Of a DNA stretch of 64,000 nucleotides, positions 1-64,000 are shown piece after piece. The notes under the pieces were generated by a model, which was not told the origin of the DNA, made no database searches, and saw only the letters and a list, made by a program, of their open reading frames with translations. Both the position numbers and the translations under genes were made by a program. This DNA is from Dactylorhiza incarnata (lineage: Eukaryota > Streptophyta > Magnoliopsida > Asparagales > Orchidaceae): the NCBI GenBank assembly GCA_033032865.1, contig JAWHQI010000079.1, positions 8,746,501-8,810,500 of the forward strand, in the 5' to 3' direction. Numbering within the stretch: the first letter of the stretch is position 1; each line of letters opens with the position of its first letter.

Positions 1-261
1 CAATTTTTCTTAGGTCTCTAGGGGCGACCTAAAACTATGAATGTGTATGGTACCATACAACATGAAATTACGATTTTACCCCTATATTTATTGAAAAAAG
101 AGGGTCATATGACCCGTTTTTTAATCTCACAAAAAGTGTCAATAGTGATAATTGAACTTAGACTTTCACTATGTCAAGCAAAGAAGACAACCATCACACC
201 ATATGGTTTTTGTTGAACAATATTGAATTATATTTTATATATAAGTACATAAATATAGACC
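1..261. other. AT-rich sequence, no gene seen
   Basis: Short AT-rich stretch with no convincing coding frame, RNA gene or repeat boundary. It lies outside the CACTA-like element that begins further right. Confidence 0.5.
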
Positions 262-364
262 GGTCCCGCCGAATGTTGCCGCACCTGCCGAATGTCGCCT
301 CCGTCGAATGTCGCCGTCCTCGCAGAATGTCTCCGCCCGCACGGTGGGCCCCCGTGCCCTGTCA

Positions 365-366
<2 letters not shown>
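262..366. repeat. GC-rich hairpin repeat ending in GTGCCCTGTCAC
   Basis: A GC-rich island in AT-rich surroundings with repeated GCCGAATGT-type units. It ends in a run where GTGGGCCCCCGTGCCCTGTCAC-like sequence closes a hairpin. Similar ends (GGGGCGRAGCCCC followed by GTGCYTGTCAC) occur near 14646 and 50290, so this is probably one member of a dispersed repeat family. It is followed at once by a TA microsatellite, as is the copy at 50290. Confidence 0.4.

Positions 367-396
<30 letters not shown>
367..396. repeat. (TA)n microsatellite
   Basis: About fifteen TA dinucleotides between the hairpin repeat and the start of the CACTA-like terminus. Confidence 0.9.
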
Positions 397-399
<3 letters not shown>

Positions 400-718
400 T
401 ACAACAATTATAGGCATTGGAGGTGTTTTTTATAGGCTTTGGCGTCGTTTTTCAAACGCCGCTAATGTCTTAGCGACGTTTTTGTAAACGTCGCGAAGGC
501 GTCGCTGTTTGAATCGTCGCCAAAAGTATCCGCGACGTTTTTTTATACCCGCCGCAATAGGCATTTTATACATTGGCGGCGTTTTTTTATCACAAGCGTA
601 CGTGGTAATCTTTGGCGCCGTTTTTTATCACAAGCGTGGCAATCTTTGGCCACGTTTTTTAAAAAACACTACCATTTTTCGCCACATTTTTTCGAAAAAA
701 CGCCGTGAATAGTCTTTT
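397..718. repeat. Left subterminal repeat block of the CACTA-like element
   Basis: At least eight copies of a degenerate GCGACGTTTTT / GGCGGCGTTTTT unit in both orientations follow the CACTA terminus. In known plant CACTA elements such blocks bind the element-encoded DNA-binding protein; that role is inferred here from the family. Confidence 0.65.
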
Positions 719-3700
719 ATAATAAAATAAATAAATTTTTGTATATGGTACAACATCACGTTGAACATATGGTGCAGCATCAAGCTGGAAAAACAGGTAC
801 TTTTTGAGAGCTACAATATCAAGACTATTCCAATTATATTAAGATAATACCAATCAACATGAAAATCTACATTTCATATTAAACCTTGTTTCATTTTAAG
901 ATTACAAAATGGTCCATAAAAATACAAAAAATATCCAACAAGATGTATGTTCCTGTAGCTGGAGTATCATGTTGTGCTCTTTATGCCGTTGGGAAATCAT
1001 GCTTCTGCATTTGATCACATATAAAAGTCATGCTTCTGAGTGCACATTCAGATCCTGCAATAAAAAAATTGTATTAATATAATGATAATTTCATGCTTTC
1101 TCATGGAAGGAATAGAGACCAAAACATTAGGTTGCATATCTAATAGACTACCAAGATTGCTTGGCAAAGCTAGAAGGAGAAAATGAGGAGTTGTGCAAGT
1201 GAACTGCTGCTAGCGTAGCAAGTCCAAAGCTTGATGTGCTATAGCTAGCTTTATATACATATACCCCCTATCAATTTTCAAAATTACAGTTTTAGGTGCA
1301 AACTCTCTAGGTAATCAGTTCGGAGTTTTGGGGTTGAAGTGCGGGTTTCTTAGATAGGAACTCTACTGTGTTCATGTGGTGTCGTTTGAATCTAGAATGA
1401 TGTGATGCACACGTAATTATCTAACGAATAATTACTATAAGTGCTAAAATTAACAAAGTTAGCAACAAATATTCACTATTGAAATTATAACGTTAGATTA
1501 ACCAATAAGATCAAGTTGAAAGTGCTTCATTTAAATACTATTAGAATAAATATTTGCAATAGTATAAGTCTTGGGCAAATGAATACAAAATAACATCCAA
1601 AATAATATGTTTTTTTTACAAATTAAACAACTGAGTGAAATCAACATCAACTCTGAATTTACATCAGAAATAGGAGTCCTGAGGGGTGGAGGCTGATTCG
1701 CGGGTTGGGCAGCAAGATTGTTGTTATTCGGCACTAATTGCTGGAGTCGGGAGGATATTGGAGGGTGTCCGGCTGGTTAGAGTGTGGCCAGGGGCAGTAG
1801 GTGGATCGCGGGACTGTTGGAAGGTACCCAGGGGCAGTTACTTTCAGTTCATGAGTTCAGAGACGGGAGCGTGAGATGATAACCGGCTGTATGGGGCTGG
1901 GATGAGGCAGAGATTGCTTAGGATGGCTGTATGGTGGGGGCAGGGATGGTTGTATTGTAGGAGTGGTAGGATAGTGGGATGGGTGAAAATGACGGCTGTA
2001 GATGTTTACTGGATGTGAATTCCAAGTAGTGGTTGAAGGGTTTGAGTGGTTAGGAGTTCTGGGAAGGGATACGGGTAATGGTAGATGCAAAATTCAGTGA
2101 ATAACTGCCTTGGATAGGCTGTTATTACTAAATTAGGCAGTTACAGGTTTGCTTGGGTTCAGGAATGTCTGGTAAGGGGGAGTTTGATTGGCTACTACAG
2201 GGAGTGTGAAACAGAGTTCAGATCTAGTGACGGATGGATGTAAGGGAAGAAATTGATAATCAGGTTGTCGTTTGTGGTAATTGGGAAGGTTGTACTTCAT
2301 GCTTATACTGGAATGTGGGAAAACTATCATTAATTGCCTTTTGGTAGGCAATTACCGCAGTTTGGAAAGGCTTTCAAAGGAATTATGGGGCAGTGGCAGT
2401 TGAAATGAGGGGCTATAGGCGGTTATAGTCAGTTTTAGGTAGTTAAGAGATAATTTGAGAGCTGGGGGAGGTAGTTATTAGTGGTTATGAGTAGCGGGGG
2501 AGGTTATGAGGTAGTTATGAAAGAGGGGAGTAGTTGTTATGGCTTCGACACCAAGGGTCCACGAAATCGGCACCACAGGATGACTGGGAGGAATGGAGAA
2601 TATCAGTTTTAATTAATGCTCTAAAAAACTCTTGCAAACATAATGAGTGGAAGGGGACAAACAAGAGATACTTCATAAGCATGTTTGGTATGAACTATGG
2701 AAGTTAGTAAAGATTAACACTTCAGTATGGCAGCGTGGCGGACAAAATGACAGAATTTTTTTGCAAAAATTCTATGCAAGTGGAGGGGAATTGGCTAAGA
2801 ATGAAGGAGCCAAAAATTCTATGCAAGTGGAGGGGAATTGCCAAAATATTAGAATACTCAAGTGATGAAGAAATAGTATTTGATCTTCTTACATGAAGTA
2901 ATCATATTTAGAAAAGATACATCATAAGAGCAGAAATAACATAAATTATGCTATTGTGCTTTGAGGAGGTCAGGTGCGGAACTGAATTTTTGGCATGCTC
3001 TAACACAATAATATAGCAAAATTAAACTATGAAAAATATCACAAAATTATGGAAAAAAACAAACTATATTTCCAAATTACGAAAGATTTTTGTTTGCTAA
3101 TCATCATGTATTTGGTTATTAGAACCCTTAAATAATTATTGATTGCATGTGTAGTTACTCATAATGTATTGGACTCCAGTTACGACACATGGGACTCTAA
3201 TTTCTCTCTATTTGACCCAAACTAAAGCTGATGTACATAAAATAGTAAATAAATAAGAAAGTTCTACTAAAATAAGCAATCCAATAATGAACAACTCTTT
3301 CGATGGAAATTATATCCATTAGAAAGGCAATGCGAGAATTGGCAGCCATTTAGATGAAAATAATATATAATAGTGTTCAATAATATAAGAGTATTTTCTT
3401 CCCAATTCTCTTGTATATCTATATCATCAAAATCAACTAATTCAGAAATATTTTCAGGGAAATAAAGAGGACCCCATGGATAAAAAAAATGAAATTTTAA
3501 ATTACTTCTTAACAACATGAAATAACATTCACATACCACTCAATGCACTCAACTATATATTACTAATATTAGTGACCTATACCTTCATTAAACAACAGTT
3601 CTCATTAAACAGCAGCTCTAGCAAAAAAGTCATTTGCTAGTTTGTTGTACATCACTCATTTAACAAAAAAGATGGCTATTATCGAATTCACCTTGATACC

Positions 3701-3796
3701 ACTAAGGTCTTTCTCTACAAGATCTAAATGATGCTTTTACAACACAACACTATGATAGGAAAAAAAGTGAAAGATAACCTGGTATCCTTGGAGTAT
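719..3796. other. CACTA interior, no gene seen
   Basis: AT-rich sequence with only short, codon-poor frames. A less AT-rich, G/T-biased stretch at about 1680-2600 has repeated GGTAGTTATG-like words and may be a decayed LTR or another old repeat, but I found no paired terminus, primer-binding site or target duplication. A 30-bp unit containing ATTCTATGCAAGTGGAGG is duplicated at about 2768 and 2815. Confidence 0.4.
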
Positions 3797-3799
3797 TTA

Positions 3800-3929
3800 G
3801 GCTCTGTTTGGGAGGACTTATTTTTATCGGTCAAGCGGTTACGACCGCATGAACCGAACATTAATTAAGGTCCAGTTCATGCGGTCGTAACCGCCTGACT
3901 GGTGAAAATAAGTCCCCCTAAACGGAGCC
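3800..3929. mobile_element. Tourist-like (PIF/Harbinger-type) MITE
   Basis: A 130-bp element made almost entirely of two inverted arms of roughly 55-60 bp. They begin GGCTCTGTTTGG on the left and GGCTCCGTTTAG on the right (reverse strand). It is flanked by a 3-bp TTA duplication at 3797-3799 and 3930-3932. Small size, near-complete palindromy and a TTA target site are the hallmarks of Tourist-like MITEs mobilised by PIF/Harbinger transposases. It has no coding capacity. Arms and target site are seen directly; the superfamily is inferred. Confidence 0.8.
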
Positions 3930-3932
3930 TTA

Positions 3933-4315
3933 ATTTGGTTATGGTTCTATTGACTTGCATAACAATCTATCAATCAATAAAAGGAGGTCAGATTCAAACA
4001 ATCTATCAATCTGCCTTATTGTCTTGAACATTATGACTGAAGTCTTTGCATTCAATATATTATTATGGATGTACATATTTTTGTTCACTTTTCTCTTCAT
4101 ATTTTGCAAGTAAGCTAGATCATTTGAAATTCCCATACCTATGCTGACTTTGGGCTAACTTGGTCATTGGACTTAATCTGAGCAAAAAATTGGTCCAAAC
4201 TTTATCAAATTTCACTCGAGTCAATTCCCAACAATATACATGCACATGCATCATGAATTAAACAAATATTTACACTTAATTTCATATATGCATACATGCA
4301 CATATACTTTGATTG
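3933..4315. other. CACTA interior between MITE and copia insert, no gene seen
   Basis: AT-rich sequence with only short frames and no recognisable motif. Confidence 0.4.
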
Positions 4316-4320
4316 ATATG

Positions 4321-5753
4321 TGTTGGATCGATAGGCGCCCTTAGAGGGGGGGGGTGAATAAGAGAATAAAATTCTTCCTTATAATTTTAAGAAAATTACT
4401 AAATTGTTTTATAATATGAGAAATGCAAAATAACAATTTAGCTAATTTGTGAGAATATCATAATTTTCAAGTTTAAAAATAATTGCTAAATTGTGTTATG
4501 ATTAAAGAGATTGAAATAAACAATTTAGATAAAGAAATTTGAATTGAAAACTTTGTAACCAATATTTTAGAGATAACGCCAAAGGAGAGAAATCAAGTAA
4601 ACACAATTAGAGATATGATTGTATTTATATAAAAAAGTGTTTACATAAATTTGATTTTAATATTGCTAGAAATCGGAGGCGTACAAAAGTAAATTTCTTT
4701 TCCTTTTCTATACCGACTTGTATCCCCACAAACCAGTTGGCTTTAGCCTATCCTTCCCCGGATAAGGCCTTCAGCCGCTCTAGCCAATCCTTCCCCAGAT
4801 ATGGCCTCGAGCCCCGTATATCTAATCACCTAGAACTAGTCGCAAACACAAGGCAAATTTCCCCCTAAGTCCTACCCAGACCTAGTTGCCAACACAAGGT
4901 GAATTCCTCCCTAAGTCCTACCCAGACCTAGTCGCCAACACAAGGCGAATTCTCTAAACGATTACAAAAAGTATGGAATGAAAATAATGATAACAATTAA
5001 TAAAACTCCCTATATAAGATCTTCTGAAGTCGGAGATGAAGGATCGTTGTAGTATAAGCGAGGTCGAAGCGATCATCCTTCGGATGTAGCGTGACGTTGT
5101 CCTCCTCCAGAATTCTCCTTAAGCTTTTAGTGGGAGATCCATCTTCGGTAGCATAACAGCAATAGAATTGTGGCACTTGCAACCTCTCTGGGATGGATTA
5201 GCCAAAATGATCGAAGTTGGCTCATTTTATAGAACTTGGAGATAGCGCCTGCGGTAGCGTTCGTGTGGAGCGGTTGCGAAACCGTCGGCGGCGTGGTGCT
5301 GTGCACGAACTTGAGATAGCGTCAGGCGGTAGCGCTAGCGCTGGCGGTAGCATTCGTATGGAGCGGTTGCGAAACCGTCGGCGGCGTGGAAGACCAAACT
5401 TTCGTCGAACGAAACTTTCGTCGAACGGAGCTTCAAGTTCATCGAACGGAAATTTTCGTCGAACGAAATTTTCGTCGAACAAAGCTTCAAGTTCGTCGAA
5501 TGGAAATTTTCATCGAACGGAGTTTTCGTCGACCGCAGGCAAGTTCGTCGAACAGAACCTGAGCTAGCGTCTGGCGGTAGCTCTAACGCTGGCGGTAGTG
5601 CATTCTTCCAGATTTTTGAATTCAGCTGCTTTCTACTTATGGAGTATTGCACCAATATTTCATGCACACTATAAACACACAAAATACAAGATCAAATACA
5701 ATTTGGGATTTGTTATTTTCAAACAAAGGGATATGTGACACACATGTCCAACA
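4321..5753 (-). repeat. 3' LTR of the gag-only copia element
   Basis: 1,433 bp, starting TGTTGGATCG and ending GTCCAACA, so both termini follow the TG...CA rule. It contains three roughly 47-bp direct repeats around 4835-4960 and a GC-rich cluster of TTCGTCGAACGG-like and GCGGTAGCGCTAGCGC-like palindromic words at 5240-5600, just upstream (minus strand) of a TATAAAAT box at 5224-5231. Confidence 0.9.
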
Positions 5754-6016
5754 ATCTCCCCCTTTTGATAATAACAAATCCTCTTAGCAAGAAATCAATA
5801 ATAGTGTTTATACTATATGATAAGCAAGATGATAGTGCAACTATAGTATATGATAAGAATGATAATGTGCATACTCCCCCTATCTTAATGCTCCCGCTAC
5901 ATAAATGCAATTTATGTTTTACTCCCCCTAAATGATAGATTACATGAATTATTCTCCCCTTAATCTTCTATATTTCTCCTACATATATTTCTTCAATTAA
6001 TCTCCCCCTTTCGGTA
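5754..6016 (-). promoter_or_regulatory. Polypurine tract cluster before the 3' LTR
   Basis: On the minus strand the last bases before the LTR are AAAAGGGGGAGAT, the expected primer for plus-strand DNA synthesis. Additional GGGGGAG-type tracts lie near 5873, 5922, 5955 and 6003. A spaced series of such tracts instead of one is a feature I associate with Sireviruses. Confidence 0.75.
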
Positions 6017-7229
6017 TTATCAAAAGAAGGTAGGGTGAGGGTAGTAAGGAGGCATTCTTTAGGCTAGTTATAAATCATGATCGAGCTTTTGTAATATATG
6101 AAAAGATAAAGTGTTTAAGCATAGTATATATAAGAGATTTCAAATAAAAATATAAGAGTTGTAAGCAACCGGAAGATTATAAGAAGCGTCTTTTTGTAAG
6201 CATGAAAAGCATAAGTAAAAATATGAGTTTTAGTTCAAAATTGAAATATATTTTAACCTTTTTGAAATCTCACAGTTTTTCATAAAGATACCAAGCATGA
6301 AATGAACATATCAAAGAAAGATTATACTACAATGTTTCTTAATTTTAAGTTCAAGAGATACCAAAACATTGTAGGGATCATGCTAGGTTATCTAGTGCAT
6401 TTCTTATATAAAGAGTAGTATATATAAAGCATTAGAATCCAATACTCATGAGAAGAAGTGTTATAAAAGATAATGATGTGCACATAAGTGTATTTTGGGT
6501 AATGTTAACATTTGATTTAAATCAACAAAATACAAGACATATGTAAAGTAAAATGCACAATAAAACACAAGTAAATTACTCTCACACACTTTTAATGCAC
6601 ATCATTTTTTTTAACAAAGTGGTGTAATAAACAAGGTTTGCACAAGACACTACTATTCTTTCCAAGGTGCTCAACCTCACAATGCTTATGAAGACTTATC
6701 AAGAGGTTCAAGTAGTGCTTGGTGGAGTTATATTTGTCTACATATATAATTAATTTTTTTTGTTCACATTTGTGAGACAACATTCTCCGAATACACTTGT
6801 TTTGCAAACCCCAAATTTTTAACTTAACCACTTTTCTAAATTTCATAAGTGCAATTCAAATATAGTGTAGGCAATAAACTTATGCAAGTTTTAATTCATT
6901 GTACAATTACAACACACAAGCAAGCATTTTATATTTAAACACACATGTTGATTACCAAAATAAGTGAGTGAAATGTATCATTATCAATCATAAAACATTT
7001 ACTCATACTTAGAGGCATGCTAAGCTTGGTTCTACACATTTTTCAATACAATTGATGCACTTTAAATAGATATATCAAAGCATGATAAACAAAACAATGT
7101 TCATAGTAATTTCAATGAATAAATTTTAACATTGTAAATAATTCTAAATAGTAGAATTCATACATGCTTGATATTGGCAATAAAGATCATACTGTTTTTT
7201 TTTGTTTTATCTTTTTTAAATCAATTTAA

Positions 7230-7475
7230 AAACAGAAAATCACAAAAACATATTTTTGTAATTTTTGAATTTTGAATTTTTGTTATAGATTTTTCATAAT
7301 ATGAATAAAACACAAATATCAAAAACATATTTTTGTATTTTTGAATTTTGAACTTTTGTAGTTGATTTTTCATAATATGAATAAAAACAGAAAATCATAA
7401 AACATATTTTTGTATTTTTGAATTTTGAACTTTTTTTAGTTATTTTTTTTCATAATATGAATAAAACACAAATAA
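7230..7475. repeat. 77-bp tandem repeat, about three copies
   Basis: The word ACATATTTTTGT recurs at 7248, 7325 and 7402, giving a 77-bp period. Each unit also holds TTTTTGAATTTTGAA and TTTTTCATAATATGAATAAAA. It lies in the non-coding interior of the gag-only element. Confidence 0.85.
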
Positions 7476-7564
7476 CAAAAGTCAGAAACACAACAAATAA
7501 GTAGTACATATGAACTAACATATTTTTATAGATTTTTAGAAATTTTAAAAATTAGAAAAATCAA

Positions 7565-7605
7565 AAACCCACGCTAGCGCCGGCGCTAGTGATAGCGCGG
7601 CAAAC
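7565..7605. repeat. Internal copy of LTR-type palindrome
   Basis: A GC-rich palindromic word (GCTAGCGCCGGCGCTAG, then GATAGCGC) stands alone in AT-rich surroundings. It resembles the GCGGTAGCGCTAGCGCTGGCGG cluster in the LTR of the same element. Confidence 0.55.
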
Positions 7606-10079
7606 AGTACGGGATTTTTTGAGAATTTTAAATTTTTTATTTTTTATTTTGATTAAGTGTCCTTAGAGTAGTCTTGTGATGAAATTTTGTAATTTTTGGA
7701 GATGTCTTGATTGCTCAAATTTGCATAAAACATTAGCATTTTCAAATACATGTGTTTTACAAAAACATTTAATCTCAAAAATATAAATTATGCAAACACA
7801 AGAGGACACATTTTTATTAAACAACCCAAAATATGCATGATTTAAGTGATAAGTAAATAAAATGATCATGTGAAGAGTAATATAAGTATGTCCTAAGATT
7901 AAAGACTACCCGGACTAAATGTCTACACCCTAGCCCCGTACTAAGTGACGGATGGGCATGAGGAGCTGCACACATGTCGTAGGTTGGGGTGTTAGTCCCA
8001 TATGCATACACTAACGCTCAACCTAACACTCTTTCCCCCCAGTGCCTCGCAAGGCCCCACTGGAACCCTCCCCGGTTAAGGACAAGACATGACTTAGAGG
8101 TTAGGTCTCTAATGCATACAACCCTACGCCCCCGCAATTGTGAGATATGAAGTCATAGGTGAATTGTCTTTGGACAACCTATGCTTTTAAACTATGGGTT
8201 GATATATAAACTATGAGTTTTATTTAATGTGATGAGTTAAATATTGTCGCATAGTTTTTCTACTTTTATGAGATGACGATATGAGATAACTAGCACAATT
8301 AATATTCAATAAGTGACAATGCTAGTATGATGAGTTTTGGATTTAATGTCACGTCATAAGATTAACATTAAAATTGCATGTATTCCAAAGTAGAGTTTCA
8401 AATTATAGATCTAAAATAGAGTGATGATTAAGTTTGATTTATACTTTCATTACAAAGTTGATTCTAGAATCTACAAATATGAGAGATATATGCAATCACT
8501 AGTAAAGCAAATCAATACATCAAATAATGTAAATGAAACATTATTCATATTTTTATCATAAGATTCATAATTCCTAGGAGATAAACATTATTGTTTTGAG
8601 ATATGTCTTGATAAAACATGAATTATGATTTATGATTATAGAGAATTTTGCATAGAATATATGTTAGATCATCATGATGAATGTGAATTCTATTCCTTCT
8701 AAACTTATGACAAAATGATTTGGTGATTTTCTATTGAATAAGAATGTTTGATTTGTAAGTCTAGAAAAAAAAATGATGATCATCTAATCATATAAAAGAC
8801 AAAGATCACATATATAAAGTTTTGAAATTTATAAGATTGCTTTCAATAATTGAATTTATTGATCTTTGGTTTTGCATGATAATATATGATTCATGATACA
8901 ATATTCATATATATTCAAATGATTAATCCATAAACTATGTGTTTGTTGGAATTTTAGTATTCTATTTATGATTTCAAATCACATAGTTATCATGAAATTT
9001 GAATAACATTGTAAGTGTTATACCTAGCATAAATATATAAGCATAGACCAAGAAGTGATGCTAGGATGATGAGTTTGAATGCAATGTTATTACATAGGAT
9101 TAATGGAGATAATGGTGCATGTAATATGAGAAGTTTTCAAATTAATTTTCTTTACACCTAGAATGAAATGATTAAGCTTTTGATTTTAATGATACAAGAT
9201 GATTCTAAGGTCTAAATTGCATGCAAATAATGGTGACACACATCACACACATAATATCTAAATTAATATATAAAACAATTATACTAAGGATTGCATGTGA
9301 TGAAAAATCCATAAACACAAAAATTTCCAAATCAAGAAAACTAAGATAGCTTTTAAAATGGAGTTGCAATTGGGCAAATTGACAACACCAAATGAACTCA
9401 AATGGGCAAGCCTAGTTTGCCGTTGGATGGAGATTTCTGTGCTCTTTCCAAAAATATATTAAACGCGAAAATCGGCGGGCGGATCAAAAGATATGGCTAT
9501 TTGAAGTTTTGATCGTAAACTCGCATTTTTAAAAGATTAAACATGTGTTTAGATGAATTTATGTTTTCAATTTTTTTAGATAATATTCTTCATTATAAGG
9601 GCTATCATATGCAGCAAACAAAAATAGAAAAGAATCAAAAACATTGCGCATTTTAATTTTTAGTTGCCCTTTAATAAACCATTTAAATCCAATCTTTAAA
9701 ATAGTTTCAATAGTCTTGATAATAATTTCAATATTCAATTTCTAATGATAATTCAAGACAATTAAGGGTAAAGGATTTAAAATGATAAAGAACAATCAAA
9801 GATGAGAGATAGATCACTTTGAAAAATATATGACTTAATGTTCAATTTTAATTCAAATTTGATTTGATAATCATTAGGCTTAATATATGAAAGTCATATT
9901 TCATGATATATAAAGTGATCATAGCATGTTTGTTCAAAAATAAAAAATAAACAAAAGAAAAGAGACAATAAGCATATCATGAAGTAGAGTAGTGATATTT
10001 CATTTTTAATTGTTTCTACTTCATGCAAATGATAGGATACTAATGAATGAGAGATTTAGGTATCCAAAGGTGACCAAGT

Positions 10080-11716
10080 GGGATGGTTCCTTTGGGTACC
10101 CAAATACATCGTGGTGGCTTTTTAGGAGACAGGGATAAATGGGCCCTTTCAATTAAAGTTGATGTGTCATTTTTCTTTAAGGGTCTCCATTCATACCTTG
10201 GTTATTTATCTTATAAATTCATATTATGATTATGTGACATCATTATATGATTATATTTGTTTGAAAAATAATTCAATTGTGATTTATGTTTATTCAAATT
10301 ATTTTTCAAAATAGATTGATGTTGATAATCATAATGAATTTTATTATATTGATTCTTTGAAAGTTTATAAGAGTGATTGTCTTTCTTTAGAATTGATTGT
10401 TGAAAGAGTGGGTTACAATATGTTTTAAAAGATTGATTATTATTTTGATGATTTTTATTTCCACTCTTTCTTATAGACATACTCTTATAATATGAAGGAT
10501 AATATTTTGTACTTTGATTTTCATGTAAAGGAGTTTTTAAATTTGAGTCATGTTGAAAATATATTGAGACTTGTAATAGTGACTCTTAAGAATTTTGTGA
10601 GGGTCATAATTCTTTTTGAAACTAAACTCCTTTTGAGTTGATGTATGAAAATGGTCTTTTTTACAAATGATTTTGTAAGTTATTTTATCTTTGTTATTCA
10701 AAATCTTATGATGAAATTCATTACAAGACATTTGAAATTTTTCAACAAAAGATTTTAATTGTAATAACTTACAAGATAAAGCATCATTTTCAATTATCAA
10801 TTTTTCATTATGCCTTTTAGAAATTAAGAGCCCTTTTTCAATTTCCTTGAATTTTTCTTTTAATAAATTGCAATCAAAACAAGGAATAGGAATTTTAACA
10901 AAAGAACAAGAGAGAGTATTTAACACATCAATATTTGATTCTACATTATCGTTTTCTTTTAAAGATTTATTTTCTAAACGTAATTTGGAATTAGCAATTT
11001 TTAACTTTAAAATTTTACATTTAGCAATTTTAAGCATACGAGAAGTAGAAATAGACTTTGTTACAAAAAGAGAAGTTTTAGATGTTTCTTACATTGCTAT
11101 GGGATGAGGCAAGATTTGGACCAACGATTCCTTTGACATCTTCTTTGCATTCCTCTTCCATAGTTGCATTTCTGTCTTCTCTTTTGCTTGATGTGTTGCC
11201 AACAAATGAGTCCAATATTGTGACGTTGTGTTCTTCTTCCTCCAAGCATGAGTCCTCATCGATTTCTTCTCTTGGATCCATAAGAAATTCCTCGTCGATT
11301 TCTCTCTTAGATTTATCTTCCTCCAAGAATGAGTCCTTGTCGATTTCTTCTCTTGGATCCATAAGGAATTCCTCTGGTTCATCATCTGTGGAAGGAAGAC
11401 TGTAAGAATTCTCAAGAAATTTCCGAACTTCATAAGCAGTAGGAAATGTATAAATAAGTTTGAAAATATTTTGATCTAATGCACAATATAGACTATTCAT
11501 TGATTTGGCATTTAAAAACATTTCATTTTTATTAAGAATACTTGGGGGCATTTTAATTGTAATATTCCATACTTCAATATCCAAAGATTTAAGAAATTTT
11601 TCCATAAGAAATTTCCACCCATTATAATTTTTGCCTTCAAATAAAGGTGGTGCTAAAGATTTTTTATTTATAAGAAAGTTTCCCCCATTAGTAGAAGCGA
11701 GATCATGAGACGCCAT
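10080..11716 (-). pseudogene. Copia gag, interrupted, the only protein gene of the element
   Basis: The frame opens with ATG at 11716, about 35 bp inside the primer-binding site, and reads MASHDLASTNGG. It continues through a copia gag N-terminus (motif PPLFEGKNYNGWKFLMEKFL, then DIEVWNI) to about residue 105. An acidic segment duplicated as EEFLMDPREEID(K/E)DS follows. A second open stretch (10537-11037) is lysine/asparagine-rich and coiled-coil-like, as in the C-terminal half of Sirevirus gag. A third (10211-10480) is Asn/His/Lys-rich. Near 10095-10140 the frame still encodes CIWVPKGT, matching the IWVPK end of the helper-type gag at 17910. Frame breaks separate the segments and I could not find an intact zinc knuckle. 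The whole resembles capsid protein without enzymes; whether it is still made is unknown. Confidence 0.7.
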
Positions 11717-11750
11717 TATTCCCAGTTTTTAAATCGATTTGGAATAACCT

Positions 11751-11763
11751 CGCTCTGATACCA
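11751..11763 (-). promoter_or_regulatory. Primer-binding site (initiator tRNA-Met type)
   Basis: On the minus strand TGGTATCAGAGCG starts two bases inside the 5' LTR. This complements the 3' end of plant initiator methionine tRNA and fixes the orientation of the element. Confidence 0.9.
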
Positions 11764-11765
11764 CT

Positions 11766-13205
11766 TGTTGGATCGATAGGCGCCCTTAGAGGGGGTGAAT
11801 AAGGGAATAAAATTCTTCCTTATAATTTTAAGAAAATTACTAAATTGTTTTATAATATGAGAAAGGCAAAATAACAATTTAGCTAATTTGTGAGAATATC
11901 ATAATTTTCAAGTTTAAAAATAATTGCTAAATTGTGTTATGATTAAAGAGATTGAAATAAACAATTTAGATAAAGAAATTTGAATTGAAAACTTTGTAAC
12001 CAATATTTTAGAGATAACGCCAAAGGAGAGAAATCAAGTAAACACAAATAGAGACATGATTGTATTTATATAAAAAGGTGTTTACATAAATTTGATTTCA
12101 ATATCGCTAGAAATCGGAGGCGTACAAAAGTAAATTTCTTTTCCTTTTCTATACCGACTTGTATCCCCACAAACCGGTTGGCTTTAGCCTATCCTTCCCC
12201 AGATAAGGCCTCAAGCCACTCTAGCAAATCCTTCCTCGGATATGGCCTCGAGCCCCCTAGATCTAATCACCTAGAACTAGTCGCCAACACAAGGCGAATT
12301 TCCCCCTAAGTCCTACCTAGACCTAGTCGCCAACACAAGGCGAATTCCTCCCTAAGTCCTACCCAGACCTAGTCACCAACACAAGGCGAATTCTCTAAAC
12401 GGTTACAAAAAGTATGGACTGAAAATAATGATAACAATTAATAAAACTCCCTATATAAGATCTTCTGAGGTCAGAGATGAAGGATCGTTGTAGTATAAGC
12501 GAGGTCGAAGCGATCGTCCTTCGGATGTAGCGTGACCTTGTCCTCCTCCAGAATTCTCCTTAAGCTTTTAGTGGGAGATCCATCTTCGGCAGCATAACAA
12601 CAATAGAATTGTGGCACTTACAACCTCTCTGGGATGGATTAGCCAAAATGATTGAAGTTGGCTCATTTTATAGAACTTGTAGATAGCGCTGCGGTAGCGT
12701 TCGTGTGGAGCGGTTGCGAAACCGTCGGCGGCGTGGCGCTGTGCACGAACTTGAGATAGTGCTAGGCGGTAGCGCTAGCACTGGCAGTAGCATTCGTGTG
12801 GAGCGGTTGCGAAACCGTTGGCGGCGTGGAAGACCAAACTTTCGTCGAACGGAATTCGTCGAATGAAACTTTCGTCGAACGGAGCTTCAAGTTCATCGAA
12901 CGGAAATTTTCGTCGAACGAAATTTTTGTCGAACGGAGCTTCAAGTTCGTCGAACGGAAATTTTTGTCGAATGAAGTTTTCGTCGAACGCAGGCAAGTTC
13001 GTCGAACGGAACCTGAGCTAGCGCCTGGCAGTAGCTCTAACGCTGGCGGTAGTGCATTCTTCCATATTTTTGAATTCAGCTGCTTTCTACCTGTGGAGTA
13101 TTGCACTTATAGTTCCTACACACTATAAACACACAAAATACAAAATCAAATACAATTTGGGATTTGTTATTTTCAAACAAAGGGATGTGACACACATGTC
13201 CAACA
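11766..13205 (-). repeat. 5' LTR of the gag-only copia element
   Basis: 1,440 bp, collinear with the copy at 4321-5753 apart from scattered substitutions and small indels. On the minus strand a TATAAAAT box lies at 12665-12672, and the TTCGTCGAAC/GCGGTAGCGC repeat cluster (about 12685-13040) lies just upstream of it. Confidence 0.9.
12665..12672 (-). promoter_or_regulatory. TATA box of the gag-only element's 5' LTR
   Basis: TATAAAAT on the minus strand, immediately downstream of the palindrome-rich part of the LTR. This is the expected U3 promoter position. The same box is at 5224-5231 in the other LTR. Confidence 0.65.
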
Positions 13206-13210
13206 ATATG

Positions 13211-13964
13211 TGTATATACATTTTCTTCGTATCTCAATTTGATGGAGGCCTAACTCAGCCCATACTTGGTTTGAGGTGGTCTTCAACAAATAAAAAAAAT
13301 CTGTTTAAGCAAAACTGGACAGATTTAACTTGAAGAACAAAATAACCTGAAATATCTTCCACTAATATTCATAGATTTCACAGTCAATGTTCTCTAATAT
13401 GTAGTTCATGAATATGTAAGCACACTTCAGCTGAAAAGTAATAATAAAGAGCGATGAAGGTTACCTGATCTGGCTGTAGAATATCAGACGATTAGAGTTC
13501 GTGGCTTAAGTGGCAGTGGGGATGATTGTCGTTAGACAACCCTGAGATCACAAACCTAAAGTTTTGAGAGAAACAACAAAAGGAGAGATAGAGGAGAGAG
13601 GAAAATAGAGAGGGCGAGAGAGATGATTAACCTAGAAGGAATCTTTCGAACTTCTTTCTTGTTCTCCCTCGATCTGGATCTTCTTCGTCTCCAACAAAAG
13701 GACAGTAGAAATGAACTGGAGCAGTTCATCCAGAACTGGAGCAAGTCGTCTATTGGAGCAACGTGTCGCTCGGTCGCCAGAAGAGAAGAGAGGATCCGTC
13801 GCTAGTCAATGACGGTGAGGAGATGCTTTCCTCGCTCGATCGGCAGCAGGAAATCGAGGATGTCTCTCCGTTGGCGATGTTTCGTCACTCAGTCGCAGCC
13901 CTCACGGGAATGAGAAAGGATTTCGAAGGCGCATATGTGATTTCGGAATAAAAACCCTAATTAA
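13211..13964. other. CACTA interior right of the copia insert
   Basis: No confident gene. On the minus strand the stretch from about 13950 down to 13560 is GC-richer and resembles the leader region next to the 5' end of plant CACTA elements, which suggests that the element's 5' end is on the right. No transposase frame follows. Confidence 0.4.
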
Positions 13965-14199
13965 AGGAATCGGCGACGCTTGTATAAAAACGTGGCCAAA
14001 GGTAAGGTATTAGCGGCACTTTTTAAAAAAGCGCCGCTAAAATGCTCAATTTTTTTTACAACTCCCGCGCTTCAGTTTTTTGTTGGCGCTGAAGGGATGT
14101 GAAATGCATTAGCCACGTTTTTGTTGGATAAACGCCGCGCATACTAAATATTACCACTACGTTTTTCAAAACGTCGCAAAAAAAAATGCTGTTGTAGAC
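13965..14199. repeat. Right subterminal repeat block of the CACTA-like element
   Basis: GGCGACGCTTG, AAAAACGTGGCC, TAGCGGCAC, AAGCGCCGCTAA and AAAACGTCGC repeats mirror those of the left end. The terminus reads GCTGTTGTAG before leaving the element. Confidence 0.6.
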
Positions 14200-14567
14200 G
14201 AGATATGTGAAGTGATATATATTTAACTATTATATACAAGAAGTTGCCTTTGGTGCAACATTCAAAATTATCAAATATAGCATCATTCTTTTATTCTAAT
14301 GACCTAACAATATTATGAAAAAAATGGAAATTCATAAAATATAATGGCTATTTGTGTAATTACACTATATCCCTATAATAAAAATAATGATGAAAATTCA
14401 TAAAATTCAAAAGTTTTTCAGTAGACCTCATACATCTATTATGGTAGGTTATCATTAGACCTACTTTAAAATGATTTATTATTAAAATATAAATGTTTTT
14501 GAAAAAAATGATTATAAAATATTAATTAAAATTTTTGTGCGGTCATTTTGAGTAATCATATATATAT
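14200..14567. other. AT-rich spacer, no gene seen
   Basis: AT-rich sequence outside the CACTA-like right end. I see no frame, structural RNA or repeat boundary in it. Confidence 0.4.
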
Positions 14568-14646
14568 GTTCCGTCGGGGGCGGGCGAAGCCCGACGTTGA
14601 TGGGTGGGTACTGTCGCGCTTGGCAGTAGGGGCGGAGCCCCGTGCC
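14568..14646. repeat. Hairpin repeat ending in GGGGCGGAGCCCCGTGCCTGTCAC
   Basis: Two GC hairpins (CGGGCGAAGCCCG and GGGGCGGAGCCCC) in a short island beside a small TA run. Its last 40 or so bases align by eye with 50247-50291. Beyond the terminal TGTCAC it joins an Athila-type primer-binding-site sequence directly. Confidence 0.55.
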
Positions 14647-14717
14647 TGTCACCGGCAACGACGCCAAAAACTTGATATAAAAATTAATGAAAGGATTTTG
14701 AATTTGAGTGTTGTTGT
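14647..14717 (-). mobile_element. Athila-like remnant, primer-binding-site side
   Basis: Read on the minus strand, TTTTTGGCGTCGTTGCCGG resembles the Athila primer-binding site TGGCGCCGTTGCCGGGGA. The LTR-like sequence next to it is split by the copia insertion and resumes at 25815. The internal part is missing; the hairpin repeat follows at once. Confidence 0.4.
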
Positions 14718-14865
14718 TGTTGGAGCATGCGTTTCGCACTCCTCCGGTTTGATAATAACAAAGTCCCTTTTGTATTTGATTCTATTTTCATTAATGGTGT
14801 GCAGATAACAGGTATGAGATGTTCACATTGCTGCTGGAGCTAAAATTGAATGTGGGAAAATTTCA

Positions 14866-15195
14866 CTGTCGGAAAATTCCGACAGCCACTGTCGCCCAGG
14901 CGACAGCAGAGAAGTTACAACTACTTCCCTCCACGGCAGATCGACGAAAGACAGTTTTGCGCTGTCGGAATTCCGACAGCGATGTCGCCCAGGCGACAGC
15001 TCGGCGGTTACAACAACTGCCCACGTCTTCACCCACGACCGGCAGTTTTGCACTGTCGGAAATTCCGACATCGATGTCGCCCAGGCGACAGCTCGACGGT
15101 TACACCAACTGCCCACGACTCCACCCACGACGGCACTCCAGTGGCAGTTTAGCGCTGTCGGAAAATTCCGACAGTCGCTGTCGCCCAGGCGACAG
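14866..15195. repeat. Four palindrome pairs in the LTR (U3 enhancer-like array)
   Basis: Motif A (CTGTCGGAAAATTCCGACAG and variants) sits at 14866-14885, 14962-14979, 15053-15071 and 15154-15173. Each is followed within 2-4 bp by motif B (CTGTCGCCCAGGCGACAG and variants) at 14889-14906, 14982-14999, 15074-15091 and 15178-15195. The spacing between pairs is about 90-100 bp. The position next to the TATA box suggests transcription-factor binding, but this is inference. Confidence 0.9.
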
Positions 15196-15203
15196 TGAAT
15201 TTC

Positions 15204-15210
15204 TATAAAT
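15204..15210 (+). promoter_or_regulatory. TATA box of the 5' LTR
   Basis: TATAAAT 8 bp after the last palindrome pair. RNA would be expected to start some 30 bp further on, giving a U5 of roughly 760 bp. Confidence 0.7.
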
Positions 15211-16001
15211 TGGTTCCTTTGGATCGTGCATTCCAAGCTTTTGAGAATTCCAGTCCCTTCCTGAGTGCATACGAACCAGAGAGCTCCAGAACCTCCTCAA
15301 CTCCCATTTGTGCAAAGAAGGATTGAATATTGAAGACGAGATCGGGCGTGCTTCTACATCATCGATCATCTCGAGGCTTCAACAATCCATTCAGAGATCT
15401 GATCTTCTAGGGAGTTGTTCTTTTCATATTGTATTTTCATTCACATACTTTTTCATTTTGTATTGGTAGAGATATCGTCGTCTTGCGTGCGGCGTCTAAG
15501 TCCTTGCGCGGCTTAGGGGAAAATCGCTTCCTTGTGCGGAGCGTCCAAGTCCTTGCGAGGCTTGGTGGGAAATCGTGGCCTTGTGTGCTACGTCTAGATC
15601 TTGGGAAGATCTAGAGGATAGGCTTGGGCTTGGTCTTGGGAGAGACAAGCGATAGCCTTCCGATCCTTGGGAGAAGGATTGGTAAACCAAAATTATTGTA
15701 TTTTTATTATCATAATTGTGCCTTGATCTTAAGCATTGTTAAGATCATTTTTATTGTATGCAAATTTCATGATTAATATAATTATGCTCTTTTCACTAAT
15801 TGCAATTTTGTTTGCTTAAATCTTTATCTTAGAAATTTGTGTTTGGTTAAATACAAAAATTACATTGGTTTAAAATTATTTATAAGTAACCTTTTTAGTA
15901 AAGTAAAATTTGTCTAAAAATTATTAAGTAAAAATTATATTTTTAAAACACACCCTTATTCACCCCCCCCCCCCTCTAAGGGCGTCACACGATCCAACAA
16001 G

Positions 16002-16014
16002 TGGTATTAGAGGG
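16002..16014 (+). promoter_or_regulatory. Primer-binding site (initiator tRNA-Met type)
   Basis: TGGTATTAGAGGG two bases after the LTR end. It matches the usual TGGTATCAGAGC except for two substitutions, so this copy would prime less well than the consensus. Confidence 0.85.
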
Positions 16015-16048
16015 AGGTTACTCCAAAACGGTTTTACCACCGGGAGTA

Positions 16049-17980
16049 ATGGCGCACAACGATCACGCGTTTGTTGAGGGGCAAGGAATTAGTAGGCCAC
16101 CACTATTTACGGGCACAGACTATAATTATTGGAAGACACGTATGCGTTGTTTTCTAATTGCGCTAGATATAGAAGTCTGGAATATGGTAGAATCTAGTTA
16201 CACTTCTCCAACATATATTGTAGGAGAAGTAACTATGGATAAACCCAAAGACAAGTGGGATGACAATGATAAATTAAAATGTAAGAACAATGCAAAAGCC
16301 ATGAATGCTTTATTTTGCGCACTAGATCGCACTGAATTTAATAGAGTTTGTGCTTGTAACACTGCATTTGAAATTTGGAATTTGTTAGAAATCACTCATG
16401 AAGGTACTTCGCAGGTAAAGGATTCAAAGCTATTTCAACTGGAGTCTGAATTTGAAAGGTTCAAAATGGAGGTAGATGAAGAGGTTGATACGATGTACAC
16501 ACGATTCACAAAAATCGTGAATGACTCAAAGGTGCTAGGAAAGGTGTTCTCAAATGGAGATTTGGTAAGAAAAATTTTAAGATCACTTCCCCCGAAGTTC
16601 AATCCTAAAGTGACTGCAATTTCCGAGTCACATGATCTTAAGACTTTAAAATTGGAGAGCCTCATTGGGAATTTGAAAACTCATGAAGTTGAATTAAAAA
16701 TTCAACAACAAGAGTATATGGAGCCAAGGAAGAAGGGATTGGCTCTAAAATCTAAGAAGGAAGAAACTAGTGATTCTGAGGAGGATGAAGAAGATGAGGA
16801 GAGCTTATTTGTTAAAAAGTTTAGAAAATTTATGAAAAATCCAGAGAGAAGGAATTCGTTTAAGAAGTATTTTAAGAAGGAGACCTTTAGGAAGAAAAAA
16901 GGGAAAGAAGGCGATGAGGAGGAAGAGAGACCGCCACCAGAGTGCTATCACTGCAAGAAGTTAGGACACATCCGAAGCAAGTGTCCAAAGTACCTGAAAG
17001 AACTTAAAGAAAAGAAGCACAAAGGATCGAAGAAAGTGTTGAAGGCGGAAACATGGGATGATACTACTTCTGAGGATGGAAGCTTTTCAGATTCCAGTAA
17101 AGAAGAGGAGGCCAACATTTGCTTAATGGGAAAGAGCGTCATATCTGATGACGAATGCAGTGTCCAAAGCGACACTGAGGTAACTCCTCCAACCTATGAT
17201 GAATTATATTCTGAATTTTTAAAGACTTGCAAATTTTTTGAAAAAAGTTTAAAAGATAATGATCTTCTTAAATCTGAAAATGGAATTTTACGTAAAGAAA
17301 ACAAAAAATTGTTAAATGAAATTAAGACTATTGGAAAAAGAGATATTTCTTGCCAAGAGTGTGATCACTTTTTGGGAAGAATTAATGAACTTGAAGAATC
17401 TCTTTCCAAATCTCATTCTACAATAAAAGTACTTACTAAAAAGAATGAGATTTTAGAGAGAGATCTGAAATCTTCAATTTCCAAAGTCCATGAGGGAAAG
17501 AAATCTTTTGAACGTAGATGCGTAAATCTAGTATCCGAAAATACAAAAATGAGAAACCAGATTCATGACTTAATACTAGCCATGAAAAAATTTGGAATGG
17601 GACGAAGATCACTGGATATGATCTTAGGATACCAACGCCATGGATCTGGAAGATTTGGGCTCGGATACACGTCTGTAAGCTGTCGCCCGGCGACAACCAC
17701 TGTCGCCGGCGACAGTGAAAAGTCCAGAAAATCTACTTTTAAAAATTCTAAAATTAATAAATTATCAAATACTGCATCCTCATCCAGTAAAAGTCCAGAA
17801 ATGTTATACTCTTCTAAATACATTACATGTGCCAAATGCAATAGATTTGGTCACACTACGGACTCTTGCTGGAAGGAAGGAAAAAGTAAAATAAAACAAA
17901 TCTGGGTGCCTAAGGCTTCTACCTATACTATGGGTGGAACCACTTGGGTAACCAGATCTTTACTCACCTCCTCTTTCTAG
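16049..17980 (+). CDS. Copia gag polyprotein
   Basis: About 643 residues from the first ATG after the primer-binding site (MAHNDHAFVEGQG). The N-terminal part (residues about 20-190) is a copia gag capsid region with PPLFTGTDYNYWKTRMRCFL and DIEVWNMVE. A Lys/Glu-rich linker leads to a CCHC knuckle CYHCKKLGHIRSKC at residue 299. A long coiled-coil region (about 390-520) is followed by a second knuckle CAKCNRFGHTTDSC near residue 594 and the closing IWVPK motif. Gag packages the RNA and builds the cytoplasmic particle. The frame ends in TAG immediately before pol, which continues in the same frame. One palindrome pair of the LTR type is embedded in the coding sequence at 17680-17715, encoding residues that do not resemble conserved gag. 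Confidence 0.9.
   Translation: MAHNDHAFVEGQGISRPPLFTGTDYNYWKTRMRCFLIALDIEVWNMVESSYTSPTYIVGEVTMDKPKDKWDDNDKLKCKNNAKAMNALFCALDRTEFNRVCACNTAFEIWNLLEITHEGTSQVKDSKLFQLESEFERFKMEVDEEVDTMYTRFTKIVNDSKVLGKVFSNGDLVRKILRSLPPKFNPKVTAISESHDLKTLKLESLIGNLKTHEVELKIQQQEYMEPRKKGLALKSKKEETSDSEEDEEDEESLFVKKFRKFMKNPERRNSFKKYFKKETFRKKKGKEGDEEEERPPPECYHCKKLGHIRSKCPKYLKELKEKKHKGSKKVLKAETWDDTTSEDGSFSDSSKEEEANICLMGKSVISDDECSVQSDTEVTPPTYDELYSEFLKTCKFFEKSLKDNDLLKSENGILRKENKKLLNEIKTIGKRDISCQECDHFLGRINELEESLSKSHSTIKVLTKKNEILERDLKSSISKVHEGKKSFERRCVNLVSENTKMRNQIHDLILAMKKFGMGRRSLDMILGYQRHGSGRFGLGYTSVSCRPATTTVAGDSEKSRKSTFKNSKINKLSNTASSSSKSPEMLYSSKYITCAKCNRFGHTTDSCWKEGKSKIKQIWVPKASTYTMGGTTWVTRSLLTSSF
17680..17715. repeat. LTR-type palindromes inside gag coding sequence
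   Basis: CTGTCGCCCGGCGACA (17680-17695) followed by CTGTCGCCGGCGACAG (17700-17715). This is the same motif-B family as in the LTR, but placed within the gag frame between the coiled coil and the second knuckle. Confidence 0.85.
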
Positions 17981-20900
17981 GTGTGTTGGCAGGCTAAGGA
18001 CAAAGAAGACGTGTGGTACTTGGACTCGGGCTGTTCAAAGCACATGACGGGCAATAAAGAGAAGTTCCTTAGCCTGGAGATGAAGAAAGGAGGAGTTGTT
18101 ACATTCGGTGACAATGGAAAAGGAAAAATCATCGGCATCGGTGTTGTGGGTAACGAAAATTTTTCAATTTCAAATGTTTTATTTGTAGAAGGATTACAGC
18201 ATAATTTGATTTCCATTAGTCAATTATGTGATAAGGGTTTGAATGTTTTATTTGAATCTTCTACAAATTTATGCAAAATTATTAATTCCAAAACAAATGA
18301 AATTGTTTTTACCGCACCTAGATGTCATAATGTATATATGATTAAATTTCTTGATTTTTCAAATTCTACTTTGAAATGTTTTCTATCAAAAAATGATGAA
18401 TTAGATTTATGGCATAGGCGACTTGGACATGCTAGTGCCAAGTTAATTTCAAAACTTTCAAAAGATAAATTAATTAAAGGTTTACCTTTGCTAAATGGAA
18501 ATTTATCTTCTTCACTATGTGTGCCTTGCCAAAAAGGAAAATTTTCAAAATCATCTTTCAAAAGTAAAAACATTATTTCTACCACTAGGCCACTTCAATT
18601 AATACATATAGATTTATTTGGGCCAATTGGAATTTCTAGCTTAGGAGGTAGAAAATACACATTTGTTTTGATTGATGATTATTCTCGTTTTTGTTGGACT
18701 TTATTTCTAACCTCCAAATCCGATGCATTTTCAGAATTTTCAAAATTATGTTTGCGTATCCAAAATGAATTTGAGTTGAAAATTAAACGCATACGATCGG
18801 ATCATGGAGGAGAATTTGAAAATGAAAAGTTTATTTCTTTTTGTACGGAGTTAGGAATTAAACATGAATTTTCCGCTCCACGCACACCACAGCAAAATGG
18901 TGTAGTGGAGAGGAAAAATAGAACTCTTCAAGAGTTAGCCCGTACAATGTTATCTGAATTCAAATTACCAAAATCTTTTTGGGCTGAAGCGGTTAGCACG
19001 GCATGTTATGTAATTAATAGAGTAATGCTTCGCCCTATTTTAAAATTAACTCCTTATAAATTAATATTTAGTAAAAAACCAAATGTTTCTTATTTCAAAG
19101 TTTTTGGTTGTAAATGTTTTATTTTGAATTCTAAAGATTCCTTAGGAAAATTTGATGAAAAATGTGATGAAGGTATTTTTATTGGCTATTCTTCAACTAG
19201 TAAAGCTTATAGAATTTTTAATAAAAGAACAAAAATAGTTGAAGAATCGATTCATGTTAGGTTTGATGAGTTTGCTTCATGTGTAGAAAAGAAAATTACA
19301 GGAAAAGATGATGAACCCCTTCCATTGGTGGAGAATGATGAAGAAGAACTTGGAGAAAATGAAGAAGAAAAAGAAGAAGAAAGAGAAGAAGAAAGAGGAG
19401 AAGAAGATAGAGAAGAAGAAGAAAGAGAAGGATATGTGCCTCCAAGTGATTTGAGATTCTCAAAGGATCATCCAAAGGAGCTTATCATTGGGGATCCGCA
19501 AAAAGGGGTTAGTACTCGTTCATCACTACATGTTTTATTTTCAAACCTTTGTTTTGTTTCTGAAATAGAACCAAAAGATGTTTCCACCGCTTTAAATGAT
19601 GAATTTTGGTTTTTAGCTATGAATGAAGAACTTAATCAATTTGAACGTAATAAGGTTTGGAATCTTGTAGAACGACCAAAAAATCGTCCTGTAGTTGGTG
19701 TTAAGTGGATTTTTAAAAATAAAATGGATAATGAATCTAGAATTGTTAGAAATAAAGCCAGATTAGTTGCAAAAGGTTATGCACAAATTGAAGGGGTAGA
19801 TTTTGATGAAACTTTTGCACCCGTAGCAAGATTAGAAGCGGTTAGAATATTTCTTGCATTTGCTTGTTTTAAAAGATTTAAATTATATCAAATGGATGTC
19901 AAAACCGCATTTTTAAACGGGTATATAAAAGAAGAAGTTTATGTAGAACAACCCCCTGGCTTTATAAATGAGAAATATCCAAATTATGTTTATAAATTAG
20001 ATAAAGCGCTTTATGGATTAAAACAAGCGCCTCGTGCTTGGTATGATCGATTAACTCAATATTTGTTAAAGCACGATTATAAAATAGGAAGTGTTGATTC
20101 TACACTCTTCATTAAGCAAATTGATCATGATTTAGTTATTTTACAAATTTATGTTGATGATATTATTTTTGGAGTCACTAATGAAGAGTTGTGTAATGAA
20201 GTAGTTGAAATTATGAAAAATGAATTTGAAATGAGTATGGTTGGAGAACTTTCATATTTTCTAGGTTTTCAAATTACACAAAAACATGATGGAATTTTTA
20301 TATGTCAAACCAAGTATATTCATGATATGTTAAAAAGATTTGGATTTGAAAACCTTAAGCATGCAAACACTCCTATGAGTACTTCACTAAAATTAGGAAA
20401 AGATGAAAGTGGTGTTTCAATTGAACAAACCCTTTATAGAAGTATGATAGGGTCTTTATTGTATTTAACCGCATCTAGACCTGATATTATGTTTGCCGTT
20501 TGTTTATGTGCTAGATTTCAAGCTAATCCTAAAGAGTCACATTTAAAAGCGGTGAAACGTATCTTTAGATATCTCATTGGAACATCAAAATTAGGTTTAT
20601 GGTATCCACATAATGATTCTTTTATTTTGCATGGTTTTTCGGATTCTGATTATGCGGGGTGTTCTTTAGATAGGAAAAGCACTAGTGGCACTTGTCACTT
20701 TATCGGCCCTTCACTTATTTCATGGTCGAGTAGGAAACAGAATTCTGTTGCCCTCTCTACTACCGAGGCCGAATAAATTGCACTAGGTAGTTGTTGTGCC
20801 CAAGCACTTTGGATGTCCCAAACGTTAGAAGATTTTGGCATACAACAAAGTAGTGTAGAATTAAAGTGTGATAATAAAAGTGCTATAGATTTAACAAACA

Positions 20901-21097
20901 ATCCCGTATTACATTCTAGATCTAAGCATATAGACGTCCGACATCATTTTATAAGGGATCACATTAAGAAGGGTAATATAAAAATCAACTTTATAGGAAC
21001 GGAAAATCAACTAGCGGATATATTCACTAAGCCGTTACCGGATTCCCGTTTTTCTATGCTTAGGTTAGAATTGGGCATTCTAGACATTTCACAATGA
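17981..21097 (+). pseudogene. Copia pol: protease, integrase, reverse transcriptase, RNase H; one internal stop
   Basis: In frame with gag after a TAG. Numbering from the codon after that stop, protease has DSG at residues 15-17 ([13 protein letters not shown]). The integrase zinc site is H145, H150, C180, C183, and its catalytic D211, D274 and E310 are all present. Reverse transcriptase has the [10 protein letters not shown] and RLVAKGYAQ blocks and YVDD at 724-727. RNase H includes SDSDYAGC and KSTSGTC. At 20774-20776 a TAA replaces the tyrosine codon in the conserved TEAEY motif; the frame then runs on intact (DNKSAIDLTNNP, SKHIDVRHHFIRD, ADIFTKPL) to 21097. A single base change therefore truncates RNase H by about 107 residues. 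All catalytic residues upstream are intact. The gag-pol stop may be read through or be a second lesion. Confidence 0.9.
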
Positions 21098-21388
21098 ATA
21101 TATCACAATTTAAAGCCTATAAAATAAAAAATTATTATCACAAAACATAAACAAATGTAAAAACAAAAAGCCAAAATTCTAAAAATCAAAACATAAAATT
21201 TCAAAGGACTTAACAAAAATTCAACATCATCAATATTACATCAATATTGTTCACATAAAAACAGTAGAACAAACTTAAGGATCAAGTTCTTTAAATAAAA
21301 ATAGAAATCTAAAGAAGTTCACTGTCGCCCAGGCGACAGTGGATGTCGGAATTTTCCGACATCGCCCAGCAGCAGCAGCAACATAAAA
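21098..21388. other. Spacer between pol and the antisense gene, with a palindrome pair
   Basis: AT-rich spacer. Motif B (21322-21339) and a motif-A variant (ATGTCGGAATTTTCCGACAT, 21343-21362) lie just beyond the 3' end of the antisense frame, where its transcript would end. Confidence 0.7.
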
Positions 21389-22504
21389 CTACTCTGAATC
21401 TTCATAACCAGCTCCGCTGCTCTCTGGACAATCTTTTGGAAGTCCTCGTCTCACGGCTTTGCCACGGCGAGTTCGCCTCACCGATTGGCGTGGCGGTTCT
21501 TCATCCGGAACTTGCCATTCGGCCTCTTCCTCCGGAGTTGGTTTCAACTTCAGACCTTTGACGAGAAACTTCATAAATTTCTGCATTCGACTACGGTCCT
21601 TCTTCACTTCCCTCTTGTGATCCTCTAATGAATCACGCAAATCATCAATGGACTCTCGTAGTGATCCTGCCCTAGAAATGGTCGGCTCTCTAATCTCAAT
21701 CCCCGGATGAGCTTTTCTCTGCGGCTTCTTCACCTTCATTGAACCCGTATAATATATTTCCGGGTAACAATCATCCAAATAAGCACCTTGCACTATCCAT
21801 CCATACTTCTTGTAGAGTACACGCTGTATTACCGCCCCCATTGGCAGCGTATGAACCTTCACCCATCTTGGATGCTTTAATCTATACGCATACCTAATCT
21901 GGGCGAGTATGAAGTCCGCCACATCAAAAAGCTCATCCTCCATAATATAGTATGTAAAGAGGGTCAACTGAGCCGTAATGCTTCTTGTGTCTCCACTCTT
22001 CAACATCACTAAATTCCTTAATATATCTTGGACTAAGAACGCATCCGGAGTAAGTGAGGTAACTTCAGTGGTAAGACTCTTTTTTTGATTCCCATGTAAA
22101 CTCATGTTTACAAGGGTCCAATCTCTATCCTTTCGATAATTCTCCACTATATCAGGCATATTCTCACTCATCACTAGTCCGAATTCCTCTCGTAGATCAA
22201 CATGTGTTATTTCCACATATTGACCTTGGATCCTTGATCTCACTCCTCCATCCAATTTCGTGAAATTTGGGTCTTCCAAATGGTTATAAAATTCACGAAT
22301 GAAAAAGGAAGAAAACCCCTCTGGTGTGATTATTGAAATTATACCTGCGTTCGCAAGACGATCATAGATATGATCGTGCTTTGGCGACTCAAATTCCACA
22401 TACTTTGCTATTCCAACAATAGCCTTCTCCACCCCCGGAAAAACTTGATATGAAGTATGTGCATCTTCCGAAGTACTCTTTCGAGCTTTGGAACTGGAAG
22501 CCAT
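21389..22504 (-). CDS. Antisense ORF of the Sirevirus-like element (plant transposon-protein-like)
   Basis: 371 residues on the strand opposite gag-pol, uninterrupted although pol carries a stop. It starts MASSSKARKSTSED and ends SGAGYEDSE. The middle third (FFIREFYNHL, then ITAQLTLFTYYIMEDELFDVADFILAQI, quoted in part, and LPMGAVIQRVLYKKYGW) resembles the so-called putative plant transposon protein domain (PF20167-type), which is common in plant retroelements and of unknown function. The C-terminal third is a charged helix (about 280-320) followed by Arg-rich (RRTRRGKAVRRG) and acidic ends, so it may bind nucleic acid or enter the nucleus; that is a guess. No signal peptide or membrane segment is seen, so it is unlikely to be an envelope protein. 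The ATG lies one base after a strong 3' splice site, in keeping with a transcript spliced in its 5' UTR. Confidence 0.75.
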   Translation of the reverse strand: MASSSKARKSTSEDAHTSYQVFPGVEKAIVGIAKYVEFESPKHDHIYDRLANAGIISIITPEGFSSFFIREFYNHLEDPNFTKLDGGVRSRIQGQYVEITHVDLREEFGLVMSENMPDIVENYRKDRDWTLVNMSLHGNQKKSLTTEVTSLTPDAFLVQDILRNLVMLKSGDTRSITAQLTLFTYYIMEDELFDVADFILAQIRYAYRLKHPRWVKVHTLPMGAVIQRVLYKKYGWIVQGAYLDDCYPEIYYTGSMKVKKPQRKAHPGIEIREPTISRAGSLRESIDDLRDSLEDHKREVKKDRSRMQKFMKFLVKGLKLKPTPEEEAEWQVPDEEPPRQSVRRTRRGKAVRRGLPKDCPESSGAGYEDSE

Positions 22505-22505
22505 T

Positions 22506-23049
22506 CTGCAATAACATACAAAAAAATTTTATTAAACAAGGTATCACATTGTGCACTGGAACACTGTCGCCCAGGCGACAGTGGCTGTCGGAAATTTCCG
22601 ACAGCCCTCCAAGTGATTTTCTCTCAAAATTTTTACATATACTTCCAGATCTACTCAAAATAAATGTTATTTCAACATCAAGTTTTTAAAAAAAAAATTA
22701 TATATATATTTTTTTTAAATCAACATATTCTACAAATCCTTTACTATTCATCATCTTCCACCTTCTTATCTAAACTAGATCTACAAAAATCCTTTAGAAA
22801 ATGAACAAATGGAAACCTTCATCACCAACTCAAAAAGAAATTTAACAAAGATAAAAATTTTAGCAAAGATCCACCAAGATCCACTTGTTTTTAAACTAGA
22901 TCTACATTTTTCAAATCAAAAAATTTTCAAAACCTACACCATTCATCAAAAATCAACATGAACACTACATTTTCCTTCTTCTCTACTATCAAAATCACAA
23001 ATCCCTAAAAATTTTTGAGTTAAAAACACCAAAATAAAAAAACCCATAC
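22506..23049 (-). other. Candidate 5'-UTR intron of the antisense gene
   Basis: On the minus strand the donor is AAG|GTATGG at 23049. The acceptor is a T-rich stretch ending TTATTGCAG at 22506, one base before the ORF's ATG. The 544-nt interval is AT/T-rich, as expected of a plant intron. A palindrome pair (motif B 22564-22581, motif A 22585-22604) lies within it near the acceptor. Because it is antisense to the genomic RNA, this intron would not be spliced out during retrotransposition. RNA evidence is lacking. Confidence 0.6.
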
Positions 23050-23145
23050 CTTAGATCTAGGGATGTCGCCGACTTCCGACAGCCTTCCTCTCGTTTTTAA
23101 CTCCAGGAAATGATGCACAATAGGGTTTGACTCGGTCCCCATCCC

Positions 23146-23201
23146 TATTTATATTTTTCACTGTCGCCCAGGCGACAGTGACTGTCGGAAATTTCCGACA
23201 G
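23146..23201 (-). promoter_or_regulatory. Antisense promoter: palindrome pair plus TATA box
   Basis: Minus strand: motif A (CTGTCGGAAATTTCCGACAG, 23182-23201), three bases, motif B (CTGTCGCCTGGGCGACAG, 23161-23178), seven bases, then TATAAATA at 23146-23153. The LTR promoter has the same order and spacing (A, B, then TATAAAT after 8 bp). A start site some 30 bp downstream leaves a short 5' exon (roughly 23115-23050) before the intron donor. Confidence 0.7.
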
Positions 23202-24242
23202 CTCCCATTTTAACAAAACTCCAATTTAAGGTCCCTTTGATGATCTACAATAGTTATATGTCATTATTAATGCTTCACCTCATGACTTGATGACAAACCA
23301 TGTGTTATTTATTTTTTTTTTAAAATGACTTACATGTTTATATGATTTCATTTCCAAGCTATCATCGTATTGACACTTCTACTTAGTTGTTTAGACCATT
23401 GGAAATTGTTTTCGCATGCCTCTAAGTATGAGAAATTGTTTATCTATCATAATGAACTATCACGTTCACTTCTTTTGATCAATACGTATGTCTTTTTATT
23501 TAATATATACATGGATCATAATTGCTTTCACACAATAAAATAGCACTTCTTAAATACAACTTTCAACATTGATTTGTTAGCACAACAAAATATACACCAT
23601 CTTTTGCGATTCAAGTGAATTCGGAGATCCTTGGTCAATTAAAAAAAATATATCAATATATCACAATTAAGATATCACAACATCTGTGATCACAAAACTA
23701 AAAATAAAGACAAGGATACTCCACCAAGCACTACTTACCCTCCTGATAAGTCTTAATGAGCATTGTGAGGTTAAGCACCTTGGACAGAATTGTAAAGTGT
23801 CTTGTGCAAAAGAAACATGGTTTTCTATTTATCTTGTGCTATATCTTCAAAGTCAAAGTTGCCTTTATGTGCTTTTATTATGTTCTACATTTCAATGATC
23901 ATGTAAATTAAATAGCTTCATATGTTTGATCTAAGTATCACATGTACACATCATTATGTTAAATAAATATTCATCTCATGAGAATTGGACCGAAAATATT
24001 CCATAATTCTATACACTATTGTGTCTTTCTATGATACTTTCAAATGATCTTACTCATGTTTAAGTTCTTTCTTTCATTACTACATATGGCTATACCATCA
24101 CTTCATGAGCTTATTCATACTATGGCATATTCCTATTATTTCATGGACTTCAATCATTACTAACAAATTGCTTCCGCTTACTCTTCATTTCTATTTTCTA
24201 TTACCTTTCCCTTAAAAGCTATTCTTTTATCTAATATTCATT
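23202..24242. other. Non-coding interior between antisense promoter and polypurine tracts
   Basis: AT-rich, with no supported coding frame. It presumably holds packaging or 3'-end functions of the element, but no motif proves this. Confidence 0.5.
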
Positions 24243-24522
24243 TTTGCTAATACCAAAAGGGGGAGAATTTAAAGTATAAAAAGAAAAGTCACAAATCTAT
24301 CACACCTAAATATTCCACCTACACAATACATCATATATTTAGGGGGAGCATATATTTAGGGGGAGCTTTCATTTGGGGGGAGTTTTCATCTAAAGGTAGA
24401 TCATTTATTTTCAAGAAATATATATTATGTTAATTTTGTGCACACATCAAAGGTTAAAATCAACAATCTAAATAGACATGATTTCTTTTTATACGGATTT
24501 GTTATTATCAAAAGGGGGAGAT
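24243..24522 (+). promoter_or_regulatory. Polypurine tract series before the 3' LTR
   Basis: AAAAGGGGGAGAAT near 24256, AGGGGGAGC near 24340 and 24358, GGGGGGAG near 24376, and the final AAAAGGGGGAGAT abutting the LTR at 24510-24522. The last is the functional primer position. The repeats mirror those of the gag-only element (5754-6016) and include the same TTATTATCAAAAGGGGGAG context. Confidence 0.8.
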
Positions 24523-25809
24523 TGTTGGAGCATGCGTTTCGCAGTCCTCCGGTTTGATAATAACAAAGTCCCTTTTGTATTTGATTCTATTTTCATTAAT
24601 GGTGTACAGATAACAGGTATGAGATGTTCACATTGCTGCTGGAGCTAAAATTGAATGTGGGAAAATTTCACTGTCGGAAAATTCCGACAGCCACTGTCGC
24701 CCAGGCGACAGCAGAGAAGTTACAACTACTTCCCTCCACGGCAGATCGACGAAAGACAGTTTTGCGATGTCGGAATTCCGACAGCGATGTCGCTCAGGCG
24801 ACAGCTCGGCGGTTACAACAACTGCCCACGTCTTCACCCATGACCGGCAGTTTTGCACTGTCGGAAATTCTGACATCGATGTCGCCCAGGCGACAGCTCG
24901 ACGGTTACACCAACTGCCCACGACTCCACCCACGACGGCACTCCAGCGGCAGTTTAGCGCTGTCGGAAAATTCCGACAGTCACTGTCGCCCAGGCGACAG
25001 TGAATTTCTATAAATTGGTTCCTTTGGTTCGTGCATTCCAAGCTTTTGAGAATTCCAGTCCCTTCCTGAGTGCATACGAACCAGATAGCTCCAGAACCTC
25101 CTCAACTCCCATTTGTGCAAAGAAGGATTGAAGATTGAAGACGAGATCGGGCGTGCTTCTACATCATCGATCATCTCGAGGCTTCAACAATCCATTCAGA
25201 TATCTGATCTTTTAGGGAGTTGTTCTTTTCATATTGTATTTTCATTCACATACTTTTTCATTTTGTATTGGTAGAGAAATCGTCGTCTTGCGTGCGGCGT
25301 CTAAGTCCTTGCGCGGCTTAGGGGAAAATCGCTTCCTTGTGCGGAGCGTCCAAGTCCTTGCGAGGCTTGGTGGGAAATCGTGGCCTTGTGTGCTACGTCT
25401 AGATCTTGGGAAGATCTAGAGGATAGGCTTGGGCTTGGTCTTGGGAGAGACAAGCGATAGCCTTCCGATCCTTGGGAGAAGGATTGGTAAACCAAAATTA
25501 TTGTATTTTTATTATCATAATTGTGCCTTGATCTTAAGCATTGTTAAGATCATTTTTATTGTATGCAAATTTCATGATTAATATAATTATGCTCTTTTCA
25601 CTAATTGCAATTTTGTTTGCTTAAATCTTTATCTTAGAAATTTGTGTTTGGTTAAATACAAAAATTACATTGGTTTAAAATTATTTATAAGTAACATTTT
25701 TAGTAAAGTAAAATTTGTCTAAAAATTATTAAGTAAAAATTATATTTTTAAAACACACCCTTATTCACCCCCCCCCCCCCCCCCTCTAAGGGCGTCACAC
25801 GATCCAACA
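24523..25809 (+). repeat. 3' LTR of the Sirevirus-like element
   Basis: 1,287 bp, collinear with 14718-15999 with about 15 substitutions by eye and a longer poly-C tract near the end. It carries the same four palindrome pairs and TATA box. Confidence 0.95.
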
Positions 25810-25814
25810 GTTGT

Positions 25815-26605
25815 TGATGTTCTCAAATTCTATATCCGATGAAAGCAAGTATACCTTATCGTTTATAGTATATGATACTTAAGAAAAATATCAAAGTCGT
25901 ATTTAAATACGGGTCTGTCGAATACTTATACTTCGAGAAAGCGGACTATTATTATATCGGAAAGAGCATAAAAGAGATATAATTAAAACTAAATAAAAAA
26001 GAACAAAAATAAATAAAGAAAACAGACTTGATTAAAACGCGAATTGAAATGAAAATAAAAGATAAATTCTTATCATTCTAATCTATGCCTTCACCGTGGA
26101 GATTCCTAATATATTAACGCACCTCTCTCGAAGAATACACCCACCTGAGATTAGTGTAACTGATTAATGTTTGGAGATTGGTTAATGTTTGGAGATTGGT
26201 GTAACTGATTTGATGGTGATGTATATGATATGATGTGATAAATATTTAGGAAATTAATTATCAAATCCAGTTATGATCAAAGAATCAATCAGAGCCCTTT
26301 GATTACCAACACACACAAAAAAACGGATTAAGAAAATATAATTATTAATATTTAAAATTTATGTTTTATTATGTGTATAATTCTGGGTTTTTGATTTGTT
26401 TTATGTAAACATAATTCAAAATGTACATCAATTTTCAGTTTTAAGATAGCGTTATTATGAAATGTGTTTCATGTGGCAAGAGCTATTCCAAATTTCAAAG
26501 TCAACCAGATTCCATATATTTAAATATAATCAAACTATCAATTACTAGAAACGCTTTCTTTCAAGAAACCTTTTATCTAGAAACTTCATTCGAGATATAT
26601 ATATA
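25815..26605 (-). mobile_element. Athila-like LTR remnant, distal part
   Basis: Continuation of the sequence interrupted by the copia insertion. On the minus strand it leads, through the region at 14717-14672, to an Athila-type primer-binding site. No protein frame is present. A 23-bp unit (GATTAATGTTTGGAGATTGG-like) is duplicated near 26165-26205. The left limit and the family are uncertain. Confidence 0.35.
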
Positions 26606-27950
26606 TGTTATATATCTGTAGAGGCCTTGGGGTGCGTCTAGGAAAAACTCCACTAAAAGGAGGTGGGGTCAACGGTCAACGCATGATCGCCCGGGTTGAG
26701 GAGGTCGGGCCCGCCATTTTCACCGCCAACACGCGAGCACGCACGCGCGTCGCGCCCTACCATGACCGAACCCCGCTACTGGGGTGCGGTTAGCACCACA
26801 CTAGTGGGGTGCGAATAGCCGCACCCCCTATAGTGGGGGGAGCGGCCAAACCGCACCCCATGATGGGTGCGGGCAAGCCGCACCGCCTTGGGGTGCGGCC
26901 AAGCCGCACCCCACGAGGGGTGCGGCCAGGCCGCACCCCCTTGGGGGGCGGCCAAGCCGCACCCCATAAGAGGTGCGGACAAGAGGAGTCGCCCCCCTCC
27001 CTCGGGCGCGGCCGCGCCACGCCCGCCTTTAGGGGCGGTCGAACCGCCCTCCCCCGAAGCAAGGTTGGGGTAAGTCCCCCCTCTTCCGGCTCGCCGCCCG
27101 CTTTTCAGGCTCCGGGCTCCGCCCGGAGCATTCTCACATTTACGACTCGCTCACATTTCCGACTCGCTCACTTTTCCGACTCGGCTTGCTCACTTTTTGT
27201 CTTTTCAGTTTCTCACTTTTCAGGAACAGCTTGTCGCCTTTCCTCGAAGGGCAGGATGGTCATTTACGAAAAATGGTGATCCGTGGGCTCTGAACCGGAA
27301 AATATGATTCGTCCTCCCAGGTGGTTATGGTGGTTACAACGGCAAAATTACCGGGCTACCCCGGCCAAAGCTATAAAAGGACCCCGTAGGCTTCATTTGA
27401 GAAGGCCCCCGCCTTGATGACCAGAGAGAGCTCCTTGAAGATTTCCATAGATTTCTCCTTCGGCGCTTGAAGATCTCCTTCGTGGACTCGAAGTTTTCCT
27501 TCGTCCCGAAAGGCAACTCGGCAGTCTCACTTTTGTTCTTACGAAAGCGGACACAACGCTCTCACTTTCGCCTTCACGAAAGAGGACAAGGCGTGCTCGC
27601 TTTTGTTCTCCGCCTTTCTCAGAAGGAGAAAGGACTTAGTTTTTCTGGAGGTGGTCTGTCACCTTCGGAATTCTCTTCTTCTCTCTCCCTCTTTCTCTCT
27701 ATTATTGTAACGAGCAGCGGCCTGTCGCGCTCGACTTCTAAGTCTATAATTGTAACCCCCTAGATGATAGTGGAAATTTGGTCGGCACAGCTCGGGCCAC
27801 GTGGTTTTTTACCCTTTCCGGGTTTTCCACGCTAAAAAGTTCCAGTGTAATAAGCGAATCTCAAATTGACTGTTTGCGCGCTTGGTTCGCTCACGAGCTA
27901 AGGTGGTTCAAGTAAACCGGTCTACCAAGAGCCCTAAGCGACCCGCAACA
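26606..27950 (+). repeat. 5' LTR of gypsy element A
   Basis: 1,345 bp, TGTTATATATC to ACCCGCAACA. It contains an array of GGTGCGGCCAAGCCGCACCCC-like palindromic units at about 26790-27060. Confidence 0.92.
27372..27379 (+). promoter_or_regulatory. TATA box of gypsy element A
   Basis: TATAAAAG in a CG-rich context, about 300 bp downstream of the palindromic array. The 3' LTR copy is at 35355-35362. Confidence 0.65.
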
Positions 27951-27953
27951 GTT

Positions 27954-27971
27954 TGGCGCCGTCTGTGGGAA
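27954..27971 (+). promoter_or_regulatory. Primer-binding site of gypsy element A
   Basis: TGGCGCCGTCTGTGGGAA three bases after the LTR end. This is the site commonly seen in plant Tat/Retand elements and is identical to that of element B (minus strand, 47310-47327). Confidence 0.88.
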
Positions 27972-28027
27972 CCAATTCCCAAAAGTTCAGTAAAGATTAC
28001 TGAAAGTGACACTTACCGCCAACCGCA

Positions 28028-29200
28028 ATGGCCAGAAGAAGTGCTCGCACCACTGAAGGTTCAATCCCGGAGGGGCGCGTCGACCCAGCTACCTCCCACT
28101 CACTCATCAATGCGCCTCTCGCAGAAGAGGCAGTGCTTACGCCTGCGACGGTGCTGGAAGGGCGCATTCGGCAAATGGAAGAGCAACAAGCCGAGATGCT
28201 GACTCTCGTGAGAAACCTGGGGGCACCTCGAGTTCCCATTCAGCCTCCAGCATCGAACGCTCCGCCACACCCAGTTCTGAATCATGCTCCGGTCGAGGGA
28301 GCCGTTCGGGAAGATGAAGTCTCTGAAGATTTCTCCGACGCTGCAAGCTCCGCTCATCCTGCTCCGCCGGTCAGAGGACCGGAGGCTGACCCCCATCACC
28401 CCCGCCAAGGGAGAGCTGCTCCCGTCCGAGCATTGGAAAGAGCCACGCGAGAGGAAATACGCGACATGATAGAAGAAGAGTACGCCCAAGAAGGACGACG
28501 CGCAACTCTCGCCCACCGTCCCGCACACCACGGCTCCCCGTTTTCGCCTCAAGTCTTGGCACATCCAATTCTGAATGGTTTCAAGCTTTCCAGCATCGAG
28601 ACATTCGATGGGACGGACGATCCGTTTGAACATGTCAATCACTTCACCACCGTTATGAGGATTTACAGTGCCCCTGATCAGCTCCTCTGTCAGGTGTTCC
28701 GGCAACCTTGAAGGGGCAGGCGCACACTTGGTTCCACTCTCTGCGGAATGGGGCCATCAACAACTTCACCAAAATGGCGCAGCAGTTCGTGGACCAATTC
28801 ATAGCCAACCGCAGAATTGTCCGAGATCCCTCCCACCTCTCAGGGATTCGCTAAAACAATGGAGATACACTCAAAGATTTTTTCCGACGCTTCACTACGG
28901 AGGCTCGACAGATCCCAGGAGTTGACCCTGAGCTCCTGCGGGGAGTTTTCCTTGGAGGACTCCGCCCTAGTGGCTTCTACTCAGCTCTCATGAGAGAAAC
29001 CGTACCAAGTTACCCTGACCTCATTCACCGAGTTGAAGCTCAAATAACTGCTGACGAGGCCATCGAAGCACACCGTAGGCAGTTCGAAGGAAGCCAAGGA
29101 AGGAAGAGGGGATCAGATCAAGCCCCTCGCGGATGAGAAGAATGACGCGGCTAGGAGCGCCGTGGTGACGAACGTCGCCGTGACCCCCGAAGAGACATGG
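28028..29200 (+). pseudogene. Gypsy gag N-terminal and capsid part, broken
   Basis: Starts MARRSARTTEGSIPEG, the same start as the intact gag of element B. It reads cleanly through the linker into the capsid domain (FDGTDDPFEHVNHFTTVMRI) until about 28700, where one C is missing relative to element B (CAGGTGTTCC), shifting the frame. The rest of the capsid (WFHSLR, DQFIANRRIVRD, LRGVFLGGLRP) can be followed in the next frame, with a stop at 28852-28854 and four more between 29133 and 29210, mostly explainable as CGA or CAG to TGA or TAG. Confidence 0.85.
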
Positions 29201-29229
29201 GACCGTAGCCGCCCAGCACCTACAACCCG

Positions 29230-30183
29230 TTGAACACTACTAGAACGAATGTACTCTACGCCATTCAAAACAACCCAGAACTCCGCGCACCTCGGGCGTT
29301 AGCCCCAAACCCAAGGGGCGACCAGTCCAGGCACTGCGAGTTCCATCGGGGAATCGGGCATACCACTGAAGAGTGTACCAGATTTAAAAACGAAATCGAG
29401 CATCTCGTCCGCCAGGGACTCCTAGGGAGATTCCTACAAGGCCAGGTTCCCAATCAGCCTCAGCAGCCTAGGGATGCAAGGGAACAGCCTACCGCTCCCC
29501 GGGGCGCGCAAGGAGGAAGGCAGATGGTGGGAGAAATCGAAACGATCGCTGGACCTCCCGTCCTGGCGGCGCAAATCCTCTCGATAGCCAAACCCCTGAG
29601 AGACCACGAAGACAAGAAGCTCAAACAGGACATTACGATCGCTTTCGGGGAAGAAGACCTGCAAGGATTACGACTACCGCACCAGGATCCCCTCGTAATC
29701 AGCGCAGGGATCGGGGACCCTTGCTTTAACGTAAAGAGGATATTGGTCGATAACGGAAGCTCAGTTGATGTTCTGTTCCTTTCTACTTTGCAAAATATGA
29801 AGCTCACAAAGGATCAGCTCAGCCCAGCGTCCGGGCCCATCTACGGCTTCGACAATCGACCTGCCCCTGTTCAAGGCATGATCACTCTCCCAGTCACATT
29901 GGGTGAGTTTCCGAGACAGTCAACGTACATCATCCAGTTCGTGGTGGTGGAATCCACTTCCGCCTATAATGCCATCTTCGGAAGACCGCTCCAGTCTATC
30001 TTTGGGGCAGTCCCATCTATTCCTCATCTGGCTATGAAGTTCCCAACTGCCGCAGGCATAGGAGTCGTAAGAGGAGACCAAGAGGCAGCCAGAACCTGCT
30101 ATCTGAAGCAGGCTCAACCAGTGAAGGCAACCGCTCTCAATATCAATAACTTTGACCTGCGAGACGAAGCCACTCTGCAGTGA
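29230..30183 (+). pseudogene. Gypsy gag C-terminus and protease fragment
   Basis: 317 open codons covering the knuckle CEFHRGIGHTTEEC and the aspartic protease (ILVDNGSSVDVLFLSTLQ, with DNGS as in other Tat elements). It stops at TGA where element B has CGA, just before the RT region. The original polyprotein evidently ran on in this frame. Confidence 0.85.
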
Positions 30184-30204
30184 GGAGCGCCCGTTGAAGG
30201 ACTA

Positions 30205-31894
30205 GTGGAAGTACCACTCTCCCAGCAAGACTTGACTCGGACTATTCAGGTCGGGTCACTCCTGTCACGAGAAGAACGAGAAGAATTCACAACCTTCCTG
30301 CAAGAGAACGAAAACATCTTCGCTTGGAGCCCAGAAGACATGCCCGGGGTGGATCCTGAAGTCATCTATCACTCTTTAAACATCAACCCCGCCTGTAGGC
30401 CTGTAATTCAAAAGAAGAGGAACTTTGCCCCCGAGCGACTGAAAGCGATGGAGGAGGAAGTAGCTAAACTCCTCGAGGCACGGTTCATACGCGAAGCGGA
30501 ATACCCCACGTGGCTTGCCAACGTGGTCATGGTGAAAAAGGCCTCCGGGAAATGGCGAATGTGCGTCGACTACAGCAATCTGAACCAGGCATGTCCAAAG
30601 GACAGCAATCCCCCTCCCGAGGATCGACCAGCTCGTCGACGCGATGGCCGGCCACGAGCTACTCAGCTTCATGGATGCCTATTCAGGTTACAACCAGATA
30701 AGGATGAACCCCGCGGACGAGGAGCATACCGCCTTCCGCACCGACAGAGGAGTCTACTGCTACAAGGTGATGCCCTTCGGTCTCAAAAATGTCGGAGCCA
30801 CCTAACAAAGGCTAATGAACAAGGTCTTAAAAAATCTCATCGGGGAAACGATGGAGGTTTACGTGGACGACATGCTGGTGAAAAGCATCCACCGTTGCGA
30901 CCACTTGAAAGACTTGGGAAAGTGCTTTCAACTTCTCCGTCGCTTCCAGATGCGGCTCAATCCCAGCAAGTGCGCGTTTGGTGTGACGACGAGAAAGTTC
31001 TTAGGTTTCATGGTAACCCATCGGGGGATTGAGGCCAACCCCGAGAAGATCAAGGCGTTGGAGGATATGTCGCCCCCTCGCTCAATTAAGGAAGTGCAAT
31101 GCCTGAACGGGAGGATCGCTGCGCTATCCCGTTTCTTGTCACGAACGGGAGACAAGTACCTCCCCTTCTTCAAAATCCTCCGGGGAGCACGCCACTCCGG
31201 CTTCCAGTAGACTGACAAGTACCAGGTGGCGTTCGAACTTCTCAAACAATACCTGGCTTTGCCGCCGCTTCTGTCAAAGCCCACCCCCGGAGAAACTCTA
31301 TTTTTATACCTGGCAGTGTCGCCTACGGCTCTTAGCTCAGTGCTCGTGAAAGATGAAGGAGGGGTGCAACGACCAATCTACTACCTCAGCAAAGTCCTCT
31401 CCGACACCGAAACCAGATATCCAGCAGCGGACAAGACAGCCTTGGCCCTTGTCTTTTCAGTGAGGAAGCATCGGCCCTACTTCTAGGCTCATACAGTAAA
31501 AGTGTTGACACAACTCCCACTGCGAGCAATCCTCCAGAAACCAGAAATCTCAGGAAGACTAGTGAAGTGGGTCGTAGAACTCGGCGAGTTTGACATCCAA
31601 TTCCTGCCCAGACCAGACATCAAGTCACAAGTACTCGCCGACTTTGTTGTAGAGTACACCATCCCACCAGAAGCAGCTCCCGTCGAAGACACCACTAGCC
31701 CCCGTTGGACTCTCTATGTCGATGATGCATCTGGAGCTGAAGGGGCCGGAGCGGGACTGCTCCTCATAAGTCCTGATGGGATCACCTTGGATTACGGCCT
31801 CCGGTTGAAGTTCCCCGCGACAAACAACATTACAGAATACGAGGCGCTGATCGCCGGTCTTCAACTCGCCATCAATTGCAAAGTAGAGAACTAA
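30205..31894 (+). pseudogene. Gypsy reverse transcriptase and first RNase H, in fragments
   Basis: Fragments at 30205-31032, 30815-31210, 31226-31486 and 31502-31894. They hold the RT start (KWRMCVDYSNLNQACPKD), a frameshift near 30610, YVDDMLVKS near 30860, RNase H (LYLAVSPTALSSVLVKDEGG) and the start of the second RNase H (TLYVDDASGAEGAGAGLLL, where element B has YVDGASG). In-frame stops at about 30803 (in the TYQRLMN motif), 31208 and 31484 match single-base changes from element B codons. Confidence 0.85.
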
Positions 31895-33420
31895 TTATCT
31901 ACGCAGACTCTCAACTCATAGTCTCACAAGTCGAAGGAGACTACGAGGCCAAGAGCGACCAGATGGCGAAATACCTCGCATTTGCAAAATTACTCCTCCA
32001 GAAGATCCCGTCGTATCAAATTCTACACATTCCCCGGGAGCAGAATTCCAGGGCTGATGCTCTATCCAAGCTCGCCACTTCACCCTCCAGCTACCAGTCT
32101 CGAAGACGCCGAATAGAAGAGATCATGATTCCGAGTATTCAAGGGTCGTGGGAGGTCGCAACCATCCACCAGGAAGAGTCATCCTGGATGACCCCCTTAC
32201 GAGCTTACCTCGAGCACGGACACCTCCCTAAGGACCGCCTAGAGGCACGAAGATTACGGATGCGGGCGGCATCATTCACTATTGTGGACGGGGAGCTCTA
32301 CAGGCGGGCATTCTCAGGACCATATCAAAAATGCCTACCGGCGGGCGAGTCAGACTACGCCCTCAGAGAAGTGCACGGGGGAGTCTGCGGAGAGCATCTG
32401 GGCGGAAAGGCGTTGGCACAAAAGATACTATGCCAAGGCTTCTATTGGCCAACAATGAAGAGGGACGCAACCAAGCTGGTCCAAAAGTGCAGGAGTTGTC
32501 AGCTGCATGCCAACGTGCCTCATCAGCCCCCGGTCGCGCTCTCCACACTCCAAAGTGCGTGGCCGTTCACGCAATGGGGAATCGACCTCCTCGGCCCCCT
32601 ACCTCTGGCTTCCGGACAGAGTAAGTTCATCATCCTATCCATCGATTACTTCACCAAGTGGGTAGAAGCGGAACCCCTAGCCAAAATCACAGAAGAGAAC
32701 GCTAAACAATTTGTCTGGAAAAACATCGTCTGCCGCTTCGGTATCCCAGCAACAATCATTGCCGACAATGACACTCAGTTCACCGGGAAGTCCTTCACTA
32801 AGATATGTGAGGACCTGAAGATCAACCTTCATCATACCGCCGTAGCACATCCGCAAACCAACGGACAAGTAGAAGTTACGAACCGCACCATCCTCAAAGG
32901 GTTGAAGACGCGCCTGGATGAAGCTGGGGGGCAATGGGTAGATGCACTCTCAAACGTACTATGGGCATATCGAACAAAAGAAAGGACTCCCTCAGGAGAG
33001 ACGCCATATAACCTATGTTACGGTACTGAAGCGGTCATCCCCATCGACATCGGCATTCCGAGCACTCGAGTGCTAACCTTCAATCCCAACAAGAATGACG
33101 GACTGCTTCGGGAAAACCTTGACCTAATCCCCGAAGTACGGGACGCCGCCGCCCAGCGTGCCGCCTCTTACCAAAGGCGCGTAGCCCGGCTCTATGACAG
33201 GAGGGTGAAGCCCAGACCAATCAACAAAGGAGATCTCGTCCTACGCAGCATCGAGGCGGCTGGAAAGGGCCCCCAAGGAGATAAACTCTCACCCACCTGG
33301 GAAGGTCCGTACGTTGTCACTGCGATCGTAAAACCTGGAACATACAGGCTCAGAACAGCGGAAGGAGAGACTCTACCACGCACTTGGAACGCCCAGAACC
33401 TGCGCCGCTTCTATCAGTAA
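31876..33420 (+). CDS. Gypsy second RNase H end plus integrase, open frame
   Basis: 514 open codons. It begins inside the archaeal-type RNase H (ADSQLIVSQVEGDYEAKSDQ; ends ADALSKLA) and continues into integrase: zinc site ending CRSCQLHANVPHQ, catalytic Asp in WGIDLLGPLP, second Asp in IADNDTQFTGKSF (near residue 297; element B and most relatives have ADNGTQF) and Glu in HPQTNGQVEVTNRT. The C-terminus ends WNAQNLRRFYQ, just as in element B. It has no start codon of its own context; it is the undamaged tail of a broken polyprotein. Confidence 0.85.
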   Translation: MQSRELIIYADSQLIVSQVEGDYEAKSDQMAKYLAFAKLLLQKIPSYQILHIPREQNSRADALSKLATSPSSYQSRRRRIEEIMIPSIQGSWEVATIHQEESSWMTPLRAYLEHGHLPKDRLEARRLRMRAASFTIVDGELYRRAFSGPYQKCLPAGESDYALREVHGGVCGEHLGGKALAQKILCQGFYWPTMKRDATKLVQKCRSCQLHANVPHQPPVALSTLQSAWPFTQWGIDLLGPLPLASGQSKFIILSIDYFTKWVEAEPLAKITEENAKQFVWKNIVCRFGIPATIIADNDTQFTGKSFTKICEDLKINLHHTAVAHPQTNGQVEVTNRTILKGLKTRLDEAGGQWVDALSNVLWAYRTKERTPSGETPYNLCYGTEAVIPIDIGIPSTRVLTFNPNKNDGLLRENLDLIPEVRDAAAQRAASYQRRVARLYDRRVKPRPINKGDLVLRSIEAAGKGPQGDKLSPTWEGPYVVTAIVKPGTYRLRTAEGETLPRTWNAQNLRRFYQ

Positions 33421-34531
33421 CATCAAGTCTTCTATCAAGTAGAAAGCCGCGAGCTCAAACTCGTGCAAACTTATCTTATATTATGTATGCAAAGCCGCGA
33501 GCTTAGACTCGTGCAAACTTATCTTATATTATGTATTGTATGCAAATCCACGAGCTCAGACTCGTGCAAACTTATCTTGTATTGCAAAAACTATGCGCGA
33601 AACGATTTTTACTATAAAAATGTATGCTTCAACATCTATATTCAATTAAGGAAGATCTTTATTTCAGGGCCCTGCCCTGGGGACTTCGCACCGTCGTCGA
33701 TTGAAGGTTCGCCCTTCTCCTCCGTCGTAGAGTCCCGGCGTCGTAGGGGCCTTCCCCCCTTACGTTCGTCCCCGGTTTGAATACACCAGCTATTCACCGG
33801 CCATCTCGGGGCCCTGCCCTGGGGACTTCGCACCGTCGTCGATTAAAGGTTCGCCCTTCTCCTCCGCCGTAGAGTCCCGGCGCCGTAGGGGCCTTCCCCC
33901 CTTAGCCCCCGGTTTGAATACACCAGCTATTCACCGGCCATCTCGGGGCCCTGCCCTAGGGACTTTGCACCATCGTCGATTGAAGGTTGGCCCTTCTCCG
34001 CCGTAGAGTCCCGGCGCCGTAGGGGCCTGCCCCCCTTACGTTCGCCCCCGGTTTGAATACACCAGCTATTCACCGGCCAAGCCTATATTATGTAAAAGTC
34101 GCGAGCTCAGACTCGCGCAAACTAATTTCTTGTTATTATTATGAAAAAACTCGCAGGCTCGAACACGCGCAGATTCCTCCGTTGTCTCGTAAAAGGCTAT
34201 CAAGCAGTTCGGGCATCAATGCTAAACAACAAGTCAGCAACAATCCCAAAGTACGAACATCCTTCGCCGACCATCATGAAGCACCTTTCCTCAATCGACA
34301 CTCCGACAACAACAGGGGCGGCAGGGCCACGAGAGTGTTATTGCAACGCAGCACAGAGCGAGAAACGCCTAAACGGAACAAGAAAGCAAAAGCAACCACA
34401 CACTCATCCCTCGACAGCGATTCCTACCCAAGGCACTACAAGGAGAGCAATGATCAAAACCGCCACAGAAAAATCAAAACCTCCGAAATCCTCCACGGCG
34501 AAATTCGGACTCCGAAGGTTTGGGGGGCTTA
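33421..34531. other. 3' untranslated region of gypsy element A
   Basis: No supported gene. It has repeated words (GCGAGCTCAGACTCGTGCAAAC-like, at about 33446, 33490, 33547 and 34087), a 140-bp tandem repeat and a purine-rich TTTGGGGGGCTTA next to the 3' LTR as polypurine tract. Element B has a 2.2-kb antisense gene in the corresponding place. Confidence 0.65.
33667..34080. repeat. About 140-bp tandem repeat, three copies
   Basis: GGGCCCTGCCCTGGGG recurs at 33667, 33808 and 33946 (periods 141 and 138), each unit running through GAAGGTTCGCCCTTCTCC and CCCCGGTTTGAATACACC. The related word (TTCGAACCGGGGGTAAACG on the other strand) occurs in the 3' region of element B. Confidence 0.88.
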
Positions 34532-35939
34532 TGTTATATATCTGTAGAGGCATTGGGGTGCGTCTATGAAAAACTCCACTAAAAGGAGGTGGGGTCAACG
34601 GTCAACGCATGATCGCCCGGGTTGAGGAGGTCGGGCCCGCCATTTTCACCGCCAACACGCGAGCACGCACGCGAGTCGCGCCCCACCATGACCGAACCCC
34701 GCTACTAGGGTGCGGTTAGCACCCCACTAGTTGGGTGCGAATAGCCGCACCCCCCATAGTGGGTGGAGCGGCCAAACCGCACCCCATGATGGGTGCGGGC
34801 AAGCCGCACCCCCTTGGGGTGCGGCCAAGCCGCACCCCTTTTTAGGGTGCGGCCAAGCCACACCCCCCTTTGGGGTGCGGTCAAGCCGCACCCCACGAGG
34901 GGTGCGGCCAGGCCGCAGCCCCTTGGGGGGCGGCCAAGCCACACCCCATAAGAGGTGTGGCCAAGAGGAGTCGCCCCCCTCCCTCGGGCACGGCCGCGCC
35001 ACGCCCTCCTTTAGGGGCGGTCGAACCGCCCTCACCCGAAGCAAGGTTGGGGTAAGTCCCCCCTCTTCCGTCTCGCCGCCCGCTTTTCGGGCTTCGGGGT
35101 CCACCCGGAGCATTCTCACATTTCCGACTCGCTCACATTTCCGACTCGCTCACTTTTCCGACTCGGCTCGCTCACTTTTTGTCTTTTCAGTTTCTCACTT
35201 TTCAGGAACAGCTTGTCGCCTTCCCTCGAAGGGCAGGATGGTCATTTATGAAAAATGGTGATCCATGGGCTCTGAACCAGAAAATATGATTCGTCCTCCC
35301 AGGTGGTTATGGTGGTTACAACGGCAAAATTATCGGGCTACCCCCGGCCAAAGCTATAAAAGGACCCCCTAGGCTTCATTTGAGAAGGCCCCCGCCTTGA
35401 TGACCAGAGAGAGCTCCTTGAAGATTTCCACGGATTTCTCCTTCGACGCTTGAAGATCTCCTTCGTGGACTCGAAGTTTTCCTTCGTCCCGAAAGGCGAC
35501 TCGGCAGTCTCACTTTCGTTCTCACGAAAGCGGACACAGCGCTCTCACTTTTGCCTTCACGAAAGCGGACAAGGCGTTCTCGCTTTTGTTCTCCGCCTTT
35601 CTCAGAAGGAGAAAGGACTTAGTTTTTCTGGAGGTGTTCTGTCACCTTCGGAATTCTCTTCTTCTCTCTCTCTCTCTCTCTTTTTCTCTATTATTGTAAC
35701 GAGCAGCGGTCTGTCGCGCTCGACTTCTAAGTCTATAATTGTAACCCCCCAGAAGATAGTGGAAAGTTGGTCGGCACAGCTCCGGCCACGTGGTTTTTTA
35801 CCCTTTCCGGGTTTTCCACGCTATAAAGTTTCAGTGTAATCAGCGAATCTCAAATTGACTGTTTGCGCGCTTGGTTCGCTCCCGAGCTAAGGTGGTTCAA
35901 GTAAACCGGTCTACCAAGAGCCCTAAGCGACCCGCAACA
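34532..35939 (+). repeat. 3' LTR of gypsy element A
   Basis: 1,408 bp. It is longer than the 5' LTR mainly because the GGTGCGGCCAAGCCGCACCCC array (34750-35040) has about two more units. It ends ACCCGCAACA before the target duplication. Confidence 0.92.
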
Positions 35940-35944
35940 ATATA

Positions 35945-36815
35945 TATACTATATTATAAAGAAATATCACTTTTGGGTTCATGGCAAGGAAAATAGGTAG
36001 ATTATGGTAAAGAAATTGAGACAACAAAAGATCACAGCCGTTTGATCATAAATCAAATCAGGAAAAAGGCCTGCGAATAGTCAAATCAGAAAAAAAAAAA
36101 GCTCTCCCTCCCTCCCAGCCTTTTCCCCTGCCCCCTCTGTCCCCTCCTTCCCGCCCCCTTTTGGAAGCACGCCAATAATCTCATCTGAACAGTTGGATCA
36201 GAATGCTTTAAAGAGTGGCCGTCCGATTCAAGGAATGAGCACTGCGTATAGCGATTCCACCAAAAAAACCAAAACTCCCATCTCTCAGAAATCCCGCGCC
36301 TCTCCCGTCTCCAACCTCGCCTTCACGATTTCACCACGCCGGCGCCGCCTGCGGGCTAATCGGACCCCATGGGGAGGTTCACTGTCCCCGACGAACACGC
36401 CGTCGGTTGTGCGGCGGCGAACAGGCAGGGCCACCGCCGGCGGCGACCCGCCCGTAAGCTCCAGTTTTAGGGCTCACGGGCAGGGCCACCGCCGGCGGTG
36501 GACCTGCCCGCTAGCCGCCGGACAACCGGCGACAACTCATAGGGGGCCGGCGAACATGCCGGTGGGGGCCCGGCAGGCCGCCGACATCTCCGCCGGAGGC
36601 GGCGCCGTGGTGAAGCCGTGCAGGCGCGGGCGGAAGTGGAAGGTGTGTTTTTTTTCGTTTATCTTAATAATTTAATAAGTAATTATATATTTAATAATTT
36701 ATAATGGTAATAATTACTTACAGTTATAGTGGTAATTAGTAATTACTTATTACCATTATAGTAGTAATAATGGTTACCATAACAGTTATAGTCAATGGCA
36801 AAGGCGAAAGCGGAA
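35945..36815. other. GC-rich exon-like segment in AT-rich flanks
   Basis: 36100-36655 is strongly GC-rich and open in one frame (36193-36675) with Arg/Pro/Ala/Gly-rich codons. A plausible splice donor follows at about 36646 (TGGAAG|GTGTGT) and a T-run after it. Upstream, CT-rich sequence at 36100-36170 resembles a 5' UTR. It could be the first exon of a host gene or a captured gene fragment cut off from the rest. I recognise no domain. The flanks are TAAT-rich and non-coding. Confidence 0.25.
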
Positions 36816-37368
36816 GTAGGGCTGATATCGAGTCGAGTTCGAGCGATTTTGGCTCGGCTCGAAATCGAAATTACCGAGTCGAACTCGGCTCAAAATCGAA
36901 ATCGATTTCGAGTCGACTCGACTCGAAATGGCTTGATTCCGAGCTGGCTCGAAATCGAATCGAGCTGGCTCGAAATCAAATTGAGCTGATTCAAAATCGA
37001 ATCAAGCTGGCTCGAAATTAAGCACTTTTTCTCTTTATTAGTAATTGGCTCGAAATTAAATTGGGAAACATGTAAATTTAGCAAATGAAACAATTAAAAC
37101 CTTCAATATTTTTATTTAGGTTTAAAATTTAGTGTTTTAATTTTAAAATATAACATATTAATAAATAAATAATATTTTTAATCAATTCGAGTTAATTCAA
37201 ATCATATTTCGAGCGATTCAGGGTTGGCTCGAAATCGACTCGAAAACAGATTCGAGTCAAATTGAATCAACTCAAATTGAGTCGAATCAATTGTAACCGA
37301 TTCCGATTCTGCTCAATATTCGTGCGATTTTCGAGCGACTTTCGAGTTTCGAATATTATGCTCAGCCT
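36816..37368. repeat. TCGA-rich palindromic repeat region
   Basis: Two blocks (36830-37020 and 37185-37350) of irregular units built on GGCTCGAAATCGA and CGAGTCGA, separated by AT-rich sequence. Units occur in both orientations, so long stems can form. It resembles the subterminal repeats of some hAT-type elements, but no terminus or target duplication could be fixed. Gypsy element B is inserted at its right edge. Confidence 0.5.
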
Positions 37369-38629
37369 TGTTGCGGCTTCTCAACGCCCTCGGTAGACCG
37401 GTTTCAATTCGGTCCGTCTTAGCCCGGGCGGTCGAGTGCGTACACAGTCAGAATGTTGCAGAGAGAAAATGTTGAAAATGGTACACACAGATCTTTAGCG
37501 TGGAAAACCCTCCAAATGGTGAAAAACCACGTGGCCGGGACGGTGCTGGCCGAAATCCACTATGTTGTGTTGTTACAGGGCTTTCTTGGAGAAGGCGAGG
37601 GCGACAGGCCGCGCCTCGTTACAGTTGTGAGAGAGAGAGAGAACTTCGTGGGTGACAGGCCACCACTTAGGATTTGATTGCCTTGCTGTGCGTCTGGTGC
37701 GGCTGTGCGCTTGCTGGGTGAGCCCTTCACGGAGCGCCTTGACTTTGCTGCTCTGGTTCGGGGTGCTCATCTCGAACGGCGTAGCACTGCTTCCTCGGTA
37801 AGAGGCGCTCGCAGGAAGAACCTGTCAGTTAGTAAAAAGGGATGGCGGAGTGTAGAGAGAGAAACTCTGAGGGAAGGAGGAAATGAAGAGAGAGAGAGTC
37901 TGGGAGAGAATGAGAGATTTTTCTTTCAAATGAAGACCCTTGAGGGTCTATTTATAGGCTTGGGAAGTGTAAGTTACGGTGGTTATCGCGGATAACCACC
38001 AAATGGAGGGCCGAGATCGTTGGCGACGATCGAAGGGTCGTGATCGCGCGAGACGATCGGAGGGCCGCGAGGGCCTTGGAGAGATCCAACGGTGGAGGGT
38101 GAAGGGCGGCGACGGCGGTGGCCGGCCATGGGTGGCCGGCCATGGCCGTCGGCCATGAAGGGGGCGGCGGTCGGCGGTCGGCCGGCCGGCCGGCCGGCGG
38201 TAGGCGGCGGCCGGCGGCCGGCGGCCGGCCGGAGGCGGCCGGCCGGAGGTGGCCGGCCGGCGGCGGTGGGCGGTGGGCGGTGGGCGGTCGGCCGGCGGCG
38301 GTGGCCGGCCGGCGGTCGGCCGGCGGCGGTGGCCGGCCGGCGGTGGCCGGCCGGCGGTGGTTGGCCGGTGGTTGGCGGCGGTTGGCCGACGACGGTTGGC
38401 GGTGGTTGCGATCCCGCGCGGGGCGGTTGGGACCCCGCGCGAGGTGGTTTGGATCGGTGCGTGGTGGTTTGGATCCGCCGCGTGGGAGTGGGATCCGGTG
38501 TGCGAAGGTGGGATTCGGTGTGCGGTGGTTTTCGGGATCCGGTGTGTGGTAATGGGATTTGATGTGCGGGAATGGGATCCGGTGTGCGGTGGTTATGGTA
38601 TTTTCCATAAGTAGAGGGGGAACCCATCA
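37369..38629 (-). repeat. 3' LTR of gypsy element B
   Basis: 1,261 bp. Minus strand TGATGGGTTCCCC to GAAGCCGCAACA. TATAAATAG lies at 37948-37956. Upstream on the minus strand are a perfect palindrome with 10-bp arms (37978-38000) and a G-rich GGCGGTGGCCGGCC variable repeat (about 38158-38400). Confidence 0.92.
38158..38400. repeat. GC-rich variable repeat in the 3' LTR of element B, G-rich on plus
   Basis: Degenerate GGCCGGCCGGCGG / GGCGGTGGGCGG units. The corresponding place in the other LTR holds a C-rich (CCGCCGCCTA)n array instead. Confidence 0.85.
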
Positions 38630-38641
38630 TTTGCCCCCCAA
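38630..38641 (-). promoter_or_regulatory. Polypurine tract of gypsy element B
   Basis: Minus strand TTGGGGGGCAAA immediately before the LTR start TGATGGG. Confidence 0.8.
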
Positions 38642-38705
38642 ATCCATTTGTTTGGAGCGCACGGAGAGCAATTGGATTTTCCCCTGCGACTTGTACCTGT
38701 GAGAG

Positions 38706-40897
38706 ATGGCTGGGGCGAATACTGGCGCGGAGGTGGGCGGCGACGATGGCGGTGCCAAGGTGAGCATGAGGTCCAAAGGTTTAATTTCCAAAAAGGCGGG
38801 CGAACGGCGTGCTAGAGGCGCGGGGAGTCGCATGGAGGGGAAGGGCGGCACTCGCGTGCGCGGGGTCGCCGCGTGTGCGCGCGGAAAGCTGCGCGCGGGT
38901 CACACCCGCACGGGCTCACGCGGTCGGGCGCGCGCACGCTCGCGCGCGGCAAGGCGCGCGCGTGCTCGCGCGCGGCAGGGCGCGCACGCTCGTGCGGCAG
39001 GGCGCGCGCACGCTCGCGCGCGCTCGCGCACGGCAGGGCGCGCGCGTGCCCGCGCACGCTTGCGCGCGGCAGGGCGCGCGCGTGCTTGCGTGTCGTAGGG
39101 CTCGCGCGCTTGCGTGTTCTCGTGCGGCGGCGTGGGGGCAGTCGTGCGGGCTGCTCCGCGGGGTCTGCTGCGCGTGTGTTCTTGGAGCTTACCTATGTGC
39201 GAGGTTTGTGCGGCGGTTAGTCTCGCGGGCGGACTTCTCTTATATTTCTCTGCGGTTTGTACTGACGCTTTTTCCTTTTCTTTCAGGCTCCTCGGCGTGG
39301 TGGGCAAAGTCGCCCAATGCGACTGGGCTCGAGTCTTACTCTCGATCATGTTGCCATATGGAGGAGGCGCTTCAACCTGCCCCCCGAATTGGAGATTCGA
39401 ATCCCAGGTCCTGAGGAGCGAGTACAGAATCCGCCTCGGGGTTGGATGACCCTTTGCGAGTCGTCACTTCGGAGTGGCTTTCGCCTCCCGGTGTGCGAGG
39501 AGTTGATCCAGATCCTGAATTTTTGCGGCGTCCCAGTGTCACAGTTTACGCCTCAGGGGATGGTGCGGATCATGGGGCTGATTGTCTTCTTCCGAGAGCA
39601 TGGTGCGAAGTTCTCCTTGGGCCTTTTCAAGGAGTGGTGTGTGATGCAAGTTGACGTCGGAGGTCGTATTGAAGTTTTTAGCAACAAGAGATGGCTGGAG
39701 TTCGAGACCCGGGTGGACCGCCGTCACGGGAATACTTTATTTGGCTATGTCAGGAACCCGGAGGGACTACCGGAGGTGTAGAACTCTTTACCCGATCGTT
39801 GCTGGCGCCTCAAAGGGCGTGAGCGGGAGTTTTCTCCTGTTCTCGGATTTTCAGATGCTCGAGAGCTGGGGAATATTCTGCACAGTATTTCCCTGTTCGT
39901 AGACGAGAAGCGCCTGCTTTTATGCGGGCTGTCCGTTGATGCTGGTCGTGCCGCTGCTGTTCCTCTTGTTCGAGACAGAAAGAGGAAGTTGGTTTTTAAA
40001 GGTCTGGAGGAGCCAGGTCCTGCTCCTTCACCGATACAGGATGCTCCTCAGGAGGAGGCGGCTCCTTGTGTATCTGGAGCTGATGGCGAGCCGGCTGATG
40101 AGGAGGTCGAGGTCCTGGGATCTACTGCCCCCCAGGCTTCTCCGGAGCGAGGCACAGCTCGAAAGGTGCCGGAAGGAAAGAGGGTCTCTTCCTCTCTGTA
40201 GGCCATGAGCCAAGCGGTAAGCAGGATTTCTTACTTCCTCTTGTATAGCGTCATTCTGTGGTTGCGGCCCTGACTTATAACCCCTTCTTTTTTGCAGATG
40301 GAGACTCAGGCATCGCTAGCGCATGTATGGAACAATCATTACGTGAGCTTGAAGGATGGGTTTATGACCATTCAGGGTGAGCTTCGGGAGGCGAGGAGCG
40401 CCCTTGTGGAGGCGGAGAGACGGCGAGATCGCGAAATCTCGCGCTTCAGGCGGATTGGCTCAGAGATGCAGGAAGAGCTGGAGAGGACCAGGTCCGGTCT
40501 CGGTGCAGAGAAGGCGGCGTTGGAGGAGGCCTTGCGATCCTTAGAGGTAGCCCGTGGTGACGTGGTGTGTCGGGATGCAGAGCTGGAGCAGTGCTGGGCT
40601 GAGGTAGCGCGTTTTTCTTCCGTGGAGCGGGAGACTGAGCTGAAGGCGGCTGGCTTGGCCGAGTATCTGGAGTCGGTTGATTACCTGCGGGACCGCTGCT
40701 TGATTGCCGAGGAGGTCCGAGACACGATCTGGACTCAGGAGGTGGAGCCTCATCTGGAGGATTCACGAGAGCTGGCCCTTCGCCAGGGAGTGTCGAAGGC
40801 TCTTAGGATGGTATCCCGGAAGCGGGGCTATGATGTTAGTTGCCTCGGGTTTGATGACCTGTCAGAGGAGGAGGACCCTAGCCCTGATGAGGAGTGA
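38706..40897 (+). pseudogene. Antisense three-exon gene of gypsy element B (gypsy-type transposon-domain-like)
   Basis: Opposite strand to gag-pol. Exon 1 38706-38759 (MAGANTGAEVGGDDGGAK) ends at donor AAG|GTGAGC. Exon 2 39287-40216 follows acceptor TTTCTTTCAG and ends at GCG|GTAAGC. Exon 3 40298-40897 follows TTTTTTGCAG. All junctions are phase 0 and one frame of 527 codons runs throughout, which strongly supports the model. Exon 2 contains FRLPVCEELIQILNFC and FTPQGMVRIMGLIVFFREHG, resembling the putative gypsy-type transposon domain (PF04195). Exon 3 is a long coiled coil with an acidic C-terminus (DDLSEEEDPSPDEE). Two in-frame stops, 39779-39781 (TAG where TGG is likely) and 40199-40201 (TAG where CAG is likely), look like deamination changes, so this copy is probably dead. 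Such antisense ORFs are known in Tat elements; the function is unknown. Confidence 0.75.
38760..39286 (+). other. Intron 1 of the element B antisense gene, with CG-alternating repeats
   Basis: 527 nt bounded by GTGAGC and a T-rich TTTCTTTCAG. Between about 38870 and 39110 it consists of repeats of GCGCGCACGCTCGCGCGCGGC-like words, very rich in alternating C and G, which is unusual for a plant intron. Confidence 0.65.
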
Positions 40898-41844
40898 TTT
40901 CTTTAGCTGCTTGTAGCCGTGTTTGCCGGATATGGTTGTATCTCTTTGATTGTATTTATCGTACTTGTCATCTGCACGATCTTGCTAGTCTGGTTGTTAG
41001 CACCTGCATAGTTTGATTATTTTCAAAGTTACACATGAGTTTGCGCGGGCTTGAGCTCGCGGTTTTTATAGAATAGGTGCGTGGATCTGGCACGCTGATT
41101 TTTTGCACGAGTCTGTCTCGCGGCTAAAATAGGTGCACGAGCCTGGCTCGCGGCTTTTATAAAATAGGTGCACGGGTCTGGCCCGTGGCTTTTTTGCACG
41201 AGTCTGGCTCGCGGCTTGGCCGTTGAATGTTTATATTCGAACCGGGGGTAAACGTAAGGGGGGCAGGCCCCTACGGTGCACGAGTCTGGCTCGCGGCTTT
41301 TTGCACGAGTCTGGCTCGCGGCTTGGCCGGTGAATGTTTATATTCGAACCGGGGATAAACGTAAGGGGGGCAGGCCCCTACGGTGCACGAGTCTGGCTCG
41401 CGGCTTGGCCGGTGAATGTTTATATTCGAACCGGGGGTAAACATAAGGGGCAAGCCCCTACGGTGCACGAGTCTGGCTCGCGGCTTTTTGCACGAGTCTG
41501 GCTCGCGGCTTTGCCGTAAAGGGGGGCAGGCCCCTACGGTGCCCAAGCAACGTTGAGGCAATGTGCCCAAGCAACGCTGAGGCGAGGTGCCCAAGCAACG
41601 TTGAGGCAATGTGCCCAAGCAACGCTGAGGCGAGGTGCCCAAGCAACGTTGAGGCAATGTGCCCAAGCAACGCTGAGGCGAGGTGGTCTTTTGAGCTGCA
41701 ATGATTGATGAGAAGTGATTTGCATGGATTGAGATTCGCTGCTTGCACATAAAAGTGTAGTCAAAAAGTTTGTGCCAGTCTTGTACATAAGATAGTTTGC
41801 GCGAGTCAAGGCGCGCGACTTTTACATGACAAGATGAAATAGAA
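40898..41844. other. Region between antisense gene and integrase end, with tandem repeats
   Basis: No coding frame supported. It contains the GCACGAGTCTGGCTCGCGGCTT word many times (41100-41510), three copies of a longer unit with TGAATGTTTATATTCGAACC (41225, 41330, 41415), and a 48-bp tandem repeat. It separates two convergent transcription units: the antisense gene (plus) and gag-pol (minus). Confidence 0.7.
41537..41684. repeat. 48-bp tandem repeat, three copies
   Basis: Alternating GCCCAAGCAACGTTGAGGCA and GCCCAAGCAACGCTGAGGCG half-units of 24 bp, three full 48-bp units. Open frames across it are only a by-product of the periodicity. Confidence 0.9.
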
Positions 41845-42327
41845 TCATTGATAAAAGCGGCGCAGATTCTGCGCGTTCCAGGTGCGTGGGAGTGTCTTTC
41901 CTTCCGCCGTTCTGAGCTTGAAGGTTCCTGGTTTCACTGTTGCGGTGACCACATAAGGTCCTTCCCATGCTGGTGAGAGTTTGTCTTTATGCGGGCCTTT
42001 CCCGGCTGCTTCAATTCTGCGTAAGACGAGATCTCCGACGTTGATTGGTCTGGGCTTCACTCTTCTGTCGTAGAGCCGGGCCACACGCCTCTGATAGATG
42101 GCAACGCGCTGGGCGGCGCGGTCTCGAGTTTCAGAGATTAAGTCGAGATTTTGGCGGAGTAGTTCGTCATTTGTGCTGGGATCGAAAGTCAGTACTCGGA
42201 TGCTTGGTACTCCGATGTCGACGGGAATGACGGCTTCGGTCCCATAGCAGAGATTGTACGGGGTCTCTCCTGTTGGAGTCCTCTCCGTCGTGCGGTATGC
42301 CCATAGTACATTTGGGAGCGCATCCAC
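41845..42327 (-). CDS. Integrase C-terminal part of gypsy element B, shifted frame
   Basis: 160 residues continuing the integrase after a frame break at the poly-C tract near 42335-42347 (plus strand). It begins at the conserved VLWAYRTTERTPTGETPYNLCYGTEA block (quoted in part) and contains the C-terminal core up to WNAQNLRRFYQ, the same end as in element A. It is not an independent gene but the displaced tail of the polyprotein. Confidence 0.85.
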   Translation of the reverse strand: MDALPNVLWAYRTTERTPTGETPYNLCYGTEAVIPVDIGVPSIRVLTFDPSTNDELLRQNLDLISETRDRAAQRVAIYQRRVARLYDRRVKPRPINVGDLVLRRIEAAGKGPHKDKLSPAWEGPYVVTATVKPGTFKLRTAEGKTLPRTWNAQNLRRFYQ

Positions 42328-45020
42328 CCATTGCCCCCCCCCCCGGCTTCTTCAAGACGCGTCTTTATCCCTTTGAGGATGGTGCGGTTGGTGACTTCTA
42401 CCTGCCCATTTGTCTGTGGGTGTGCTACGACGGTGTGGCGGAGATTGATCTTTAGGTCATCGCACATTTTGGTGAAAGATTTCCCAGTAAACTGGGTGCC
42501 ATTGTCGGCGATGATTGATGCTGGGATTCCGAAGCGGCAGATGATGTTCTTCCAGACGAACTGCTTAGCATTCTCTTCCGTGATCTTCGCCAGGGGCTCA
42601 GCCTCCACCCACTTGGTGAAATAATCAATTGCCAGGATGATGAATTTTCTCTGCCCCGATGCCAGTGGTAGGGGGCCGAGGAGATCAATCCCCCACTGTG
42701 CGAAGGGCCATGCACTCTGGAGCGCAGTGAGCGCAACTGGGGGCTGGTGAGGTACGTTTGCGTGAAGCTGACAACTCCTGCACTTCTGAACGAGCTCTGC
42801 CGCGTCTTTCTTCATCGTTGGCCAATAGAAACCTTGGCGCAAGATTTTTTGGGCTAGCGCCTTTCCTCCCAGGTGCTCTCCGCAGACCCCTCCGTGTACC
42901 TCTCGCAAGGCGTAGTCTTCTTCGCCGGCTGGTAAGCACTTTAGAGAGGGACCTGAGAATGCCCGTTTGTAGAGTTCCCCATCTATGATGGTGTACGATG
43001 CTGCCCGCATTCGTAACCTGCGTGCTTCCAGGCGATCCTCGGGGAGGTGCCCCTGCTCGAGGTAAGCTCGTAGAGGGGTCATCCAAGAAGGTTCTTCCTC
43101 ATTGATGGCTGCAATCTCCCACGGCCCTGGGATACTTGGGGCCATGATCTCTTCCACGCGGCGTCTTCGCGACTGATAGCTGGATGGTGAAGTTGCCAAC
43201 TTAGAGAGCGCGTCTGCTCTAGAATTCTGCTCCCGGGGCACGTGCAGGATTTGGTATGACGGGATCTTCTGAAGGAGCGACTTTACGCATGTGAGGTAAT
43301 GCGCCATCTGGTCACTCTTGGCCTCATAATCTCCCTCAACTTGCGAGACTACAAGCTGGGAGTCGGCATGAATTGTCAAGCTTTCTACCTTACAATCGAT
43401 GGCGAGCCGGAGGCCGGCGATCAAGGCCTCGTACTCCGCGACGTTGTTGGTTGCTGGGAACTTCAATCTGAGGCCATATTCTAGAGTAATCTCATCGGGG
43501 CTTATGAGGAGCAGTCCTGCTCCAGCTCCCTCAGCTCCTGAAGCGCCGTCAACGTAGAGAGTCCAACGGGATGTGGCAATATGTTTGACAGGAGTTGCTT
43601 CCGGTGGGATGGTGTATTCTACAACAAAGTCAGCGAGCACTTGCGACTTGATGTCCGGCCGGGGCAAGAATTGGATGTCGAACTCGCCGAGTTCTACTGC
43701 CCACTTTACAAGTCTCCCTGAGACTTCTGGCTTTTGGAGGATTGCTCGCAGCGGGAGCTGAGTTAGTACTTTCACTGTGTGTGCCTGGAAATAGGGTCGA
43801 AGCTTTCGCGCCGAGAAGACGAGCGCTAAGGCCGTTTTTTCTGCTGCCGGGTATCTGGTTTCAGTATCGGTGAGGACCTTGCTGAGGTAGTAGATCGTCC
43901 ATTGCACCCCTCCTTCATCCTTCACAAGAACTGAACTGAGGGCCGTAGGCGAAACTGCAAGGTACAAGAACAGGGTCTCCCCGGGGGTTGGCTTTGAGAG
44001 AAGCGGCGGCGAGGCCAGGTACTGTTTGAGGAGTTCGAAAGCCGTCTGGCACTCGTCCGTCCATTGGAACCCAGTGTGGCGTGCTCCCTGGAGAACTTTG
44101 AAGAAAGGGAGGTACTTGTACCCCGTCCTTGACAGGAAGCGGGACAGTGCGGCGATCCTCCCATTCAGGCATTGCACTTCCTTGATTGAGCGAGGCGGCG
44201 ACATGTCCTCCAACGCCTTGATCTTCTCAGGGTTGGCCTCGATTCCCCGATGGGTTACCATGAAACCCAAGAACTTCCCCGCCGTCACACCAAACGCGCA
44301 TGTGCTGGGGTTGAGCCGCATCTGGAAGCGACGAAGAAGCTGAAAGCACTTTCCCAAGTCTATCAAATGGTCGCGACGGTGGACGCTCTTCACTAGCATG
44401 TCATCCACATATACCTCCATCGTCTCCCCGATGAGGTCTTTGAAGACTTTATTCATCAGTCTTTGGTATGTTGCTCCGGCGTTTTTAAGGCCGAACGGCA
44501 TCACCTTGTAGCAGTAGACTCCTTTATCGGTGCGGAAGGCGGTGTGCTCCTCGTCCGCGGGATTCATTCTTATTTGGTTGTAGCCTGAGTATGCATCCAT
44601 GAAGCTGAGCAGCTCGTGGTCGGCCGTTGTGTCGACAAGCTGGTCAATCCTCGGAAGAGGAAAACTGTCTTTCGGGCACGCCTGGTTCAGGTTGCTGTAG
44701 TCGACACACATCCGCCATTTTCTGGACGCCTTTTTCACCATTACCACGTTTGCGAGCCACGTGGGATAATCTGCCTCGCGGATGAACCGCGCCTCCAGGA
44801 GCTTTGTTACTTCTTCTTCGATTGCCTTTACTCGCTCGGGGGAGAAGTTCCTCTTCTTTTGGATTACGGGCCTGCAGGCGGGGTTAATGTTTAACGAGTG
44901 AAAAATGACTTCAGGATCTACCCCAGGCATGTCCTTCAGGCTCCAGGCGAAAATGTCCTCGTTCTCTTGCAGGAAGGTTGTGATTCTTTCTCGTTCTTCG
45001 GATGTCAAGAGGGACCCCAA
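42189..45020 (-). CDS. Gypsy reverse transcriptase, dual RNase H and integrase of element B
   Basis: 943 open codons. RT has KWRMCVDYSNLNQACPKD (about 102-119), MPFGLKNAGATYQRLMN and YVDD at 204-207. The first RNase H lies around 340-440 (LYLAVSPTALSSVLVKDEGG). The second, archaeal-type RNase H (about 485-600) has YVDGASG, YEALIAGL and ADSQLVVSQVEGDYEAKSD. Integrase has the zinc site ending CRSCQLHANVP and catalytic residues in WGIDLLGPLP, IADNGTQFTG and HPQTNGQVEV. Two tandem RNase H domains are diagnostic of the Tat group. It overlaps the gag-protease frame by about 110 bp in another frame. A GGGG run near 45010 has one base more than element A, so the natural state is probably one continuous gag-pol. 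Confidence 0.92.
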   Translation of the reverse strand: MGSLLTSEERERITTFLQENEDIFAWSLKDMPGVDPEVIFHSLNINPACRPVIQKKRNFSPERVKAIEEEVTKLLEARFIREADYPTWLANVVMVKKASRKWRMCVDYSNLNQACPKDSFPLPRIDQLVDTTADHELLSFMDAYSGYNQIRMNPADEEHTAFRTDKGVYCYKVMPFGLKNAGATYQRLMNKVFKDLIGETMEVYVDDMLVKSVHRRDHLIDLGKCFQLLRRFQMRLNPSTCAFGVTAGKFLGFMVTHRGIEANPEKIKALEDMSPPRSIKEVQCLNGRIAALSRFLSRTGYKYLPFFKVLQGARHTGFQWTDECQTAFELLKQYLASPPLLSKPTPGETLFLYLAVSPTALSSVLVKDEGGVQWTIYYLSKVLTDTETRYPAAEKTALALVFSARKLRPYFQAHTVKVLTQLPLRAILQKPEVSGRLVKWAVELGEFDIQFLPRPDIKSQVLADFVVEYTIPPEATPVKHIATSRWTLYVDGASGAEGAGAGLLLISPDEITLEYGLRLKFPATNNVAEYEALIAGLRLAIDCKVESLTIHADSQLVVSQVEGDYEAKSDQMAHYLTCVKSLLQKIPSYQILHVPREQNSRADALSKLATSPSSYQSRRRRVEEIMAPSIPGPWEIAAINEEEPSWMTPLRAYLEQGHLPEDRLEARRLRMRAASYTIIDGELYKRAFSGPSLKCLPAGEEDYALREVHGGVCGEHLGGKALAQKILRQGFYWPTMKKDAAELVQKCRSCQLHANVPHQPPVALTALQSAWPFAQWGIDLLGPLPLASGQRKFIILAIDYFTKWVEAEPLAKITEENAKQFVWKNIICRFGIPASIIADNGTQFTGKSFTKMCDDLKINLRHTVVAHPQTNGQVEVTNRTILKGIKTRLEEAGGGGNGWMRSQMYYGHTARRRGLQQERPRTISAMGPKPSFPSTSEYQASEY

Positions 45021-47235
45021 TCTGGATAGTCCGGGTTTGATCTTGCTGGGAGAGCGGCACTTTCACTACTCCTTCGACGGGTGCTCCTCGCTGAAGGGTG
45101 GCTTCGTCTCGAAGGTCGAAGTTGTCGATGTTGAGGGCCGTCGCCCTTGCCGGTTGAGCTTGCTTCAGGTAACAAGTCCTGGCTGCCTCCTGGTTTCCAC
45201 GAACGACTCCGACTCCGGCGGCGGTCGGGAACTTCATGGCTAAATGTGGGATTGATGGGATGGCTCCAAAGATGGATTGGAGAGCTCTTCCGAAAATCGC
45301 GTTGTAGGCGGAGCTTGACTCCACGACTACGAACTGGATGCTGTGAGTTATCTGCCTGGGGAACTCGCCCAGTGTTACCGGAAGGGTGATCATGCCCTGG
45401 ACCGGGACGGGGCGATTATCAAAATCGTAGACGGGCCCTGCCGCTGGGCTGAGGTGCTGCTTGGTGAGGTTCATGCTCTGCAGAGTGGAGAGGAATAGGA
45501 CGTCAACTGAGCTCCCGTTGTCGACCAGTATCCTTTTGACGTTGAAACAAGGTTCCCCGATCCCGGCGCTGATCACGAGCGGGTCTTGGTGCGGCAGCCG
45601 TAACCCCTCGAGGTCTTCATCTCCGAAGACGATGGCGGCGTCTTGCTTTAACTTCTTATCTTCATGGCCTTTCTCTGGCCTAGCGATAAAGAGAATTTGC
45701 GCGGCGAGGTTAGGAGACCCGGCTATAGTCTCGACTTGCCCTACCATCGGCATTCCAGCTGCTGGGCTGTGAGGTGCAGGAGGCTGATCTCTGGGCTGCC
45801 TGGGTTGCTGTGGTTGATTCGGTAGCTGGCCTTGTAGGAACCTTCCAAGGGGTCCTTGCCTGACGAGGCGTTCAATTTCCTCCTTTAACCTCGCGCATTC
45901 TTCGGTCGTGTGTCCAGCTCCTCTATGGAACTCACAATACTTTGAGTGGTCGGTTCTTTCATTCTGGTTTAGTGGCCTCGGCCTACGAAATGCCGGATTT
46001 TCTTGAATGGCGTAAAGCACGTTGGTTCGCGACGTGTTGAGGGGAGTGTAATTCAGCGGTGGTCGGGGACCCTGGTCCCTTCGGAGATCCCGACCGCGAT
46101 TAGGGTTCCGGCGCTCTTCTGTACGCCGCTCTTCCTGCCTTCTGGGAGCTTGCTCCGATCCTTTCTTCCTCTTCAGACTTCCTTCGAACTGTTGGCGATG
46201 CGCCTCGATGGCTTCATCCGCTGCTATCTGTGCCTCCACTCGATGTACGAGGTCCGGGTAATTTGGAACTGTCTCCCTCATTAGAGCGGAATAGAAGCCT
46301 CCCGGGCGGAGCCCTCCCAGGAAAACACCGCGCAGAAGCTCGGGGTCGACCCCTGGTATTTGCCGCGCCTCAGTGGTGAAGCGACGGAAGAATTCTTTAA
46401 GGGTCTCTCCCTCGTTCTGGCGGATCCCCGAGAGATGAGAGGTATCTCGGACGATTCTTCGGTTGGCGACGAACTGATCTGTGAACCGTCGGGCTAGCTC
46501 GGTGAAGTTGTTGATGGATCCTTCTCGCAGGGAGTGAAACCAGGTGCGGGCTTGCCCCTTGAGTGTCGCTGGGAACACTTGACAAAGGAGCTGATCGGCA
46601 GTATTGTAGATCCTCATGATGGTGGTGAAATGATTGATGTGCTCCAGCAGATCCTCAGTTCCGTCAAACGACTCGATGCTAGGAAGCTTGAAGCCGTGCG
46701 GAACCGGATGGGCCAGGAGTTGCTGCGCCAAGGGGGAGCCGTGATGTAGAGGGCGGCGGGCGAAGATGCCCCGGCGTCCGACTTGTCCATACTCTTCAGC
46801 GAGTACATCGCGGATCTCCTCACGGGTGGGCCCACTTATGGCTTGGTTGATCCCTGCTCCTTGCTGATGGTACAGGGGTTCTTCCCTAGTTCCTCTGCCA
46901 GGACGGGCTGGATGAGCAGAGTTGGCTGCATCTGAGTAGTCTTCTTCGTACATTTCTTCTTCGCGAGCGGCTTCCCCAAGGGGGGCGCGATTAGGGACCA
47001 AGGGAGGTGGGATGACCGGAGCGGCAGGTGGAGCAGGTGCTTCAAGGTTTCTGAGAAGAGCCAGCATTTTGGCTTGTTGTTCCTCTATTTGACGCATGCG
47101 TCCTTCTAGTGGGATGACAGGTGCCAAAGGGGCCTCTTCGACGGGAGGTGCGTTGATGAGTGAATGGGATGGAGCGGGCTCAACGCGTCCTTCAGGAATG
47201 GAGCCATTAGTGGTGCGAGCACTTCTTCTCGCCAT
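44911..47235 (-). CDS. Gypsy gag-protease polyprotein of element B
   Basis: 774 residues from MARRSARTTNGSIPEG, starting about 75 bp after the primer-binding site. A disordered Pro/Glu-rich N-terminus leads to a retrotransposon gag (capsid) domain at about 185-335 (FDGTEDLLEHINHF, WFHSLREGSINNF, FLGGLRPGGFYSALM), then a basic linker and the zinc knuckle CEFHRGAGHTTEEC at 434-447. The aspartic protease follows, with DNGSSVDVLFLSTLQ at about 572 and a flap-like region. The last roughly 35 residues are out-of-frame sequence after the G-run shift. Knuckle and protease motifs match element A and the Tat family. Confidence 0.92.
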   Translation of the reverse strand: MARRSARTTNGSIPEGRVEPAPSHSLINAPPVEEAPLAPVIPLEGRMRQIEEQQAKMLALLRNLEAPAPPAAPVIPPPLVPNRAPLGEAAREEEMYEEDYSDAANSAHPARPGRGTREEPLYHQQGAGINQAISGPTREEIRDVLAEEYGQVGRRGIFARRPLHHGSPLAQQLLAHPVPHGFKLPSIESFDGTEDLLEHINHFTTIMRIYNTADQLLCQVFPATLKGQARTWFHSLREGSINNFTELARRFTDQFVANRRIVRDTSHLSGIRQNEGETLKEFFRRFTTEARQIPGVDPELLRGVFLGGLRPGGFYSALMRETVPNYPDLVHRVEAQIAADEAIEAHRQQFEGSLKRKKGSEQAPRRQEERRTEERRNPNRGRDLRRDQGPRPPLNYTPLNTSRTNVLYAIQENPAFRRPRPLNQNERTDHSKYCEFHRGAGHTTEECARLKEEIERLVRQGPLGRFLQGQLPNQPQQPRQPRDQPPAPHSPAAGMPMVGQVETIAGSPNLAAQILFIARPEKGHEDKKLKQDAAIVFGDEDLEGLRLPHQDPLVISAGIGEPCFNVKRILVDNGSSVDVLFLSTLQSMNLTKQHLSPAAGPVYDFDNRPVPVQGMITLPVTLGEFPRQITHSIQFVVVESSSAYNAIFGRALQSIFGAIPSIPHLAMKFPTAAGVGVVRGNQEAARTCYLKQAQPARATALNIDNFDLRDEATLQRGAPVEGVVKVPLSQQDQTRTIQIGVPLDIRRTRKNHNLPARERGHFRLEPEGHAWGRS

Positions 47236-47309
47236 TGTTGTCGGTCACGAGTATTGCCACGAGGCGAATACTGTCTTCAGAGAACTTTTGCAGAGCGTGG
47301 GGAACACGT

Positions 47310-47327
47310 TTCCCACAGACGGCGCCA
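47310..47327 (-). promoter_or_regulatory. Primer-binding site of gypsy element B
   Basis: Minus strand TGGCGCCGTCTGTGGGAA, three bases from the LTR and identical to that of element A. Confidence 0.88.
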
Positions 47328-47330
47328 TAC

Positions 47331-48527
47331 TATTGCGGCTTCTCAACGCCCTCGGTAGACTGGTTTCAATTCGGTCCGTCTTAGCCCGGGCGGTCGAGTG
47401 CGCACACAGTCAGAATGTTGCAGAGAGAAAATGTTGAAAATGGTACACACAGATCTTTAACGTGGAAAACCCTCCAAAGGGTGAAAAACCACGTGGCCGG
47501 GACGGTGCTGGCCGAAATCCACTATGTTGTGGTGTTACAGGGCTTTCTTGGAGAAGGCGAGGGCGACAGGCCGCGCCTCGTTACAGTTGTGAGAGAGAGA
47601 GAGAGAACTCCGTGGGTGACAGGCCACCACTTAGGAGTTGATTGCCTTGCTGTGCGTCTGGTGCGGCTGCGCGCTTGCTGGGTGAGCCCTTCACGGAGCG
47701 CCTTGACTTTGCTGCTCTGGTTCGGGGTGCTCGTCTCGAACGGCGTAGCACTGCTTCCTCGGTAAGAGGCGCTCGCAGGAAGAACCTGTCAGTTAGTAAA
47801 AAGGGATGGCGGAGTGTAGAGAGAGAAACTCTGAGGGAAGGAGGAAATGAAGAGAGAGAGAGTCTGGGAGAGAATGAGAGATTTTTCTTTCAAATGAAGA
47901 CCCTTGAGGGTCTATTTATAGGCTTGGGAAGTGGAAGTTACGGTGGTTACGGTGGTTATCGCGGATAACCACCAAATGGAGGGTCGAGATCGTTGGCGAC
48001 GATCGAAGGGTCGTGATCGCGCGAGACGATCGGAGGGCTGCGAGGGCCTTGAAGAGATCCGACGGTGGAGGGTGAAGGGCGGCGACGGCGGTGGCCGGCC
48101 ATGGGTGGCCGGCCATGGCCGCCGGCCATGAAGGGGGCGGCGGCCGGCGGCGGCGGCCGCCGGCCGCCGCCTACCGCCGGCCGGCCGCCGCCGCCTACCG
48201 CCGCCTCCCGCCGCCTCCCGCCGCCTACCGCCGCCTCCCGCCGCCTACCGCCGCCTACCGCCGCCTACCGCCGCCTACCGCCGCCTACCGCCGCCTACCG
48301 CCGCCTACCGCCGCCTACCGCCGCCTACCGCCGCCTACCGCCGGCCGGCCGCCGCCGCCTACCGCCGCCTACCGCCGGCCGGCCGCCGCCGCCTACCGCC
48401 GGCCGGCCGCCGCCGGCCGGCGGTGGTTTTCGGGATCCGGTGTGTGGTAATGGGATTTGACGTGCGGGAATGGGATCCGGTGTGCGGTGATTACGGTATT
48501 TTCCATAAGTAGAGGGGGAGCCCATCA
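47331..48527 (-). repeat. 5' LTR of gypsy element B
   Basis: 1,197 bp. TATAAATAG on the minus strand at 47912-47920. It matches the 3' LTR closely outside the GC-rich variable repeat, where sequence and strand bias differ. Its inner terminus has mutated (minus strand ends GCCGCAATA). Confidence 0.92.
48130..48420. repeat. (CCGCCGCCTA)n array in the 5' LTR of element B
   Basis: A near-perfect 10-bp repeat, interrupted by GGCCGGCC words and by CCGCCGCCTCC variants. It is C-rich on the plus strand, whereas the other LTR has the G-rich complement-like form at this position. Confidence 0.92.
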
Positions 48528-48532
48528 AGCCT

Positions 48533-48558
48533 TAAGCGGAAGGGGATTTCACGGAAAT
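48533..48558. other. Short spacer
   Basis: Sequence between element B's target duplication and the MITE's target duplication; nothing recognised. Confidence 0.4.
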
Positions 48559-48567
48559 TTTTTTTAA

Positions 48568-48975
48568 GGGAATTGTTAAAAGCACCGTACATTTGGATAT
48601 GTGCACCGCATTTTTACCCGGCTTTTGAAAATACGCATTGTACATGCATTTTTTGGAAAAGTGTTCAACACTAAAGTTGTATATCTCGTCGAGATCTACA
48701 ACTTTTGTGTTGAACAATTTTCCTAAAAATGCACGCACAAGGCGTATTTCCAAAAATTCAATATAGTTACGCTCATGTTTCAATCAGGCGGCAATACGCC
48801 TTGTGTGTGCATTTTTAGAAAAAATGTTTAACACGAAAGTTGTAGATCTCGACGAGATCTATAACTTTCGTGTTGAACACTTTTTCTAAAAATGCATGTA
48901 CAAAGCGTATTTCTAAAAGGCGCGTATCAAATTGCGGTGCACATAGCCAAAACTGCGGTGCTTTTAACAACTCCC
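48568..48975. mobile_element. Mutator-like MITE with 9-bp target duplication
   Basis: 408 bp with inverted ends GGGAATTGTTAAAAGCACCG (left) and GGGAGTTGTTAAAAGCACCG (right, reverse strand). It is flanked by the perfect 9-bp duplication TTTTTTTAA at 48559-48567 and 48976-48984. The inverted arms extend through most of the element, and each half contains a further internal hairpin around ATCTCGTCGAGAT / ATCTCGACGAGAT. A 9-bp duplication points to the Mutator superfamily. It has no coding capacity. Confidence 0.85.
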
Positions 48976-48984
48976 TTTTTTTAA

Positions 48985-49083
48985 TTTTGTTTTTTAATTT
49001 TATAATTCATTAACTAATTAAATCAATTATATTCTTAAACTAATTGAAAAAAATAATTTTAAATACTTTTGAATTTTTAAAAT
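48985..49083. other. AT-rich spacer, nothing recognised
   Basis: Simple AT-rich sequence between two repeats. Confidence 0.5.
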
Positions 49084-49412
49084 TTAAATAACTACGGGCG
49101 GGCAGAGCCCGCCAAGGGCCCCGATTGATTGCGGGTGAAGCACGCAACGACGTATCGAGAGCGAGCTTCACCCGCCGGGGGCGGGCGAAGCCCGCTTGAT
49201 TGCGGGCGAAGCCCGCAACGACGCATTGAGAACGGGTGAAGCAAGTTCGAATGCCGCAATCAAGCGAGCGAAGCCCGCCTGAATGCGAAATAATTAAAAT
49301 TTAGAAAACGTTAAAATTTTATATAACTGTCGGGGCGCGGGCGAAGCCCGCCTTAATGCGGCCAAGGCCGTGTGCCGCATCGAGAACGGGCTACGCTTGT
49401 TCGAAGATGCTA
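49084..49412. repeat. Hairpin-rich GCGGGCGAAGCCCGC repeat, possible Helitron-like end
   Basis: At least six copies of GCGGGCGAAGCCCGC-like palindromes interspersed with TTGATTGCGGGCGAAGC words. It ends with an 8-bp imperfect stem (GAACGGGC...GCTTGTTC), seven bases, then CTAG followed by T. A hairpin shortly before CTRR and an adjacent T is the form of a Helitron 3' end, but no matching 5' TC end was identified. Confidence 0.35.
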
Positions 49413-49417
49413 GTTTG

Positions 49418-49442
49418 TATATATATATATATATATATATAT
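49418..49442. repeat. (TA)n microsatellite
   Basis: Twelve or so TA dinucleotides directly after the hairpin repeat. Confidence 0.9.
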
Positions 49443-50099
49443 AATAAATTATATATACACACACAAGATTGAAAAGTATGGGTCTCCCGCCCTATGTGAG
49501 TGCAACGGCGTGGGCGGCGATATTTAGCGAGTGCGGCGATATTTGTCATGAGCGCTGACTCTCTTGTCGGGGGTGGTGTCATTTGTCGTGTTCGCTGAAT
49601 GTTAGCGTGCATTCGAGCGGGTTGCGCCCTCATATGACCGGTTTGCGCCTGCATATGAGCGGGCTGCGCCCGCGTATGAGCGGACTGCACCGTAAAAAAT
49701 ATGAATCAATATTCCTATTTTTATTTTGTAAAAAAATTTACATTTTTACATTAAAAATCAATTTCCCTCCACCTCTCTCTCTCTCCTTATCTCAGTATCT
49801 CTATTCATTTCCCTCTCATGAGTTATACAAGAGCTATAAGGATTCCCTCTCCCTCTCTCCTCTCTCTTCTCTCTTTCCTTCTCTATCTCCATTGTAAGGA
49901 TGAGATCAAAAGTTTGTCTCATTTTGCATGGCTAAAATTTTTTTACTACTTCAAATTACTTGGCTTTCCAATTTTTAACCTTACCAAAAAAATATGTTTC
50001 TTCATTTATTTTAAAAAATGTGTTTCATATAAGCAAAATCTTCTACCTACAATAAAAAAAGTGCTCTCTCCGTCTCTTGTAAACTCTCGTGCACACGAC
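49443..50099. other. Non-coding, with CT-rich tracts
   Basis: 49500-49690 is GC-richer, with GCATATGAGCGGGCTGCGCC units repeated about four times at 17-18 bp spacing. CT-rich simple repeats follow at about 49765-49890. No gene is supported. Confidence 0.5.
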
Positions 50100-50200
50100 A
50101 AAAATGAGCAACAGACGGAGTATAACGCTCGAGTGTTTGCGAGCGGCGGGAGCGTTGTCGCGTCGGGGCAATGTCGTGGCAGGGGTAATTAATGTCGCGC

Positions 50201-50243
<43 letters not shown>

Positions 50244-50291
50244 CCGTGCACTATCGCGGTTGGCCATAGGGGCGAAGCCCCGTGCTTGTCA
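50100..50291. repeat. Hairpin repeat with a 37-base poly-C run
   Basis: A GC-rich island with a pure C tract at 50204-50240, then CTATCGCGGTTGGCC and GGGGCGAAGCCCCGTGCTTGTCAC. The final 43 bases align with those at 14604-14646. The poly-C length is likely unstable and may be affected by sequencing error. Confidence 0.6.
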
Positions 50292-50295
50292 CTTG

Positions 50296-50328
<33 letters not shown>

Positions 50329-50329
50329 G
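50292..50329. repeat. (TA)n(GA)n microsatellite
   Basis: TA repeat followed by GA repeat, between the hairpin repeat and the Athila-like remnant. Confidence 0.85.
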
Positions 50330-50331
50330 AG

Positions 50332-50691
50332 TTATAAGATAGTTGGTTCATCATCTTCCTCCATTTGTCGTTTAAAAGAGACGAAATCCTTCAAGACATG
50401 ATTCGTACTATGAGAAAACAAGCACTTGCGATTAACCTCTAACCTCGAAAGAGGCGGGAGAGTATAATTGTCTGGTGCTCGTGGTGGAGGTGAGTGAGTA
50501 TGATAATTAGGCTGATCATATGAGGAACCGTACGATACCGATTCCCCATAGGAGGAGTCGTAAGAGTCATAACCACGGCTTCTCAGATGAAATTCTTCAC
50601 TAAGATGATTGGATGCCCCACCACATATGCATTGCAAATTTGCATACATATTGACATGGGATAATTCACAAAATAATTGAACTCTTTGCAT
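50332..50691 (-). pseudogene. Gag-like fragment of the Athila-like remnant
   Basis: 119 open codons. The stretch with CELSHVNMYANLQCICGGAS resembles a damaged zinc-knuckle region of Athila gag (usually CEVCGGAH-like). A Tyr/Ser-rich part (RSRGYDSYDSSYGESVSYG) follows. Its closeness to the primer-binding site (about 230 bp) implies that a large internal piece of gag has been deleted. It could instead be an unrelated short frame. Confidence 0.35.
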
Positions 50692-50924
50692 GGGTTATCT
50701 ACACACAGTACAAATCTAAACAAGGATAACCTGCTGTAAATTATAAAATAAGATTAAAAATAAATAAATTTAAAGGCTGCAATTTAAAATCAAAACTAAG
50801 AAAAACAAAAATGATGCAATAAAATCAAAAACCAACAAAATCAAAACAAGCGCAATATACAAATGGAAAATGACTTTTATCTCTCGACTCTCTGTCTCTC
50901 TCTCAAGAAACTCACATGTATGTG

Positions 50925-50944
50925 TTCCCCGGCAACGACAACAA
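50925..50944 (-). promoter_or_regulatory. Athila-type primer-binding site
   Basis: Minus strand TTGTTGTCGTTGCCGGGGAA, compared with the family's TGGCGCCGTTGCCGGGGA. It lies 5 bp from the apparent LTR end. Confidence 0.55.
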
Positions 50945-50949
50945 CAATT

Positions 50950-52300
50950 TGATGCTTCTCGTGGGCAAGTGCACCACAGTCGTACAAGTAATATAATAAA
51001 ATGAGCGAGTATCGATATCACGTGGAACACGGCGGGATGAAGTAATCTTTCGAGATGAGACGTGAGATAGAAGTCTTTACGTCGGTGCTTTATGGGGGGT
51101 TTTGATTTGTGCTAACAACTACTTGCAATTAAAGAAAAACTAACTATACGGGTCGTCGGCACCGCTTCGCTCCTCCGCGGCTCGTCGGCCTCCGCATCCC
51201 ACCTCCGCGGGTCGCCTTCCTCTACTTTGCGCCTCGATCTGTGGGTCGCAAGCCTCTGCTTCGCACCTACGTGGGTCGCAAGCCTTCGTTTCGCTCGTTG
51301 CCGTAGCAACACACAACACAACCAAACACTATCAAAAATCACAAACCACAACAAAGACACAAACTAACTCATCCAAACCATCCACAATAGAAGATACACC
51401 TATGAGCATATACACCCAATGATCATGGTGTGCAAATGTTTTAGAATACACCACATTAAGAATACAAACATCTCAAATGAGAAAGAAGAGATACAAGTTA
51501 CTACTTTGAGATAAGGAGGAGACGAGAGACTCTTTCTTGGGTTCGTAGGAGAGCTTGGCTTGGTTCACCGGCTCTTCCAACTCCTCCATGGCTGTCGTCC
51601 ACGATACAGGAGAAGTTGTCACCCTCTCCTAGTCATGTCTTCACTCGGGGTTTGTCGCCTCCACGTCAAGTGCTCCGTCCTTAGAGCTCCAATGGAACCT
51701 TGGAAATCGACTTCTACACCACCTTTGGAATGCTTGGGGGAGGTTGGAGGAGGCATATGGGCAAAACACTAGGTCTTGCAGCGAAAATGGCAAATGTGGG
51801 CGCTGGAAAATCAGGGCAGGCACAAGAAATCGCGAACAAGCTATTTATAGGAGAGAGCAAAATTTTAACCTGCGCGAGACCAGTGGTCTTGCGCGAAGGA
51901 ATGTCCTCTACTCGTGCGAGAAGGAACCTGGACTGGCGGGAAATATTTGACATTTGGGGAGAAATTTGTTAAACGCGCATGACCAGTGATCGTGCGATTT
52001 CCCTCTTGCATACACTCGTGCATTTTCAAGAGGCTTCTCGGGTTGATTTTATCAAATGGTTGCGCACAACCAGTGGTCGTGCGTAGAGGGGGTCACTGCG
52101 AGAAGAAAAACGCAATAGTAGTGGCCTCCTCAATGGAAAAGGGCCGAGACGCCCGGGGGAAACAGCACAAGCACTGCACCCACAGCAAACACATTCAACA
52201 TTTCCAGAAAATAACATCCGCACAGCCACACATATCTGATCTAAGTATATAAATGAAATGAGAGGGAGAAGAGGTCTTCGTCTTGCATGAAATGGCTCAA
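50950..52300 (-). repeat. LTR-like block of the Athila-like remnant
   Basis: TATAAATAG lies on the minus strand at 51841-51849. Upstream of it (51870-52090) are three palindromic clusters of the form GCGCGAGACCAGTGGTCTTGCGC, GCGCATGACCAGTGATCGTGCG and TGCGCACAACCAGTGGTCGTGCG (abridged). In U5, GCTTGCGACCCAC-type words are repeated at 51160-51300. The far end was not located. Confidence 0.45.
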
Positions 52301-53622
52301 ATAATACTCTATCTAGCTAAACATGCTCACATAACAAACATTTGGATTATCATAGGTTTAATGATGGAATCAACAAATAGATGAGCGATATCAATGGTAA
52401 AGCAAGCTAGAATAGAGCCTAAATCACTATATAAAATTCACTTATCAGCAAGGCAAGAATAATCAAGACAATGTTTACAAAGTTTAACAATTAAATCCAA
52501 CACCCAAATCATTATATATGTTCATTTTTGACTATAGTAATGAAAAATAAGCAGTTTTAGGGGTTTTGTTTTTTAAAATAAAAAGAAATACAATTAAAAT
52601 CAGAAAGTAAAAACATATTTTTATGATATTGATTTGTTTTGTAAATTTCTATATAGTTTTGGGTTTTAAGAAAATTAAATAAATAATAAAAAATGAAATG
52701 ATTTTGCAAAAAAATACAGAAGGCAATGTTGAGTAAGTCAGAATAATAATCTCCTAAGCAAACAAAAAGAAGAAAATGCAAAAAAACAAAGCATTAAAAG
52801 AAATTCACAAGCTACCGCCGATGGTAATAGTTACTACAGAGCGGTATCAGAGAGAGTTTTGATTTTTTTTTTCGTTAAAAAAGATGGTTTTTGATAATTT
52901 TTCATTCCAATTTTTCTTGATTATCATTTTTTATGATAAGGGACAACAACTACAACAAAGAGTTTGAAAAAATAAAATAAAAATTACGAATTAAAATTTT
53001 TAGCTCACGTTGTCCAAAACATTTCGAGATCCTTTAGTGATCTTATTAATGTATTTTCAATGTTGAGACAAGATAAAGTTAAGTCATCACGTTCTACTAC
53101 GGATGATTGACACATTTGATGAGAAGGAAACTATTTGAGATTTTATCAATTTTGAGATTGTAATACGCCTAATGTTAGTTTTTATTTTGAACTTTTAAAT
53201 GATTTGTGCTTTAACTTATATGAAGTGTCTTTAATCAGAAATTACTTATTGTGAGTTTAGTTTTAGTGCACATTTATTTTTCCAAAATTTTGCACAATTT
53301 TTCTATTAATTATTGCTACCGCGCAATATTAGACCTAAAGTGCAGTGGTAAATTTCATCAACTTAAATCCGCACATCCAGTTTTATTTCATGTTTAGGTC
53401 GCTTGTTTTGGGTGTTTTTTTCTTGCGCCGCTCGATAGCTTCAGGTAAGTCCGATATTTTCTTTTTTAATTCCTTGTTTTCTCTTTTGATTTATGGTTCC
53501 ATGAAATCATAGTAGATTATTAGAGTAGATTTGTGAAAATTATTGTGCAATGTTGAGTTTGTTTGGAGTTTTGAGTTTCAGTTAAATTTAGAGTGCTAGA
53601 TCTACTCATATACTGAAAATAC
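52301..53622. other. AT-rich region, no gene supported
   Basis: Low-complexity AT-rich sequence. GCGGTATCAGAGAGAG at about 52841 resembles an initiator-Met primer-binding site, but no LTR end of either strand could be matched beside it. A possible splice donor (TTCAG|GTAAGT) at about 53444 has no recognisable exon. Confidence 0.4.
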
Positions 53623-54111
53623 TGTTGAAACCAAGACTTGGTCTCTGTGTAGTTCGGGGTCCCCAAAAGAGGAGGTGACCTCACACTTACTTCTCTCAAG
53701 TGAGAGCGCTAGGCCGAAGACTTAGGAAACTAGAAACAAGACCAAGGGCTCAGCGAGGAGGTCCCCCCACACACCCGAAAGATCTTAGAGCGCTTCCCCT
53801 CCCAAACCAATGCTGAGCTTGTGGCACCTTTGGAGGCACTCTTCCTCCACCAAAGAAGCCTAGGGGGGAGAGTGGCCTAAAGAGAGAGAAAGCTGCCTTC
53901 AAAGGTGCCCCTTGGTCCAATTTATAGATTTCTGAACTTGGTCTGCCAATAGCCAGATTCTAGCCCACGAGATTACGAAAATACCCCCAGGTTTGGCCTG
54001 CCAAAAGCCAAATCTAGCCATTCTGAGGCGCTAAACGCAGACCGCCTCCTCTTCTTGGGGCTAGGCGAGAGGGAGCAGGCCGCCTCCCTTGCTCGCCCCC
54101 TACTAGGCTGG

Positions 54112-54450
54112 GCGAGAGGGAGGCCGCCCGCCTCCCCGGCTCGCCCCCCTGCTGGGGTGGGGTGAGCCCGGGAGGCGACCCGCCTCTCCGGCTCGCCACC
54201 TTGCTGGGGCGGGGCGAGCCCGGAAGGCCACCTGCCTCTCCGACTCGCCCCCTGCTGGGGCGGGGCGAGCCCGGGAGGCCACCCGCCTCTCTGGCTCGTC
54301 ACCTTACTGGGGCGGGGCGAGCCCGGGAGGCCACCCGCCTCTCCGGCTGGCCCCCTGCTGGGACGGGGCGAGCCCGGGAGGCCACCCGCCTCTCCAGCTC
54401 GCCCCCTTACGGGGCTGGGCGAGCGGGAGGCCGCCTGCCTCCACCGCTCC
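54112..54450. repeat. 51-52-bp tandem repeat, about seven copies
   Basis: Units GCTGGGGCGGGGCGAGCCC plus GGGAGGCCACCCGCCTCTCC. GAGCCC recurs at 54164, 54216, 54267, 54319 and 54370. Confidence 0.92.
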
Positions 54451-54724
54451 CCCCCCCCCCTTACCGGGTACGCCCAGAAACTCTCCTGCCTCTCCTAGCA
54501 GGGGGCAGTGCTAAAAAACATTGGCCCTAAAGACACCCTGGGCCCCGGGGACCCACTCGACGAATATAGGGTTGTACACAATCCCCGCTCTTTTCGAGCG
54601 GGTTACACACTCGAAAAGAAAAGTCCAACCATGCATATTCGGCGAGTGGCGCTGAGTGAAATTGAGAAGACTCCACATCGTCCCGGTGGAAATTTACTTA
54701 AGCCTCCCAGAGAGGCCAATCCTG

Positions 54725-55625
54725 CCCTGCCGACCAGTGAGAGCCCGGCTAGCGGAGCCATCTCGGGGGAAAAACCACTTAGCCTCCCCCGAGAGGCCAT
54801 CCTACCCTGCCGGCTAGTGAGAGCCTAGCTAGCGGAGCCATCTGGGGGAAAAACACTTAGCCTCCCTGAGAGGCCATCCTACCATGTCGGCTAGTGAGAG
54901 CCCTGCTAGCGGAGCCATCTCGGGGGAAAAATCACTTAGCCTCCCCGAGAGGCCATCCTACACTACCGGCTAGTGAGAGCCCGACTAGTGGAGCCATCTC
55001 GGGGGAAAAATCACTTAGCCTCCCCGAGAGGCAATCCTACCCTGCCGGCTAGCGAAGCCCTCTCGGGGGGGGGGGGAAACCACTTAGCCTACCAAAGAGG
55101 CCATCCTATCCTGTCGGCTAGTGAGAGCCCGGGTAGCGGAGCCATCTCGGGGGAAAAACCACTTAGCCTCCCCGAGAGGCCATCCTACCCTGCCGGCTAG
55201 TGAGAGTCCGGCTAGCGGAGCCATATCGGGGGGAAAACCACTTAGCCTCCCTGAGAGTCCATCCTACCCTGCCGGCTAGTGAGAGCCCAGCTAGCGGAGC
55301 CATCTCGGGGGAAAAACCACTTAGCCTCCACGAGAGGCCATCCTACCCTGTCGGCTAGTGAGAGCCCGGCTAGTGGAGCCATCTTGGGGGAAAAACAACT
55401 TAGCCTCCCCGAGAGGCCATCCTACCCTACCGGCTAGTGAGAGCCCGACTAGCGTAGCCATCTCGGGGGAAAAACCACATAGCCTCCCCGAGAGGTCATC
55501 CTTCCCTGCCGGCTAGCGAGAGCCCGGCTAGCGGAGCCATCTCGGGGGGAAAAACTACTTAGCCTCCCCGAGAGACCATCCTACCGTGACGGCTAGCGAG
55601 AGCCCGGCTAGCAGAACCATCCCAA
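54725..55625. repeat. 79-bp tandem repeat, about twelve copies
   Basis: GAGAGCCCGGCTAGCGGAGCC recurs at 54740, 54819, 54896, 54975, 55123, 55202, 55281, 55360, 55439, 55518 and 55598, with one shortened unit near 55050. Each unit holds the half-palindromes CGGCTAG...CTAGC and CTCGGGGGAAAAACCAC. Confidence 0.95.
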
Positions 55626-55836
55626 GGCTATATACTTTGACAACCTCCGACCACCGAGCGCTTCCCGGCCCTGCTAGCTTGGTGGGAGCCTGGTCAGCGG
55701 GCCAGCATCGGGGCTAAGTACTTTGACAACCTCCGGCCTCCGAGCGGTTCCCGACCCTGCCATCTTGATGGGAGCCTGGTCAGCGGGCCAGCATCGGGGC
55801 TAAGTACCTTGAAAACCTCCGGCCACCGAGCGGTTC
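55626..55836. repeat. 86-bp tandem repeat, two and a half copies
   Basis: TACTTTGACAACCTCCG recurs at 55633, 55719 and 55805. The third unit breaks off in GAGCGGTTC, exactly where the copia LTR begins. Confidence 0.9.
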
Positions 55837-57810
55837 TGTTGGGTTTTCTACATACCATTCATAATGATAAAGGCACATCAAATGTGCGCAGCGGAAGAAA
55901 CAAAACTAGAACAACCTAAAGAGTTTCGGATCAAGAAATGCAAAAGCAATACATTGCAATACCTGAAGGGGATTGAGTCAATACTCAACCGAGGTGCCCC
56001 ACAACTGAAATCCAGAGAATAGTCGATGAGTCCCAAGCGCTGAAATGGATCGGCGCCTCTACGGAAGTCCACACGAGCGAGAGGAGAACCCTAGCTTCTT
56101 GTCGCACAAGAACTAGGTCGGAGAAGAAGAATGCCCTATTGGTCTTCCACGAATTACTAGATCCAATTACAGGAAGAGGCGGCGGCGGCAGGGTGCAGGA
56201 TCAAGACCGTCAGAACACTTCCGTCGTTTTCTTCTATCGCATTCGCACAAAGGCATGCCACCCCATTTTTAGGGTATTAATCGAGTTCTATTTATACCCA
56301 GGCGACAAAAAGGATAACCGCAGACCCATGACTGCATCAAAGTAAACACAGAATTCGTCGAGTGAACATTTCACTCGAGAAATTCGTCGAGTTACAGATT
56401 GAATTCGTCGAGTAACGAACTAATTCGTCGAGTGAACTTTTCACAAGAAATTCGTCGAGTAAAATGAATTAGCCGAGTTATGAATTAGTTCCTTCGACGA
56501 ACTGAGGTAAGATTCGTCGAGTAACATTCAATTCGTCGAATAAACCATAACTCGATGATTTGATGTAAACGTCGTCGAGACATTCTCGTCGAGACATTCT
56601 CGTCGAATCGTCTCGAAGACTTGCCAACATGCTCCATACAATATTCACAGTTCCTATGTAGCATTCAGTTGACTCGACCCATCTCCAATAAGGCAATGAT
56701 TGGTCCTTCACTCATATCCAATATGAGTAAGTCCAACACAATACTACCTCCAACTTCTCCAAACACTCTTGTGTGTGACCTCATAGGCTCATATCGCGTT
56801 GGCAGTGAGGCTAAATGCTTGATCACTTCCAGATCACCTTGGAAACACCAACAGTCTTCCACTTGATCTTGAACGTATCAAACAAAAGTCTCACAAACAA
56901 TGAGCGGCATCTAGCAATACATCATTGCTACCCAAGCGATAAGAGTTCAAAACTCAACAAGCCTGTCTTGACCAATGTATCGGTGCTGTCATGTTCCTTT
57001 GTCCCTTACATCCGGATAGAACTAGAGGCATGGACTGTGCCACCCTCATAATTGTTCAATCCTAGTTTCCTGATCTGGAATAGACCTTAAGAGATTTGTA
57101 AGCTCAATATCACATATTGGCTCAACCCAGCATAGCCATGCATTTCTCGGTCTCATTCCATCAAGGGGCCCATGGATGTAACTCATGTCATAAAGGAGGA
57201 CAAATCACATATCTGTCCACACACAAACACCCAAATGAATCGTAATATACCCAATAACCACCCTTATCATCAACCTTTCTCAAGGAAGACTTTAGATGAC
57301 ATCAAAGTACGTTCTTCCTCACTTGATGAATGTTGTGACTTCAGGTCAAAGAACTACAAACACCATTGTCAGTTGAGACCTACTTGTGACATGTTCATAT
57401 AACAATCCACAAAGTAGTCTCAAAGTGGGTCTGTCCAGTACAACTTGTTCACTAACAAGTACTCATGTGATGACTTGATATCATAATATCATTACCTATG
57501 AGAGCCGGTCATCAGTCAATGCACATGCTAGTCTTAACGTATCATCATTGCCCTTCAACTTCTAAGATGATACTCCGACTAGGGACCATTTAAGAATGAA
57601 GCTTCTTGTTGAACATAGGTCCTCACATTCAAGTCACGTACTTGAACTCTTATGGAGGCAAACATTCTAAGGGCATTTATTATGCTAATTAATCTATCAA
57701 ATAGAAACTATTGACATAACAATAATAACTTGCCATAATGTAAAATAAAAAACACAGTGCATATCACAATTCATCAAATGAATAAACAATCAATAAACAT
57801 ACAATCCACA
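55837..57810 (-). repeat. 3' LTR of the truncated copia element
   Basis: About 1,974 bp. Minus strand TGTGGATTGTATG to AGAAAACCCAACA. TATAAATAG lies at 56288-56296. Upstream on the minus strand is a cluster of TTCGTCGAGT words (about 56350-56610). The second LTR is absent, so the boundary rests on TG/CA ends and the adjacent polypurine tract. Confidence 0.65.
56350..56612. repeat. TTCGTCGAG repeat cluster upstream of the TATA box
   Basis: About ten copies of (A)TTCGTCGAGT and related half-palindromes (ACTCGA) at irregular 15-35-bp spacing. Confidence 0.85.
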
Positions 57811-57821
57811 AGGCTCCCATT

Positions 57822-59073
57822 AAAGACGATCATTCAGGTATCTAATACCCATTGATCTAACATGACCATCATGCTTCTTTTGCACAAGAGGCTTTGTCAG
57901 TGGATCCGCTATGTTCTCTTCAGTCGTTACTCTACAAATGTTCACATCTCCTCGATCGACAATCTCTCAAATAAGATGGAATCGCCGAAGTATGTGCTTG
58001 GAGCGCTGATGAGATCTAGGTTCCTTAGCTTGGGATATTGCACCATTGTTGTCACAGTAGAGAAATACGGGACCAACAATGCTAGGAACTACACCAAGCT
58101 CGCTGATGAATTTCCTAATCCACACAGCCTCCTTCGCCGCATTTGTAACATCGATATACTCGGCCTCAGTCGTAGAGTCCGCAACTGTCTCTTGCTTGGA
58201 ACTCTTCCAGCTTACAGCTCCTCCATTAAGGCAAAACACAAAACCTGATTGGGACTTTGAATCATCCCTATCAGTCTGGAAGCTTGCATCCGTGTAACCA
58301 TTTACAACGAGCTCTTCCTTTCCACCATACACCAAGAACATATCCTTAGTCCTTCTCAAGTACTTTAGGATATTCTTGACAGCGATCCAGTGACCATCAC
58401 CGGGATCAGACTGATATCTGCTTGTCATGCTTAAAGCATAAGAGACATCGGGTCGAGTACACAACATTGCATACATGATTGATCCAATTGCCAAAGCATA
58501 TGGAATCAACTTCATGCGATCCTTATCTTCCAAAGATTTAGGACACTGGTCCTTGGAGAGACTCACACCACGAGACATGGGTATGAATCCCTTCTTGGAC
58601 TCAAGCATGTTGAATCGTTTCAACACCTTCTCAATGTATGTACTTTGGGTCAAACCCAACAACTTCTTCGATCTATCTCTATAGATCTTAATACCAAGTA
58701 TGTAAGTCGCTTCACCCAAGTCTTTCATACAAAAGCAGCCCCCTAGACTGTTCTTAATAGCTGCAGCTTGCAGTGTCGGAATGTCATTCCCGATGAGCAG
58801 TATGCCATCCACATACAATATCAGGAAAACGACAATATTCTCACTAATCCTCTTGTAAACACAAGGCTCATCCTCATTCTTGATGAAACCAAACTCTTTG
58901 ATTTTATCATCAAAACGAAGATTCCAACTTCGAGAAGCTTGTTTCAATCCATAAATGGATCGATTCAACTTGCATATTTTAGTGGCTTCACTTGGAGATA
59001 TAAAACCCTCGGGTTGTGTCATATACACTTCCTCAAGAAGGTTTCCATTAAGGAAAGCCATTTTTACATCCAT
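57822..59073 (-). pseudogene. Copia reverse transcriptase C-terminal half and RNase H
   Basis: The open part 57967-59073 starts [18 protein letters not shown] and carries YGLKQASRSWN. The active-site motif is YVDG (residues 87-90) instead of YVDD, so a catalytic aspartate is lost. LGIKIYRDRSKKLLGLTQS and RNase H motifs follow (GYTDASFQTDRDDSKSQSG, SSKQETVADSTTEAEY, YCDNNGAI). A stop replaces Arg after RRFHLI. The frame then continues (GDVNICRV, NIADPLTKPL) to a natural stop next to the polypurine tract at about 57822. Confidence 0.85.
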
Positions 59074-59216
59074 TGCCAGATCTCGTAGTCATAATACGCA
59101 GCAATAGCAAGTAGAATCCTGATGGACTTAACCATGGCAATAGGGGAAAAGGTCTCATCATAGTCAACACCATGAATTTGCCTAAAACCTTTAGCCACCA
59201 GCCGGCCTTTGAATGT

Positions 59217-59945
59217 CTATACATTCCCATCCATGTCGGTCTTATTCTTGAAGACCCACTTGCACCCTATGGGTCTTACCCCTTCAGGTGGTTCCACCAA
59301 GGTCCAAACTTGGTTTGTATACATGGAGTCCATTTCAGATTTCATGGCCTCAAGCCACTTCTCAGAGTCTGGTCCATTCATAGCATCTTGGTAGGTTGCA
59401 GGCTCATCATCATGATCCATAAGCAACACATTACCTATTTGAGACACGAGAAATCCATATCTCTCAGGCTCAAATCTTGGTCTACCAGATCTACGTAGGA
59501 CTTGTGTTTCTTGAGCAGGCTCTCCAGCTACAACTTCTTGTAGTCCTTGCTCATGTTCCAATTCTGGTTCGTTCATTGTTTGTGGTTCTTGAACTTCTTT
59601 AAGTTCTACCTTTGCATTCTTTCTGGATAAGAACTCTTTCTCCAAAAAGACACCAGTACTTGCGACAAACACTTTGCTCTCGGACGGCAGGTAGAAGTAG
59701 TACCCTTTGGTTTCCCTAGGATATCTCACTAGATAGCATTTATCCAATTTGGGTTCTAGCATGTCAGGCATTTGACGTCGTACGTATGCCTCACAGCTCC
59801 AAATCTTAATGAACGACATACTAGGACGCTTCCCAGTCCATATCTCATATGGCGTCTTTAGAACCGTCTTTGTCGGAACTCGATTTAGTGTGAAAGCAGT
59901 AGTCTCTAGAGCAAAACCCCAAAAAGGAAACGGGCAAATCTGCAT
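59217..59945 (-). pseudogene. Copia integrase C-terminus to reverse transcriptase N-terminus
   Basis: 242 codons. It contains the integrase end (FALETTAFTLNRVPTKTV, TPYEIWTGKRPSMSFIKIW), the spacer with RRSGRPRFEPERYGF, and the RT start (WLEAMKSEMDSMYTNQVWTL, GCKWVFKNKTDMDG) before a stop. The missing 60 codons to the next fragment show a further frame break. Confidence 0.85.
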
Positions 59946-60741
59946 GACTCATCATTGACCGTACCATATCCAACAATGTATGATGCCACCTCTCAGACAC
60001 ACCATTATGTTGAGGTGTTCCGGGCGGAGTGAGTTGTGATACAATACCATATTCTCTCAGATGATCACGAAACTCATGACTTAGATATTCGCCACCCCGA
60101 TCAGATCAGAGTGTTTTTATCCTTTTTCCCAGTTGGTTCTCTACTTCATTCTTAAACACCTTGAACTTTTCAAAGGTTTCGGATTTGTTCTTCACAAGAA
60201 ACACGTATCCGTATCTACTGAAATCATCAATAAATATAACAAAGTAGTAGAACCCACTTCTAGCCATAGAACTCATGGGTCCGCATACATCACTATGTAT
60301 TATACCCAAAAGATCATCAGCCCTCTCACTACAACTAATGAAAGGAGCTTTCGTCATCTTGCCTAATAAACATGACTCGCATCTCTCAAATGATTCATAA
60401 TCAAATGAGTCCAGTAGACCATCTCTATGGAGCTTGGATATGCGTTTCTCGTTTATATGGCCGAAACGACAATGCCAAAGGTACGTAGGATTCGAGTCAT
60501 TTGTTTTTAGTCTTTTAGTATTTTCTACATTATAGATCGGATGGTCTAAGTTCAAAACATATAAAACATTAAACAATTGGGCTACACCATAAGAAACATC
60601 ATTCATAAAAATTGAACAACAATTGTTCTTAATTATAAATGAAAAACCTTTCATGTCAAGACATGAAATAGATATTATGTTTCTAGTTATGGCTAGAACG
60701 AAATAACAATTATCTAGTTCTATTACAAGCCCAGTGGGCAA
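59946..60741 (-). pseudogene. Copia integrase core with zinc site
   Basis: The open part 60106-60741 covers the end of protease/pre-integrase (NCYFVLAITRNIISISCLD), the zinc site (WHCRFGH...CESCLLGK) and the first catalytic Asp (HSDVCGPM). A stop at about 60105 replaces Arg in the TLRSDRGGEY motif. The next stretch down to 59946 still encodes GGEYLSHEFRDHLREYGIVS and TPPGTPQHNGVSER with the catalytic Glu. Confidence 0.85.
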
Positions 60742-60970
60742 AGAAAGACAATAGACACCAATGGCAACGGCAGCAACTCATGCTCCATTTTCGACGCCCA
60801 GGTCTACCTCCCCTTTACCCAGCATTCTTCTCCTTTTTAGTTCCTGCACATTTGTACAAATGTGAGAACCGCATCTGGTATCCAATACCCAAGATGAATA
60901 AGCAGAAAGGTTTATCTCTATAACGTAAATACCTAAAGTGGAAGTCACACTTCCCTTCTTTTGCAGATCC

Positions 60971-61214
60971 TCAATATAGAGGGGATAGTTTCGCCTCCCC
61001 TGCCTTACCGCAGTGGTGGCACTTTCCTTCCTTCGCCATACCTTTCCTTTTCAGTGCAGAAGATTTGAGATCAAGATGAGACTTAGATCCTATATTTGTC
61101 TTCTTGGATCCCTTAGTCTTGCCCTTGCCTTTATGCACCATCAGTATGGGGCTAGCAGGCTTGACCTTCTTCATATTATTTTTGGCAGTTCTCAACATGC
61201 CTAGGAGCTCGGGC
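60971..61214 (-). pseudogene. Copia gag C-terminal fragment
   Basis: LPELLGMLRTAKNNMKK, then ILMVHKGKGKTKG and a damaged knuckle CHHCGKAG that lacks the remaining His and Cys because of a small deletion shifting the frame. The element is cut at LPELLG; upstream gag is absent and the host SAP gene begins. Confidence 0.8.
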
Positions 61215-61655
61215 AATCTTGGCAAAGACGAGGCTGAGATGCTAAAGCCCCCATCTTCTTCTTCTTCTTCCTCTCCAACAAATCATTCTCAACCACCATC
61301 GGACTCACCATCTTGTTTACCGGCTGAACCTCACGGGGTTGTTCAAGATCAAAGAGCCAAAAAACCAGAAACTTTAACAGTGGTTGCCATTAAAATACCC
61401 TCCATGTCAAAGATAAAGGGGGGGTCTCGGCCGTCGGCTCAATTTGGCAACCGGTGCTTGATTTGCCGGAAAAGGATAGCCCTGGCAGGATTCCTGTGCC
61501 GCTGCGACGACCTGTTCTGCGCTCTTCACCGCTACACAGACAGGCACGATTGCTCGTTTGATTACAAGGCTGCGGGGAGGGAGGAGATCTCTAAGGCAAA
61601 TTCGTTGGTGAGGGCTGCTAAGATCATCATATGCAAATATTTTTCAGCACAATGA
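61197..61655 (+). CDS. AN1-type zinc-finger stress-associated protein (SAP-like)
   Basis: 152 residues from MPRSSGNLGKDEAEML. The N-terminus is Ser/Pro-rich. The AN1 domain at about residues 85-125 has all eight ligands: CLIC, CRC, C-ALH and H-DC in the order C-x2-C-x9-C-x-C-x4-C-x2-H-x5-H-x-C. CSFDYKAAGREEISKAN follows, typical of plant SAPs. No A20 finger is present, as in the AN1-only subgroup. SAPs are soluble regulators linked to stress responses and ubiquitin. The tail (AAKIIICKYFSAQ) departs from the usual KAEKLDKI end, so the last codons may be altered. Antisense copia gag sequence meets the gene at its start codon: roughly the first six codons lie in element-derived sequence, and no native promoter or 5' UTR is visible. 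It may be expressed from new sequences or be a silenced fragment. Confidence 0.75.
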   Translation: MPRSSGNLGKDEAEMLKPPSSSSSSSPTNHSQPPSDSPSCLPAEPHGVVQDQRAKKPETLTVVAIKIPSMSKIKGGSRPSAQFGNRCLICRKRIALAGFLCRCDDLFCALHRYTDRHDCSFDYKAAGREEISKANSLVRAAKIIICKYFSAQ

Positions 61656-61670
61656 TTTTAATTACAACAG

Positions 61671-61908
61671 GTGCCAGCTCTTGGTTTGAAGACGCCATTT
61701 CGAGGCAGGCTATTATGGCATGTTGCGGAAGATGTTTTGGCTCAAGCCAAGGTCAATTATGTTGGTTTACTATTGTTTCAAATATGTGAATGCGTGAATT
61801 TATCTTATGAGTTTCATTTATCTATTATGGCGATGCAGGATGGCTTGGAAAGAAGGCTTTGTAAGGACGCTGGATTTTTGAAAGAAGTTATGGAAGTGGT
61901 AGCAACAG
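61671..61908 (+). pseudogene. Two exon-like fragments of an unrecognised gene
   Basis: After an acceptor-like TTACAACAG, 61671-61751 reads VPALGLKTPFRGRLLWHVAEDVLAQAK (quoted in two parts in sense: PALGLKTPFRG, LLWHVAEDVLAQAK). An 87-nt GT...AG interval (61752-61838) is followed by 61839-61908 reading DGLERRLCKDAGFLKEVMEVV and a donor ACAG|GTACTC. Codon use and splice signals look gene-like, but I do not recognise the family and found no further exons. It may belong to a gene of which only this part remains. Confidence 0.3.
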
Positions 61909-61961
61909 GTACTCCTAGTTACCAGCCAACTTTCAATTTTTTTTGTTATTCTTTAAGATGA

Positions 61962-62936
61962 ATCTATGGACTTATATGTTTCCTTAGCATACATAATGAT
62001 TGAAGTGATTATATACATGTGGTGAAAGATGATTATCTTTTGCTTGGAAATTTTATTTCAACTAGAAAGATATACGAGGATGTCCTCCCGAAAAATTAAC
62101 TTTGAATGTATGCAAAGAAAGACAATAGAGAGAAGAGACAGCGGAAATGATTTAAAGGTGGAAAAGTCAAGTGGGATGCCTAAAAAGCAGTCTTTACCCA
62201 CTTTATCCAACAAACTTATCATTATCAATTTATTTTATGCTGTTTTTTCTGATTTAATTACCTCCCAAATAGTTTCCATGTTTTAAGCTCTGCTTCTTTT
62301 GGGTAGAGGATTCTAAACTCTCCTTTTTACTGATGTTGAATTGCTACCTTTCCTTTTCAAATTTGCTAAAAACTCATTTCAAGCATAAAGCAGCAACTAG
62401 CAGAATTTGCGGAGTGAACTGTGAATTAGTTCCTTTCTCATCTTAAGAAGTGTAAGGATCAGTAATCAGATTTAATGAGGATAACGAAATATACAAGTGA
62501 TGTTTAAAGCTCCACCTCTTGTCACTTTGCTGGTCGTAATTTTGAGGGAAGTCAGTATGCAGCTAGAGGTGGTCGTCACCTGGTTCGTAGATTATAGGTC
62601 ACCCTTGAGGGTTTGCTGTATTGGCAAACCTTATTGATCGAGCTGCTATCAAGAATTGTTTCCTTTTATTTATGACTCCACTATATTCTACAGTCCTTTG
62701 GAGATGAATATGCGATGTCCTTAAGAAGATTTCCAGCCTCTATCACAGCTTACTCAATGCTGAGAAGTAGGAGTCCTCTTATTTATCCATCAGATATATG
62801 ATCAAATATTGCTTATACAATATACATATATTTAGCTATTGTATGAGTACTTCCTATCATGTTCGCCATGTGGCTCTTCAATCTGTTCTTTGATATATTT
62901 GTCGTATCATGTTCACCATGTGGCTCCGGCTTTAGC
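61962..62936. other. AT-rich region, no gene supported
   Basis: Intron- or intergenic-like sequence with only short frames. I see no repeat boundary. Confidence 0.4.
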
Positions 62937-63090
62937 AATCTGCAGCAGCGAGTTTGCTGCAGCAGCGAGCTTGCTGCAGCAGCGAGCTTGCTGCAGCAGC
63001 GAGCTTGCTACAGCTGCAGCAAACTGCAGCAGTGAGTTTGCTGCAGCTGCAGTTAACTGCAACAGCCAGTTTGCTGCAGCTGCAACAAAC
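62937..63090. repeat. CTGCAGCAGCGAG(C/T)TTG minisatellite
   Basis: Units of 17-18 bp (GCAGCAGCGAGCTTGCT) repeated about four times and then degenerating into CTGCAGCTGCAG-type units to 63090. Reading frames through it in both directions give Ala/Ser/Leu/Gln runs and are not taken as genes. Confidence 0.9.
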
Positions 63091-64000
63091 TCTTTGGTGT
63101 GAGTTTTGTGTGTGCATCTTTGCTGAGTGTTGTGTGTGCAACTGTGACATGTCAGCAACCAGTATAATTCACCCAATTCTTTTCCCCTCCAAACTCCTAA
63201 CCGACAATCTCCAAGACCCAATTATTCCCTTCCTGCCCACAACCAACCATCCCAAGCCCAGAATGGCCTCCCATATTCTATCCAGAACCCTTCAAAGGAT
63301 CTCCCAACACTTGAAACTCTTCCTTAACCTAATCTCCTCCATGCTACAGCCCACCCCTCTTCGCGATTACTCCCCAGGCCACTGAAATTCCCCTCCTTAA
63401 CCTATCCACCAGCCCAAAGTCCTACCACAGCAGCCCCAAGGTCCACCGGAGACCCTCCATTACAGTAGGCTCCTTCCAAGAATTCTAAAATTTGTGCAAA
63501 ATTACAATCATAGTACTGTGAAGCCACTTAATTCAGCAACCGATCAGTCCCAGTCTGCTTATTGCTTATGCAAATTATTGTTTCAAGTTGATATTACTTA
63601 TTTTTGAATAATTGATGGACAAACATATTATTTGGGATACTCATTTGTATTAATCTATCCATCAACATTTAATTGATGTTCTCTTTGCTTTAATTTGACT
63701 AGCATTACTCATTTATCTAATACTTTAAAATCAATTGCGGTTTCTGCTCTCATTTATTTGTAGGGTGATCTTAATTGCTCTCTTTTATTTGTAGGGTGCT
63801 CGAGCATTGATCGGCAAGTGACGAAAGATTCATTAGTCAGAAAGTGATGGACGATTCATTTTTCGAAAAAATGACGGAAGATTTATTAGAAACATGTTGA
63901 TCTTGTAATGTAATATTGTATTATTTTAGAAGAGATGATAATAACTTGTACTCTATGTAATACTTTTTGGTGTGAATAAATACATGTTGATCTTGTTACA
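63091..64000. other. No gene supported; short direct duplication
   Basis: 63170-63480 is C-rich, non-coding. CTCTCATTTATTTGTAGGGTG is nearly duplicated at about 63746 and 63777. The last 400 bp are AT-rich. Confidence 0.45.

Follow-up and report, generated by a model that had tools for sequence, protein, structure and literature searches.

The window, the 64-kb stretch of Dactylorhiza incarnata DNA analysed here, carries an LTR retrotransposon flanked at both ends by the TSD GTTGT. This element is a Sirevirus of Ty1/copia type. Pfam searches identified copia gag, integrase and RVT_2 domains with the integrase before RVT_2 (copia order), and the CCHC knuckle scored 20.5 bits, just under the Pfam cut-off of 20.8. 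Two further Sirevirus traits were found: palindrome A of the LTR has a CGG-CCG core with a TATA shortly 3′ of it, and the core of the polypurine tract occurs twice before the 3′ LTR (24256 and 24511). The RT-RH stretch gave 7983 matches in the protein database; the named organisms among the 120 matches listed were plants, and the top identity of the element's RT among the 120 RT relatives listed was 71%, a measure of similarity rather than of position in a tree. The two LTRs are 98.4% identical (K2P 0.013), which would date the insertion to 0.5-1.0 My, assuming a substitution rate of either 1.3e-8 or 7e-9. Between pol and the 3′ LTR lies a linker of 3,424 bp. No long sense ORF was found in it, the longest sense open run fully inside being 88 codons, and its minus strand carries the antisense ORF studied here. 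The features of the element are collected in Table 1.

Table 1. Features of the Sirevirus element and its antisense gene (positions in the window)
Feature	Position	Strand	Details or basis
Sirevirus (SIRE/Maximus, Ty1/copia) element	14718..25809	+	LTR ends, TSD, Pfam
5′ LTR	14718..15999	+	1282 bp
LTR promoter module (RM A, RM B, TATAAAT at 15204)	15155..15210	+	5′ LTR
gag-pol, single frame	15980..21097	+	in-frame stops 17978-17980 and 20774-20776
RM pair directly 3′ of ORF, without TATA	21320..21362	-	sequence
Antisense ORF, 371 codons + stop	21389..22504	-	Transposase_32-like 61-213, helix 281-317, basic tail
Presumed leader intron, 544 nt, GT...AG	22506..23049	-	41% T, 7% C, 14 ATGs
Intronic RM pair, without TATA	22562..22604	-	inside presumed intron
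Presumed exon 1	23050..23125	-	5′ end inferred from TATA spacing; RM half-sites, 0 ATG
TATAAATA of antisense module	23146..23153	-	linker's only TATAAAT, either strand
Palindrome B, antisense module	23159..23180	-	sequence
RM palindrome A, antisense module	23182..23201	-	sequence
Polypurine tract adjoining 3′ LTR	24510..24521	+	sequence read
3′ LTR	24523..25809	+	1287 bp
LTR promoter module (RM A, RM B, TATAAAT at 25009)	24960..25015	+	3′ LTR

Elsewhere in the window, we identified a gypsy element (37371-48193) with gag-pol on the minus strand and plus-strand ORFs at 39266-39781 and 40274-40897. Its antisense ORF matched Transposase_28 (PF04195) at 22.3 bits, below the cut-off of 26.2, and with the second open frame next to it makes a Retand-type arrangement; BLASTP detected no significant similarity between this Retand-like ORF and the antisense ORF of the Sirevirus. 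Another LTR element lies on the minus strand at 4321-13207 (LTRs 94% identical), with no ORF of at least 90 codons listed between 5756 and 10210. An ORF at 61080-61652 encodes an AN1-type zinc finger (PF01428, 32.5 bits) and is perhaps a host gene.

The longest open run in the linker spans 379 codons, whereas none of 1000 dinucleotide shuffles exceeded 224. The ORF has the traits of an antisense accessory gene (aORF-3R): it lies on the opposite strand, in the interval between pol and the 3′ LTR, and is conserved like the element's other proteins. Codon usage trained on gag-pol failed to pick its frame (0.007, -0.227 and 0.017 for the frames of the ORF strand). The original prediction had stressed that the ORF is intact while pol is broken. 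This contrast carries no evidential weight by itself, because with two stops in about 1,700 gag-pol codons none in 371 codons is the likelier outcome anyway.

An intron had been proposed between the promoter and the ORF, with the donor AAG/GTATGG at 23049, the acceptor TTATTGCAG at 22506, an ATG at 22504 and a stop ending at 21389. The sequence signals of this presumed intron were confirmed, and every feature named in the original prediction was found again at its position. The first intron base lies 97 bp past the last TATA base, while one base sets the acceptor apart from the ATG of the ORF. Donor-like and acceptor-like strings occurred jointly at these positions in 0 of 5000 shuffles (donor-like alone in 1.6%, acceptor-like alone in 0.3%), with patterns that were defined after the sequence had been seen. 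The spliced junction was absent genome-wide within 3 mismatches and no processed copy was found, so that this source gives no proof of splicing. TTNGATYTG is an enhancer motif of leader introns; it was not enriched in the presumed intron, where 4 were observed against 2.7 expected. The shorter string GATCT occurs five times in 22506-23049 (mean 0.4 and maximum 3 in 500 shuffles).

Upstream of the presumed exon 1 lies a module of palindrome A, palindrome B and TATA that resembles the presumed promoter module of the LTRs. The spacing described earlier held in both places: the linker TATA is 7 bp from the 18-bp core of B (5 bp from its 22-bp form), and the TATAAAT of the LTR is 8 bp from the B core (6 bp from the 22-bp form). 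However, the single linker module that had been implied proved to be one of three RM pairs. All three linker A-B pairs are oriented as the antisense gene, and only the pair on the 5′ side of the gene has a TATA beside it; the chance of finding TATAAAT beside one of the three is about 0.005. Each LTR contains at least two A-B pairs in the orientation opposite to the linker pairs, and the LTR pair nearest the middle carries the TATAAAT. The CGG-CCG core of Sirevirus RM boxes is present in palindrome A and absent from palindrome B. Two B-like palindromes were also seen near the 3′ end of the gag coding sequence (17681-17714). In addition, each LTR has a minus-strand TATAAATA (15877-15884 and 25682-25689) that is not beside an RM pair and could possibly act as an antisense LTR promoter.

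The most CpG-rich stretch of the linker is not the promoter module but the 3′ end of the ORF, beside pol (21319-21918; GC 0.43-0.55 and CpG observed/expected 0.8-1.1 in 200-bp steps). Like the two linker RM pairs that lack a TATA, this position counts against our reading of the locus. In other Sireviruses, according to the sections of PMC2829016 used here, RM boxes are placed before the ENV gene on the pol side, as this CpG-rich stretch is.

To assess conservation, we searched the 3.27-Gb host genome for copies. A protein query produced 9114 first-look candidates, of which 110 were scored; these 110 matches were 96-100% identical across 370 or 371 residues, and 95 of them, the window copy included, had no stop. 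Because such a list is biased to intact copies, a second one was drawn with the non-coding leader as query, which gave 40 places out of 2291 candidates, 39 of them besides the window itself. A copy lacking the gene had no way to enter lists queried with the protein or the leader, and the share of the family lacking the gene is therefore not given by them. Among the 39 leader-selected copies, the frame was open in 19, interrupted by one or more stops in 17 and shifted in 5, with 2 copies showing both defects.

The dN/dS of the ORF was 0.20 (codon bootstrap 0.14-0.29) in 35 sequences, that is, the 39 leader-selected copies without the 5 frameshifted ones and with the window, and was lowest in the Transposase_32-like part (0.12). 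An RT piece from 20 of the 39 copies (3 gapped ones dropped and the window included, 18 sequences) gave 0.24 (0.16-0.38), and the ORF in the RT-matched 20 copies gave 0.19 (0.13-0.29; 20 sequences, one dropped and the window included). Across 40 sequences, which here include those with frameshifts, the variants seen only once comprised 48 synonymous, 108 nonsynonymous and 11 stop changes, while shared variants comprised 51 synonymous, 25 nonsynonymous and 5 stop changes (Fisher p 2e-7 for synonymous versus nonsynonymous, singleton versus shared), which is the pattern predicted for near-neutral decay in dead copies together with purifying selection in propagating lineages. The 28 protein-selected loci, whose selection is biased to conservation, gave a dN/dS of 0.16 for the ORF, 1.3-1.5 for the shifted frames and 1.4, 0.29 and 1.5 for the reverse frames; the reverse frame with 0.29 has its third positions in common with the ORF. 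Our claim of selection relies not on these loci but on the 39 copies picked by their non-coding sequence. The antisense ORF has been under purifying selection: the proposed check on dN/dS returned about 0.2 and not 1, and the family check showed that the other sampled copies carry the ORF.

These data bear on whether the gene acts as a protein at all. It is exceedingly improbable that the locus is non-functional, either a chance ORF or a passenger relic. The frame is broken in about half of the leader-selected copies (20/39), as a relic might be, but the RT-like low dN/dS and the mainly synonymous shared variants refute such a reading for the coding part, and the leader signals described below are found in nearly all sampled copies. 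The antisense transcript might instead act as RNA, by pairing with the genomic RNA or by yielding siRNA. The linker is part of the genomic RNA and could pair with such a transcript, and RNA-level antisense effects are discussed for other elements in parts of PMC7264820. However, a dN/dS of 0.2 means that the protein is selected, which largely refutes a sole role as RNA and makes this account very unlikely, although both effects can coexist.

We then compared the leader signals among copies. For this we used 27 of the 110 listed copies (the bottom 20, and the 7 that ranked highest behind the copy in the window), which were picked by protein and whose leaders are thus unselected. The intron GT was kept in 26/27 and the AG in 27/27. 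GT, AG and TATAAATA were all kept in 39/39 leader-selected copies, a list that favours them, and TATAAATA was kept in 24/28 protein-found loci, the window's own included. Substitutions per aligned cell in the 27 copies amounted to 5.7% in the intron interior and 5.6% in the presumed exon 1, against 1.3% in the donor, 1.7% in the acceptor, 1.4% in the TATA, 2.7% in palindrome A and 4.1% in palindrome B of the promoter module. Promoter palindrome B is thus not strikingly better conserved than the intron. The intronic RM pair showed only 0.9% substitutions and no deletions in these copies, despite having no TATA and several CpG. Deleted cells made up 5.1% of promoter B, 3.7% of the TATA and 2.9% of the donor, compared with 4.2% of the intron, and weaken the case for conservation of these three segments. 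A random-block test of the core sites gave P 0.049 for substitutions in the 27 copies and, when indels were counted as well in the set of 39, P 0.062; the copies are related and the test is weak. The substitution totals suggest that the copies fall into a few sublineages. The 21-bp donor context has 279 exact occurrences in the genome, compared with 0 for a reversed control. Nearly every copy sampled contains the splice sites, the TATA and the RM boxes.

Taken together, the family copies and the dN/dS make the antisense, intron-containing gene of the original prediction well supported as a selected structure, while its proposed promoter of LTR type rests on the likeness of the modules and on their conservation. 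From the signals in the DNA, transcription from the RM-TATA module and splicing of the leader are likely.

The product had been called PF20167-like. A Transposase_32 match does cover residues 61-213 (27.4 bits, E 3.6e-6), but it lies under the Pfam cut-off of 45, and we regard the protein as a distant relative of Transposase_32 (PF20167) without filing it as a member. No protein relative was found at E 0.001 in 5.8 billion sequences, among those sharing 5-residue words, and residues 40-270 as the query found none at E 10 in the same sequences. Searches of IMG/VR and prokaryote contigs confirmed nothing, and the best match in the PDB sequence search had an E of 0.23. A single-sequence AlphaFold model had a mean pLDDT of 37, too poor for a fold search; helix 281-317 is the only part near 70, has some heptad-like hydrophobic positions and is predicted to be coiled-coil-like. 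The protein has a pI of 8.3 with a basic tail, and its mean hydropathy stays at or below 1.16 in every 19-mer, indicating the absence of a membrane segment. The ENV-like gene of Sireviruses is described as having transmembrane and coiled-coil segments (PMC3414828).

Where the gene came from can be approached through its domain. One possibility, which we hold only tentatively and judge somewhat less than even, is that an ENV-like linker gene of a Sirevirus, which other Sireviruses read in sense, was inverted together with its RM boxes, outlasted the inversion because these boxes serve as its own internal promoter, and gained the intron later. The ORF, being on the minus strand, lacks the sense orientation after pol of a Sirevirus ENV-like gene. 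However, two Hibiscus sabdariffa gene models, P0110 and P0093, contain a Sirevirus-like RT followed by a sense Transposase_32-like stretch, so that the ORF in the window could be a gene of this type in reversed orientation. Their tails are rich in heptad-like repeats and their C-terminal parts are 64% identical; the PF20167 match of P0110 (E 1.2e-6) is near that of the ORF, and that of P0093 reached only 0.013. When their profiles were compared, the ORF matched P0110 in the register expected from PF20167, yet with an E of 0.06 for one target, and their direct similarity was not significant (z 0.5, BLASTP E 1.2, hhalign probability 0.1%). Moreover, both models are gene models and not verified elements. 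Inversion also fits the RM boxes, which in the 13 elements covered by the portion of PMC2829016 used here occur in the linker of 9/9 ENV-bearing and 0/4 ENV-less RM elements; the present element has linker RM boxes and an antisense ORF in place of a long sense one. A genome search with P0110 gave 55 scored matches, all of them RT and none informative on the linker. Its tail had three weak matches in the genome (G000:C632:436331-436954, G000:C3017:5850839-5851447 and G000:C3017:5920769-5921371), with 24-25% identity and E 5e-4 to 7e-4 among the 124 of 294 candidates scored.

Alternatively, the source of the gene may be an Athila-type gypsy element from which it was captured; Transposase_32 is typically carried by the 3′ ORF of such elements. 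A genome search with PF20167 scored 150 of 8771 candidates at 143.5-162.5 bits. We read 10 distinct loci of these 150 (5 of 8 cut out and 6 fetched, one being in both), and in all 10 a gypsy-type integrase or pol was followed by the ORF in sense. We take these 10 loci to be Athila-like elements. The same domain is carried by an ORF of sunflower Athila, as reported in part of PMC11728184. However, the 27.4 bits of our ORF are so far below the scores of the listed loci that any capture from Athila must be ancient, and we consider this origin unlikely.

Based on the above results, we propose that the linker holds a conserved antisense gene that starts at the RM-TATA module, is spliced in its leader and encodes a nuclear accessory product; as a joint reading of the locus, we consider this probable. 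The antisense gene is unreadable from the genomic RNA and, if expressed, needs an independent promoter; together with the selection on the protein, this makes the RM-TATA module at 23146-23201 the obvious candidate. RNA polymerase II would start about 25-30 bp past the TATA, near 23120 on the minus strand. Removal of the leader intron would then make the ATG of the ORF the first in the mRNA, since without splicing the 14 intronic ATGs precede it. The genomic RNA corresponds to the other strand, where these splice sites do not exist, and the intron could therefore persist through reverse transcription. As the linker promoter has the same A-B-TATA module as the LTR, RM-box factors might switch on the genomic RNA and the accessory gene together. 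The product would, by analogy, be a nuclear accessory protein aiding the element's own expression or integration, the role that appears most likely given the Transposase_32-like domain, the coiled coil, the basic tail and the lack of a membrane segment.

We also considered whether the protein itself binds the RM palindromes of the element, in the LTRs, its own promoter and the intron, as a sequence-specific factor. This seems quite doubtful to us. If true, the retrotransposon would possess a circuit of positive feedback and anti-silencing whose logic resembles that of the VANC proteins in VANDAL DNA transposons, as presented in sections of PMC13317346. The arrangement at this locus turns the question of whether RM boxes are promoters into a testable one, and it suggests a route by which an intron may survive in a retrotransposon, via the strand opposite the genomic RNA.

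Among known systems, the closest are other Sireviruses. As set out in the sections of Bousios et al. 2010 (PMC2829016) consulted, RM boxes lie upstream of the LTR TATA and beside the ENV-like gene, those of the linker being placed between pol and ENV, upstream of ENV; the idea that the linker gene has an internal promoter dates from 2002 and that of RM boxes as its regulators from 2010, with no internal promoter conclusively identified according to those authors. The element described here shares with these Sireviruses the CGG-CCG palindromes before the LTR TATA and beside the linker gene, multiple polypurine tracts and a SIRE-type gag-pol. It differs from them, as far as that account goes, in the antisense orientation of the linker gene, the TATA beside the RM boxes, the leader intron and a palindrome B without the CGG-CCG core. 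In the portions of Neumann et al. 2019 (REXdb, PMC6317226) used here, eORF-3′F is forward in 74% of SIRE elements and forms 19 groups with little mutual similarity, whereas our ORF is reverse. No report of an antisense, intron-containing Sirevirus gene was found among the open-licence papers listed, although the supplementary tables of PMC6317226 may include reverse ORFs of copia elements.

Antisense accessory genes are described for the gypsy elements Grande (gene23), RIRE2 and Retand in parts of PMC7264820 and PMC11963269, and the Grande gene is reported to have its own promoter and a nuclear product (PMC7264820, same parts). These share with our ORF the opposite strand and the interval between pol and the 3′ LTR. 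However, their hosts are Ty3/gypsy elements and not a Ty1/copia Sirevirus, the Retand proteins have Transposase_28 (PF04195) where ours is Transposase_32-like, and the sections of the two papers used here describe no RM module for them. The Athila 3′ ORF, as outlined in PMC11728184, resembles ours in its Transposase_32-type domain and linker position, but it has a gypsy host, a sense orientation and a far higher PF20167 score. Finally, HTLV-1 HBZ is likewise a retroelement protein from an antisense spliced transcript, which in our case is predicted from the sequence; it starts in the 3′ LTR of an animal retrovirus, and the likeness meant here is one of arrangement. Antisense accessory genes are thus known from gypsy elements, and what appears to be new at this locus is the Sirevirus host, the RM module as a candidate promoter and the putative leader intron.
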